Assembly (NCBI GenBank): GCA_036172665.1
Contig: CM069870.1
Span: forward strand, 69,192,212 to 69,256,211
DNA from: Prosopocoilus inquinatus
Taxonomy: Eukaryota; Arthropoda; Insecta; Coleoptera; Lucanidae
Direction: 5' to 3'
DNA: 64,000 nucleotides
Both the position numbers and the translations under genes were made by a program. Below are positions 1 to 64,000 of the stretch, piece by piece. The notes under the pieces are model-generated. The model was not told where the DNA came from and searched no databases. It was given only the letters and a program-made list of their open reading frames with translations. Each line of letters opens with the position of its first letter. The stretch's first letter is position 1.

Positions 1-508
1 ACAGCCGAAAGCAAAAAAGGTATAAGTATACAAAACAGTTTAGTTCTTTAAGATTACGTTTAGTAATAGTTCTTTCTCAAAATGGTATTGATTAAAGACG
101 ACTGTACAGATTTTGCCAAAGTTTTAAAGAAGAGTTTAACTAGCGACATCCTGCGATTGATTTTTGACCTGACGCAAAAAGTAAAATTTTCAGTTTTAGA
201 CTTGTCAACTTTAAAAGCTTTCTAATGGTTTACATGTTATATGGAGTCGTATTTCAACGATACCATTTTACAGAAAAAAAAAAATAATAAAAATTGCAGG
301 AAACTGTTCTTTTCTACTTTTTTTTGCTTTCGACTGTTGGCTATATTTATATTTGTGTTCTGTTTTTTCTCCAATTCTCATCTGCGTCAAGGTAAATGTA
401 TTTTTTGTTTTCATTGATATAATTTTTATATTCATTGCTACAGCTTATTTTTTAAATATTTGGCGGAATCTCAAGTTCAATCTGGTGGATTAATTTTTTA
501 ATAGTTGG
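1..508. repeat. Dispersed repeat, no gene seen
   Basis: No coding exon is visible. Positions 1-230 resemble 11042-11170: both have GAAAGCAAAAAA, a stretch around AAATGGTATTG and the ending TTTAAAAGCTTTCTAA, so this is a diverged interspersed family. Positions 160-175 (AGCGACATC..TTTTTGACCTGAC) faintly recall the ends of the ribozyme-bearing repeats at 37.3 and 55.9 kb. The stretch ends with a hAT-like terminus, GTTGGCAACACT, at about 504. Confidence 0.5.
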
Positions 509-518
509 CAACACTAGT

Positions 519-1413
519 GGTGGGGGTTGCGGCCGAGTTGCCGATCGGTTTCCAGAAAAAGCCTAAACGTGAACATTCAACTTAAATAGCCACCGGAAGC
601 GGACAGTAACTCACCGAAACTTAAAAAATTTCACTAGAAACAGCGCCGAAAAATTAAATTGCATCTGACGAGCGGCGTGAAGTTACCAACGTTTGCCGTC
701 AGCGATTTCCCATTAAAATTAAAAAAAAAGTAGATAGCCAACTAGTAAGCCTAGTGATGTAAAAATTTCATGAAACATATTTTTTTAGAAATATTTCACC
801 TTCAATGAAATATATTGTAATCTCATTTTTCTATTGCCATTAGATTTAAATAAAATACACCAAGTACGGTAAGAGCAAAAATATGAACGAGAAAGAATGT
901 GTTTTAATTAGTGTTGTTAAATTACCGGCAATTTATTTTTAATGTTACATTACCGGTAATGTTACCCTAATATTACCAATTGCTGCTCAAGTGGCGACAT
1001 CTCGCGCCGCAGTTACCAATTACACTTTTAACTAAAAATGTGACTTTTACTCAATTTTCTGATTAATTTGATATGGGATGCGCATTACATTTTTATCTTT
1101 TGTTAATAATAAAGTTTACAATATTTAATATTTTGTATTTCCACTAAATAAATTTATGTGTAAACGAAAGTCATTTTAGATTATGTAATATTTATTTCCT
1201 TTTTTTTAGTATTAACGTTTTTCTTAAATAAACAAAAATATTCCTTGCCCGTTTCTTTGATTGGTTTACTTAGATTTTGCAAGTGTGTAACACGAAATTA
1301 CATTATCTTGACGACAGAGATAACAAACGATAACCAACGGTAACAAACGAACGTTACCTTACCGGTAATATTGGAAATTTACCGTAAGGTGACGTCGTAA
1401 TTTTTGCGACTCA
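519..1413. mobile_element. Candidate non-autonomous insertion with 10-bp direct repeats
   Basis: The 10-mer CAACACTAGT occurs at 509-518 and again at 1414-1423, which fits a target-site duplication around 895 bp of non-coding sequence. The interior has several TTACCGGTAA palindromes but no open frame of interest. Part of the 10-mer overlaps the common CAACACT terminus of hAT-like repeats, so chance or a composite origin is possible. Confidence 0.3.
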
Positions 1414-1429
1414 CAACACTAGTTTTAAT

Positions 1430-4400
1430 GCATGCAAGAGTGAGAAATTACAATTGAAGAGTAGACCGAGAATCATCAACTCTTCGAATCCAAAAAAAGG
1501 GAAATCAAATTTTTCCACGTGTAAATTTTCACTTACCCTCGTCAAAAAATAATTCTTACCAATTTCCGCCTAATTCTAATAAATAGAGTTCGGAATCACA
1601 TATTTTGACGTCATCAATAGGAGTTTGGGTTTGCATGGAAAATTATTTTTAATACGTTTTTATTACGCAATCCTTTCCGGAATAATTCGGAAGAGGGGGC
1701 GTCCTACAATTGATTTGCGGATGTTCTTCACAATGGGCAGAGATAGCCCGAGATGGCCAACTCAATGTTAAAAATCGTATCGCAACAACTTATTTGAGCG
1801 ATTGTAATATGAAGCGCGCGTAGAGGGCAGAAAGATCGCAAACCGCGGCTTTTTTGAATATAGCAGTTACACCATTCCTTAAATTTTTTAAAAATAAATT
1901 TACATGTAAAGAAATCGACAATGTACACATTTGACTTTGTTTAAAAACAGATGTTTGAAAAACAAGTAAATAGAAGAAATTAGTCAAAAATGTGGTATAT
2001 GTCGATTTCTTAGCACGTTTTCGTATATAAACTGAAATAATAAAATGAATTGTTATTTATTTATTGATATATTTTAATCACATTACTGTTAGCATTACTA
2101 GAATACAATCAAATACAATACAAATATAAATTCGTGGTAATTAGTTGCAATTTGCAAACAATTTTGGAAGTAATGATAATTCTTAACAATTTTTCAAAAG
2201 TTTTCATCTAGAATAATTCTAAAATTAAAATTTAATTTTGGTTATTAATGCATAAAATCTATTAGAAATGCAACACGTTTGGTTAGTAAAATAAACAAGG
2301 ATCTGCAGTACTTTTGGAGATACCAAAGTTTATTAGGACATCTTTGAAGCGCTGATCCCAACATCTCGGTGACTGTTTGAGTCCATATAGACTCTTTTGC
2401 AGTTTGCAAACCCTAGTAGAGCCATCTTCAAATGCAGACCGATCCATAAAGGTTTCTTCTTCAAGAACACCGTTCAGGAAGGCTGACTTGACGTCAAATT
2501 GGATAACAATAGATTTTCATTAGCTGGAACAGTGAGAATAGCTCGTATAGTAATCAAATCGAGCAACAGAGTACTAAATTTTCATATTGTTCACGGAACA
2601 AGTGACAAGAATAATTTTTTCTAGTGATCATCTTGTTAATGATCATGTTTGTTACACAATAGATATAAATAATACAAATATTTCTGATTGGGGAAGTAAG
2701 TTCTACTATGTCTACTATTCATACACTATTAATTAATGTTATAAATATCTGTATTTTTACCTAAATGCAGTGATGACCCACAAACTATTGGAGATGGGTT
2801 TATTTCTCTTCTACATGGATTTACTGTTGGAAAAGCATTCGCATGTAGTTTCCAACTTGTTAAATCTAAATAAGAATCAGGCGTAAAATGTTTATTACAA
2901 ATTCGGTAATTCCGGAGACTTATTGGCGTGGAGACCATACCCATTTTTTCCTGCCATAATTTGGATCTATAAAATCGAAGATTGCTTAGATTAAACAACT
3001 GGCATATTCATTTAGACAAAGTTACATTGCATAAAGGTACATTTTACATTTTTGGATCTTCAAGAGCTGATGCAAAGGAGTACACCTAATCTGATCAAGC
3101 ATACGTGTCTAAATGGGTGTTGTGCTCAAGCATACTAGGAGTGATATCAATCTTAAATGCCATCTGATAATCATATGATCCTACAGGATGCGTTGAAGAA
3201 CCATCGTGGTCATGAACGACTACAATAGAAATTTATACTGTATAAATCTGACTGAATCTGATAATGGGTGCGGTGCGTTCACTAAAAATAAGCTGGAAGT
3301 GCATATTTATGATTGGACCTTTCCAAAATGTGACCACAGTTTTTTTTTTTTAGTTTTACTTTTGTTGTTTCTGTTCGTATTAAATGATAGTTGTAGTGCA
3401 TCAACTTTATTTTCATGGATTTAGAAATTTAGAATGTTCAGTTAACAAATTTCAATATATTCACTTAACATAAATTTTTAAGAAATGTCGGTAGCATTCC
3501 AAAATAATTGTAGTCAGTTTTCTATTAACACAATAGTACATTCTGCATACAAGCACATTTATTTTTACATAAACCACATACTTAGCTGGATTTGATGGAA
3601 AATTATGTAATATGTCAACATCAGTGTCCGAATTTCCACACACTAAACACAACAAACGTGAAGCCATCTTCCACTAAGATTAAACCTGTAATTAAATTAT
3701 TTTATAAACCGATTATATAAAAATAATATATTTTACGTACCCAAAACACCACGAGATTAATTCTCACTGTTTATTATTTTCTATTGTAAATACGTAGTAA
3801 TGTTTACTTATAAAATAAACACCATAACTTACACGTGAATCACCAATATGAATTACATGCTAATATTGCAGGGTCCTCTCTTAACAAAACAAAGAATAGG
3901 ATTTTTAATACAGTTTCCTACTTATGGATAATGAAAATAGTGCCATCTGCTTTCAACTCATGGCTGGTGTGACAAAGATACGATGATACATGTTTTCTTT
4001 CAACGAGCAAGGATAGATATATAAAGTGAAAAGCGAAACAAAATCTGTATGAAGTTAACCATCTCGGGTTATCTCTGCAATGGGGCAGCACAGTACTGCC
4101 AACTTATCAAGTTTCAAAGTGTTCTTTGACGTTAAAAATCGTATTATCAAGCATGATTAAAAACAGCGCGAGATTATTAATTAGTTACGTTTTATTTATT
4201 TATTTTTTTAATTTATTTATGGTTTTGTTTTGTTTTTTTTTTTTCAAACGTATTGCGATCACTTTTTATCGATTATCGAGAATATTTCCGAGCAGTTTTG
4301 AATTATTAATCAACTCAGTCTTTTTGCTTATTTTCTATATTTTCTGAAATTGTCTCTTTTCTTTTTTATTTCTTTTCTATTCGTCGTAAAATGTATGATC

Positions 4401-5000
4401 GCCATTTGTTTTTCTTTCTCTTCTTTTCTCGTTGGAGTTCTCCATTTTTTTTTTTTTCAAATTTAAAAAGACGAAATGTTCTTTGTTCTTTTTTTCTTTT
4501 TATTTTCTTTTTCATATATTTTTGAACAGAACAAAAACTTTCTGCACTCTGAATATCGTTGCAATCGTCTTTTGTTTTTGTTGCTCTTGTGTGTCTCGAG
4601 TCTGTAATGTTTTTCTATTTTACTTTTTCTCGACTGTTAAAAAATTCTTCATGTTTTCTTTATTTTCAATTGTTTACCACTTTTCATAACTTGAATAATT
4701 ATAATTTCATTAGAAATTTTATTTTTTGCCGTTTTTGATTGGGTTTCTCGATTATCGATTATTAAATTATTATTTGCTATTTATTAATTACCATCTTGAG
4801 ATGCAAGCATGCACGCGATTTTGAAGAAAAAATCATTCATAGTATCAACTACTAAAATAATCAAACAGTTGGCAACGTTGCTGCAGAGCTGCAGCATGTC
4901 AAGCGCCTCCCCCCAATGATGACGTCAAAATATTTGATTCCGATCTTTACTAGTAAATCATTTTCACACTATGAAAAAACTAAGGAAATCGTGTATATTT
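1430..5000. repeat. Non-coding region with scattered inverted-repeat remnants
   Basis: No supportable gene. Two short pairs are in inverted order: TTTTGACGTCATC near 1606 with GATGACGTCAAAA near 4917, and AGAGATAGCCCGAGATGG near 1738 with CCATCTCGGGTTATCTCT near 4060. This fits a decayed large inverted element, later opened by the T-rich low-complexity tract at about 4126-4780. The ORFs here are short and low in complexity. Confidence 0.35.
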
Positions 5001-5699
5001 TTTATATTTCCAGATTTTTGTGTGCGTAGACGGGACTTGTCCCGTTAATTACCAGTGCGAAGCAAAAAGCAAATCACTAAGAAATAATAATTGAATAATT
5101 TCAAGAAGAAAAAAAAAAGAAAAAACGTACTATTCATTCAAAATTTCTGCGAGACATTTCCTCTTTCATAAGAATAACGGCAACAACGACGAAAAAATTA
5201 AAAACTGACAGAAAATTTGAAGATGGAAACAAATGACGATTGCAGGAAAAAATACAGAAAGGGATGAAATTATTTGAGAAAGATTTTCAAACAAGAATCC
5301 ATAAACAAGTGACGATCCCAGTACAATCGAAAAATAAAATTGCAAACAAATTCTGAATAACCAAAACGCTACTATCTTTCTATATAAATAAAATAAAATT
5401 CTTTTATTTTAGTTTCTTTTTCTTATTATTGTTAAACGCCATCATCAGGTGGTAAGAATTTCGAAATATGATGATTGGCAACACTTCTGTTTGCTGCAAA
5501 GTGCAAGGTTAGGTTGTTTTAATATTTCTTCTTTCGTTTATTTTAGCAGTCAATAATTACTCCTAAATTTTAATTTTAACTTTCTGTTTAAATTTCCCTG
5601 ATTGATTGATTTAGGGAATTCTAGGGAAGCATCGTATGGCGAAAAGGAATTTTAAGTCGAGTTGGTTGGCAACACTGCCTGTGTGTACAGTGCGAGCAG

Positions 5700-7480
5700 T
5701 AAAGCTGCCCTCTGGCAGATGAGTTGGGGCAAGCAAAAACAGTCAATTATCAAAATTATTAAGAATTAAAAGAAAAGAAATGGAAAAAACAGAAAATTTT
5801 TTAAACATTTTCCTTCACATTTTTTAAACATTCTTTATGCTTTTGCACTATGTGTTTCTCTTTTGTTTTTGACTCCTTTTTACAGTTCTGTTTGGTTTCC
5901 TTTTCTTTTTATTTGCAAAAACTTCCGTCGATTTTCATTCTTTTGTCCATCTTAACTTCTTTTGTTGATTGACGCTTTTTTTACAGTTGTCTTTTGTTTT
6001 CTAGTAGTTTTTTTTCGTCTGAAAATTTATTTATTTATTTATCCTCATTTTTTTTGTCCATCTTAATATCGTGGTACTTCTATTTTGTTTATTCATTTTA
6101 TGCTTTGATTTCTCTTTTGTTTATTTTAATCTAATTCATTTTTCACATTTTGTTGGTTGACGCTTTTTTTTTGTCGTTTTCTATTATTTTCCTTCGTCTG
6201 GAGTTTCATTTGTTTTTGGGTTTTTGGTTCATCTAAGCAATCGAATTTCTTTTGTTTTTTTTTTCTGTTTTTCGTGCTCTTGCACTATGTGTTTCTTTTT
6301 TGCTTTTCTACTCCTTTTTACAGTTCTCTTTTGTTTCTTCTTCTTCCATCTGAATTTATTTTGTATTTGACGGTTGTTTTACAGTTGTATTTAATTTTCT
6401 ATTAGTATTTTTTTTTCGTTTAGAGATTCATTTGTTTTTGGTTCATCCAAGCAGCCAATCTTCTTTTTTTTTGTTCATTATACCTTTGCACTAAGTATTT
6501 ATCTTTTGTTTTTGACTCCGCTTTACAGTTCTTTTTTGTTTCCTACCAGCTTCTTTTTATTTGCAAAAACTATCGTCGATTTTAATTCTTTCGTCCATCT
6601 CAACTTCTTTTGTCGGTTGATGTTTTTTATAATTATTTTTTGTTTTCTAATTTTTTTTCGTCTGGAGATTCATTTGTTTTTGATTTATCTAAGTAGTCGA
6701 TCTTCTTTTGTTCTTTTTTCTGTTCTTTATGGTTTTGCACTAAGTATTTTCCTTTAGTTTTTGATTATTTTTTACAATTCTCTTTTGTTTCCTACGAGTT
6801 TCTTTTTATTTACAAAAACTCGTCAATTTTCATTTTTTTTTAACTTCGGTTGTTTTACAGTTGTCTTTTGTTTTCTACTGGTTTTTTTTTTTTTGGTCTG
6901 GAGATTAATTTGTTTTTGGTTTATCTAAGCAGTACATCTTTTTTTGTTTTTTCTTTGTGTTCTTTATGCTTTTGCACTATGTGTTTCTCTTTTGTTTTCG
7001 ACTCCTTTCTACAGTTCTCTCTTGTTTCCTCCGGGTTTCTTTTTATTTGCGAAAGCTTTAGTGTTCCGGCACTTATCTTTTCTTTTTCTTTTTTTTTATT
7101 TTATGCTGTCCGTATTTCTCTTTTGTTTGTATTTATCAAATTGATTTTTCAAGTTCTGTTGACTGACGCCTTTATACGGTTTCGCTTATTTTGTTTTCTG
7201 TTCATCTTAGTCGTCAATTTTCTTTTGTGCTTCTTTGATGCTTTCTTATTATGTATTCTTCTTTTCTTTTCTTTTAACATTACACTTACATTGAGCACTT
7301 TATTAACGCTTGTTTGTAGTTCATCGTTCTTCTTCACTGTATTTTGTTTCCTTTTTTTCAAATTGTTAAATTATTGACTTTTCTACAGTTTATTTTAATT
7401 TTCTACGAATTGGTGCTGTCGATCTTTCTTTATTTTTTATTTCTTCACCTCACGCCTTGTGTTTTGTTGCTGCTGTTTTA
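5700..7480. repeat. T-rich degenerate tandem array (CTTTTGTTT type)
   Basis: Irregular units of about 200-440 bp share marker phrases such as TTGCACTATGTGTTTCTCTTT (near 5843, 6280, 6486, 6735, 6973), CTACGAGTTTCTTTTTATTTGCAAA and CGTCTGGAGATTCATTTG. A related stretch lies at 53.5-53.9 kb. Open frames such as 6850-7377 are Phe/Leu/Ser-rich by-products of T-rich sequence and are not called as genes. Confidence 0.75.
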
Positions 7481-7483
7481 ATT

Positions 7484-7860
7484 GTACACAGACCCCCCCC
7501 CCCTCCCCCCCGGAGACCAAAAGCCGCCCGCGTGCCAATCCATATTTTGGCATCCTCTGACAGATGACTTGGAACAAACAAAAACGGTCAATTATCAAAA
7601 TTATTAAAAACTAAAAGAAAAGAAATGAAAAAAAAAACGTTCTCCTTCACTTTTTCTAAACATTCTCTTTCACTTTTTTTAAACATTCTCCTTCGCTTTT
7701 TTTAAGCATTCTCCTTCACTTTTCTTTAAACATTTTCCTTCATTTTTTGAAGTTCTTAGCTGCCGCAAGCCCCCAAAAACGAAGCGAAACGCTTTCTTCT
7801 CATCTGACCGAGAAGACCTCTGCTTAGACCCCCCCCCCCCCCACCCCCGAATGCAAGTTA
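7484..7860. repeat. C-tracts bracketing a 23-24-bp minisatellite
   Basis: Two C homopolymer-like tracts (7493-7510 and 7830-7845) surround a segment that resembles 5707-5830 (GGTCAATTATCAAAATTATTAA) and about five copies of a unit like AACATTCTCCTTCACTTTTT (about 7645-7755). No gene is present. Confidence 0.7.
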
Positions 7861-8079
7861 CTAATATTAGAAAAAAAGAAACAAAATCACAAAAGCAAAA
7901 GGAACTTAAATTTATAGAAACTTAAAAAGTGAAATGTAATTTGTTTTTTTGTTAAAAGATTTGTTTAAAATATTAATAACAGTACACGGACAGACACATA
8001 CATTTATTTTATAAAAGAAAATTACAGTTGCCTGTAATAATATTAATTGTTGTAATTTCTTTTTTTTTTTTCATTACAG

Positions 8080-8328
8080 TTGACTGAGATAACTGCGATC
8101 GCCTCCCTACCCGACTACGCACACAATGACAATGACCAAAGCGTTGTAGAAATCTGCGTGACCCGAGTGACATCATGCATAAGAGAGACGGGAAGCGCAG
8201 AGCAGCACTGCGAGGCCCTGGTGACCTTGTTGGAGTCATGCCTGCATCACAACCTGCAATTATCATCACGGGGGGAAGACCCGCCCCACGCAAAGATCTC
8301 AAGCGACATCATATCTTGCATTTTCTTG
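8080..8328 (+). CDS. melt: melt exon A (first visible coding exon)
   Basis: The acceptor is a T-tract ending TTCATTACAG|TTGACTGAG and the donor is TTCTTG|GTACGC. The 83 residues open with [13 protein letters not shown] and run through [18 protein letters not shown], a strongly conserved Melted segment. There is no ATG at the start, so the reading frame enters from an upstream exon that was not found in 1-8079. Confidence 0.9.
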
Positions 8329-11300
8329 GTACGCTTTCCACCCGCATTACTTTCACTAATAGATCAGGGATAAGAAATCGGCCCACTTGCCCGCGAACAG
8401 TACGAAAATTTAGTATTCAGACTAAATTAGTCCCCGCCCGCGGTAACTCTCGCACAGTAACCCTTCCCCTCCCACTCAACAGCAATTTAAAGTGATTTCA
8501 ATGTATCGGAGCCACGGAAGGAGTAACTAGTACATTCGGTATAAAAAGTCTCCAATACTAAATGGGCCGAATTCGTTTCCCTGCTAATAGTATTTAGTTA
8601 ACACCGTGCTCTTTATTTCAGAATTATAGTAAAAAGTCTGTGATGCAACGAGCCCTGCCCGTCGCCGTCAAATTCCTGCACAAGGGTAACAAGGAGCTCT
8701 CGAGGAATATGGCTTCGTACCTTTCGCTGGCAGCCATCGACCACGCATCTCTGTTAAGCCCCCACGTGCAGCCTATCATGGACTCGATTATATCAGGTGG
8801 AAATTTGGTGGCTGACGGTGTTTACGGTGTATTTATTTATTGGGAATTTCAGGGAACTACCCGCTGTGTCGAGTGCTCGCTCAGATCTACGAGGTCTCCC
8901 CCGAGCCCCTCCAAGGACATGCCATGGCTTTAGTCTCTCTCTTGCCTCACTGTGATAATCATGAAAAATTGGCACTGTTGCATTTGTTTTCGTTAATTGC
9001 CAAGGACAATCCCATTGTAAGTATTCACCATTTTGTCAAATTTGACACTGACATCAAGATGATAGATAAAAGTTTGATTTACACTATACAAAGCTACCAA
9101 TTTTTGACGTTGATGTCAATTCTCAGTGTACCAGTTTTCAAGGGCCGCAACTGTACAACGTCAATGACGTCGTCTGGTCTAGGGTCCCTAGATTTAATTG
9201 ACATTTAACATGTTCGAGAGTGTTCGGAACAGTGTTGCCAACTTAGCGGATTCCCGCTAGTTCTATACCTTTTCAATTTCAAATTGGGACTAAACAATTT
9301 CAAATTGGAAACAAACAAATTCAAATTGGGAATAAACAATTTCAAAATGAGGTAAACAAGTCTCCTACTGTCATTAACGTCATTTCAAAAAAGTGTTTAA
9401 TTCTGATTCCATTAAACTATATACATTAAACTGAATAAGGTCACAAAAAATGCCTTACATTAAGAAGCTGATGCCATGAAGAAACAAATCTGTGTCCTAT
9501 ATAATAACAACCAAGATCGGAGAACACTAGCGAATACCTTAGGAGTGACGAAATCAACCGCGTACCGTTGGGTGAAAAACCAGGAAGAACCTGAAAATAC
9601 ACGTGGTGGAAAAAGCTAATGACCACCATAATCTCATGGAACAATACATCGAAGAGAATCCGCGCATGACATTAAAGAATGAAAGAGAAGTTTCAAACTG
9701 TACACCAACTTGCTGTCTCGACAGAATGCCTTCGAAGGCATTTGGATGGTTTGATGTATACTTTAAAAAATGTGAGAAAAGAACCTGAAAGGGCAAATAG
9801 TGCGGATAACAAAACCAAAAGATGTGAATTTGTTCGACAGCTATGAGATTATCAAGCAGATAATATTCCAACAGTTTACATGGACGAAACGAATTTTAAT
9901 TTATACACTTCACGTACAAAAGGAAGATCTAAGAAAGGCACACGCTGCACTCATATTTCTGCAGGGAGTAGAGGGTCAAATATTCATGTTATCGGATGTA
10001 TTGGAAACATGGGCCTAATACATTATGAAATTAGAAGAGGGGCATTTAAAAAACCGCAAGCTAATGATTTCATTCGTCGATGCCTCCAAAATGCCCGAAA
10101 TTTGTATCAAACACCTGTCGTTATAGTCATCGATAATGCTCCGTGTCATTCTTCAATTGAGGATGTTTTTAGGGAGGACGAATTTGCCGATAATTATTTG
10201 CTAAGACTTTCCCCTTACAGCCCGATGTTGAATCCAATTGACCTCGCGTGGTCTTGTCTAAAAGCTGGTGTTAAAGCTGACTTAGCAATCCAAATTCCAC
10301 AAATTTTAGCAGGTGAAGCCAGGGCAAACATTGCGCAGACGGAATATCGGCTACAAAAATTAGAAAATATAGTGCATCAAAATATAACGAATAAAATTAC
10401 CGTAGCTAACTGCATAAGATTCGTTGCAAACATTCAAAGATTTATACCTGATGCATTAAATATGATTGATGTAGAATTTTGATTTAGGCATATAAGTAAT
10501 TATTAATTAGGTAGTTATATTCCGTTTCGTTATTTTATTATTTCCTACGAGCTTGTATTTTTTTGAATTAAAATATATTGTTCCAATTTGAATTTGTTTA
10601 ATCCCAGTTTGAATTTGTATAGTATCAATTTCAATTTGTTTATTTTCAATTTGAATATGTTTAGTCCCAATTTGAAATTGTTTATTCCCAATTTGAATAT
10701 GTTTAGTCTCAATTTGAAATTGAAAAGGTATAGTTTAATTGAAATCTTATCTGGAGTCAGAATTTTCCATCTAACTGCTAACGGCGGATTTACGTGTTTG
10801 TAAACGTTTGTAAAAAAAATCAAATTATAGTAACGAAGTTACAATTGACAAGCAAATATTAATTTTTCATCTTTGATATTCCAGAAATTTAGAAACTATC
10901 CTAGACTATAACGTTACAGACTATCATAGAAAATTAGACACTATCCTAGAACATTATAAGTTAGGGTACATACTATTGGAACATACTGGATTAGTTGTAG
11001 TAACTCCGTTACTTCATTTTGTTAATTGGAGAACTTTCGTATAGAGACGAAAGCAAAAAAAGATAAAAACAATTTAGTGTTCTAGTTCTTTGTCGAAATG
11101 GTATTGTTTAAATACGCCTGCGCAGATTTTGTCAAAGTTTTAAACTTGTCAAATTTAAAAGCTTTCTAAGGGCCAGTTTTTCAATCAGGGTTTAACTTAA
11201 ATGTTTTTCTTTATTCAAAGTCGTTTCAAGAACATTGTTCTTGAAAGTGCGTGATTAGGTTTTTAAGTTGTTTACGGGTAAATAAAAACTACGATGTTAT

Positions 11301-14300
11301 GGCTCAGGGTAACAGATGGCGCCACACTTGTTTTCAGGACATTGTCCTTGAACATTCCTAAATGTCTTTCAGTTGTTTTGGAATCTTCCCGACAAATTTA
11401 CGGTTCGGATTAACAGACGGTGCTACAATCGCGGTTCATTCGAAATTCATGCTTGAAATGTAGTTTTCGGGGCGTTTTCCATCTGTTTTGAAATTGTTTT
11501 CCGGCAATAACATCTCCAGAGTTTTTCTTCTTTCTTTTTTTTATTTTCTTTCTTTTTTGTATTTATTTCAGATTGTTCTGTTTTTGAAAATATACATTTT
11601 TCTGCACTCTTACGACTTATGAATTACAAAAAGCCTCGACCAACAGGCGCCTGCGGCATCTTAGCGCCGGGTTTCTTTGCAATCCCCGAAACCCCTGTAG
11701 CTACGCCACTGTCCACGGGACAATCGTATCAGATTAGGTCAACCAACTACGAAATCTGAAATTACTAACGGAAATGACATTGACCCATTTTCTCACCTCG
11801 TCTTTAATTTAGCAGCGCCGTGATTAAATCTCTCTCTGTCTCTCTCTCTCTCTCTCTCTTTCTTGTTTAAAGGTCCGTCGACTTTCGTTTCAGTTTTTTT
11901 TCGTTTGTCAAACTTCACGACGGTTTCGATCGTCTTTTGTTTAAAGCATGAAGATTAAAGCCCGACGCATCCGAGTTTTTTAATCCTCAAAAATTGTCGT
12001 ATCGATTTCGATCCTCTTTTGTTTAGAAATCGATCGTCTTTCATTCAAAAGTCGATCTTTTTTAGTTTCATTTTTTTCTCGTTTGTCAAACTTTCGCGTC
12101 GGTTTCGATCGTCTTTTGTTTAAAGCATGAAGATCAAAGCCCGACGCGCCCGATTTTCTTAATCCTCAAAAATTTTCGTATCGATTTCGATCCTCTTTTG
12201 TTTAGAAATTGATGGTCTTTCATTCAAAAGTTAATCTTTTTTAGTTTCATTTTTTTCTCGTTCGTCAAACTTTCGCGTCGGTTTCGATCGTCTTTTGTTT
12301 AAAGCATCAAGATCGAAGCCCGACGCGTCCGAGTTTCTCAATCCTCAAAAATTTTCGTATGCATTTCGATCCTGTTTTGTTTAGAATTTGATCGTCTTTT
12401 GTTCAAAATTCGATCGTCTTTTGTTTCAGTTCTTCTCGTTCATCAATCATTCGCGTAGACTTCGATCGTCTTTGGTTTAAAGCTTGACCAAAACCAACGT
12501 TCTTAATCCTCAAAAATTTTCGTATCGATTTCGATCATCTTTTGTTTAGAATTCGACCGTCTCATAAGTCGATCTTCTTTTGTTTCAATACTTCTCGCGC
12601 GTCAAACTTTCGCGTCGGTTTCGATCGTCTTTTATTGAAAGCATGATCTAAATCCTCAAAGAATTGTCGCATCGATTTCGATGTTCCTTTGTTTAGAATT
12701 CGATCGTCTTCTGGTTTAAATGCCGACAAAATTCGACTGTAAGAATATTTTTTTCAGAAAATTACAATTTTTTCTTTTAATTTAAAAAACTCGATCGTCT
12801 TTTGTTTATCAGATTTAGACGGCTGTAATTTCTTTTTTTTGTTCATCTAATTTCCGTAATGCTTTCGATCGTCTGTTGTTTTAATGATGACGTCAAAATT
12901 TAGAATTTTTTTTCTGGCGTTCACAAAATATTTTCTTTTGTTCTAATTTTTTTGGCTTCTGAATTCCCGCTTCGCTTTCGATCGTCTTTTGTTTAAACAT
13001 CGATCTTAGTTAAAAAAAAAACTTACGAGTTTCTTATTCCTCAAAAATTTTCGTATGCATTTCGATCCTCTTTTGTTTGGAATTTGATAGTCTTTTGTTC
13101 AAAAGTCGATCGTCTTTTGTTTCAGTTCTTCTCGTTCGTCAATCATTCGCGTCGGCTTCGATCGTCTTTTGTTTAAGGCTTGATCAAAACCCGGCGCGTC
13201 CGATTTTCTTAATCCCCAAAAATTTTCGTATCGATTTCGATCATCTTTTGTTTAGAATATTCGACCGTCTCAAAAGTCGATCTTCTTTTGTTTCAATACT
13301 TCTCGCGCATCAAACTTTCGCGTCGGTTTCGATCGTCTTTTGTTGAAAGCATGATCTAAATCCTCAAAATATTGTCGCATCGATTTCGATGTTCCTTTGT
13401 TTAGAATTCGATCGTTTTTTGATTTAAGTGCCGACAAAATTTCGATTGTAAGAATGTTTTCTTCAGAAAATTACAATTTTCTTTTAATTTAAAAACTCGA
13501 TCGCCTATTGTTTATAAAATTAATTCAGATTTCGACGGCCGTAATTTCTTTCTTTTTTTGTTCATCTAATTTCCGCAATGCTTGCAATTGTCTTTTGTTT
13601 AAATAATGGCGTCAGAATTTTCAATTTTTTTTTCTGGTGTCGTCAAGTTACTTTCTTTTGTTCTTACATTTTTTTTGCTTCTCTGAAATTCCCTCTGCTT
13701 TCGATCGTCTTTTGTTTAAATATGGAGTTTGATTTAAAAAAAAAAAACTTTCCTGAAAATTACGATTTTCAATTAATTTAAATTCGATCGCTTCTTGTTT
13801 AAATTTCAATCAGACCTCGACGTTCCAGTTTTTCTTTTGTTTTTCGAAATTCCGCACTACTTTCGGTCGTCTTTTGTTTAAATGTCAAAATGTTGAATTT
13901 TTCTTTCCGGAAATAAAATAACGACAAAGAAATTGTTTTTCGGTTTAATTTCGATCGTCTGTTGTTTAAATTTCGATCGGAGTTTGAAAGTTTGAAAGAG
14001 AAGACAACGAATGTTTTTGATAAAATTGCCAAATACCCATTATTGGAATAAAAATTTTCTTTTTTTTTTTATTTCTTTGTAAAGTAAAAGAGGAAACAAG
14101 TTTTCGAAATTCGACATTTTCAGACCTTGTTACTTAAAAATTATTTCCGGGACTTAGGTCCGATTTCATAATCGAAATAAAGGAACTTAAAAAAAGTCAC
14201 AGTCATATGTCCAAAAAGATGCGAAAACGTAGTTATTTATCCATCAGAATGTGACCTTTATCCTAAAGTCTCCTTTAGTTCGATTATGATACCCGGGCCT

Positions 14301-17300
14301 TACTCTTTGTAAACCGAATGAATTTTTAGATGGAAGACCCTATCGTAAAAATGAAATAGGAATTGAAAAACTATGCAAATGAAACGACTTAACTGTCAAA
14401 CTTGAAATTTTGGCGATAAATGAGATTAAAAGTGCTTTCTTTTTCACAAAATCGTGATTCAAACGTGTTTTGATTCAAAATTTGCAAATATATCTTGATA
14501 TTCCAGTTACTAGAAGCGAGCGTTCCACAACTATGCGAGTACTTGAGCAATGGCGTCACGGCGGCCCCCACCTTACAAGTATTTCTGCACATGGCCGAGA
14601 AGAAACCTTCCTTGTTGGCCGACCATGTCGCAGCCATGAAGTTGGCTGCCCAACGTCACCCACAAACCGTCTGCCTGGCAGCTCAAGTGATCGGGGCGGT
14701 GGGGAAACTAAGTAAGGTACACCCGCACGCAAAGTTGAGGTGAAACGAATTTGTTGCTTTTTTTTCTAAAAATGATTTGTGCAGGCACGCGCGCAGGACG
14801 CGCTGAATTTCGTCTTGGAGTACCTGCCGAAGGCCGACAGGGGGTCCCAGAGTACTTTACTGCGCGAGGCAACTCTGCTCTGCAGTTCTTATCCCGTTCT
14901 GTTTTCTTTGTTCACCGATAAAGTGCTGGCCGGAGTACGGAAGCATCCGACAAGGTAAGAAGAATCGTTAAGTTTTCGTAGCTCAAGTTAGATGGTAGAC
15001 GATTGCAGATTCCTGTAATTTCTCTTTCTGCAAAATTGTGCTGTTTAAATACGACTTTACAAAACTTTTAAGGTTAGGCTCAAACAGAATACAACGCCTT
15101 TAACCGCCGTCAACTGTCAAGTGAATGTTAAATCCGGCGTTGCCAGATGCTTGCGTGCGCTTCTTCCCAACACTCAAAGTAGAAATTTACCCGATTTTCC
15201 CCAACATTATTATAAGAAGAACACATACTGTCTGCCTCAAAATCAAAAAAGAAAGTCGATCTTCTTTTGGTTTTGAATTACGCCATTTTGAATGGTGTTC
15301 TCGCCTTCGTGATCTTTTGGTTCTTGCGCTCCACCGGTCAACCGTCGACGAACTTCTTTTGTTTTTCGATTATATGCCATTTTTAATCGTCTTCGTACCT
15401 CCGTTGTTCTTCTATTCGTTTTCTCGCGCTCCACCGAGAAACCGTCGATCCTCTTTTGTTTTTGAATGAATACCGTTTTAAATCATCTTCGTACTTCCAC
15501 CGGTTCTTCTAGTTTCTTGCACTCCGTAGGTCAACCGTCAATATTCTTTTGTTTTTGAATTACCTATCCTACGTCATTTTGAATCTTCGTCATACCTCCG
15601 TTGGTCTTTGTACTCACATGACGATGGACCGTCGATTTTCTTTTGTTTTTGAATTCATTACCTATGCCGTCTTGAATCGTCTTCATACCTCCGTTGGTCT
15701 TTTCAGTTGGTTTGCACTTAAACATCGATGAGGCGTCGATCTTCTTTTGTTTTCATACCTCCGACGGTCCCCTTTAGTTTTCTTGCACTTTACCAGAGAA
15801 TCATGAAAATTCACTTCATTTCGAATCGGTTTGTCCTTTATGCTCGCATTCTGTTTGTGTGGCTTTTTTCGTTTTTTTTTTCGTTAAATTATTTTTCGTG
15901 TTTTATTAAATCATTTTTTTTTTAAATAATTTTCTCATTCGCTTCTTATAAAATAAAATAAATATAAAAAGTAATAGAGAGGACACCCTCGAACAAGGAA
16001 GCGCGAATTAGAAAGGAAGAAACTTTTCGCCCGTTTAAATGTCCTTTCGTCTATCCAGGGTTGAAATCCCACTTACGGAGAAAACCGGGAAAAAGTCAGG
16101 GAATTGAGAAAAGGTCTATAATTTCGGGGAATAGTTAGGGAATGTGTCTGTTTTAATACAAAAGTCAGTCAAATTAATTGTCGAAACTGAAAATTTGATT
16201 CAATATGTTGTGTGCAATATTTTTTTTTAATATTTCAAATAAATTATTTCATAAATTTTTATTATTTTTTTTAGTGCTAATTATTTTTGAATTTGAAAGT
16301 AATTGAATAATTGGGCGCGTTCAGTAGACGCTCAGCGGCTGAGTTGCTTACTTAGCAATCGTTTATGATTGGCTATTGCCTTAATGTGAGCCAATCACAA
16401 ACGATTGCTGAGTAAGCAACTCAGCCGCTGAGCATCCCTGAACGCGCCCATTTTCTGCATTAATGTAGAAAAAAGAATTATTTCTTTTTCTTTTCAGTGA
16501 TTCACGAGAAAGTTCATTACAGTGTTTAACAAAAAAAAATGGTCTTAGAGTCTTCAGATATAGACAAGCATACAAACAGCTATGTTCATTGGGTTGCCTG
16601 TACTAATTATTATTTTTTTGTAATTAGAATTAATTGCTTACAATTTTTAAAGGCAATTCAATATTTTTCACTATTACACGAGAAAATTAAAAAAAAAAAA
16701 TTAAACTACTACCTATTATCACTCTTCTGTATTTATTCTAAAAAATCAGGAAGAAATGGAAATGGTTCAAATATGTAAAAATTGGGAAGATGCAAAATTG
16801 GTGATTGGTGAAAACTGCACGCGTTGTACTGGGGATCTTTTCTCGTTTGATCTTTGCTGAATACTTTCTAAAAGTCGTAGAATGTTCTCGGCAAAGATCA
16901 AAGGAGCCGCCGCGACACGAAGCGTCTCCTCTTTCATTGTTCCTATTCTTAGGTAATAAATCAACAATAAATAAAATAAATCGAGATAAAATTTTTAAAG
17001 TAAGCGAAGCTTTAGGGGAGGAAGAAATGAAAGAGGGAGAGCTTTGATAAGCGAAGTGATTTTCGTACCTGTAACCTTGAAGGTATTTCAGTAATGTGTG
17101 CAGTTTTTGAATGAAGGTCAACCAAGAACAGACCGTGCTTTAGTAATCTCATCGTCATTCCACATCCGAAATTGACATCCAAAAGCAGAATTAAATTTAG
17201 AATTTTAAATTATGACTAAAGATCGGATGAGATAATTGCGCGAAATTTGTTCGGCCGTGATGCGCAGGTCGTGTTTACCAACCAGCCAATAAGACTCATC

Positions 17301-20300
17301 GGCATCCGAATACGTTTCGCGCCGTAATTTGATCCACTGTCTGGTTATGAATGACGTAATTGACTAATTCTAAAATCAATTGTAACAAGTGGACAACGTC
17401 AAGCACAAATTAAAGTAATCCGATCATAAATAAAGAACGTTTTAGGATTTTAGTACTGAACTATTAGACGAAAGTTTTTTTCTGACAGAGAGACCATGAA
17501 ACAAAATGCAACAGCATTTTCAATAATTTGTTTGTACGTTTAAAAAAATCGCCTGAAGTTTCCCCGGTTTGGGAAAAAAAAACCAAATCCGGCAACACTG
17601 GTTAAATTAAACGGTTCAAAATGTAACTGCACCGGCGTTGCCAATCAACTCGACCAAAAATTCCTTTTTCGACGGGCAATATTTTCTTGGAATTTCCTAA
17701 ATTATGTCCGATTTCTTCATCTCCTGATAAATTTATCTGTCAAGTTTTATCCTTGGAAACCATCGTATCGATAATAGTTTCCGAGGAAATTACCTGGCAG
17801 TTAAATTTATCAGGAGGTACAAAAATCGGGCATTAATCAGGGAAATTTAAATGGGAGGTTATAAAGTAAAAAAAAAAACTTGATTTCAGTGAAACAGTAA
17901 AAAGTATTTTAACATACATTTTTCTGCAATAGATTAGGAAAGTGGGCGGTCTTAAAGCTGGCGCGAAATTTGAAATGGAGTCTATTGGACTGTAAGAATG
18001 CATGGGTTACGCCAAACAAACTGAAAATACTCGCTTCACAGAGAGCTGTTGTGTAAACTTTTGTTTATCACTAAAATTTAGGATGAAAAGCTTCAATAAA
18101 ATTATTCTAGTTGTGCTTATTGTACGTAATTAATTAATTCATTTGTTATTAAAAGAAATGTTTAAATCCTTGTCTGAACTTAGTTCAGCTGCAGTTTAAC
18201 GAACCATTAATAAACATAACCTAATACAACAAAATTAAAAAAATATCCCTGGGAAAGCATGCAATGAGTTTGTCAACAATTTTCCAATGCAATGTACAAG
18301 ATACTAACTTATAAAACTGTAATAACTTGTTTAATCTTGTTGTCTTAACATTCTTAAATGTTAGGTTATGTTCAGGTCAACTCCGGCATTACAGCGAGAG
18401 TAATTTACGACACACGTCTGATTTATTAGACAAAGATAGTAAACGACTCAGCTCCGCCTTCTGTGACGTTTACTTTCCTAGTCTATTAACTGTTAAAACA
18501 AACGAAAGAAGAATATTAAAACAACCTAACCTTGTAATTTGATGCACTTTGCAGCAATCATAAACAGTGTTGCCAAACTCATCACATTTTGAAGTTGGTG
18601 CCTTTTTTTTTTTAGAGAAAAAATCGAAATTTGACGTTAGTTTTGTCAACGCGATCGTCACTTGTTGTTTACGGAATACTGTTTTTAAGTTCGGAAGTTC
18701 TCCCTCGAGCATTTCTGTCCCGTTTTGATTTTTTCCTCGTGACATTCATTTGTTTCCGTCTTTAATAAATAAACATTTCCGTCACTTTCTGATTTTTTTT
18801 GTCGTTGACGCCCCTTTACTGTAATAGCGACATCTAGTGTGATGAGCGCGTAACATAGAGTAGGAGATTTGTCGTTGACGCCCCTTTTCTGCAATAGCGA
18901 CATCTAGTGTAATGAGCGCGTAATACAGAGTAGGAGAGTGACGGTGAAGACCTACTCCGTGTCACGTGCTCATTACACTATATGTCGCTATTACATTTCA
19001 TTCTCATTTGTTTACTTCCCGAAATTATTTCCTTTCGTTTCGCAAATTTTACGATCGTCGTTTGCCTTCTTTTTTCTTTGCGGTTTTCCTCGTGAAATTT
19101 ACGATCGTCATCAGTTTCTTATTTTTCGTTAATAAATCAAAATTCTTTCGCACTTCGCTTTCCATCGAAGTCGTCATTTGTTTTTTTTTTGCTTTTTTCG
19201 GAAATTTTCATTTTGTAAGTAAATATTGCGATAGTGATTTGTTTTTGTTTGTTGGTTTTCGTGAAGTTTATTAGAAGTATTTTTTTTTTTTTAAATTTGA
19301 AAACTACAATTCGTTCTTTTCTTTTGTAGGTATACGTACGATCGTCGTTTGTTTTTCTCTTGTTGAGAATTTTTGTGTTTCTTTTCCTTTGAGTATATTA
19401 GTGAGTTTCTCGTTTGTCGAAAACTGTTTCAGATAAAACAGCGACATCTGACGATCGCTTTTTGACCTGAGATTGCAACAAAATTTTTTGAAAACTGTTT
19501 CATTTTCCTTTTTCAAATCGCTTGCAATTTTTCAGAAATCAAATACTAATCAAAATTTCTTTGACCGTGTTTCTGGGGTTCGGGGCAAAACAAAAATGTT
19601 CTTTCCGTTGTTGTTTTTTTTTTGTTTCTGTCCTGTTCTCGCAAAATGTAGCGATTATCTTTTGTTCTCCCTTTTTCTTTTGTTAATTTGTGTTCGTTGG
19701 GAACTAGGAACCAGCGTGAATTTTGCCCCAATTTGGGGGAGAGGGGGGCGATTGTCTTGACCGGAAAATCTTTCCCCTTTTTCTAGCTGCTTGACGTTAA
19801 CCACCAACTTTTAGAAATTAAAACTCCAAAACAAAAAGTATTTAATCTCTTTCAATAGATCAGTAAAGTTCAATTAAGAAGTTGAAAAATTCCCTAGATT
19901 TTTGTCATTTGTTTTGTTTGCGAATTTCTTTTGTTTCGTTTTTGACTAGAATTTTTCACGGAAGAATTTTGAAACCGTGGTCAACGCCATCTGTTAATTT
20001 CTCCACGAACCAGTTTCTCGAATTCAAATCTTTTCTGGTGTTCATTTTGTGATAAAATCTCGTCGGAAGAGTGAAATTTTGAGATATTCTGTGGACTAAC
20101 ATCTTCCTGTAAACGCCACCTGTTTCCGTTTTCACGAACTGTCTCACTTTAAAATCTCATCTAATCCGAACCTGTACGATTTTCATTTCGCTTCTTGCGT
20201 CGTCTGTTGAGCTCTGCTCTGTTCTTGAATCTATTTTGATCGGAAGAATTTTGGAAATGCAGCTAGTCAGCGCCATCTGTTGACTTCTCCACGAACTAAT

Positions 20301-23300
20301 TCTTCGAATGCACTTCAAAAATTTGCTCTGCAATTCATTTTGTGATAAAATCTCATCGAAAGAGTAATATTTCGAGATTTTCTGTACAGACTTAACGTTA
20401 ACATTTTGCTGTGAACGCCACCTGGTTCCTTTTGCACGAACTATTTCACTTTAAAGTTTCATCTTATCCAAACGACTGCGAATTTTTTCATTTCGTTTTT
20501 GCGACGTCCGGTGAGCTCCGCCCTGTTCTTGAATCTGTCTTGCTCGGGCTCCGAAGAGTTTTGAAAACGCAGCCAGCATGCCAGCGCCATCTGTTGACGT
20601 TACTGGAACTAACTTCGCGATTTTGTTTCTGCGCTTGTTACTTTCAATCTACATGGCGTCTTACTTTGTTTCTGGGAACAAGGAACATCGCCGTCTAAAA
20701 AACTAAAATTAAATAGGAATAAAAACGAAAGAAGATATGAAGGCAGAACGCCACCTGTTTTTGTTTTCCCGAAATGTGTCATTTTAAAATCTCATCATCT
20801 CATGTGCGAGTTCCATTTCGTTTCATGCGACGTCCGTTGAGCGCTGTTCTGCTTTTGAATCTTGTACGGAAGAGTTTTGAAAATGCAGCTTACGTCATGC
20901 AACTAGCACGCCAGCGCCATCTGTTGACGTCTGCGGAACTAATTTCGCGATTTTGTTTCCGTGCTTATTATTTTCAATCCGCACGGCGTCTTGCTTTGTT
21001 TCTGGGAACGGGGAACACCGTCGCCGCCCAAGAAAAAAAAAATTAAATTAAATAAAAATAAAAATGAAAGAGGATATGAAGGAGGGATGACGGATTTCTT
21101 TGCAGCACGAACCAAGTCAACCAGATCGTCCCGGCGAGCCAGGCGACGACGCAGAACCATGTCACGTCCGGCGGGGTGACTATAGTTAAAGTCGGGGGTT
21201 CTCAAACTCAACCGGCCCCCACATCGCAGGGGGGTTACACCCGCAGGGCTAAACTGGGAGACTCGAGAAGCACAGGACGGCTGCACACTGCGACAAACAC
21301 CAACACGCATCGCAGCATGACAAGACTCAATATAGCAGGTGGTTTTTAATTATTTATTTATTTTTTAATCAATCAATCAATCTCCACTCCATCCCAACAA
21401 ACAATTAAAGCAATACGAAGAAGGCTATTGGGTTGATTAAAAGTGAATGAATTGTTAGTAGCTTTCGGGATGTTCCTTTCGGGATTAAAACAGATTTGCT
21501 CAACCAATTTGGAAAGGGAAAGGGAATTGAAAGTATGTATAGACTTTTGAAAGGGAATTCAAAGTATAGTTTTTTGAAAGGGAATTCAAAGTATAAACAT
21601 TTGAAATGGAATTCAAAGTATAGATTTTTGAAATGGAATTCAAAGTATAGATTTTTGAAAGGGAATTCAAAGTATAGACATTTGAAAGGGAATTCAAAGT
21701 ATAGATTTTTGAAAAGGAAATCAAAGTGTAGACTTTTGGAAGGGAATTCAAAGTATAGACTTTGATTTCCCTTTCCCAATTCAATGAGCAAATCTGTTTT
21801 AATCTACAAAGGAATTTCGTTATCGAAAGGTGCATTATTCCTCCAATTTTGAGTGTTTAAGGAGTGATGAACAGTATAAGCTTCGGTAAACTTGGTGTTT
21901 TAAAATAGTGCTCGTATATTATACAGGTGGTTCTGTCGGTGGTTTGCATAAAAGCATGACGAGGTTAAGCTCATCGCAACAAATCAATGCAATTTCCATG
22001 CCCCCAATTGCAGCGCCCACGCCTCCCCTGTCGAATAACGTGATCGTCACCGGGACCAACAAGTGGGGCATTCCGAACATGAGGGTGCTCAGCGGGGGTG
22101 TGACGGTGACGACGATCTCACCCCCGAGGATCCAAAGACCGCACAGTCAAGGCCCATTAACTTTGATAACACCTTCGACATCACACACAAATCATGTAAG
22201 TAAATCTCTCGCTTTCTCTCTCTCTTTAACAAAAGGAAATTTAAAAACTCACATGCAGGTATGGTTACCTGCACAGTTTATCATTTACAAACTGCTTCCT
22301 ATTATTTGGAAACAGCTACCTATCTGCTATTTATACAGGGTGTCCCAAGAGTGCGTTCTCGGGCTATACCTCGTTAACTACTGCAGGTATAAAAAAAGTT
22401 TCAAGACATTTTTATTTCAAAATTTAAAGGTCTGCGACATAAAATTATTTTCACCTATTCAGGGTGAATCAAAACGGCGGTACTGAATGCAACTTTTTTT
22501 AATTTCAAATGGCACACCCTATATATGACATCAAATTTGAATTGCCCATAACATTCTACTCATTTTTCATGTGCCATAATCTATGTCTAATTCTAACCGT
22601 TCTGAAGATATTTAACATTTTATCTAAAAACTGTCGCTTGCAGCCATTATTTTATTTATTCCTATTTTATTTATTTTTAACTTTAGAGAAAAGATGCAGT
22701 TGGTACTTTAGCTTATTCTAAGGCATTATTAAATGTATTTTTACAGTTACAGGGTGATCATGGTACTAAGCAAAATATCAGAAATTTCAAAATGTCATAA
22801 GTCAAATCTCTTAAATAGCATGCCCGATATTTTTATATCCTAAATTGTTCGTCTAACACAGTACTTTCGTTTTTGTCATGCATGTTCTATATCTATATCA
22901 GTACGTAATCCTTGGATGTCTGACGAAATTAAAACTGCTCGCACCAATTTGAATGATTTATTTGTGCTTAAGAACCAGTATCCTGTTTTATGTGATGCGT
23001 AAAACTATCGGAAGGAAGCCTATCGACAGTTATGCAATAATTCGAAGAAAGAGTACTACAATAATCTTTTAGCTAGCTCTTCAAATAAGTCCAAAACTTC
23101 CTGGCACATTATCAATCAACTTGCAAACAGAGATACTAGTCGTCGCGACGTTATGCCTAGCATACTAATAAATTCAATGAACATTTTGAATCCACCCCCA
23201 ATGATATCGTCAATGGGATTCCTAAGGTATCGGTTGACACTTCCAAGTGCATTCAGGCTAATCCACACAGTATGGCTCTGGTCGAATTTTCCGAAACTGA

Positions 23301-26300
23301 ACTATTGAATAGCTGCTCCAAACTTAAAAGCAAATTCTCTTCTGGCATTGACGGTATACCTTCTATCATAATAAAACAATTTAGATGTGAGCTTATAAAG
23401 CCTATTACTTACCTAGTAAATCTATCCCTTCGACCTGGCGTTTTCCCAAACTGCTTCAAAACTGCTATTGTGAAACCCATACATAAGAAAGGTAATGCCG
23501 CAAATTTGACTAATTACCGCCCAATATCTCTCATCTCCAGCATATCTAAAATATTTGAGTATGCGATGTTTGTCAGATTGGAATCATTTCTGATTAATAA
23601 ATACAATATTATCTATCCTTCACAACATGGTTTTAGGAATGGTCAGTCTACCACGACGGCCATCTTCGAGTTCTATAATGAAGTACTTAATTTAATGAAT
23701 GATAAACAGCACCCTGTTGGTATCTTTTGCGACCTTTCTAAGGCGTTTTATTGTGTATCTCATGTTCGTCTTCTGGAGAAACTTAATCTTTATGGCATCA
23801 GAGGACACGTTGCTCAGTGGTTTTTATCCTACTTAAGTGATAGGTTCCAGTTGGTGGAAGTTAGTTTTACACAACGCAATTCTCGACTTAAATTTAGATC
23901 TGGGCCGTTACCAGTTACCATTGGAGTACCCCAGGGCTCTATCCTGGCTCCTCTCCTTTTCAGTATTTATGTTAATGACATTATAAATTTTTTGAGTGAT
24001 CTTGTTGTTGTAATGTATGCTGACGACACCTCTTTCATTGTTTCAAGCAACTCGGAAACAGCTGCCCGTCAACTTGCAAATTCTTTAGCTCAGCGTATGT
24101 ATTCCTGGTTTTGTGCTAACAAACTTTTCTTGAATCTTTCCAAAACAAAAGCTATGTTTTTCCATACACGGCAAAGACGCATTAACGAATCTGGTGGACT
24201 CAAGGTCGGAGATAATTTTGTGCATTTCGCAAATACTACATCCTTTCTGGGTCTTCAACTGTCAGATATTCTCACTTGGGATGACCATGCGAGACAATTA
24301 GTTTCTAAATTGAGCACTTTTGCCTTCCAATTCCGTATGCTGCGTAGTGTAACTGATATCTCCGTGCTAAGGACAACATATTTTTCAGACGTACAGTCAA
24401 GACTTTCCTACGGCCTTATGTTTTGGGGTAGTTCTTCTGCCTTTAACACGGTCTTTCTTGCTCAAAAAAGAGTATTACGTTGCGTGACTGGCACTTCGCT
24501 TAGAGATTCCTGTCGTCCAATCTTCGCTAAACTTAACATTCTGCCTTTGGCTTGTTTATACCGGGTGTCCTGCGCCATGTGCTCACCTTTCTAGAATCTT
24601 TATTTATTAATCGATTAACCTGAATTTTTGAGACGATAAACTAAACAAAAAATGGAATTTTTCGACATACTGATAGAAATCATAGGACTTCCGGTTTCGC
24701 CGTAAGTGATATCAACTTTCTTATTTTAAATAGAACACCCTATATATTTTTACATATTTAAAATCTACGGAGCATTACGACTCCGAATACGTATCAATTG
24801 TTAATTTTGGTTTCCATGACAACGAAAAAAAAACTTTTTTATTTTTCAGTCTAGAAAGCTATGAATCGCATTTTTTCGATCTAATGCGATCAAGTGTTTC
24901 GAAAAAATCACTCCTTCGATGGTATTTTGATTTTTAACATTTTTACAGTATTTGAAATTTTCATTAGCTCTTAAATCATTTTTTTCGATAGAACCTCATG
25001 TGTTTCTTAGCCTAATTCAACAGAACATTTTTTTCTGAGTACACTGATGCCAAATACGTCATATTTTATTTGAAAGTCATTTGAAATAAAGGGAGTATAT
25101 AATTTCAATAAGACATGGTTTATTTTAAATTATTTTCAGAGAAAATATGACGTATTTGGTATCAGTGTATTCAGAAAAAAAATGTTCAGTTGAATTAAGC
25201 TAAGAAACATATGAGGTTCTATCGAAAAAAATGAGTTAAGAGCTAATGAAAATTTCAAATACTGTAAAAATGTTAAAAATCAAAATACCATCAAAGGAGT
25301 GATTTCTTCGAAACATTTGATCGCATTAGATCGAAAAAATGCGATTCATAGCTTTCTAGACTGAAAAATAAAAAAGTTTTTTTTTTCGTTGTCATGGAAA
25401 CCAAAATTAACAATTGATACGTATTCGGACTCGTAATGATCCGTAGATTTTAAATATGTAAAAATATATAGGGTGTTCCATTTAAAATAAGAAAGTTGAT
25501 ATTACTTCCGGCGAAACCGGAAGTCCTATGACGACTATCAGTATGTCGGGAAATTCCATTTTTTGTTTAGTTTATTGTTTCCAAAATTCAGGTTAATCGA
25601 TTAATAAATAAAGATTCTAGAAGGGTGAGCACATGGCGCGGGACACCCGGTATATTCTGCAGCTTGTGTGTTACGTCCATTCTAATCGAAATAATCTGGA
25701 TAATAGAACTGTTCATCTTTATAGTACCCGTCACAACGAAATTCTTCCCAAACTGTATAGTATGGCTATAACCTACAACGGACCTGTCAATACTGGTATA
25801 AAGCTCTATAATGCTCTTCCAACAGATTTAAAAGATTTAAACAATGTGCATTTTAAATCTCAAGTTAAAAACATTTTGTTAAGGGATAAGTTCTATAGTA
25901 TAAGTGAATTTTTAGATCGGCTTAAGTAATTATGTTATGAATTTTGTTGGACTTATTCTACTTGTAGAACTAATAAATATTATTATTATTATTCTTATAT
26001 CTATCTGATAGATTTTTCGAGAGCCTTATATCCATTTGAGTTATTTCTTTTAAAATGTATAATTGTATAAGTTGGCTGTGGAAAAGAGGTAAACTAATTA
26101 TTAATGTCGGCTGGTTCGTTTGTTTTCCATGGCCACCTTAGACAATTACTCGTTTTAACACAAATAAATCATACAGGTCTAGGGTTTTAAAAAAAATATA
26201 GCAGATAGGTACAAGACATGCATGACAAAAACGAAAGTACTGTATTAGATGAACAATTTAGGATATAAAAATGTAGAGCATGCTATAAGAGAATTGACTT

Positions 26301-28411
26301 TGGAAATTTCCGATATTTTGGTTAGTACCATGATCACCCTGTAACGATAAAAATACTTTTAACGGTGGCTTAGAATAAGTTAAAGTATCAACTACATCTG
26401 TACCGAAAATCTTTTCTCTAAAGAGGATAGAAGTCGCAGCTACTAAAGATGGCAGCATAGCTTCCGAAAAACGTATTTAGTTTTTAAAAAAACATAGTGT
26501 GGTTAGGAGTTAAATCCAAATTTATTGTTTTCTCTAAAGTTAAAAATAAATAAAATATGAATAAATAAAATAATGGCTGCAAGCGACAGTTTTTAGATAA
26601 AATGTTAAATATCTTCAGAACGGTTAGAATTAGACATAGATTATGAACATGAAAAATGAGTAGAATGTTACGGGCAATTCAAATTTGATGTCATATATAG
26701 GGTGTGCCATTTAATAATAATAATAATAATAATAATTGAAGTTTGTTCTTGTCCGATGAAAATAGTAAGTAGAAAGTTTTTTTAATCTCAAACCGGACAG
26801 AAAAATGAAGGGAAACACACTCAACGTTTCGCTATAGATTTATAGCTTCGTCAGGAGTGAAAAAAAGTAAATAAACAAGTTGTCAAGAGAAACAAGTCGT
26901 CAAGAGAAACGAAAAGGTAACATGATTTTTAAACTAAACTACGAGTTGTTCGGAATAAAAGTAACGAGAACTAATTAAAGCTACTTTTTTTTTTTCCTAT
27001 AGTTTCCACTATTGGTTCTTCTCCATATTTCTTATCTAAATTTATTTCAAAAATCATTACTCAGGTTACTAGTAAATCAGAATATTTTATAAAAAATTCT
27101 TTTGAACTCGTAGAAAAATTAAAACAAATAACTGTACCAAATAATTGCATTATAATTTCTTTAGATGTTATTTCTTTATTTACTAACATTCCTAAAGATT
27201 TAGCTTTAAAAAGTATAAATGATAGGTGGTTAGAGATTAAAGATTTTACTGATATTTCCAAAGGTAACTTTTTAGAAATAGTTGATTTATGTTTTGAAAC
27301 ATCTTATTTTGCTTTCAATGATAAATTTTATAAACAGATTTTTGGTACAGCAATGGGTTCTCCTTTATCTCCGGCTTTAGCTGAAATTGTTATGCAAGAA
27401 CTAGAAAAATCTGTTATTACCTCTTTATCATTCGATTTAACGTTATATTTTCGTTATGTTGATGACATTTTATTGATTTTGCCTTCTGATAAGGTAGATT
27501 TTGTTTTAAATAAATTTAATTCTTTTCATAATAGATTACAATTTACAGTAGAAAAAGAAAATAATAATTCATTGAGTTTTCTTGATGTAAATATTATCAG
27601 ACAGAATGATAAATTAATTACTAATTGGTTTCATAAACCTACCTGGTCAGGTAGGTACATAAATTTTCACTCGTACACACCTAAAAATTATAAAATTGCA
27701 ACTATTATTTCATTAACTGATCGAGCTATTTTACTTTCTGATAAAGTTTTCATTTATGATAACTTAAATTTAATAAAGAAAACTCTTATTCAAAATTCTT
27801 ATCCAATAAATCTTATTGAATCAGTAATTAAAAATCGTATTAAATACTTACAAAATTCAAATGTCTCTAAAAACATTAGACAAACTTCGAATCATAAATA
27901 CATATCCTTGCCTTATATTGAACAATTACACAATACATTTAAACACATTTTCAAAAAACATAATTTAATTTTAGCCAGTAAATCTGTGAATAATTTAAAT
28001 TTAATTTTTTCGAATTTAAAAACCAAAATACCGAAATTAAAACAACCTAACGTGGTTTATGAAATCAAATGTTCAAATTGTAATTCTGTTTATATAGGTG
28101 AAACGAGCCAAAATTTAAAAAAACGTTTAGACCAACATAAATATCATATTCAAAAAAATAATCAAAATCATTCAATGCTTGTAGAGCATTCATTAGTAAA
28201 TAATCATAATTTTGATTTTGATAATACTGATATTTTGTACAGTGAATCTAATATTTTTAAAAGACGTTTCATAGAAATGTGTAAAATTAAAATGTCTGGA
28301 AATTCTATTAATAAACGTACGGACTTTGAAAATTTAAATGACATATTTTGTAGTTTTCTGGACTCTTTAAACAAGATATAGATCTGTCAATTAATTAATT
28401 ATATATATATA

Positions 28412-28448
<37 letters not shown>

Positions 28449-31400
28449 GCTTTAATTAGTTCTCGTTACTTTTATTCCGAACAACTCGTAGTTTAGTTTA
28501 AAAATCATGTTACCTTTTCGTTTCTCTTGACGACTTGTTTCTCTTGACAACTTGTTTATTTACTTTTTTTCACTCCTGACGAAGCTATAAATCTATAGCG
28601 AAACGTTGAGTGTGTTTCCCTTCATTTTTCTGTCCGGTTTGAGATTAAAAAAACTTTCTACTTAATAATAATAATAATAATAAGGCATTTATTGACTGTA
28701 GTTATAAGTTACAGATGTGTTGAAATAGTAAATTTCCATGAGTCAAAAGGAATAAGTTCAGTTAACACGAGAATGAGTTAACTGATCTTCCACTTAACCT
28801 AAAATTAACCTAAGCTAATCTAAACTAACCTAACCTAAGCTACTAGAGATGATTTTATTTGAATGAATAATAATAATAATAACAACCATTTAAGATTTCA
28901 CAGATACATTTAAGATACATTTAAGATTTTATAGTTCACATAATCTTTTTGAATTGAATGAGAATGAATGAGCCCCGAATATAAGTTATACTACAAATCC
29001 TTGCTGCAAATCATTGCTGTAACCGTAACGCTTGTAAGATGGAAACTTTAAATTGATTTAAAGAAATAGTAGAAAAGTTCAGACATATTGAGTTTATATA
29101 TTTTGCTATAGTATACGTAAAAGAACGTTCAAAAATCGCGATTTTGTGAAGAGGGGGTGTAAGCAAGCCTCTGCTACGCACATTTACGTTATGTACGTCT
29201 GACCGAAAAGATATTTTGTTGTACAGGTACTGGGGAGATCGTTTGCAAAGTATTTTAAAGTACAAGCAAAGTGCATGAAATTTTCTACGGTTGCGCATAT
29301 TAAGCCAACCGGCCCAGTTTAATGTGTGTGAAATGTGCTGACCCCTTCCGATCCCATATATAAATCTGAGACAAGAATTCTGAACTTTTTGAATTCTTTT
29401 GGCATCTCTAAGATCTAAGCAGGGGCCGTAAACATTATCACAGAAGTTGAATAACGAAAGCACAAGCGTATCGCAAAGAGTTTTACGAATATTCTGAGGT
29501 AGAAAATTTTTACTACTATATAAAACTCTGAAAATGCCATAAGATTTATTAATTACTGAAGAAATATGGCTAGTGAATCTTAAATTGCAGTCGATAGTTA
29601 AACCGAGGTTTCTAGCAGAAGTTACGGTAGGCAAAGTGAGGTTGTTTGTATGTAAATCCAAGTTACTGAGAGCCAAATTGTGCCGTTTACGAGGTCCAAA
29701 CACGAGAATTTTACATTTCTCAGGATTAATGTTCAGACAATGTTTGTCAGAGATATCTATAAGGGCGTTTAAATCGTTATTAATTAACTCACTATGATCA
29801 GAAGTGTAATTTGCATCAAAGATGTGAGACAGCTGTGTGTCGTCTGCGTACATATGATATTTGCACACTTTTAGGACTTCGATTAAATAACTGGTATATA
29901 TTGAGTAGAGTAATGGTCCCAAAATAGAACCTTGCGGTACGCCACATGCAACTGCCAGGGAACTAGAGACGGAATTGCCCAACCGAACACATTGTGTTCT
30001 GTTGGATAGATAATTTGAGAAGAATTGAGTAGCTTTGGATTTGAAATAAAAAAGTTGCATTTAGTACCGCCGTGTTGATTCACCCTGTGTGGGTGAAACT
30101 AATTTTATGTCGTAGACCTTTAAGTTTTAAAATAAAAATGTCTTGAAACTTTTTTGATATCTGTAGTAGATATCGAGATATAGCCCGAGAACGCACTGTT
30201 GGTACACCCTGTATATTACTTCATTCCATTTTTGAAAAAAAAAAAATATTCTTGTGTGGTTATGACTTATGATTGAATGGACGTATGTGTACAAGACAAA
30301 AATGTTTTTTTTTTATAGATCACAATAAACCCCGTCCAAATTACGAGCCCCTATGGAAGTACAAACACAACTAACTCCGTGACGGTCAGCTCTGTGTACA
30401 ATGGACCGATTTCCAGCGGACAGGTTTCGGTTGTCACCAGTGGCAGCAACAACATGACGAGCCAGACGATTCCGGTGGGCTCTTCGAACAATCACGTGTC
30501 TGTAACGGACTCCACGAACAGCACCACCGGTGGTGGTAACTTAACATCCGCAATGGGCAGTGGTAAGCGCACCCCTTGCAACCAAAAACATTCAGCACAA
30601 AACTCTGCGTATATTCAGGACATGTGAACGTGATGGGACCGACGACGGTAACGTCGAGGAGACCCAACAACACCAGCATCACGTTGCTGAACGCGAACCA
30701 AGGGATTGCGTCGCAGCGAATCAGCGTATTCGAGCCGTATCCGATGCGAGACACCATCCAGCACTTCTGCGAGAAGCACCTGGACAAGATCAAGTCGTAC
30801 ATGGAGAAGATGTCGGTGAAGATTCCGCCGCCGGTCAAGTGCACCATCGAAGAGAAAAGGCAGAAGAAGTGCGCGAAGCTGCACTTCGCTTGCCAGGCGA
30901 GGGGGCAACACTGCCTGTACTCGAGGACGTTCTTCACCATGCGCACCAGGAATCCCCGGATATGGATCCACCTCATGTTTATAGCTTTGCAGGTAAGGTG
31001 GATAAAATTTTTGAAAAAGATACGGCGCACAGTGGGGCCAAATGCCCGATTTATGGAAAAAAGCTCTCATTTCCAGAATTTTTGTCCGATCGAAGTGAAA
31101 CACATGAAATTTCAAGAAGGTACTAAATAACAATTTTTGACTTTCTCAAAGTTTCAAAAAAGAATTTTTTTATAAGGTATAATCATTTTAATTTTACTCC
31201 AAGTGCAGAACGTTTTTATGTACCTATTACAAACTAACAGTGAGGAGCTCTGTTAGCTTACTTGATTCAACAAATCATGTTTGTACGGACCGCTGGTGCT
31301 GTTTTTCGCATCTTTATTCAACTTCGTATTCAATATACAGGCTGTTTCAAATTCGACCCTCACTGGGGATCTCGCTTATTTGAACAGATAGACGGTAGGT

Positions 31401-34400
31401 TTAGATTTGGAAAAGTTGCTAAATTTGATGAATATTAATAATCCGCAGAGAAAAAGTTTCTATATTAACTCTTATTCGAAATAATTGTAAAATAAAGAAA
31501 AATTTTCTTTTTCTTCTTTTATCTCTATTTTCTTTATTTAAAGAGATATCAAAAAAAAATAAAAATACTTCCTTAAGAAACTTCTCAATTCTCTACACAG
31601 TGGTAAGCACTATTTTTCTATAACACGTTTCGTCAAATTGATACCATCATCAAGTTCATTTTTTCTTATGGCGCCTATATTGAAATTTAGTGGAAAGAGA
31701 ACCTATTCATTATGCCGATTAGGGCAACATAGCACGTGTTATAAAAATTCTTTAAAACAAGGCCAGAATAAAAATGTTTAATGTGAGAAGATAGAGGCAA
31801 AATAAGAAAATGATAATTTTTCTTTTTTTTAGAATTACTTCGAATAAGAATTAACATTTTTCTCTCAGGATATTAATGCTCATGAAATTTAACAACTTTT
31901 CCAAATTTAAACCTACCAACCATCTCTTCAAATAAGCGAGATCCCCATGGTGAGAGTTGAATTTGAAACAGCCTGTACATCGCATGCGGTTGATTGCGGC
32001 CGTGAAACTTTTAGGGTAGTTAGATAAATATTACAGCTTTTAGAAAAACAATATTACAGACCGTAGGAAAGTGAAGCTTTTTTTGTATGCTTACTAAAAT
32101 TTCGCATTACGTCCAGAAATCTAATTTCGGCTTAATTATCACGTCTAAGTTTCTTTAAAGAGTAACTTATTCTTTTACAAAAAACTGTTAGTATGTACTA
32201 ACCAAGTATATAATGGAGTAACTTTTAAAAATAATCTACGAAGCTGACGGAATTATACAAAATTACTATTTTTAAGGCTTTATGGCTTACTGAATGAAAT
32301 TTAAGCCCTTATATTAGATGAAAGTTAATTATTACCGCAAAACCATTATCACAGTCAGATTCTACGACTAAAGTAATGTAAGAAAAGTCAGTTAGATCAA
32401 CGAATTAATCCTCTTGTGAAACCGTTTTTTTTCCACCTCGGCCCCACTGTGCGGCGGAGAAAATTATTTGAAAAATACTTTTAATTATTAGTGTAACATT
32501 TTTCATTTTCGGAAATGCGATTAAAATTTCCTTGACAACGTTCGCCCTCAGGGGGGAGGGGGGTACATCACAATGTGACTTTTATTTTAAAGTCTCCTTT
32601 ATTTCGATTATGTCGGTCCAGTTTGTCTAAAAATAAAAAAAATGTTTTTTTTTAAAGAAAAAGCGCAAAACCTTAACAATGAACTCGGCAGCTTGTATGG
32701 TTGCCTATACTAAAGGCGGTGGGACTAATTTTTTTTACAGGAAACGTAACACCTGCCCTCAAATGAATTCCTGGATGTAAGTTTGTAGCACTGACTGCTT
32801 ATTTAAATTAAATAAATGTAATTCTTTGTATTTTCAACTAAATAACTTGTAAAATGTTTTAGAATGACAACACAACATTTCTGTTACTGAAAGTTATTTT
32901 CGAATTGACGGATTAGAAAATTGACAACTGACAGTTATCAGCAACTTTCTTCTCACTCTTGCATTAAGCGAATAATGAACTTGTTTCAGTTTAAACTAAT
33001 GTTGGGCAATGCGTATCGATACTTTACGGTCCGATACCCGATATTTTGTAATAGATACTTTGTTTTCTGATATGTATAAGCTACAAGTGTGAAGATGAAA
33101 TTTTGCACATAGCACCATTACATAATATGTTGTCTCATAACATTATTTTTATTTGGGGCTCGCTGCTAGTTAAAAAAAAAAAAAGTTTTTAAAAACACAC
33201 TTGGTTATATGGCCATATTTCCTTTATAATGACGTTTGACGCGTGTAGCCGATGGCATAACCAACGATTAGAAAAGGATAGAAAACTCGCAGTATCTCTA
33301 ACCATTGGTTAGAGAAGGACAACACGACGATTTTAATTATTTTTTTAATTAAAAACGGGGTGTTTGCCCCAATTCATTCTAAGTGCATTTGAATTATAGC
33401 TTATCGTAGAACATGCCCTCCAAAATTTATAATGTTTGATCCACTTGTAGCTTTTGTAAATAATTACCAAATGAAGTATCGAATATAACAAATTACTATT
33501 TAACCAAGCGAAAATTTGTAATTTAATTTATTTTATACAGGCAATATATAATTATTCAGACAGACACAGTACGAAATCATCTTTCAAATTGTATAACCTC
33601 ACTTTAAACCTTCCTTTCGGATTAGAAAAAGATCTTGTATCGATATTACGAATATCGATACTTCATAAAGAATCAATACAATGAATCGATACATTTAAGA
33701 ACGATACGTATCGACTTCTGGTATCGATGCTTTATAAAGTATCGCCCAACACCAGTTTAAACGCACGGTGTATCACTGACGTCACCGAAATAAACAAAAT
33801 ACCAGCAATAAATCACTTAAATAGTTGCATAAATGTCGCCAACTTTACAAAAAAAATCAGGCCTGCATTTACATTCGCATTTGAAGTAACGGTATGTTTT
33901 CTGTAAAAAAATATATATTCACTTAATTATGTACTCATGGTTCTAATATATTAATTTATTTTAATTTTTAATTACATTAATGAGGAAATGTTTTGAATTA
34001 ACTTAAAAGTCATAAACGGTTGGCTAGTTTGCCTAAAAATAAAGAAATTAGACTTCTCTTGACGCAACGCCTTGGTACAGGTAAACCGATGACTCTGCAG
34101 TACGTATGGTTGCCTACGCTAAAGGCGGTAATTTTTTTTTTAGTTGAGAAATATGAACTTTCATAATCAGGGGTAAGAAATCGGCCCACTTGCTCCGCGA
34201 GAAGTACGAAAATTTTGTATTCGGACTGCATTAGTCCCCGCCCAGAGTAACTTCTGCGAAGTGCGAACGCTTGCACTGTGACCCTTCCCCTCCCACTCAA
34301 TACCAATTTCAATGCATCGGAGCCGCCGAGTATGTAGTACATTCGGTGTAAAAATACTAAGTGGGCCGAATTCTTTTCCCTGTTCATAACTGACTAAGAT

Positions 34401-37400
34401 TAAGCAACTTTCCTAATTTTTTTAATATTTAAAGAATTTTCCAGTTTTTCTCGATTTTTTCATTTCGACATACAGGTTTTTTTAAAAATATTTTGCACCC
34501 TATCTAGAGGCTTTATTTAAGCAGCTGAGAAAAACTTTAATTGCAGAAGTTGTAGGGTGAGTCCTATTATCTTTTAGAGTTATCACAAGAAACAGGAGCG
34601 CGTTCCAGATCGGAGAAAAAATAGAATTTTTGTTTCGGCGAGGGAAATTTGGCCTTGATATGGACTCCATCTTGGAATCCAAGATGGCGGCGGTCCGACT
34701 TAGAAAAATGTCTGTATCAATGTAAACCTGTCGTGTGGAGTGTCAAATTAAACGACTGGGCGAGGGTTATTAAACTCTGATCCCGACGCCATCTTGGTAT
34801 TCAAAATGGCAGCGGCGCGATGTGGAAAAGCGTCCGTGTCGATGTAAACCCATCGTGCGGGGTGTCGCATTAAACGCTCGGGCGAGTTCGGCAGTTCGGC
34901 CATCATCCCGACGCCATCTTGGAATCCAAGATGGCGGCGGCGCAATGTCGAAAACCGTCCGCGTCGATGTAAATTTTTCCTTTTTTTTTAATGGAACACC
35001 CCGTGTATTGGTAACATTAAAGATCGCAGTTTCCCGATTTCAAAAATATATAACATGTTGATATTTGGAAGTGGAGCTGATTGTGACATATTTGAGGTTA
35101 GAATTAATGTTTAAAATATTAAGGCGGGGGGTTTCCAGTATACGAATTTCTATTGTTATTGTTATATTAAAAAAAAAACTGTACTGTAGGAAAACTACTA
35201 ATTTATTTATTTTTTAATTTGTACTTTTATTAATGGAGGAAATTGAAAAAAGAAAAAAATTATAAACAATTAATTTTAATGTGCTAGTTTGACAATAAAA
35301 AATACACTTTTTTTTATTAACGGAAAGCCGTACCGTGGGCAAAACAACGACTCCACACTTTATATGGTTGCCTACACTAAAGGCGGTAAAAATATTATTA
35401 TTGTCCAGAAACACCTACAAATTCGTACAAGTCAAGTTCTTAATTATTTTAAATTGTTAAAACAATTTTTCAATTCTCCCTGATGACACAGAAAACGTAA
35501 TGGACGTGCAAAGAGTAGGAATTTATTTATTTTTTTAATTTTCACGTTTATTAATGGAGACGCCTTACTTATAAGCAACCCAAAAAACAAGGTCGTTTGA
35601 ATGGTTGCCTATACCAAAGGGTTCAAGAACACCTTTCAAATTTAAAATTGTGTTAAAACTTTTTTAAAGATTCACTGAAGTTATGCAATTCTCATAAATT
35701 TCTTAATAATTTCAAACGATTTTCCATTTTTTTTTCTTTTCTAATTTCAGGAAGCAATTTTGAACTTTTAATAAAAGCACAAAAATCGTTAAATCAATTT
35801 AGTTTTATGTTTCATATAAAAAAAATATTTTTCAGTTTTCTATGGAGAAAACTATTGACTTTTGTCTAAAAACTAATTTTGAATTTTTAGTAAAAGTTCG
35901 AAAATTATGAAGTCTTGGTTTGACAGGATATGTTTTATGTTTTCTGTAAAAAAAAATATATTTTCGGTTTTCATTGGAGAAAATTATTGAATTTCCTTTA
36001 AAAACTATAAACAATTAATTTTAATAATATGCCATTTGGCCAAAAATAAATAAATTAAATGTTCTGTTAACAGACAGCCTTCGAGTATAGGCAAATCAAT
36101 GATTCAGATATTCGTACGGTTGCCTACACCAAAGGCGGTAGAAGTGTTCTTTTCGTGCAGAAGATTTACTTATAAGCAACCCCAAGACAAGGTCGTTTGA
36201 GTGGTTGCCTATTCTAAAGGATCCAAGAACATCTTTTAAATCTAATCACTGAAATTATGCAATTCTGGATATTTCAAACAATTTTACACTTTTTTTTTAA
36301 TTTTGGGAAACAACTTTGAATTCTCAGCGGATGTACCCAAATTATTAATTCAAGTCGCTTACGTTACAGCAGGAAATAAGTAAATTACACTCAGAATTAA
36401 AAATAATCGATAATAAAACTTTTAGTAGGTTACTAATTTAAGCCAATTTGTTCTGGCAGAAAACACGTTTCGTGTAAAAAAAACGTATTCCTACCGCCTG
36501 CGCCTGTAGTGTAAGCAACCATCCAAACTGCTGAGTTCATCGTTTTGTCTACCGTGTAAGGCTTCTTATTAAAAAAAAAAAAAACTTAGAGTTTCACAAA
36601 AATTATTTAATCACTGATTAATTTAACAGCATGAATAAAGCCTGTGATTGGTTGGGTGGTGGGTGGCTTCAAATCTATTGTTAACTTCGCCCAGTGATGT
36701 TCCTAAATCAGAGAATTAAATTAATCGCTGATTTACAATTTTTTTTGTGAAACCCAGCGTAAGTTTTTTAATTTTTAATTTTTAGAGAAACTAGCGAGCT
36801 ATTAGAATTAAAGGCATTTCAATAAAAGCTCAGGAAGCTTTCACGAGATTGCCCGAGTTTACGCGACTGTCCTCGTTTTTAAATGTTAAAAAAAAAAAAC
36901 AATTTTCCAGTTCTTTTAAATTTGAGAAAACTTTAAAAACACAAATACAAATATTAATTTTAGTAACACGCCTGCGCCTGTCCGTTTTTTAAAAATTAGA
37001 CTTTAAAAATACGAAGTTTCAGTATAGGCAACCAACACATGCGTTTGTAGGGTTGCCCTACAATTTTTTTTTTTTAATGAAAGCGCGACTACGGATGCAT
37101 TTATACTTTATCAGGGAGACATTACTTACTTTTAATTCCTGGCCATACGTGAGAGAATTTTTTTCTTTTTTATGTAAAGGCATAACATAAGGACGAAACG
37201 CATTCAATAATCTTTAAAAATATATAAAAAAATGAGTCTTAATTTATACTACGCCATTTCCGCAAACATAGGACGTGTCTACAATAGAAATTATAAAAAA
37301 ATTTAATCGGAGTTGCCAACGATCATTTAATGAAAAATTTTGTGCAAATCGTTTTTGATTGCAGTGAGAACCTCGAGCAGCCTCTGGACAGCTGTTTCAG

Positions 37401-40285
37401 CCCTGCTTGGGGCTTCTTCAGCAGAAACGTAGCTCGACATTCCCACTGCAGACCAAAAACGACTTGCCCAATTTATTCGCAAATGCGATGTAAGAATGAT
37501 GAACATATAAAATAGCGACATCTTACTATCACTTTTTGACCTAACATTGCAGTAGGATAGACAAATTGAAGCGGGATTTGCTCCTAATGAGTCCCCCATG
37601 CAAGGCGGCCATGCTTGCTGTCAAAGCATAATGAAAGATTTTAGAAAAATTTTGTGCAAATCGTTTTTGATTGCAGTGAGAACCTCGAGCAGCCTCTGGA
37701 CAGCTGTTTCAGCCCTGCTTGGGGCTTCTTCAGCAGAAACGTTCAGCTTCAATTTGTCTATCCTACTGCAATGTTAGGTCAAAAAGTGATAGTAAGATGT
37801 CGCTATTTTATATGTTCATCATTCTTACATCGCATTTGCGAATAAATTGGGCAAGTCGTTTTTGGTCTGCAGTGGGAATGTCGAGCTACGTTTCTGCTGA
37901 AGAAGCCCCAAGCAGGGCTGAAACAGCTGTCCAGAGGCTGCTCGAGGTTCTCACTGCAATCAAAAACGATTTGCACAAAATTTTTCTAAAATCTTTCATT
38001 ATGCTTTGACAGCAAGCATGGCCGCCTTGCATGGGGGACTCATTAGGAGCAAATCCCGCTTCAATTTGTCTATCCTACTGCAATGTTAGGTCAAAAAGTG
38101 ATAGTAAGATGTCGCTATTTTATATGTTGATCATTTAATGATGCGAACAGATAAATTATTTAGTTTTGTTATTTTATAAGCGTCTGGTGTTAGAAAATTG
38201 AAAAGAAATTGTCATTTAAAGCAAACAAAACCAGTTTTGAGCCAAAAAAACCCGAAGGAAAAAATGATTTGTATAAATAATAGATACAGTTCTCTTTAAT
38301 CTTCAAACAATTACTTTCGTGATTTATAATTTGACGTTAGCAACCTCCCCTGACGAAGGATTAACAGCAGAAATCGGTACAGGGTTACCACACCATTTAT
38401 TTACATTGAAACATTCTCAGACTTTTGTGATTTTGATGTAGGTACCAAAACTGATAATTTAATATTTTTTATGATCACGTGGATTATGGAGAGAACTGTG
38501 GAATTACCTTTAAAAGTAATTAATTTTAATAGTTGTTTAAAAAGAATAAATTAGAATTTTTAACAGGAAACAAGAAGTTTTAGTATAGGCAACCAAATTA
38601 ACACAGTTGTACGTATGATTGCCTATGCTTAGAACATGCAAGAATTTTTTTCTGTGTTCAAAACGTGATTAACTGTTCACAATTCACTTAAAGCAATTAT
38701 ACTAATTATTCTTTTTATACGTCAAACAATTTTCCATTTTTTTAATATTATTTTAGGAAACAAATTTCCAAAGTTCTTCAATTCAATATCTCAATTCCCC
38801 GATTTTTCCTGATGCATGGGAACCCTGCTGTGGCTACAAAATCCGTCTAAAATAAATATTATGAAGTGCTATTTATGCAAATTATTATTGAATTTGATTT
38901 GGACACGTCTTAAGATCAAAAAGACAAAAATTGTAATTTTTTAACCCATCACAGTCGCATCGTCCTCATGAAATTAATTCATTTCCCATTTCACGTCAAC
39001 TATGTTTTGCTTTTGCGTTCCTTTTTTGCCATACTTACCCTGTGGTTTAGGTGATTTAAAGCGAAACTTGAAAGCAAATCAAATTTCATTTCAATAAAAG
39101 CTCAGGAAGCTTTCACGAGATTGCCCGAGTTTACGCGACTGTCCTCGTTTTTAAATGTTAAAAAAAACAATTTTCCAGTTCTTTTAAATTTGAGAAAACT
39201 TTAAAAACACAAATACAAATATTAATTTTAGTAACACGCCTGCGCCTATCCGCCTGTCCGTTTTTTTTTAAATTAGACTTTAAAAATACGAAGTTTCAGT
39301 ATAGGCAACCAACTTAACACATGCGTTTGTAGGGTTGCCCTACAATTTTTTTTTTTTAATGAAAGCGCGACTACGGATGCATTTATACTTTATCAGGGAG
39401 ACATTACTTACTTCTAATTCCTGGCCATACGTGAGAGTATTTTTTTCTTTTTAATGTAAAGGCAAAGTCTCCCCATGCGTTGAGCTCGAGGGACCCCAGC
39501 GTAACCAGCCTTAAACATTACTGGGACATGTTGAAGTGCGAGAATAAGACGTTCCTCACGGTTGTGACGAGCGCGTTTCCCTGCACCAAGGACCAGGACA
39601 TGCTGTTGAACGAGCTGAGGCATTCGGGGTTTTTCGATGTGTTTCAACTCTGCCCCGGTAGTGTGGGGGGCTCGGCCGATCAATTGGAAGCCAACTCCTT
39701 TCAGTGGGGTTGCTTTTTATGTGCGCATCCAGAGCGTGCCGTTGGATTCTTAAGAGGTAGGTGGTAAAAGGCTTGTTAGTGGCTTCCAACTTTTTTAATT
39801 CTAATTCATATTCGAACGGGCAGTTAATGAAAATAATTATTACTTTAAGGCGACGCTCAACCAGTCATAGAAGGCCAATTAAAAGAAAAGAAAGGCAGAT
39901 GGAGACTCTTCAGGCGTTGGCGTACGAGATACTTCACCTTATCGGGTGCTCACCTTTCCTGTCGTGGCTCCGTAAGCCCCTCCCTCGAGTTGCCCCCTCG
40001 AGCAACCAACTCACTTTATTATGGTTTTAGAGCGGTGGAGAGAGCATCGATATAAACCAGATCCAGTCGGTGAAAGTGTCTCGGGGCGCGAGGAACATTC
40101 CGAAGGCGTTCGAGATTTTCACCGGCAACCAGACGCTCATCCTCAAGCCGAAAGATGGGAAGAACGCAGAGGAGTGGGTGCAGTGCTTGAGCATCGTGGT
40201 GGCTCATTCGCATGCGAAGGAGCTGCCGGCCAAGAGCAATTCTTTGCCGGGGAGAGGACTCGGTGCTAGTCGTACAGCTATATAA
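8080..40285 (+). CDS. melt: melted / VEPH1-family PH-domain protein (12 exons, 5' partial)
   Basis: Joined coding exons: 8080-8328, 8622-8796, 8853-9016, 14507-14716, 14785-14954, 21106-21338, 21927-22195, 30319-30562, 30619-30992, 39462-39756, 39850-39971, 40031-40285. All boundaries are AG/GT and the phases close to one frame of 919 residues plus stop. The N-terminal 320 or so residues form a helical-repeat region (motifs [40 protein letters not shown]) typical of Melted. A Ser/Thr/Asn/Gln-rich linker follows (about 320-600), then a conserved segment and a C-terminal PH domain (about 799-897) with the closing EEWVQCLS helix. In flies Melted binds membrane phosphoinositides, tunes FOXO and TOR signalling and opposes Warts in photoreceptor fate. 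The first visible exon begins inside the protein, so about 35-40 N-terminal residues and the promoter lie upstream. Confidence 0.93.
8365..8583. mobile_element. hAT-type MITE, copy A
   Basis: Terminal inverted repeats CAGGGATAAGAAATCGGCCC and the matching end GGGCCGAATTCGTTTCCCTG enclose 219 bp. Flanks are CTAATAGAT (left) and CTAATAGT (right), close to an 8-bp duplication with one indel. A second copy of the same family lies at 34168-34382. It sits in the melt intron between exons A and B and has no coding capacity. Confidence 0.85.
8622..8796 (+). CDS. melt: melt exon B
   Basis: Acceptor CTTTATTTCAG|AATTATAG, donor ATATCAG|GTGG. It encodes [20 protein letters not shown] and on to MDSIIS, the best conserved part of the N-terminal helical region. 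It ends after the first base of a Gly codon. Confidence 0.93.
8853..9016 (+). CDS. melt: melt exon C
   Basis: Acceptor GGAATTTCAG|GGAACTAC, donor CCCATT|GTAAGT. It encodes [20 protein letters not shown] through LIAKDNPI. The preceding intron is only 56 bp, in contrast to the 5.5-kb repeat-filled intron that follows. Confidence 0.93.
9266..10730 (+). mobile_element. Decayed Tc1/mariner (IS630-like) transposon with subterminal repeats
   Basis: Ends are TACCTTTTCAATTTCAAATT and its complement, each next to a TA dinucleotide (9264-9265 and 10731-10732), the expected target. Both ends carry direct repeats of about 21 bp on the theme TTTCAAATTGGGAATAAACAA, roughly four on the left (9276-9362) and seven inverted on the right (10565-10728). 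Total length is 1,465 bp. The element lies in the melt intron after exon C, just inside a CAGTGTTGCCAAC hAT-like terminus at 9230. Confidence 0.88.
9476..10482 (+). pseudogene. Tc1/mariner-superfamily transposase, broken
   Basis: An N-terminal helix-turn-helix piece starts at 9476 ([25 protein letters not shown]) and stops at 9619. A middle piece is open in another frame at 9603-9788. The catalytic part is open from 9880 and is preceded by an in-frame TGA near 9855. It shows MDETNF (first Asp), VIDNAPCH (second Asp) and [14 protein letters not shown] (third acidic residue, an Asp), with 35 residues between the second and third. At least two frameshifts and one stop mean this copy is inactive. 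The final Asp instead of Glu places it outside classic Tc1 DD34E elements. Confidence 0.88.
10734..11865. repeat. Intronic sequence, diverged repeats only
   Basis: Nothing coding is seen. 11042-11170 is related to 1-230. Short imperfect repeats such as GAAACTATCCTAGA / GACACTATCCTAGA occur near 10890-10950, and a CT dinucleotide run occupies 11829-11860 at the border of the next array. Confidence 0.5.
11870..14010 (+). repeat. GATCGTCTTTTGTTT degenerate tandem array A
   Basis: Tens of copies of a core close to TCGATCGTCTTTTGTTTA occur, all in the same orientation. At the left a unit of about 178 bp is clear (TCGGTTTCGATCGTCTTTTG at about 11920, 12098, 12276). A higher-order duplication of about 695 bp pairs 12355-12780 with 13050-13480. 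The array fills most of the melt intron between exons C and D. Open frames inside it (13077-13346, 13578-13781) follow from the repeat. Confidence 0.85.
14507..14716 (+). CDS. melt: melt exon D
   Basis: Acceptor TTGATATTCCAG|TTACTAGAAG, donor AAGTAAG|GTACAC. It encodes [20 protein letters not shown] and on to [13 protein letters not shown], an ARM/HEAT-like helical segment. It joins in frame (phase 0) to exons C and E. Confidence 0.93.
14785..14954 (+). CDS. melt: melt exon E
   Basis: Acceptor TTTGTGCAG|GCACGCG, donor CCGACAAG|GTAAGAAG. It encodes [20 protein letters not shown] through [10 protein letters not shown] and closes the helical N-terminal region. It ends with AG of a split Ser codon completed 6.1 kb downstream. 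Confidence 0.92.
15250..15770 (+). repeat. Array B: about 96-bp units with GTCGATCTTCTTTTG
   Basis: Six units start near 15255, 15343, 15443, 15535, 15631 and 15735, each with GTCGAT(C/T)NTCTTTTGTTTTTGAAT followed by CGTCTTCGTACCTCC-like text. The core is a close relative of array A. Apparent ORFs (15125-15469 +, 15243-15434 -) are repeat products. Confidence 0.8.
16312..16450. mobile_element. Palindromic MITE, about 139 bp
   Basis: Arms beginning TGGGCGCGTTCAG and ending CTGAACGCGCCCA pair almost throughout, with inner blocks such as GCTCAGCGGCTGAGTTGCTTA matching TAAGCAACTCAGCCGCTGAG. The loop is only a few bases around TTAATGTG. There is no coding capacity. It is nested in the hAT-like element at 15135-17600. 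Confidence 0.85.
16451..17580. other. Non-coding intronic sequence
   Basis: The interior of the 15135-17600 element. A local inverted pair (GATCTTTGCTGAATA.. near 16850 with TCGGCAAAGATCAA near 16890) is seen. A minus-strand ORF at 16738-17121 shows no recognisable family and is not called. Confidence 0.4.
17632..18060. mobile_element. hAT-like terminus plus hairpin repeat
   Basis: 17632 onward (CGGCGTTGCCAATCAACTCG, then AAAATTCCTTTTTCG) matches the reverse complement of about 5633-5678, which ends in the same CAGTGTTGCC motif, so both are ends of one family. Inside, 17704-17833 forms an inverted repeat: ATGTCCGATTTCTTCATCTC with GTACAAAAATCGGGCAT, and CTGATAAATTTATCTG with CAGTTAAATTTATCAG. 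Confidence 0.5.
18565..18574 (+). repeat. Isolated hAT-like left terminus
   Basis: CAGTGTTGCC followed by AAACTCATC. No matching right end with the flanking 8-mer ATCATAAA was found downstream. It lies shortly before array C. Confidence 0.4.
18799..18997. repeat. Short tandem pair plus inverted copy
   Basis: TTGTCGTTGACGCCCCTTT..AATAGCGACATCTAGTGT..GAGTAGGAGA occurs twice in tandem (18799-18868 and 18869-18935). A third, inverted copy (TACTCCGTGTCACGTGCTCA..TGTCGCTATTACA) follows at about 18952-18995. Confidence 0.8.
19000..19720 (+). repeat. Array C: GATCGTCGTTTGTTTTT degenerate repeat
   Basis: Repeated CGATCGTCGTTTG / CGATCGTCATCAG / GCGATAGTGATTTG phrases separated by T-rich spacers on the + strand, related to arrays A and D. 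A fragment of the ribozyme-repeat end (GATAAAACAGCGACATCTGA..CTTTTTGACCTGA, 19433-19472) is embedded on the minus strand. Confidence 0.7.
19950..21050. repeat. Four-unit tandem repeat of about 310-340 bp
   Basis: GCGCCATCTGTTGAC-type phrases recur near 19985, 20270, 20583 and 20920, and CGCCACCTG(G/T)TT..CACTTTAAA near 20113, 20417 and 20758. Two units share GCGATTTTGTTTCYGYGCTT (20620, 20947). It lies directly upstream of melt exon F. Confidence 0.75.
21106..21338 (+). CDS. melt: melt exon F
   Basis: Acceptor GATTTCTTTGCAG|CACGAACC, donor ATAGCAG|GTGG. It encodes a low-complexity Ser/Thr/Asn/Gln linker ([20 protein letters not shown], later [20 protein letters not shown]). The assignment rests on matching phases with exons E and G and on open frame; the sequence itself is poorly conserved. 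Confidence 0.85.
21463..21830. mobile_element. 27-bp minisatellite inside an inverted-repeat element
   Basis: About eight tandem copies of a 27-bp unit (GGAATTCAAAGTATAGATTT plus TTGAAAG) lie between perfect 20-bp inverted arms GATTAAAACAGATTTGCTCA (21483-21502) and the complement at 21785-21804. The outer flanks also pair roughly (TTCCTTT). Because 27 is a multiple of three, frames stay open on both strands; these are not genes. It sits about 100 bp before melt exon G. Confidence 0.85.
21927..22195 (+). CDS. melt: melt exon G
   Basis: Acceptor TATATTATACAG|GTGGTTC, donor AATCAT|GTAAGT. It encodes [20 protein letters not shown] and later [20 protein letters not shown], part of the linker. 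It is phase 1 in and phase 0 out, followed by the 8.1-kb intron that holds the nested elements. Confidence 0.9.
23272..25929 (+). pseudogene. LINE reverse transcriptase, interrupted by element H3
   Basis: Open at 23272-24560 and resumed at 25653-25929 if H3 and one TA are removed. RT landmarks in order: [46 protein letters not shown] (normally ..AFDxVxH, so a conserved Asp is Tyr), [28 protein letters not shown] (catalytic YADD) and FLGLQLSD. The rejoined C-terminus reads [20 protein letters not shown], typical of this LINE family. Confidence 0.88.
24561..25650. mobile_element. Near-perfect long hairpin element H3
   Basis: Ends CCGGGTGTCC / GGACACCCGG with TA on each side (24559-24560, 25651-25652). 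Arms of about 510 bp (to about 25070 and from about 25142) pair with few mismatches around a loop of about 70 bp. There is no coding frame. The target is the LINE 1 open frame, which is restored exactly if the element and one TA are removed; this fixes the target duplication at 2 bp. Confidence 0.9.
26818..26859 (-). ncRNA. Hammerhead ribozyme motif, left flank of the Penelope-like element
   Basis: The minus strand has helix I CACTC/GAGTG, core CTGACGA, one extra A, helix II GCTATA/TATAGC, GAAA, then helix III ACGT with no loop and U17 at the cleavage site. It is the inverted copy of the motif at 28571-28612. Confidence 0.8.
26996..28381 (+). CDS. Penelope-like RT with GIY-YIG endonuclease domain (5' truncated)
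   Basis: The frame is open from 26996 without a start codon, through about 461 residues to TAG at 28379-28381. RT signatures are [38 protein letters not shown] and [10 protein letters not shown] (YVDD). The C-terminal part has [20 protein letters not shown] followed by LKKRLDQHK, a GIY-YIG nuclease signature, with a Cys pair (CSNC) before it as in Penelope-like elements. The frame is intact apart from the missing N-terminus. The first in-frame ATG (27353) lies inside the RT domain and is not a credible start. Confidence 0.93.
   Translation, partial: PIVSTIGSSPYFLSKFISKIITQVTSKSEYFIKNSFELVEKLKQITVPNNCIIISLDVISLFTNIPKDLALKSINDRWLEIKDFTDISKGNFLEIVDLCFETSYFAFNDKFYKQIFGTAMGSPLSPALAEIVMQELEKSVITSLSFDLTLYFRYVDDILLILPSDKVDFVLNKFNSFHNRLQFTVEKENNNSLSFLDVNIIRQNDKLITNWFHKPTWSGRYINFHSYTPKNYKIATIISLTDRAILLSDKVFIYDNLNLIKKTLIQNSYPINLIESVIKNRIKYLQNSNVSKNIRQTSNHKYISLPYIEQLHNTFKHIFKKHNLILASKSVNNLNLIFSNLKTKIPKLKQPNVVYEIKCSNCNSVYIGETSQNLKKRLDQHKYHIQKNNQNHSMLVEHSLVNNHNFDFDNTDILYSESNIFKRRFIEMCKIKMSGNSINKRTDFENLNDIFCSFLDSLNKI
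28571..28612 (+). ncRNA. Hammerhead ribozyme motif, right flank of the Penelope-like element
   Basis: CACTC (28571-28575), CTGACGA (28576-28582), extra A (28583), GCTATA-AATC-TATAGC helix II (28584-28599), GAAA (28600-28603), CGT completing a 2-bp loop-less helix III, U17 (28607), then GAGTG (28608-28612). Every invariant core base is present. The tiny helix III matches the minimal hammerheads reported in Penelope-like elements, which are thought to cleave as dimers. Confidence 0.85.
28664..30051 (-). mobile_element. 5'-truncated non-LTR retrotransposon (LINE 2)
   Basis: On the minus strand, RT C-terminal half and 3' region ending in a (TTA)n tail at 28664-28682. The same tract continues at 26713-26735, across the inserted Penelope-like element. 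It sits in H1 in opposite orientation to LINE 1. The 3' non-coding part contains CCTAA-like runs (28796-28845). Confidence 0.82.
29011..30060 (-). pseudogene. LINE 2 reverse transcriptase fragment
   Basis: 349 residues. The first few codons (about 30052-30060) come from the H1 arm, so the ATG is accidental. Landmarks are [53 protein letters not shown] (YADD) and [15 protein letters not shown], then the usual Leu-rich C-terminal region ([10 protein letters not shown]). The fingers part of the RT and the endonuclease are missing. The remaining frame has no stop, suggesting a fairly young copy. Confidence 0.88.
30319..30562 (+). CDS. melt: melt exon H
   Basis: Acceptor TTTTTTTTATAG|ATCACAATAAAC, donor GGGCAGTG|GTAAGC. 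It encodes [20 protein letters not shown] and a Ser/Thr/Asn-rich stretch. It ends after one base of a Gly codon. Confidence 0.9.
30619..30992 (+). CDS. melt: melt exon I
   Basis: Acceptor GTATATTCAG|GACATGTG, donor GCTTTGCAG|GTAAGG. After a short linker it enters the conserved C-terminal half: [60 protein letters not shown]. It is followed by the 8.5-kb intron with stem-loop repeats. Confidence 0.95.
31338..31975. mobile_element. Palindromic TA element H4
   Basis: Ends CAGGCTGTTTCAAATTCGAC / ATTTGAAACAGCCTG with TA on each side (31336-31337, 31976-31977). Arms of about 150 bp pair (GGGGATCTCGCTTATTTGAA with TTCAAATAAGCGAGATCCCC); the centre, about 31490-31820, is A/T-rich and unpaired. No coding frame. 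A related end, TTTGAAACAGCCGGTA, lies at 62443. Confidence 0.88.
32997..33752. mobile_element. Inverted-repeat element with a likely 10-bp duplication
   Basis: Left end TAATGTTGGGCAATGCGTAT.. and right end ..AAGTATCGCCCAACAC pair (GTTGGGC / GCCCAAC and the GTATCGATAC-rich text inside). CAGTTTAAAC flanks both sides (32987-32996, 33753-33762). The 756-bp interior has no coding frame. Confidence 0.7.
34168..34382. mobile_element. hAT-type MITE, copy B
   Basis: Same family as 8365-8583. Ends CAGGGGTAAGAAATCGGCCC / GGGCCGAATTCTTTTCCCTG, 215 bp, flanked by TTCATAAT (34160-34167) and TTCATAAC (34383-34390), an 8-bp duplication with one change. Confidence 0.9.
34490..35000. repeat. Tandem repeat of about 124 bp with CCATCTTGG palindromes
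   Basis: About 2.5 units start near 34665, 34790 and 34913, each opening with CCATCTTGGAATCCAAGATGG-type palindrome text and containing GTCGATGTAAA and GGTGTCGCATTAAACG. The region is GC-richer than its surroundings. It ends near AATGGAACACCCCGTGTAT (34990), a terminus type seen on the TA-flanked hairpin elements. Confidence 0.8.
36815..37182 (+). repeat. Segmental duplicate 1, includes a decoy 3' splice site
   Basis: 368 bp nearly identical to 39087-39464. Shared text runs from CATTTCAATAAAAGCTCAGG to CCTGGCCATACGTGAGAG, the T-tract and TGTAAAGGCA. In copy 2 this last phrase is the acceptor of melt exon J; here it is followed by TAACATAAGG and no exon. Confidence 0.9.
37380..37428 (-). ncRNA. 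Hammerhead ribozyme motif (family 2, copy 1)
   Basis: The minus strand reads helix I GTTTCTG, core CTGAAGA, helix II AGCCC-CAAGCA-GGGCT, GAAA, CAGCTGT giving a self-complementary loop-less helix III ACAGCTGT, C17, then CAGAGGC closing helix I with two G-U pairs. All core positions are canonical. Confidence 0.8.
37692..37740 (-). ncRNA. Hammerhead ribozyme motif (family 2, copy 2)
   Basis: Same sequence and strand as the copy at 37380-37428. It belongs to the second minus-oriented module, which jumps to CAGCTTCAATTTGTC right after the ribozyme. Confidence 0.8.
37890..37938 (+). ncRNA. Hammerhead ribozyme motif (family 2, copy 3)
   Basis: Plus-strand copy: GTTTCTG, CTGAAGA, AGCCC-CAAGCA-GGGCT, GAAA, CAGCTGT, C17, CAGAGGC. 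Together with the minus copies it makes the element a large inverted repeat. Confidence 0.8.
38142..39086. other. Non-coding intron sequence
   Basis: Unique-looking AT-rich sequence with one stem-loop unit at about 38576-38630. CCTGACGAAGG at 38350 resembles the 5' half of a hammerhead core but lacks a GAAAC half and is not called. No coding exon. Confidence 0.5.
39087..39464 (+). repeat. Segmental duplicate 2, carries the true melt acceptor
   Basis: 378-bp partner of 36815-37182, about 2.27 kb downstream. It ends at TGTAAAG|GCA, exactly the 3' splice site used by melt exon J. Confidence 0.9.
39462..39756 (+). CDS. melt: melt exon J
   Basis: Acceptor T-tract..AATGTAAAG|GCAAAG; an alternative AG six bases later (start 39468) keeps the same frame. 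Donor TTAAGAG|GTAGGT. It encodes [37 protein letters not shown] and [12 protein letters not shown], the conserved segment before the PH domain. Confidence 0.93.
39850..39971 (+). CDS. melt: melt exon K (PH domain, first half)
   Basis: Acceptor TTACTTTAAG|GCGACG, donor GGCTCC|GTAAGC. It encodes [20 protein letters not shown] followed by [16 protein letters not shown]. The basic run in the first strand-loop region of the PH fold is where phosphoinositides bind. Confidence 0.95.
40031..40285 (+). CDS. melt: melt exon L (PH domain, second half, stop)
   Basis: Acceptor ATGGTTTTAG|AGCGGTGG, stop TAA at 40283-40285. It encodes [39 protein letters not shown] and [17 protein letters not shown], i.e. 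the last strands and C-terminal helix with the invariant Trp, then a short tail ending LGASRTAI. Confidence 0.95.
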
Positions 40286-41000
40286 TCAAACTTGATCGTG
40301 CCTGAAAAGATGTTGCCATATAATCCTAGAGATGAGATTCAGACGTTTTTATTGCAGTTTTTTTTTTTTTTTCTTCGTTAGGCCAGAGAACTCACGCATC
40401 AAAATAACCTAGTTTCTTCTCTACACGAAAATGCTATTATTCAACATGAACAGGGGATGAGTGAAAGAAATTTTTTATAATTAATCCTCGAAAAACATTA
40501 ATTCGGATTAAGGGAGGGCGTAAATAATGAACTTACATGTCCTTCATGTAATTAAAATTTAAACTTGGAGCTTCCATATTGCAAATTCGTTTGCAGTCAG
40601 TAGGAGGAGACTTAATTAAAAAAATAAAATAAAAAATACTAACACTTATTATTAAAGTGCCAGTCTATAATTAATAAGTTTCTAAAGTCTGTTTAAAAAG
40701 AAAAAAACTGCATTAAGAAATGTTTTCGTCAATCAACCTCTTCCCCCCTTCTCCCCCGAATTGACTTGAACGTTCTTCCAGCCATCGAGCAACATTACGT
40801 TCGTTCTTTTCTTCTTTTTTTTTTGTAAATTTACACGTTCATCGCCACGTATGTACTTATATTTTGTATTATATTTTTGAGATGCATATTTAATTAATTT
40901 TAGACGTCTACTTTTATTCGATGATACATTCCGATATTATCCAGTACACATATATTTTATTATTCTTGTTAAAATAAATATTTTTTATGTAAGTCGTTCG
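40286..41000 (+). terminator. melt: melt 3' UTR with polyadenylation signal
   Basis: The sequence downstream of the stop is AT-rich and otherwise repeat-poor. AATAAA at 40973-40978 is the first good poly(A) signal, followed by GT-rich TATGTAAGTCGTTCGCTTGC. Stem-loop repeats resume after 41.29 kb, which fits a gene end here. Confidence 0.6.
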
Positions 41001-42899
41001 CTTGCTTGCTTGATTCTTCCCCCCTTCTTCTTTCAGTTTATTACAATCGCTTATTGTTTCAAAGCGTTCATTTCATGAAAATGCATTTTGCTGTTAGGAT
41101 TAAATTATTTTGCATTTCAGAAAAGCTTGCCTGCATTCAACTATGCCTAATAACGCCCTTTTTCTTCTGTAAAAAAAACTTACATCTTGCGGTTCTATTA
41201 TATTAAATTATTTGTTAACGAAGAAACTTTTTGAATTACATTAAAAAATTCTAAACAGGTAAGTTTGTCCACAAATAAAATCTATATCTTTTAACGAAAT
41301 GCCTTGGTATAGGTAAACCAACGACTCGGCGGTACGCGAGGTTGCCTAAACCACAGGCGGTAGAAATTATTTTTCTGTCGAGAAACTTGTAAACTTTCCC
41401 AATTAATTGCGATCATGCAACTTTCCTAGTTTTTTCTTAATATTTCAATAATTTTCCAATTCTTCGTGATTTCAGAAAACGAGTAACAGACTACAAAAAT
41501 TACTAATTTATTTATTTTTTTAATTTGCACTTTTATTAACGGAGAAAATGGTGGAATTTCTTTTAAAAACTATAAACAATTAATTTGTTGATGTCGTGCT
41601 TATTTGTCTAAAAATAAAAAAAATACACCCGTTTTAAATGAAAGCTTTAGTACGGCCAAACCAACGACTCCGTAGCTCATTTGGTTGCCTGCACTAAAGG
41701 CGGTGGAAAACCTTTCTGTCCAGAAACTCATTAATTTGTATAACTGACTGGGATTGTGCCGCTTTCCTAATTTTCAATTGATTAAACAATTTTCAAATTC
41801 TCTTTGATTACAGAAAAAACCCAACAGACATGCAAAGAATACTAATGTATTTATTTTTTGAGTTTCATCTTTATTAAACAAGAAAATTAAAATTGGAATT
41901 TACTTTAAAAATCAATCAAAATTAATTTTAAAAATAATCAATTAGAATTTTCAGAAAAACAAGAAGCCTTACTTATAGGCAACCCAAAGACAAAGTCGTT
42001 TGAGTGGTTGCCTGTACTAAAGGATCCAAGAACGTCTTTCAAAATTAAAAATGTGTTAAAGTTTTTCAAGGATCACTGAAATTATGCAATTCTCATAAGT
42101 TTCATACTTTAATTTTCCATTTTTCTTTTTTTTAATTTTGGGAAACAACTTTGAACTTTTAGTACTTATACAGATGTACAGTCATGATCATCCTAATCGA
42201 GACCACTGTAAGCTAACTGTACCCTTATTGACGCTGGTAATAAGGGTTACAGAAGTGTCAATCGGTCACGATTGGTTTGATCGCGACTGTACAAAAATTA
42301 TTCATTTAAGTGAATTTGTTTCGACAGGAAATGTTTTATGTTTTCTGTAAAAAAATGTATTTTCAGTTTTCTACGGAGAAAATCGATGAATTTTCTTTAA
42401 AAAATTATAAACAATTAATTTTAATAACATGCCAGTGTGCCAAAAATAAATAAATTAGTTTTTCTTTTAATTCGTTAAAAGAAAATCCAATCCAGCCTTA
42501 GAGTATAGGCAAACCAATGATTCGGCAGTTCGTAAAGTTGCCTACACTAAAGGCGGTGGAAGTATTAATTTTTTTCCAAAGATTTCAGAAAAAAGTGCGA
42601 CCTGCGATGACGACTAATTTAATTTTCACTTTTAATAATGGAGAAAATTGATGACTTTTCTTTAAAAATTATAAACAATTTTATTAATTTTAATAACGTA
42701 TCAATTTGTATAAAAGTAAATAAATAAGATCTTTTAACAAAAAGCCTTAATATAGGCAAACTAATGACTCGTCAGTTACGGTCGCCTACAATAAAGGCGG
42801 AAGAAATAATTTTTTTGTCAAAAAACGTATAATCTTCCACATCTAATTTTATTAATTTCCAAATGTTCAAACATTTTTTTGAAAATTTTCCGATGGTCA

Positions 42900-44300
42900 T
42901 CGCTCTTTTATTGTTTCTGTTTACCTTGTCAAAAATAGCGACGATTATTTATTTAATTTTTAAGTTTTGAAGAAAGTTGTTACGCAGATAATCGTTTTGT
43001 TTTTGAGAAAAAAAAATCGATCATTTTGGTTTGTTTTTCAAAAAACTTGAGAAATTTTTCTACTTAAAACGGCCCACCGCCGTTTGCCTCTTTTTTTATC
43101 CTAAAAAAAACGGTGGATCATTTTTTTTTTCTTTTTTCAATTTCGAAGGAAAACGAACATCGATTACACAGTCGTTCTCGTTTTGTTTTCCTGAGAAAAA
43201 AATCTATCGTTGTTTGTCTATTAATTTCGTTTTTTTTTTTTTTTTTTATTAAAGAACGGCCGATTGTCACTTGTTTGTTCTTTTTTTTATTTGATTTCGA
43301 CGAAAAACAAACGTTTGTTAAACAATTAGTTTGGGAAAAAATCTATCCACTTGAGATTTTTTTTTATAAACGGCCGATCTTCATTTGTTTCGTTACCGAA
43401 AACGTCGATCGTCATTTGTTTTCAGTCCCCCGTTTTTTTTTAAGTTTTGAAGAAAGACTAACATTTGTAACGCAGTTAACTGTTTTTGGGAGAAAAATGA
43501 ATGGTTTTTGTTTCTGTTTAAAAAAAAAAACTTGAGAATTTTTGCTGTTAACGGGCGATAGTCGCTTGTTTATTGTTCCTGTTATAAAATAAGGTCGAAC
43601 TTCGTCTTTTTTTTCATGTCGAAGGAAAACAAACATTGATTACAGTTCTTGTTTTGTTTTTTGATCGTCGTTTGTCTATTAATACTGTTTTCTATGTCAA
43701 AAAACCGTTGATTGTCATTTGCTTTTTTTTTCAGATTAATTTCGAAGAAAAACATGAACATAATTTTTTTTATCAACGGCCGGTCGTCATTTGTTTATTG
43801 TCTTGTTTTCTCGTCATAAATGGTTGACCGTCATTTGTTTTTTTTTTACTTTTATTTCGAAGAAAAACAAACATGGATTGCAAGGTTCTCGTTTTGTTTT
43901 TCCGAGAAAAAATCGATCGTCGTTTGTTTATTAATTTTGTTTTCTTTATCAAAAAACGGTTGATTGTCTTTTGTCTGTTCTTTTATTTGATTTCGCAGAA
44001 AAACGATCGACTGTTACACAATTAGCCGTCCTTGTTGTTTTTGGGAAAAAATCGATCGTCTTAAAAATTCTTTTTTTTTTAATAAACGGTCGGTCATCAT
44101 TTGTTTATTGCGTCTTGTTTCCTTTATCGTGAACGGTTGATCCGTCATTTGTTTAGTGTTATTCTTTTCTAAATTTCGAAGAGAAACAAACATTTGTTAA
44201 GTGTTAATTATTTTTGTTTTCGAGAAAAAAAAGTCGATCGATCGTTGTCTCGGAAACTTTGTCACGGACGGTCGATCATCGCTCGTTTATTGTTTCTGAA
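42900..44300 (+). repeat. Array D: CGATCGTCATTTGTTT degenerate repeat
   Basis: Repeated phrases GGCCGAT(C/T)GTCATTTGTTT, TCGATCGTCGTTTGTTTATT and AAGAAAAACAAACAT on the + strand, with units of roughly 60-130 bp. It is close to arrays A and C. ORFs at 43031-43535 and 43412-43827 are repeat products. Confidence 0.78.
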
Positions 44301-45082
44301 ATAATAAATAATACAATAAAAATGGATATAATAACAAAGAAAAAGAAAATAGTTTGCACAAAACGAAATATCAACTCAAATTTCCAGTTCTTCCATTATT
44401 TTCCAACGACTTTTGTATTAAAACAAATTCATTGCGTAAGTTACAATTTCTGTACAGCCGTAGTCAATTGGTTTAAGAAATCGTGCATTAATCTTCAATT
44501 TTTTTTTTGATTTAACAAAACGAAATCATCAATTAATTATCTCCAGAATTAGATAAAGAACTGCAATACTGCAATCAGTAAACATTGATAAAAATCTTGG
44601 CATTACATTTGCTGATTACACTGATTTAATCAAACAATTAAAAACAAGCAGTTTGATAAACAGAAAAAAAAAAGAAAACGTCGAAATCAGTTGTTTAAAC
44701 TGTTTATATTGTTTTGTATTTACTGGACTTGTTTGGCCATTCTTAGAGCACTTTCTAGAATTTTGCTCTTATCACATCCATCGGTGGCTGCATTATCAAT
44801 GATGATAAGATAAATCAGGGGGGGGGAGACAACAAACAACTGAAAAGCCAAACATTGTTAAAAGTTATAAAAAATTTAATCTATCGTAACTGAAACTACA
44901 ATATTCCTTCCTTTAAAACACTAACCAACTACGATAATAATATTAATAATAACATTTACACTATCGGTAAACATCCGTTTACTTTGAAAAAATAAGTTAC
45001 AAGAAGCTATTTTGCAAGAGACAAAAAAAAAAAAAAAAGAAACAGAACAAACGAGAAGCGCAGAATTTTGTACCCGACACTT
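44300..45082 (-). other. Intergenic sequence / DUSP 3' flank
   Basis: No gene seen in 44300-44900. On the minus strand the DUSP 3' UTR should lie just left of 45083; ATTAAA (plus TTTAAT at about 44876) could be its poly(A) signal. A short G-run is at 44819-44826. Confidence 0.4.
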
Positions 45083-45679
45083 TTAATGCTCGCTGGGCGG
45101 AGGAGGAAGTATCATTGTTTTTAGCTGGTGTACGAAACCGCAGTTCGGCCGAATGCAGCTCCTGGCTCTCTTGACTAAGTCGTAGGCAGCGCTGTACTCC
45201 AGCTCGTCCTCCAACATGAGAAACCCGATGGCAATCGCTGATGACCGAGAAACTCCCGCGTTGCAGTGGATTAAGACACGCTCGTTGTTTGCGATTGCAC
45301 CTCGGATGAACGGAACACATAACCCTGTCAGGATGTTTACGATGTTTGTTTCAGGCAGGTCTAGACACTCGACGAATTTGTAAGTCACACCGGGTTGGAG
45401 GGTTTGAGCTTGAACCCCAAGGCTTAACACGTTTGTGATGTTGTGCTTGCAAAGCACCGAAGGCTCGCAGCAATCTTGAGAACCCAAGTAGATATTGGGG
45501 GTGATTTCGCTGGGGACATTGTCAGGTTTTGTGTCGACGACAAAACCGTATTTTGCATCGGCAATTGCGAGGACCTGATTTTTCGTTTCTATAAACCGTC
45601 GTCCATCGACTTGCGTTATCACAGTGTCAGAGTGCTTGAGACGATTACGTTTGTTTTGTAAGGCTTCCAAAAGACTCAT
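45083..45679 (-). CDS. Dual-specificity phosphatase, DUSP19-like
   Basis: Intact single-exon frame, 198 residues. The DSP domain spans about 58-190: YGFVVDTKPD just before it, NIYLGSQD at 62-69, general-acid loop ECLDLPETNI (Asp107) and P-loop HCNAGVSRS with nucleophile Cys139 and Arg145 (HCX5R). The C-terminus reads ARSCIRPNCGFVHQL. FVVDTKPD, LDLPETNI and the end motif are like vertebrate DUSP19/SKRP1 (about 217 residues), which acts in JNK pathway control; substrate here is inferred only from that. There is no kinase-interacting rhodanese domain, so it is an atypical DUSP. It lies on the same strand as B52 and 170 bp downstream of it. A retrocopy origin could explain the lack of introns, but no poly(A) tract or duplication is seen. 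Confidence 0.93.
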   Translation of the reverse strand: MSLLEALQNKRNRLKHSDTVITQVDGRRFIETKNQVLAIADAKYGFVVDTKPDNVPSEITPNIYLGSQDCCEPSVLCKHNITNVLSLGVQAQTLQPGVTYKFVECLDLPETNIVNILTGLCVPFIRGAIANNERVLIHCNAGVSRSSAIAIGFLMLEDELEYSAAYDLVKRARSCIRPNCGFVHQLKTMILPPPPSEH

Positions 45680-45847
45680 CCTGCCAATGGGAAGTGGGGG
45701 GGAGGGGCAAACTTCTAATACGTACCATAAAAAACAATACTAGTAAACAAGTAGTATGAAACATGGAACTATTATAAAAAGAAAAAGAAAAGTAATTGCT
45801 AACTTCAATGCGTCTCTCGTTCTTGTTATTGAATCTTATTTAGGTTT

Positions 45848-46726
45848 TTATTTGTCAACGGAGCGAGATCTGCTCCTGGATTTGCTTGGGTCTTTGCTCA
45901 CCGAGCGTGATCTCGATCTGGATCGATCTTTGGATATTTCGCGTTTGCTTCCCGAGCGTGACCTCGACCTGCTCTTTGATCTGGACTTGGATCTCGACTT
46001 TGAACCCTCAATGGACTTCTTCCTTGAATTGGAGCGGGAGTGATCGTCGGATTTCTTCCGGGAAATGGAACGCTCTTTCTGGCTACCGGCGGAACGTGAC
46101 CTGGACTTGCTTCGGGAGTGAGAGCGGCTGCGCGAGTGCGATCTCTTAGCAGACCGGCTTCTGGATCTGCTGCTGTAAGAACCGGAACGACTGCGTCGTC
46201 CGCTTCTGTCTTCGATCAAACGTATGCGTCTCCCGTTAATTTCAGAATCGTCGAGTTTCTCGAGCGCATTTTTCATGTCAGCGTAGGAGGCAAACTCGAC
46301 AACGCCCTCGTTGCGGTGCTGCTTGTGCGCATCTGCGTAAGTCACCTCGCCGGCCTGTCTCATGTAATCTTTCAGGTCTTGCCAGCTGACGCGCGAGGAC
46401 AGGTTCTCGACAATGAGGCGGTAATTCGTGCGCGTCGGGGGGCCGTAACGTTCGTGGGAGCGGTGCTCATTGCGACTGGTGTACTGGTCACGACCTCTGG
46501 GGGTTCCCCGAGCCTTTTCCACGGTCACACGCTCCCCTAAAAGTTTTTTACCATTTAATTCGTACACTGCATCGTCTGCGTCGCGATAATCATCAAACTC
46601 AACAAAGCCATAGCCGTTCTTTATTAAAACATCACGCATACGACCGTAACCTCGAAAGAAGCGCTCCAGGTCTCGCTCAGTGGTGCCGTATGGTAAGCCT
46701 CCTACGTATACTCGTGTCCCTACCAT
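45848..46726 (-). CDS. B52: SR splicing factor, B52 / SRSF4-5-6 type
   Basis: 292 residues in one exon. RRM1 (about 5-73) has RNP2 VYVGGL and RNP1 NGYGFVEF. A short hinge precedes the second RRM (about 102-172) with the SWQDLKD heptapeptide (114-120) that marks SR proteins with a pseudo-RRM, such as fly B52/SRp55. The rest (about 175-292) is an RS domain ending SRSRSVDK. It binds exonic enhancers and recruits spliceosomal factors in the nucleus. The ATG lies one base after an acceptor (TTTATTTCCAG|T-ATG), so a 5'-UTR intron precedes it. The stop codon overlaps an AATAAA (minus strand, 45844-45853 region). The call among SRSF4/5/6 homologues is not resolved. Confidence 0.92.
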
Positions 46727-46727
46727 A

Positions 46728-46997
46728 CTGGAAATAAATTACTAACATAGACTCACTGCTCTAGCGCGGCCTTGAACGTCCGGGTATCGCTCTCCGCGTA
46801 AGCCACTTCGCAAAGGTACAGGCCGTACGCTGGTAGCGTCTTAATTCGTGGATCCCAAGACTTGTGAGATGGAACTTGGAGCATAAATTTTATATCTCTA
46901 GTTGTCACTTTACCTTGTGCTACGGCAACGAGAGCGGCCACCGTCCTTCGGACCTGTATAAATACGAAACAGAATTGTAAAAACAAGCACCAAATAC
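46728..46997 (-). other. B52: Probable 5'-UTR intron of B52
   Basis: Minus-strand donor ACCGAAG|GTATTTGG (exon side at 46998) and acceptor TTTATTTCCAG (46728-46738) with branch-like TTAGTAAT just upstream. The final coding exon of the PUSL1-like gene lies inside this 270-bp interval on the same strand. Confidence 0.5.
46753..46953 (-). CDS. PUSL1: PUSL1-like exon 5 (terminal)
   Basis: Acceptor TATTTATACAG|GTCCGAAGG; it encodes VRRTVAALVAVAQGKVTTRD through TFKAALEQ and stops at 46755-46753, only 26 nt before the B52 ATG. Confidence 0.88.
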   Translation of the reverse strand, partial: VRRTVAALVAVAQGKVTTRDIKFMLQVPSHKSWDPRIKTLPAYGLYLCEVAYAESDTRTFKAALEQ

Positions 46998-49900
46998 CTT
47001 CGGTCAAAGGAATTGTAACTCGGGCAGAGGTGCCATTTTGGATCGTTTCCCTCCAAGCGCTAGGTACACGGGATTTTTGAGGTTATTAAACGTGTCCGAA
47101 GACTTTCGCAAACGTGGAAAACAACGCTTTCCCGACTAATTTACTAATATTACAAAAGCATAATTACTTTTTCCGGCGCTCGCACTACACTTTTAACGCT
47201 GATTAATGACTTTTTCGCCTAACAAAATAACGGCCAACTTCGTCGGCCGCTACAAAATCTAGAACATACGCAAGCAACTGAAGTTCGTCCTTATGAATAT
47301 CAACTTCTTTAAATTCACTTCTCGATGTAATTTCTCGCGAATCGCTACGGCAAACTCATTAAGACGACGCCAATGCAAATTATAACACAATAACAATTTA
47401 CATTTGCTCCAAATTCCCGAAAATAATTATTTGCTCAGCGGGGGCTAACTTCACATGTTACCCGTAAACACGCTGACCAACGCTTAACCAATCAGGTGGG
47501 TCGATTTCAGGCGGAACATTCAAATTCAAATTACGCATTTTGTATTTTCAACTTTAACATGAATTGAACGTTGTAATACACTCATGTTATTTACAACAGT
47601 GAAATACCTATATTTACATTTAATAATGAATTGTCAACTCAATATACGAGGTATTCTACAGTATACGTATAAAATTAGCGAATGTTTGAGTAATAACTAC
47701 AGATTGGCACTTTAGGAATTTCATTTCCAAAAACAAGAAGCTAATTGATTTAAAGCAAAATCACATTATTGAAAACTTTTCCTTTTAATTGAATATAACG
47801 GGTAATTTTTTAAATTTTTCATTGGAGTAATTGGAGGTTTCATTTCTGAAAAGACAACTGAAAGTTTGATTAAAGTCACCAGATTGTGTCGGATAATTAG
47901 CAATAAACTGAAAGTAATAGTTAATTTGTGATGAATAAACGGGACCTAAATGTAAATAATTAATAAACGTGAAGCTATCAATGATACCAAATAAAATAAA
48001 TAAAAATTCACTGCTGATTCCAATTACAAATTTTAAGAACGACCCCTTAGAAAAATCTATACATTTCTTTTTTCTACAATACCTATCGATTATTTCTGAT
48101 GTTGGTAGAAATGCTGTTTAAATGTTAGGAAATTTCAGTTTATCACCTAACAATTTTGAACTTCATCAACAAATTCACACAAATTCAAAATTAAAGTTAT
48201 GAAAACGTGTAACCATCAAGACAGTGATGTTAAGCAAAGAAAGACGCCGTTTCAATTCGGATTTGAAAATAAAACAAGCTGTTCTAAATTTTACAGCGCG
48301 TTCCACTCTTAAGAATACAATTTATATCCATCTCTTATTTATCATATGAGGTTAAATGAGATGAAAATGTACTTGGTGTGCACTAGTGTAGCCATTGGAA
48401 AATGCTATAAGAAAAGCAGTGCTGCCAATCGCATTAGGTCTGAAATTCGATCGTCTTTTGTTTTGTGTTGTTCTTGAAATTCATCATTTGACTATAATTA
48501 ATTCACTTTTCGATATAATCAATTGATCGACCTTTGTGTTGTCTTTTAATCGATTTTATTTACTATTCTCTTATGGGTTAACTATCAACGTATTCTTTTT
48601 TTTGTTTTCTCTTTTGTTTGATTTGATTCGACGTTATTTTGTTTTTTAACTATCGATTGATCGTCTTTTGTTTTCACAGAGGGCGCTACCTACGTTATCG
48701 TAAAAAGTGCATTTCACGCAGAAAACGGCATCAATCATTTAAGTAAAGTGGGACTTTACAATACGGCAACAATCACAGCATAATGGCGTACTAAACTACA
48801 TACTACTTTTTTATTTTCTATAAATACTGTGCGCAATTTCGTCAGAGAAGTATTTTCTAAACTCGCATCTCGCTGCACTCGCTCGTACTCAAACAATTTC
48901 GGAAGTGAAAGATTTTATTTTTTTTTTCAATATTAAACAGAACGCTGCGAGTTGTATTTATAATTTTTTCTCGGGTTTTGAGAACCAAAATTTCCCATTT
49001 CTCCCGAAAATTCGTATGTCCCGCAAATTTCCCACCACTGTCTCATTTTTCCCGAATTTCCGGAAATTTCCCGGTCATTTGCAACACTGATTAGAAAAGT
49101 GTCACTGGTGTGAAGTTGTATTTAAACAGTACCATTTCAAGATGGTTGTTTTTGAAGAAAAATTACAGGAAACTGTAATAGGTCAGCTGAGCTTAGGGAC
49201 AGGCTCATTGGATTGCGATGGTTGTTTCAATAATAAGTGTAATTCGGGCAGCGTTTACTTTACTGCATAAGAAAGAAGATGCAGTTATATGCAAAACACA
49301 ATAATATTTGAATGCAATTGATAATCTTCAGGAGCTAATTGTAATTCGGTGGCTCATTAAGCGCTCGCTCAACAAATTGAACGCACCCGACCCGACGTGA
49401 CGCGCAAGCTACTGCCGCCACCTATCGAGCTCCGCGCGCGTATCAAAAATTTTCAAAAATTCCCACCTGATTGTAAAGAAATCCTGAGCCGGAGCACGTA
49501 ATGTTATAAAAGTGGTAGCCGGCGGTTAGCCCGTTTTCCTCGGAATAACCCCACCTGAATCCACCAAGGGAAGACGCGAAGTCAACCTCCTCGACGTCTA
49601 ACCTATAAACGACCCTCCGGGTAATCTTGTCAGGGGACTTGGAAGCCCTCTTCATGAAAGTCCTGAAGTCATGCAGCCCCAGGAACAGCTGCGACGCCTC
49701 CCTGAGCTTCTCAAGATCAAAATCAGGACACCTGCAAGCAACCAAACAGAGAAAGGTGCTTTCACTTTGTAAGAAGGAAGAGGTAGTCCTCACCATAGAA
49801 AGGTGCACCTGTTGATTTCTTCCACTGGCGTATACCTGAAGTGAGAAATCCGGCCCGTTTCAGACTTAATAATGCACAACTTGTAGATGTAAGTGCGGGA

Positions 49901-50377
49901 GATGGCGTTCCGCCTGGAGTTAAACGTGTCTGGCACGAGGTAAGTGCTCAAAACCCTGATTGCGATTTCCTCCTTGGCGAAATACTTGTTTAAAGCTATC
50001 GTGATGGATGGGGGGTCGTACGGATCCCCGCTCCGTTTTTCTAGATCCACGTGCAATGTGTTGTGGAGGGCATGCACCCCTGCATCGGTTCTAATAAATT
50101 TAATATCGTGGGAAACGCAATCGCTTGCTGGAATTACCTACCGGCTTGAGCAAATGGGGTCGGGGACGTTGACGGAGTGCAGACGTTTTAAAGCAATTTC
50201 GATCTGCCCCTGGATTGTGTAGGGGTCATCCGCGTTTCTGCCTAGTAATTTCGAGCAGACTTGTTTTTGCATGCCCCTAGAACACTTTGAGGTTAGTTTT
50301 TCTTTCTTTTAACTAACATGTACCCACCGAAAATTCGTGCCTATGTACGCAATGTTTAGTAAATATCTGTACATCAT
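46753..50377 (-). CDS. PUSL1: tRNA pseudouridine synthase, TruA/PUSL1-like (5 exons)
   Basis: Minus-strand exons 50377-50328, 50276-50142, 50090-49809, 49731-49467 and 46953-46753 join with matching phases into 310 residues, close to the roughly 300 of human PUSL1. Features in order: MMYRYLLNIAYIGTNFRG (first TruA strand), RTDAGVHAL with the catalytic Asp, SRTYIYKL, LGLHDFRTFMK and GSGFLYNQVRRTVAALVAVA, the C-terminal TruA signature. The family isomerises uridine in tRNA; PUSL1 acts in mitochondria, although no clear presequence is visible here. Introns 1-3 are 51, 51 and 77 bp; the fourth is 2.5 kb and holds the presumed B52 promoter and a hAT-like element. The start is the first of two adjacent ATGs. 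Confidence 0.9.
47000..47420 (-). promoter_or_regulatory. B52: Probable B52 promoter and 5' UTR exon
   Basis: A comparatively CG-containing, repeat-free stretch within PUSL1 intron 4, upstream of the B52 5'-UTR donor. No TATA box stands out. The assignment follows from position only. Confidence 0.35.
47430..48410. other. AT-rich intronic sequence, nothing recognised
   Basis: Within PUSL1 intron 4. No ORF above background, no strong repeat seen. Confidence 0.4.
48417..49089. mobile_element. hAT-like element enclosing a CGATCGTCTTTTG array (E)
   Basis: Left end CAGTGCTGCCAATCG and right end CATTTGCAACACTG are inverted hAT-like termini. AGAAAAG flanks the left directly and the right after three bases. 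Inside, CGATCGTCTTTTGTTTTGTG (48449), ATTGATCGTCTTTTGTTTTC (48654) and similar phrases occur. No transposase. It lies in PUSL1 intron 4. Confidence 0.6.
49467..49731 (-). CDS. PUSL1: PUSL1-like exon 4
   Basis: Acceptor TTGCTTGCAG|GTGTCCTG, donor TACAATCAG|GTGGGA. It encodes CPDFDLEKLREASQLFLGLH to GSGFLYNQ. Confidence 0.9.
49809..50090 (-). CDS. PUSL1: PUSL1-like exon 3 (catalytic)
   Basis: Acceptor AATTTATTAG|AACCGATG, donor ATCAACAG|GTGCAC. It encodes TDAGVHALHNTLHVDLEKRS and PVEEINR; the Asp of RTDAGVHA is the family catalytic residue (Arg codon split with exon 2). Confidence 0.92.
50142..50276 (-). CDS. PUSL1: PUSL1-like exon 2
   Basis: Acceptor GTGTTCTAG|GGGCATGC, donor CAAGCCG|GTAGGT. 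It encodes GMQKQVCSKLLGRNADDPYT and ALKRLHSVNVPDPICSS. Confidence 0.88.
50328..50377 (-). CDS. PUSL1: PUSL1-like exon 1
   Basis: ATGATG start at 50377, donor AATTTTCG|GTGGGTA. The 16 full codons MMYRYLLNIAYIGTNF match the first beta strand of TruA proteins (Y..x..Y.GT.F.G). Confidence 0.82.
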
Positions 50378-50883
50378 TGTTGTATGCGATGCGTTTATCG
50401 AACGCGCGCATGTTTTATTTCAGGTTAACTTCAGTCGGTTCTAGGGGATATGAGGTTAGGATGGTACGCATGCGAGAGCCCAGGTAAAAGTGGGAAACCA
50501 ATCGGTGTTCCCTCTGCGAGTCACATGGGGAATTATAAACATTCTCTTGTTTATTTTGAGCTTCAGCTCCTCCTAGCAAAGCATTACAGCACTTGCTTCG
50601 GTTGTAAGTGCGGCGTACAAAGTTGACGCGGTGCGAGTTTCATTATTTAATTTTTTTCTTCTGGTCGCATGCTTAGTAGGGCTTTTGTGCTTTGAACGTT
50701 GCGCACGCCGTTTCGCCGTTCGTCTTTTTTTTTCTTCCCCGCGGACACCTAAAATGTAACAGTAGTTTCGCTGGAAAACTCTTCGATGCGCTGTGCGATG
50801 TGTGACTTAAAAATTGTGTTGACGAGTTAACAACCGACCGTTTGTTGCGAGGAATTTTCTTTTTAATCTGCACGGCCGGCCTC
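50378..50883. promoter_or_regulatory. Likely bidirectional promoter region
   Basis: The 0.5 kb between the PUSL1 start (minus) and a candidate first exon on plus is GC-richer than the surroundings and free of the array repeats. No specific core element can be assigned with confidence. Confidence 0.35.
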
Positions 50884-50921
50884 ATGTTGGGGGTGCTCAA
50901 GCGACGCTGGAAACCCAAAAG
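50884..50921 (+). CDS. Candidate first coding exon of an unidentified gene
   Basis: ATG followed by LGVLKRRWKPK and a consensus donor AAAAG|GTAAGTGG, after a GC-rich leader. No later exon of this gene is recognised in the window, so it would have a very long first intron, or the ATG belongs to an upstream ORF. No homologue is recognised. Confidence 0.4.
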
Positions 50922-51399
50922 GTAAGTGGAGTTTTGCAGACAGACGTGTGTGGCCGTGCTCCTCAGCTGTGTTATTATTGATCGGGGCAAGTACATGGCC
51001 TACCGCGATTCTCAGCTGTTCGAGCTAGCTGCCTCTGTCACACCTCTAACACGGTGATACAGTTTTCGGGGGGGTTCATTCCACCCCGTTTTGATAAGCG
51101 AACGGGAAATGTTATGAAGCACACTTCCCGGAATACGATTATCTATTGCACTTGACGCATGTGAAACTGAAGCGCAGGGCCGTATCTCGACGTTTCTTTT
51201 TTGAAAGATAACCTCCGCGTATCCTTCCCAGATTCTGAATTAGATTAGGATTAGCTGGTAACGTGAACGAATTACATCCACATTCTTGCGTAAATTTAAT
51301 GTTTAATTCGTTTGCCCCGGTTGTTCCAAGCTAGGGTTTATTGCCGGAGTTTTGGTTTGACGCTTTCTGGGCAAACAAATCACGATCGATCGATCGATT

Positions 51400-52900
51400 T
51401 TTGCGACCTTCATTTTCTTTCCGAATTTTTTGTTTTGAGTGGCTGAAGTTTTTTTAAATCTTTGGAAACTGGACTTTGCGCTGTTTCCCTGTAATTTGGT
51501 TTTTCAAAATTTCGTATTTGGTTACGTGTCTGCCACTGCGGTTGCAACGACGTTTGCTCGGAAAACAAAACACTGTTAAAAACATGTTTGTGTAATTTGT
51601 TTTTTTTTTTGTTTCTGTCACTTAAAATTGTGTTTGATGATACATCTTGTAAGTAAATTTTTTTTCTGAAAACTGCATTCTGCGTCGATGTTTGCTTGAA
51701 AAACAAAACGCTCTCAATATTACGTTTCAGAGATATTTTTTTGCTTGAAAAACAAAGCACGGTTAAAATTACGTTTCTGTCATTACATCGATCGATGTCG
51801 ATGTTTGCTTGAAAAACAAAACGCTCTCAATATTACGTTTCAGAGATATTTTTTTGCTTGAAAAACAAAGCACGGTTAAAATTACGTTTCTGTCATTACA
51901 TCGACGTTTGCATCTTGGAAAACAAAATACTGTCAAAATCCTTTTCTGTCACTTAAAATTGTGTTTACTGCATTTGCGACTGTGTTTGCTTGAAAAACAA
52001 AACACTCTCAAAATGACGTTTGAGAGATAATTGTTGTTTGAAAAACAAAACACGGATAAAATTACGTTTCTGTCATTGCATCGACATTTGCATCTTGGAA
52101 AACAAAATACTGTCAAAATCCTTTTCTGTCACTTAAAATTGTGTTTACTGCATTTGCGACTGTGTTTGCTTGAAAAACAAAACTCTCTCAAAATGACGTT
52201 TCAGAGATATTTTTTTTGTTTGAAAAACAAAACACGGCTAAAATTACGTTTCTGTCATTACGTCGACATTTGCATCTTGAAAAACAAAACACTCTCAAAA
52301 TTATGTTTGAGAGATATTTTTTTGTTTAAATAACAAAAACTTTTTCTTTTTTTAATTAACTGAAGATGGAGAATTCCCCACGGAAGGGAAATCGTACTAA
52401 CAGGATGGGGGGGGGGGGGGAAACACGGTTAAAATTACCTTTCTGTCATTACCTCGCATTTGCATCTTGAAAAACAAACTACTGACAAAATTATGTTACG
52501 TCAATTAAAATGTGTCTGATGATACTCCTAGCTAGCCATTTTTTTGCAAGTGCATTTTGAATCGATGTTTGCTTGAAAAACAAGACGCTATCAAAGTTAA
52601 GTTTCAGAGATATTTTTTGTTTGAGAAACAAAAAACGGTTAAAATTACGCTTTTGTCATTACATTGACATTTGCATCTTGAAAAATAAAATACTGACAGA
52701 GTTATGTTATGTCAATTAAAATTGTGTCTGATGATACTGTTTGATGTTTGCTTGAAAAACAAAGCGCTGTCAAAATTAGGCTTCAGAAATATTTTCTGTT
52801 CGAAAAACAAAAAAGCATTGTCGAAATTATGTTCGTGCCACTACATGGACATTTGCGTGGAAAAGAAACACTCTCAACACTGTTTTTCTTTTATACAGGG
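51400..52900 (+). repeat. Array F: GCTTGAAAAACAAAACACTGTCAAAATTA tandem repeat
   Basis: Long units of about 120-210 bp are marked by AAAATTACGTTTCTGTCATT near 51758, 51879, 52058, 52240, 52431 and 52645, each followed by CGACATTTGCATCTTG. Sub-repeats of about 50-60 bp share TTGAAAAACAAAACACT. The duplicate blocks 51691-51790 and 51806-51900 are almost identical. Frames such as 51809-52333 stay open only because of the repeat. A G-run occurs at 52406-52420. Confidence 0.85.
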
Positions 52901-54290
52901 TTCCAAATAATTAAAAGCTCACCGTGAGGATCTCGTAAACTATAAGAGATAAAAAGACAGTTAAATAATAGGAGTAAATTACAAAGAAGTTGCGCTCTAT
53001 TTTAGGGACTATAAAAATGTGCAATTTTTTTTTATCTATCTCCATTCATTTCTGAAATGTCTACATTCAAAGAAACTCAATTCAATTTCGAAAATCTCGA
53101 ATTTGGTTTTTTTTTAATTTTATTTTTATTTATTTTAACAATTATAACGCTCAGAAATTTTGATGGAAAATCTAACACCGTCGGAGGATGTAGGTTAGGA
53201 TTGACCGTTTCCCAGTTACGACAATCAACTGTTTTTTATCTTATTGGCGCTATCTTAGATCAGTATTACCAGATTATGCGAAATTCCGCCATTTGGGCTA
53301 GCAACATTTTAGACATATTTGCTGTTTAAAAATCTTATTTGGCGCCTGTCGCCTGATAATATTGTTGTATCTATTCACTTAACGACGCTCAACAAAATTC
53401 AGAGAAAAAATATACAGTGATCAAAAATGACAGTCATCTTCCATTTGTAGGTATTATTCGACGAAAATACTTCCAATAATGATTTCTTTTGCTTAATTTG
53501 TTAAATTAATACTTTTCTTTTTTTGTTTTAAGGAATTGATTTTTTGCGTTTTATTCGTGGTTCGTTGGCTTTATTTTGTTTTTTTTTTCTTCGTTTCCTA
53601 CGAGTTTGTTAACTTGCAAATGTCTATTTTTTTGTTCGTCCGTTCTTGTTTTTTTCTTCTGTTTTTCGTATTTTTTTCCTTTTTAAGCGAATCGGTTTTC
53701 GCATTTTATTGACTCCTTTTGACAGTGCTCTTTTGTTTTCTGCGAGCTTGTTTTTAAAACTTTCGTCGATTTTCATTTTTTTTCCATCTTGTAGTATAGT
53801 GGTATGTACTTTTGTTTTTTTCTATATTTTATTAGTTACTAAAAAATAGTTTCAGAAAATAACATTTTTATCTAAATACCTCTGCGGGTACGAAAGTTTT
53901 ATAAGATTTGTTAATTTAATAATAGTTTTAGTTCTTATTGTTTGTAAGCATCTGCCTACTAGATTAAATTTTTTTTGAAAATATTTTTAGTAACTTAATA
54001 TTTTGTTTTAAAACAAAAGCAGAAGTGTACCGTATGGTCGTAGTGTCGTATTTCCAGATTTTATTTTTACATTACACGATATGATAGGACTTTAAGATAG
54101 CGTCCGTAATAATAATAATAATAATAAAAAACAATTGACAGTCGTATCTGCGAAACTGTCACTCTTAACCTGCTTCCGCAAACGGTATTAGATTTTTCCG
54201 TTGAGTAAAATATAAAATGACCTAATTTTATAATTCTGCATAAATAAATAACCAAGATATTTAAGATCTTTGAAATTGAAAATTTTTTTC
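52901..54290. repeat. Mixed non-coding repeats
   Basis: Begins with TATACAGGGTTCCAAATAAT (52892), a terminus resembling the TA-hairpin elements. 53163-53290 (AATCTAACACCGTCGGAGGA..) and 54120-54205 (reverse: GTATTAGATTTTTCC, CTGCTTCCGC) are inverted relatives, suggesting a diverged inverted element of about 1.2-1.4 kb, TACAGGG.. to the ATTATTATT tract. 53500-53860 is T-rich text like 5.7-7.4 kb. Confidence 0.5.
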
Positions 54291-54299
54291 TGCAAGTGC

Positions 54300-54935
54300 C
54301 TTTACAACGTTAGTTTCTGACATCGGTATTTACTTGAAAAACAAAACACTGTGAAACAAAAAAAAACTACTTTTACGTTGTTCTCAAACATCGAATTGCT
54401 GTTGGTTGGTTGTTGAAATTGTTGTTTTGTTTTTGTCTTTTAATTATATTTCAGGACTGCGTGTTCATATTGGCTACGGAATTTATTTAAAAACAAAATA
54501 CTATCGATCTTTTCGTGAATAGGTAACGTGACAACTTTTGCTTTTTGTTTAAGTTTTTGGTTTGAAACAACTGAATTAAATTGGGGTTTGTTATACATTT
54601 GATGATATTGATAATAAATATATTTTGTTTTTTTTTGTTTAAATTTTTGAATAGTTTAAACAGCAACAAAAATTATTTTTTAATTTTTGGTTTGAAAAAA
54701 CTAAATTAATTTTGTGTTTTGTTATATGTTTGACGATAAAATAAATAATAAATAATAATAATAAATATATTTTTTTCTGCAACGTGTTCGCATCGATATT
54801 ACTTGTTTGGAAAAACAAAATACTGTCAAAATTATGATTCCGTGATCGCAACGGCATTTGCTTGAAAAACAAAACGCCACCGAAATTATTTGTGTCTAAT
54901 AAAAATATTATAAACAAAACACTGTCAAACAAAAA
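54300..54935 (+). repeat. Array F continuation
   Basis: Further CTTGAAAAACAAAACACTGT-type phrases (54332, 54875, 54910) and an internal duplication of AATTTTTGGTTTGAAA..ACTAAATTAATTTTG text (54550-54730). Confidence 0.65.
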
Positions 54936-54939
54936 AAAA

Positions 54940-55420
54940 CACTAGACTTTTGCATTTGCTTTCAAACGTTGAATTGCTGTTGGCTGTTGAAATTTGCAAT
55001 TTCCATGCAATTGTTTTTTATTTTTTGAAAAATCTTTCCAGGACTGTGTTCATGTTACTGATCAATGAATTTGCTTCAAAATTCGATTGTCAATTGTTTT
55101 CCACAAATAGATTGCCATTTCATTTTTCTAACTTGAAACGTCATTTTTTCTGCAGTATAAATAAAATAAATGAAACTCGATCGATGAAATTTAATAAATC
55201 GAAAGGGATAAAAAAAATAATTGTAGCAAGTCAAAAGAAAAAAAAACGTTTTTTTTTTTAAATTAATTAAGTAGGTAAGTTATTTTCTTTTAGATGTTCT
55301 GCATTTGTCATTTTACAAGACCAAATTGACTCTGAGTTACTTAGCAGTTAATCATCTTTTGTTTGTAAAAAAGAAAAAAAAAAACAGTCTCAAAGGATTA
55401 ATTTGAAGGCTTCCGCTGCC
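54940..55420. other. Non-coding AT-rich sequence
   Basis: No gene or clear repeat boundary. A Phe-rich short ORF at 54950-55261 is not supported. Confidence 0.4.
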
Positions 55421-55435
55421 GTCGTCCACGATTGA

Positions 55436-55588
55436 ATTTGTGGCTTCCGGTTGGAACCGCGTGTCTCGGATTTCTTCTATTGCCGACGTTTCGTTTTTCG
55501 TTGCAGAAGAACTTCCTCAGGGTTTCTGCCGGTCTTGCAAGCAGAGAAATCCGAGACGCGTGGTTCCAACCGGAAGCCAACAATTCAA
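55436..55588. mobile_element. 153-bp palindromic repeat with a degenerate hammerhead-like core
   Basis: Arms GGCTTCCGGTTGGAACCGCG and the complement at 55556-55580 pair well. On the minus strand the centre reads CTGAGGA, A, an imperfect 6-bp helix II, GAAA, CGTC, which fits a hammerhead core, but helix I is only about 2 bp. It is probably a Penelope-related end fragment. Confidence 0.6.
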
Positions 55589-55973
55589 TCAATCGAACGC
55601 AAAGGAGTTGTTACAACACAAAAGACCAAAACTACTTTGACGATTGACTTTTAGATAACAAATGGCGATCGATGTGTTTATCAAACAAGAGAAGGCAGAA
55701 AAGCAATAAATAAATGCAAACTTGTAAAGAAAAAAACGCTCGAAACAAATTGCAATCGTTTCGCTACATAACGACTGATTGATCCACAATCGAATTTCTT
55801 AGCAGAACAAAACATACTTTGACGATTGATTGACTTTAGTTCTATTTCTTGAAATGTGAAACTTCAATTTTGTCTTTCGGGAATTATTAAAAAGAAGAGA
55901 AAAGAGAAGCAACACTAAAATCACAAAAAATTTTGCTGCAAATCGTTTTTGATTGCAGTGAAAACCTCGAGCA

Positions 55974-56022
55974 GCCTCTGTACAGCTGTTTCAGCCCTGT
56001 TTGGGGCTTCATCAGCAGAGAC
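55974..56022 (-). ncRNA. Hammerhead ribozyme motif (family 2, copy 4)
   Basis: Minus strand: GTCTCTG, CTGATGA, AGCCC-CAAACA-GGGCT, GAAA, CAGCTGT, A17, CAGAGGC. Relative to the 37-kb copies, N7, the helix II loop and H17 differ, all at positions where variation is allowed. Confidence 0.8.
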
Positions 56023-56198
56023 GTAGCTCGACATTCCCACTGCACACCAAATCCGCTTCAATTTGTCTATCCTACTGCATTGTCAGGTCAAAAAGCGATA
56101 GTAAGATGTCGCTGTTTTATCTGTTCATCACTATTACATCGCAATTGCGAGTAAATTGGACAAGTCGTTTTTGGTTTGCAGTGGGAATGTCGAGCTAC

Positions 56199-56247
56199 GT
56201 CTCTGCTGATGAAGCCCCAAGCAGGGCTGAAACAGCTGTACAGAGGC
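56199..56247 (+). ncRNA. Hammerhead ribozyme motif (family 2, copy 5)
   Basis: Plus strand: GTCTCTG, CTGATGA, AGCCC-CAAGCA-GGGCT, GAAA, CAGCTGT, A17, CAGAGGC. The C at helix I position 2.5 replaces a U seen at 37 kb, turning a G-U pair into G-C. Confidence 0.8.
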
Positions 56248-56460
56248 TGCTCGAGGTTTTCACTGCAATCAAAAACGATTTGCAACAAATTTTTTTTAAA
56301 ACTTTCATTATGCTTTGACAGCAAGCATGGCCGCCTTGCATGGGGAACTTATTAGGAGCAAATCCCGCTTCAATTTGTCTATCCTACTGCAAAATCAGGT
56401 CAAAAAGCGATAGTAAGATGTCGCTGTTTTATCTGTTCATCACTAAAATCATAAGTACAA

Positions 56461-56551
56461 AGTTTTTTTTTTAATCTCGAACCGGACAGAAATATGAAGG
56501 GAAAACACTCAACGTTTCATCGGACAAGAACAAACTTCAACTAAAATCATA
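56461..56551 (-). mobile_element. Fragment of the Penelope-like flank
   Basis: TTAATCTCGAACCGGACAGA..AACACTCAACGTTTC matches the left flank of the 26.7-kb element, then jumps to ATCGGACAAGAACAAACTTC, which is the outer edge of that flank reversed. Most of the ribozyme is deleted. It lies directly beside the ribozyme element at 55924-56440. Confidence 0.75.
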
Positions 56552-57189
56552 GATAACAAAAATAGTAACGATCTGGAAATTTTCAGTATGTCAAATGGTT
56601 ATAATAACAAAACAATCATTACTATACTCATGACTAGTCTTATAACTCATATTCTTGACTAGTCTTATAATTACTTTGTATTTCGACAAATATAGACAAT
56701 AAAGAACAATAAAGAACATTATTATTATTATTAAAATTAAAAAATCATAAATTGATTGACAAAAAAAAGTAAAGCGATCGTGACAAGATGTTTTGTTTTC
56801 AAGTGAACCTTCCAAACATTAAATTCCAGGAGAATAAATAAAAATAAACTATTGATCAACTGAAACATTCAAAACGAGATGAAATTTTGTTAATCAAGAT
56901 ACGAACATACAGTCCCCGTCACGAAGCAAGCGTAATAATGCGTCACAGCTAGTAATGACGTCAAAATAGGCCAGTGTTGCCACAAGTAATGGTGCCAAAC
57001 AGAACTTTAGAGGAAATGTCAAATAGTAAAAACGGCAAAAGGTTCTTTTAGTTAGTTCCTCAATAATTATTTCTCGGATTGACGACTCAGTTTACAGTTA
57101 AAATAATTACATTGACGTCCAACTGTCAAACAAACGAAACATGGTTAACAAATTACTGAGGTTTATGTGTGAATGTTTATATTTATAAA

Positions 57190-57330
57190 AAAATTTGTTG
57201 CAAATCGTTTTTTTTTTTTTTGGGGGGGGGGGACTTATTAGGTGCAAATCCGCTTCAATTTGTCTATCCTACTACAATGTCAGGTCAAAAAGCGATCGTA
57301 AGATGTCGCTGTTTTATCTATTCTTTATAT
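57190..57330. mobile_element. Fragment of the family 2 ribozyme element
   Basis: TTTGTTGCAAATCG, then a T-run and G-run, then ATTAGGTGCAAATCCGCTTC, TTTGTCTATCCTACTAC and AAGCGATCGTAAGATGTCGC: the two ends of the module with its ribozyme-bearing middle missing. Confidence 0.75.
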
Positions 57331-57488
57331 TTATACTTGACAACATGGCGATGTATTGCCAACTTATTTCTCATTCGCTAACGGCATTTTACACGTTTCT
57401 CTAGTGTTTTAAGATGGTACGAGTTTGCGTCATTGATGACGTATTACTCTTGATTCGAGATTTTGACTGTACTACAAAGAGGATAGTA

Positions 57489-58630
57489 TAGGTGTCCCAA
57501 ATGATTGGTATTTCTTCGCCTCTGTGAAGTTGGCACCTCATTTTTCTAAAAAGTGATTTTTTATAGGAGTTCTGATAGGACCCCAAAGAGTTCTGGAGTT
57601 CTATGTCAAAATTAAAAAGAGTTCTAGCGGATTAAACATAAAAAAAATGACTTTTAAAATTTGGGGTGCTAAGTTCACAAAACGGGATTTGAAAATTGGC
57701 TATAAAATGTTAATTGTTGGAAATTAATTTCATCATTAAGACTTTCTTTAGAACTATTGTGGTGCTATCCAGAACTCTAAAGAGAATCTCGAAATTTTGA
57801 AATTACTATATCCCCCTTATTCTACAAAAGATCAGAACACGAAGAAACATTTTATTTTTGGGTGTAGAGACCTATAAATGCAAAATAATTATTAGTTTAA
57901 GTACCATACTGCTCTTAAAAGAAAAGAATTTCAAACCAATTTTTTTCTTCATAACGCTTTGACACTTCAATTTGAGAAACGAAAAATCGTTGGAATTTTA
58001 TTACTTTTGATTTTAGCGCTTTGGTCGTTAAGGATAATCGTGAGAACTCGTGGGGTGCTACCCAGAACTCCAAGCAGAACGAAAAAAATTTCGAGAAAAA
58101 TTTCCATTTTACACTTTGGCAAAATTCTCGAGTGTTGTCAGAGCGTAAAATGAAAAAAAAAATTAATTTGAGGTTCTTTTCTTTTAAGAGTAGTATGGTA
58201 CTTAAACTAATAATTATTTTGCATTTATGGGTCTCTACATCCAAAAATAAAATGTTTCTTCGTTTTCTGATCTTTTAGATCAGAAGGAGTAAGGGGGTTA
58301 TAGTAATTTCGAGATTCTGGATAGCACCTCAATAGTTCTAAAGAAAGTCTTAATGATGAAATTAATTATTTCCAACAATTATCATTTTATAGCCAATTTT
58401 CAAATCCCGTCTTGTAAACTTAGCACCCCAAATTTTAAAAGTATTTTTTTTATGTTTAATCCGCTAGAACTCTTTTTAATTTTGACATAGAACTCCAGAA
58501 CTCTTTGGGGTGTTATTAGAACTCCTATAAAAAATCACTTTTTAGAAAAATGAGGTGCCAACTTCACAGAGGCTATTTCTTCTGCGATGTCCGTAGGAAT
58601 AACATCAAGAAACGAATATTCGGACACCTG
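57489..58630. mobile_element. Long hairpin TA element H5
   Basis: Ends TAGGTGTCCC / CGGACACCTG with TA on each side. Arms of roughly 450 bp pair over most of their length, e.g. CACTTTTTAGAAAAATGAGG with CCTCATTTTTCTAAAAAGTG and TTAGTTTAAGTACCATACTG with its complement. The central 230 bp (57940-58165) also contains CCAGAACTC-type repeats. No coding frame. Confidence 0.85.
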
Positions 58631-58859
58631 TAGATTATGGTTGGCTGGTCGTTCAACTTCCGTTTTCTATTTTTTTTTTGTAATATTAATTTTGTAGACA
58701 TTGTTATTATGTGCGTTTTTTTTTTAATTAAGTCAGTGCCAGTGGACCTATTCCGAAACGAAATCAGAAGAATGTTGTTACGAGTTTATCAACTCGCCAG
58801 CGTTTATGACGAACGTAGGTTTTGCGCTGTTGCATAACGCCGGTCATAAACTCTCTTCC

Positions 58860-59690
58860 CACTCGTTTCCCTTGCTCGCACAATGGCTAATTATCGCTCG
58901 CTCGGCTCGCAAGCAGTTACTTTGGCATTACCATTTTTAAATATGCAAATTATCATCTTGCACAGACCGAGAACAAAATATCAACGCGCGCTCAGGCGTT
59001 GCATGTAATGAAGATGTTAAGATCACACGTTCTATCTTGATGGTTCAATCAAATCGAACTATGCAGAGTTTCCTTTCAAACTCTAATCTATATTATTAGA
59101 TTAACATAAACTGGAACCTCTGAGTAGTGATAGCTCGATAGTTAGACGATTCGGGTTCGAATCCCGATTGCGGCAGATTTTTTCTGCCCTTATTTATTTC
59201 GTTTTATCATTAAGTGCGATTTGTCGTAAATGGTTTATACGATACAGTACAGTACAATTGTTAAATAATTGTTAATTACTACATTTCTGACAGCTGTTTG
59301 TCAAATCACCGTTTTTTTTTTGTTGGTGTAGCTTATCTTGTTGCGAATCTTGAAAATTCATCCTAGAAGCTTTGAAAAATAATTTTCCCGGCACAAGTGC
59401 AATTTCGGTGTGTGAGAAATCAGTCAGTTGATGTTCGTGATGAGTAATTCCATGATGCTCTTGAGGGTTATATGTTGATATTGCCTGATACTAACATTAA
59501 TAAGTGGCACCGGTTTACTTTTTATTTTTTGGAGGTCACGGACTGGACCTATGAATCATTTACAATGACTGTGTAAATATACAGTTGTTTTGCCTGAATA
59601 TTAGACGACATTTGAAAGTACAAACAGTTGACCAAAACAACAATTTCTGTTAGGCGTTTGTTTCTGTGTAGATAATGACGTTAAATTTTG
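58860..59690. other. Non-coding sequence apart from the tRNA-like fragment
   Basis: No coding exon recognised. The short ORF at 58637-58837 spans the H5 edge and is not called. Confidence 0.4.
59131..59166 (+). ncRNA. tRNA-like box A / box B fragment
   Basis: TAGCTCGATAGTTAGA resembles pol III box A and GGGTTCGAATCCCG is a perfect T-arm/box B, but they are only about 22 bp apart and no anticodon arm fits between. GCAGATTTTTTCTGC follows and could act as a pol III stop. Most likely a deleted tRNA pseudogene or SINE head. Confidence 0.4.
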
Positions 59691-62130
59691 GAAAATCGAC
59701 GGAGGAGTCTTGAAATTCAAGAAAACGTAAACAAAAGACGATCGAACATCCGAAACACAATAATTTTCACGCTCTTGTTCGCTCTTTGACGACCTGTGTT
59801 TGAAAAATCAAAAGATGCTGTTGAAAATCGAGAGAACAAAAGACGATCGACGGAGGAGTCTTGAAATTCAAGAAAACGAAAACAAAAGACGATCGAACAT
59901 CCGAAACACAATTTTCGCGCTCTTGTTCGCTCTTTGACGACCGAAAACGAAAAGCGAACGATTCTTCCAGAACGAAATTTCTGTTCATTTAGTTATTTTT
60001 TTTTGTGAGAAAATGACTAGAATTTTGAAAAATTAAGATATTGTTGAGAAGCAAGAAGACCATAACAAAAGACGTCGATTTGCGCAACAAATTTTTTAGG
60101 CATCTGTTTTTTTGTGAGAAAAGCGACGATCGAATTTTGAAAATCAAATTGTCATGTAAGTTTTTAAAATCAAGAAAACGAAAACAAAATACGATCGAAT
60201 TTTCCGGAGTGACATTTTTACGCTTTTATTTTTTGGAAGTTTGAAAACTCAAGATATTGTTGAAAATTAAGAAAACAAAGGACGATCAAAAGACCGTATT
60301 TATTTATTTTCGGTGAGAAACGTGAGCTTCGGAAAATTAAGTTTTCTTTTTTTAAAAAAAAAAGCACGTCGCCTTTCGGAAAGCCAAGAGCCTGTTGAAA
60401 ATTGAGGAAACGAAAACGAAAGACGATCGATTTTTCCACATCGGAATGACGAGTTCGGCATTTGGAAAATTAGGATGCACCGTCGAAAATAATGAAAAGG
60501 ATCGATTTTTCCAGATCAAAATCGCGAGAGTGTTCCGAGTAATCAAGTCGAAAATAAAATCAAGAGAACGAAGACAAAAGCCGATCGATTTTTCGAGAAT
60601 TGTTGAAAAATAAGAAAACAGAAACAAAAGTCAACTTTTCCATAAGAAAATTTTGCGTTTGTAGGTACATATTTATTTTTTCAGATCGGAATGACGAGTT
60701 CGGATTTTGGAAAATCAAGGCATCATCGAAAAAGAAAAACCAAAAAAAACGACGATCGTTTTTTTCCAGACAAAAATCACGAGTGTTCGAGTTTTGGATA
60801 TAATCAAGGCACTGTCGAAAATAATCAAGAAAACTAAAACAAATGCCGTTCTATTTTTTGTGCGTTTTTATATATCTATTTTTTTTTGTAAGAAAAGTTA
60901 AGATCGAGTTTTGGAAAATCAAGAGACTGCTGAAAACTAATAAAAGGAAAACAAAAGACGATCGATATTTGTGCGTCTATTAATATTTATTTTTTGTAAG
61001 AAAACTGACGATCGAGTTTTGGAAAATCAAAAGACTGCTATAAAAATTAAGAAAACGAAAACAAAGGTCGATTTTTCCAACAAAAAAAAAATCAACAAAT
61101 TTGAAAACGAAAAAAAAGAAAAAAAAAACGATTTTCCGTGAGACAAGTAAAAATCGAATTTTGAAAGAAAATCAAGAGATTAAGAAAACGAAAACAAAAC
61201 AAAAAGTTACTAAAACGAAAACAAAGAAGGTCGATTTTTCTAAGAAAAAAATCGCGTATTTACTTTCTGTGATGAAAAATGAGTTTTGGAAAATTAGAGA
61301 CTGTTAAAAAAAAATTGAAAACTAAAACAAAAGACGGTCGATTGTTCCAAGATAAAAATTGCTTATTGACTTTCTGTGAGAAAAAATGAGTTTCAGAAAA
61401 TAAGAGACTTAAAAGAAATTTGAAAACGAAAACAAATGACGATTTTGTGTAAGAAAAGTAAAGCTCGAGTTTTGGAAAATCAGGAGATTAAGATAAGAAA
61501 ACGAAAGCAAAAGACGGTCGATTTTTTCAGAAAACAAAAATTCTAATTTAGTTTCCGTAAGGAAAAATGACGATCGAGTTTTGGAAAATAAGAGACTGTT
61601 AAAAGGGAATTATGAAAACGGAAACAAAAGACAAGAGATTGTGAAAATGGAAACAAAAGACACAACAAATTATGTAAACGAAAACAAAAGGCAAAAGTTA
61701 TGAAAGCGAAAACAAAAGACAAAAAATTATGAATACGAATACAAAGGAAAAAGAAATTATGAAAACGAAAACAAAAGACGATCATCTGTGCAAGAAAAGT
61801 AAAGATCGAGTTTAGAAAGAAAATCAAAAGATTAAGAAAACGTAAACAAAAGACGGTCGTTTTTTTCAGAAAAAAAAAAAACTATTTTCTGTGAGGAAAA
61901 GTGACGTAATTGGTTAAAATGTCGTTCGCTTCTCGAAGAACCAAGAGACCATGGGCAATTAAGAAAACGAATACAAAAGAACATCGATTTTTCCAGAACA
62001 CAATTTGCGTGCGTTTCCTTTTCGTTAAGTATTAAGTAAGTCCAGTTTTGGAAAATCGAAGGGCCATTGAAAGCAGGAAAACGTCTTAAATCTTGCAAAA
62101 AAAAACACACAAGAGGTTATATTAAAGTTG
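59690..62130 (-). repeat. Array G: AAAACGAAAACAAAAGACGATCGA, inverted orientation
   Basis: The complement of the array A core (ACAAAAGACGATCGA) repeats dozens of times with linkers GAGTTTTGGAAAATCAAGAG and TTTTTCCAGA; spacings are 60-130 bp. A direct duplicate of about 150 bp is at 59693-59770 / 59845-59945. It is the only array with the motif on the minus strand. Confidence 0.85.
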
Positions 62131-62457
62131 AAAAACAAGACGATAGATTTTTGTAAAACAAAACACAGATCACCCACAAACAAAAGGTTATCCATCCATC
62201 CATCATCAATTCTTGAAGAATAAAAATGAAAATTATTCTTTAAGAATTATGTATAATAAAAGAGATACAAAGAGAAAAAGAAAATCGATTTTTTCACTTT
62301 TTTATTAATAACTCAAGAAGAAATGAGAAAAAAATCATTCTCTCAATGGATACGAATTAGGCATTGATTCATGCAATTTTTCTTCCATTTAACTGAATTT
62401 GTATCTGTTACGGTTTAGGAGATCCCTTCAGTGCACACCCAATTTGAAACAGCCGGT

Positions 62458-62517
62458 ATACTGAGAAAACGGACTGTATTAAAATAAAAAATAAACAATC
62501 AGTCCGTTTTCTCAGTA
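62458..62517. repeat. Perfect 18-bp hairpin
   Basis: TACTGAGAAAACGGACTG (62458-62475) and its complement (62500-62517) enclose a 24-nt A-rich loop. It directly follows TTTGAAACAGCCGG, an H4-type terminus. Confidence 0.85.
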
Positions 62518-62529
62518 TGTATTTAATAT

Positions 62530-63640
62530 AGCGAATTCACGGTGTGTTTGTTTTGTGATTTTTATTAATTTAATTTAAAATCTCTGTTTATAAAGTCAGC
62601 ATTGATGAGTTGAACACGCCCTTCTTTTTTGATTTTGTACTGAATATTCTCTTTCCTCTACAAACGATTTTTTTTATTTAACTCCATAATTTCATTGGTA
62701 TTTATTTATTTTGTTATCTTGAATTTAATTCGGCCTTAATTAAAAAGAAAATTTATTGTACGCATTAAAATTGATTCTTTGTGTAATTGAATCGGTGAGA
62801 ATTAAGAGGCCCTAAATCCAGAAAAGAAAATGTCAGTCGCTTATTGTCTTTCTCCATCGACTCATTTTGTTGCAGATGACGTCCTGACCTAATCACACAA
62901 TATAACGCAGTTCTTTTGACAACCAACTGATGGAAAATACTTTCAACTACTGAACTGCACGTTTTTGTTTAAATTTTTCTAAATTGTATTGTAAACTAAA
63001 TTTTACGTTATTTTTTTTTAAATATATTGTTATATTTAAAAAAATTTTGTGCAAATCGTTTTTGATTGTTATATTGTTATATTTAAAAATGTGGGCACTT
63101 TTATTGAGACATTCCCGCAAGTAAAATTTTCATTCTATTTGTAGTCCAAGGAGAGTAAAAAAACCGAAAAGGGAGAAATAGCGAAGCATTTTCGACAATT
63201 TTGAAAATGTAGGTAAGGCGCCTTTCGATCATCCGCAGGAAACATATTGGAAAGTCGATTTCTGGCTTTCCACTCGAAAACCTGAACATTAACAACAAAG
63301 AAAATCGAGTTACAACTTTGTACGGATAATTTAAAAGAATTGGGTACAAAAGAGGATGAAAAGTAAATTTTCAACCCTTGTCCACACGTTTTCACAAAAA
63401 TAATATCTTTCTTTCTTCCTAAACAAAAATAAACATGCTACTGTCAGCTGTTTATTTAATTAAAACACGTATTTTTATTTTAATCTCATTAATAATATTA
63501 GCGTAACCACAATGTTTTAGGATTTCTTCTTCTATACTCAACCCAGAAAGGGTACTTTATAACTTAGAATTAGAATATTGAAGCCTAATTTATTAACGAT
63601 GCAAGGCGATAATTTTTACAAATAGATTTCTATCTTATCA
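62530..63640. other. Non-coding sequence; small ribozyme-repeat fragment
   Basis: AT-rich, no supported gene. AAAAAAATTTTGTGCAAATCGTTTTTGATTG at about 63040-63069 is the edge of the family 2 ribozyme element. A minus ORF at 63101-63395 has no recognised family. Confidence 0.4.
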
Positions 63641-63648
63641 TTTTTAAA

Positions 63649-63786
63649 TTAAAGTAATTGATCAGCTGAGTGTTGCGGTATGGAATATGAGGGCCTGGGT
63701 GCTTTGTACCCGGTGTAATCCTCTTGTGACCAGCCCTGCTTTCCTGGATCAGAAGGTATTAAGTTGATCTCTTGTTTACATTGATG
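63649..63786 (-). CDS. Candidate C-terminal exon of an unidentified gene
   Basis: Minus-strand acceptor after a T-rich tract (CGATCAG|CATCAATG), then 45 residues HQCKQEINLIPSDPGKQGWS, EDYTGYKAPRPSYSIPQHSA, ending DQLL-stop. Amino-acid composition is balanced, unlike the repeat ORFs around it. The upstream exon would lie beyond the window or in 63864-64000. Family not recognised. Confidence 0.4.
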   Translation of the reverse strand, partial: HQCKQEINLIPSDPGKQGWSQEDYTGYKAPRPSYSIPQHSADQLL

Positions 63787-63935
63787 CTGATCGTTTTCAA
63801 GAAAGTAAAATAAGAAGAAAAAAGTCAGAAATGTTGTAAAATAAAGTAGATAAGACAAGAGCTTACGCGGTTTTGCTAAACCTAGTGTGGTACATTTCCC
63901 TTTGCAGATAAATTAAAAAATGTATTTGTGTATAA

Positions 63936-64000
63936 ATGTATTCATCAGAAAACTGCGACCTAAACATCGAGGATGAACAGCGAAGCATCTTCGGCATGTT
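63936..64000 (+). CDS. Candidate partial coding exon at the right edge
   Basis: After CCCTTTGCAG (63898-63907), ATG at 63936 opens MYSSENCDLNIEDEQRSIFG, running off the window. An in-frame TAA directly precedes the ATG, so it would be a true start or a UTR exon. The opposite strand is also open from 64000 to about 63864, ending in a GTAAGC donor, so strand is uncertain. Confidence 0.35.
   Translation, partial: MYSSENCDLNIEDEQRSIFGM

Follow-up and report, generated by a model that had tools for sequence, protein, structure and literature searches.

Head-to-head insertions of a hammerhead retrozyme in Prosopocoilus inquinatus: two fixed outer ends and probable priming of one RNA circle from both target strands

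The window, the whole 64,000-nucleotide stretch of Prosopocoilus inquinatus contig CM069870.1 that was analysed, contains the coding sequence of a DUSP19-like protein (45083-45739; best named relative in Holotrichia oblita at 60% identity, other beetles next), two LINE-like reverse transcriptase (RT) ORFs (23161-24594 and 29011-30060), Penelope-like elements (PLEs) and, at 37334-38128, the 795-bp insert that is the subject of this report. A 1.1-kb self-inverse palindrome at 24557-25654 (92.8% identity) is possibly another inverted element. The boundaries of the 795-bp insert, given in an earlier note on this DNA, proved base-exact, and the 13-bp target site duplication (TSD) around it is perfect, which supports the note's view that it fits retrotransposition; at 4000 random window positions examined with equal slack, a bracketing direct repeat of at least 11 bp occurred in 1.2% and one of at least 13 bp in 0.75%. 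The insert was also rightly called gene-less: eight ORFs of at least 40 amino acids overlap it, the longest of 96 amino acids, and none is gene-like. As no ORF with RT and GIY-YIG domains lies within it, the element is not itself a PLE, though inserted like one.

Both halves of the element can be read round a single unit of 312 nt (GC 43%), which was taken from the right arm and numbered so that u0 is window position 37746. The left arm, when reverse-complemented, matches this unit from u142 on, and the final 71 nt of the right arm exactly repeat its first 71. This reading is free of mismatches, and a circle accounts for the inverted arms. The outer ends fall in two windows of the unit, termed site A (u231-251) and site B (u60-81). 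The features are as follows.

37321-37333, no strand: left copy of the TSD, GATCATTTAATGA, an exact 13-bp repeat of 38129-38141
37334-37742, minus strand: putatively A-primed arm, unit antisense, u550 back to u142, 409 nt, 1.3 turns, outer end at site A; 0 mismatches against the unit from the other arm
37380-37428, minus strand: hammerhead motif 1 (motif scan), predicted cut between 37387 and 37386
37692-37740, minus strand: hammerhead motif 2 (motif scan), predicted cut between 37699 and 37698, 312 nt from motif 1
37743-37745, no strand: TCA filler at the head-to-head junction, u142 joined to u0 (unit alignment)
37746-38128, plus strand: putatively B-primed arm, unit sense, u0-u382, 383 nt, 1.2 turns, outer end at site B; 71-nt exact self-repeat
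37890-37938, plus strand: hammerhead motif 3 (motif scan), predicted cut between 37931 and 37932
38129-38141, no strand: right copy of the TSD, an exact 13-bp repeat of 37321-37333

The three hammerheads described earlier were confirmed by pattern and have type I topology. The motifs follow type I order, every unit having CTGANGA, a helix II of 5 bp, GAAA, the palindromic ACAGCTGT and a helix I of 7 bp. When both strands of the window were scanned with a relaxed motif, seven matches resulted: the three just described, a pair in another copy of the element (55924-56440) and a pair in the PLE. Rfam gave no hammerhead at gathering score in the element (best match HH9, 14.5 bits, E 2.8), and neither a genome-contig collection nor a viral-contig collection contained an exact hammerhead pattern (0 matches in each). 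Helix III had been thought to pair only between two RNA molecules; ACAGCUGU can, however, also close as two pairs with an AGCU cap, a closure that resembles an axolotl motif described in PMC7229834. Given the 312-nt spacing, a minus-strand RNA spanning motifs 1 and 2 could release one unit-length monomer.

Folded as a circle, the sense strand of the unit reaches a minimum free energy as low as -110.2 kcal/mol and the antisense strand one of -82.4 kcal/mol; 100 dinucleotide-preserving shuffles of the sense unit averaged -73.0 kcal/mol (SD 5.2), and none was as low as the real sequence. In the predicted fold, the hammerhead lies within a long hairpin (about u101-u231) that is flanked by unpaired hinges, one with site A at about u239-u246 and the other with site B at about u65-u73. 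The circle of the second copy is predicted to reach -108.4 kcal/mol, with some pairing near site B.

Further copies of the element, and the PLEs among which they lie, were located in the window by the means given in parentheses.

26738-28667, plus strand: 5'-truncated PLE with inverted pLTRs, each with a minimal hammerhead, and a 30-bp tail at the left end only (ORF and domain analysis, motif scan)
55924-56440, plus strand: second copy, A+B, two hammerheads with a CTGATGA core, 11-bp TSD CACTAAAATCA (motif scan, TSD search)
56452-56540, minus strand: very short PLE insertion beside the second copy, tail-less end joined to tailed end, 12-bp TSD (sequence reading)
57188-57323, plus strand: third copy, A+B, short arms, T/G run at the junction, hammerhead absent, 12-bp TSD TTTATATTTATA (sequence reading, motif scan)
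19432-19489, minus strand: fourth copy, 58 bp, A end joined to B end, 13-bp TSD TGAAACAGTTTTC (sequence reading, TSD search)
63043-63069, plus strand: fifth copy, an A-end fragment only, inside a 20-bp low-complexity direct repeat (sequence reading)

Three of these four further copies thus have one A and one B end, and one is an A-end fragment. The second copy also has a 312-nt unit, identical at 290 of 312 positions and without gaps to that of 37334-38128. It lies within the target duplication of the short PLE insertion (55913-56552), and from this nested position one AT-rich site was apparently hit twice, by a PLE and by the retrozyme. The junction of the third copy consists of 14 T followed by 11 G, unlike the unit, and is possibly an untemplated addition or a later expansion.

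A search of the host genome (650 Mb, 173 contigs) yielded 1144 first-look candidates, of which 40 were scored, with a bias toward copies resembling the query element. Forty distinct loci, after 10 duplicate loci were left out, provided 43 insertion rows, 39 main rows and four added ones; three loci (L039, L040, L049) were absent from the first counts and were added afterward. Among the 43 examined insertions, 37 have one A and one B outer end and one has two A ends (L016). In the 34 fully classed main rows the A+B pair was found 33 times (P = 2e-9 under independent, equal end choice), and the arms run antisense and then sense in 36 of 36 two-ended main rows. Apart from L016, the exceptions are three single-armed insertions (L035, L041, L046) and one with an end at u179 (L038); the right end of L005 is displaced by a deletion and is B by eye, and L041 has an 11-bp TSD by eye, with nine extra bases in place of the B arm. 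One insertion (L081; G000:C4:42896200-42899900, 1313-2915) has A and B outside and three inversions inside, as if its cDNAs had switched template several times.

The arms differ widely in length. In the main rows, A arms span 107-1804 nt and B arms 49-1391 nt, the longest making 5.8 turns, and more than one turn is made by 19 of 33 A arms and 20 of 35 B arms (the latter list including the u179 arm of L038). Arrays reach about seven units (L050, L026). Direct repeats occur within the arms, and the insertion as a whole is inverted. The inverted modules reported in the earlier note stood as to the arms, which over 248 and 241 nt are 100% complementary, and did not stand as a fixed design, since inner junctions vary among insertions. 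The related proposal of inverted ribozymes on both strands as the design of the element was likewise set aside: both arms are copies of one sense RNA, and the unlikeness of inner junctions from insertion to insertion indicates that the inversion arises at integration.

TSDs of at least 9 bp were tabulated for 29 of the 39 main rows and three window copies, and measured 9 bp (1), 10 bp (1), 11 bp (2), 12 bp (14), 13 bp (12) and 14 bp (2), with 26 of 32 at 12-13 bp; no TSD of at least 9 bp was seen in 10 of the 39 rows. Their composition is 83% A+T, versus 66% in the window. Base preferences at the two nicks, compiled from 27 rows, are weak and alike on their respective strands, G being commonest right after the nick (10 and 13 of 27). 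Inverted arms, fixed outer ends and a target duplication would also be expected of a MITE or fold-back DNA transposon that had undergone internal deletions and carries its hammerheads by accident. This reading is scarcely credible: the outer ends A and B differ, leaving no single terminal inverted repeat, the arms grow by whole 312-nt turns, and the TSD varies from 9 to 14 bp.

At the inner junctions, an exact overlap of at least 2 nt between the joined arms was found in 24 of 34 cases versus 17% expected from random joins (P = 6e-12; the count is of exact matches, and rises to 25 when mismatches are tolerated). The pair u138/u0 recurs in four insertions (L002, L013, L019, L045) with the arms swapped or their lengths off by whole turns, in a sample that was picked by likeness to the element and so favours u142 and u0 junctions; these recurrences are read as reuse of good microhomology and not as copying of a composite. 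The junctions also bear on a snap-back origin, in which a single cDNA folds back on its own 3' end and serves as its own template, a route of the self-priming kind suggested for Penelope in PMC3846280. In three of 34 junctions (L029, L032, L050) the joined unit positions are almost identical, as snap-back would have it; the other 31 join unlike positions, which argues against it as the general route, and the second fixed end at B is not predicted by it. Snap-back is accordingly very doubtful as an explanation of these insertions.

Comparison of the arms suggested where their sequence came from. In 31 insertions (30 of the 39 rows and the second window copy at 55924-56440), the two arms of an insertion differ by 0.0159, versus 0.0309 (SD 0.0018) when arms are re-paired among insertions, and none of 5000 re-pairings was as low; 31% of variant sites are shared by the two arms, versus 5% on re-pairing. 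The sequences thus indicate a common template lineage for the two arms of each insertion. Of 74 rare variant calls, 69 are on one arm and five on both, as expected of mutations arising after insertion. Away from u41 and the end windows, common variants are uniform among passes in 26 of 39 cases and mixed in 13, and these mixed variants, together with the few shared rare ones, could reflect a linear multimer template or later mutation. Two-ended target priming in which the template is a linear multimer transcribed from an existing array, in place of a circle, is an alternative that deserves weight, if an unlikely one. Arrays of up to about seven units do exist (L050, L026), and the 13 mixed cases are in keeping with a linear template; the 26 uniform cases, the 0 mismatches in 2765 arm-to-arm comparisons in L050, and the cleavage that an active hammerhead would inflict on multimers speak for the circle, though none of the three is decisive.

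At one position, u41 (window 37787 and its repeats), C is present in some passes and T in others in 11 of 31 insertions (L006, L008, L015, L017, L025, L026, L028, L031, L043, L047, L048). The mean is 0.55 insertions per site, and the other CpG sites of the unit show 0-2. The u41 mixing may come from a modified RNA base misread by reverse transcriptase, or from a local mutation hotspot.

The same insertions allowed the conservation of the hammerhead to be evaluated. Other copies with intact cores, on which the earlier note made its reading depend, do exist: 72 of 84 complete passes (31 insertions) keep the core and the helices, with one mismatch in helix I tolerated. Deviations from the majority base number 7/1092 in the core, 7/102 at H17, 3/97 at N7, 3/593 in loop 2 and 378/28049 over the whole unit. 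Per position, H17 and N7 are thus more variable, and loop 2, though also free, hardly varies. The anticipated covariation was not found among units that are about 98% alike; the two window units differ at eight pairs, of which three are kept one-sidedly, five are broken and none is compensatory. Substitutions between these two units fall at 8 of 192 paired versus 14 of 120 unpaired positions (P = 0.02), and five broken among the eight changed pairs compares with a null value of 7.8 (P = 0.11). Of the variants present in at least two insertions, 13 of 24 preserve pairing, versus 11 of 56 of the single-insertion variants (P = 0.003), an excess that is due to fewer transversions (4/24 versus 31/56); with transitions alone it is not significant (13/20 versus 11/25, P = 0.23). 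Depletion from the core of variants in at least two insertions was not demonstrated (2/45 versus 3/104). Selection on structure is, on these comparisons, at best weakly suggested.

Attention to the PLEs of this genome provides a candidate kind of enzyme source for the element. The ORF of the window PLE (26975-28381) contains RT and GIY-YIG domains, and the best named relatives of its protein are those of ants and other Hymenoptera, at about 40% identity. A genome search with the tailed pLTR gave 1267 first-look candidates; the 40 scored are all about 100% identical (rounded), which points to a young family. Both ends could be read in 13 PLE insertions (L051-L080 and the window), and 12 of the 13 have the 30-bp tail at one end and a tail-less A at the other; as the query included the tail, one tailed end was given for the copies found, while the tail-less partner was not. 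In the remaining one (L054), the tail-less end stops about 20 nt before A. TSDs were found in 11 of 12, two in AAT repeats and the remaining nine of 11-14 bp. From the hammerhead cut to A the distance is 56 nt in the PLE and 54-61 nt in the retrozyme, and from the cut to B it is 86 nt and 192-200 nt, respectively. The ends of the element and of the PLE show no sequence likeness by eye.

Enzymes of the LINE type are also represented in the window by the two RT ORFs named above. In twin priming, a by-product of LINE-1 activity, both target ends prime on one RNA, and the junction is inverted and has microhomology. Twin priming by a LINE-type enzyme is nevertheless distinctly unlikely here. The second start of LINE-1 varies and lies internally; in the insertions examined both starts are fixed, the two-ended event is the rule, and the TSD is nearly fixed, like that of the local PLE.

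The fixed pair of ends, the head-to-head sense, the multi-turn arms, the microhomology at the joins, the nearly fixed TSD and the common template lineage can be read from the sequences themselves, and the element is likely a single inserted non-LTR retrozyme, its RNA circle having been primed from both strands of a target cut by a PLE enzyme. Sense transcripts would be cut by the hammerhead, presumed active, into 312-nt units and ligated into rod-like circles. A Penelope-type enzyme, probably a dimer, would cut the target with a stagger of 12-13 bp. Reverse transcription on the same putative sense circle would then be primed by both target 3' ends, one starting at site A, which lies 54-61 nt beyond the ribozyme cut, and the other at site B, across the ribozyme hairpin; the two starts would thus be recorded in the fixed outer ends. 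The two cDNAs would run unequal distances, up to 5.8 turns, before their 3' ends join, usually via 1-4 nt of microhomology, and fill-in would complete both the head-to-head palindrome and the duplication of the target. New monomers might come from long arms, which have several ribozymes in series. Confidence in two-ended priming on a circle is slightly lowered by L054 and by the mixed variants. In a more particular form, to which we give slightly more belief than doubt, the two RTs of one Penelope-type dimer would sit on the two hinges of one viroid-like circle, each primed by one target strand, roll round it, sometimes repeatedly, and have their products joined head to head.

Comparison with known systems supports the identity put forward in the earlier note, that of a PLE-linked, non-autonomous, retrozyme-like element. 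With the metazoan non-LTR retrozymes described by Cervera and de la Pena (2020, PMC7229834), it shares a hammerhead of type I, units that lack genes, measure about 170-400 nt and have GC below 50%, a TSD of more than 4 bp, the presence of PLEs in the genome and, with some of them, a weak helix III. Those retrozymes are described as tandem direct repeats, from dimers upward, whereas the examined insertions have head-to-head arms and two fixed outer ends; the word "inverted" is absent from the main text of that paper. Return of the retrozyme circle to the genome is only proposed there, with target DNA or a small RNA as the primer and PLEs as strong candidates for mobilisation. The newt and axolotl satellite hammerheads (PMC7229834) likewise have a short palindromic helix III favouring dimers, with units of 330-350 bp; they form direct tandem repeats, and the description given of them there includes no inverted, two-ended anatomy. 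Plant LTR retrozymes (PMC7761336, PMC4918200) also use a hammerhead-processed circular RNA intermediate, such as would be used by the element. They are described with a type III hammerhead, LTRs with PBS and PPT, and a 4-bp TSD, and identity with them was rejected on the type I topology and the 13-bp TSD.

The nearest parallels in integration are those of PLEs. A purified PLE protein was reported to cut and extend both strands, with two internal start sites that delimit the tail (PMC11167929), and the pLTRs of Penelope are described as inverted, one of them sometimes carrying a tail, with self-priming on an antisense template suggested as the source of the head-to-head ends (PMC3846280). Inverted ends, an optional tail of 30-40 bp on one end, AT-rich targets and, on the reading favoured here, two internal RT starts with cutting and extension of both target strands are, going by these two accounts, common to PLEs and the insertions examined here. 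PLEs differ in a TSD of 8-10 bp in the cited papers, versus 12-13 bp here; they encode RT and GIY-YIG and have minimal hammerheads, while the element encodes nothing. A search of the literature, mostly non-subscription, found no report of head-to-head retrozyme insertions or of a two-fixed-end integration anatomy. The element is known in kind, with its integration anatomy apparently the unreported part.

For retrozymes and Penelope elements together, these insertions point to one testable answer both for the return of retrozymes to the genome and for the inverted ends of Penelope, namely priming by both strands of the target at two fixed starts. If a dimer does act on the circle in the manner suggested, the rule of one A and one B end would belong to the ribonucleoprotein and be common to PLEs, where it takes the form of tail and no tail, and each insertion would be a multi-pass record of one RNA molecule, including the C and T at u41. 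Such insertions would then amount to natural sequence reads that pass several times over a single RNA circle, and could serve the study of reverse transcriptase fidelity and of RNA modification.
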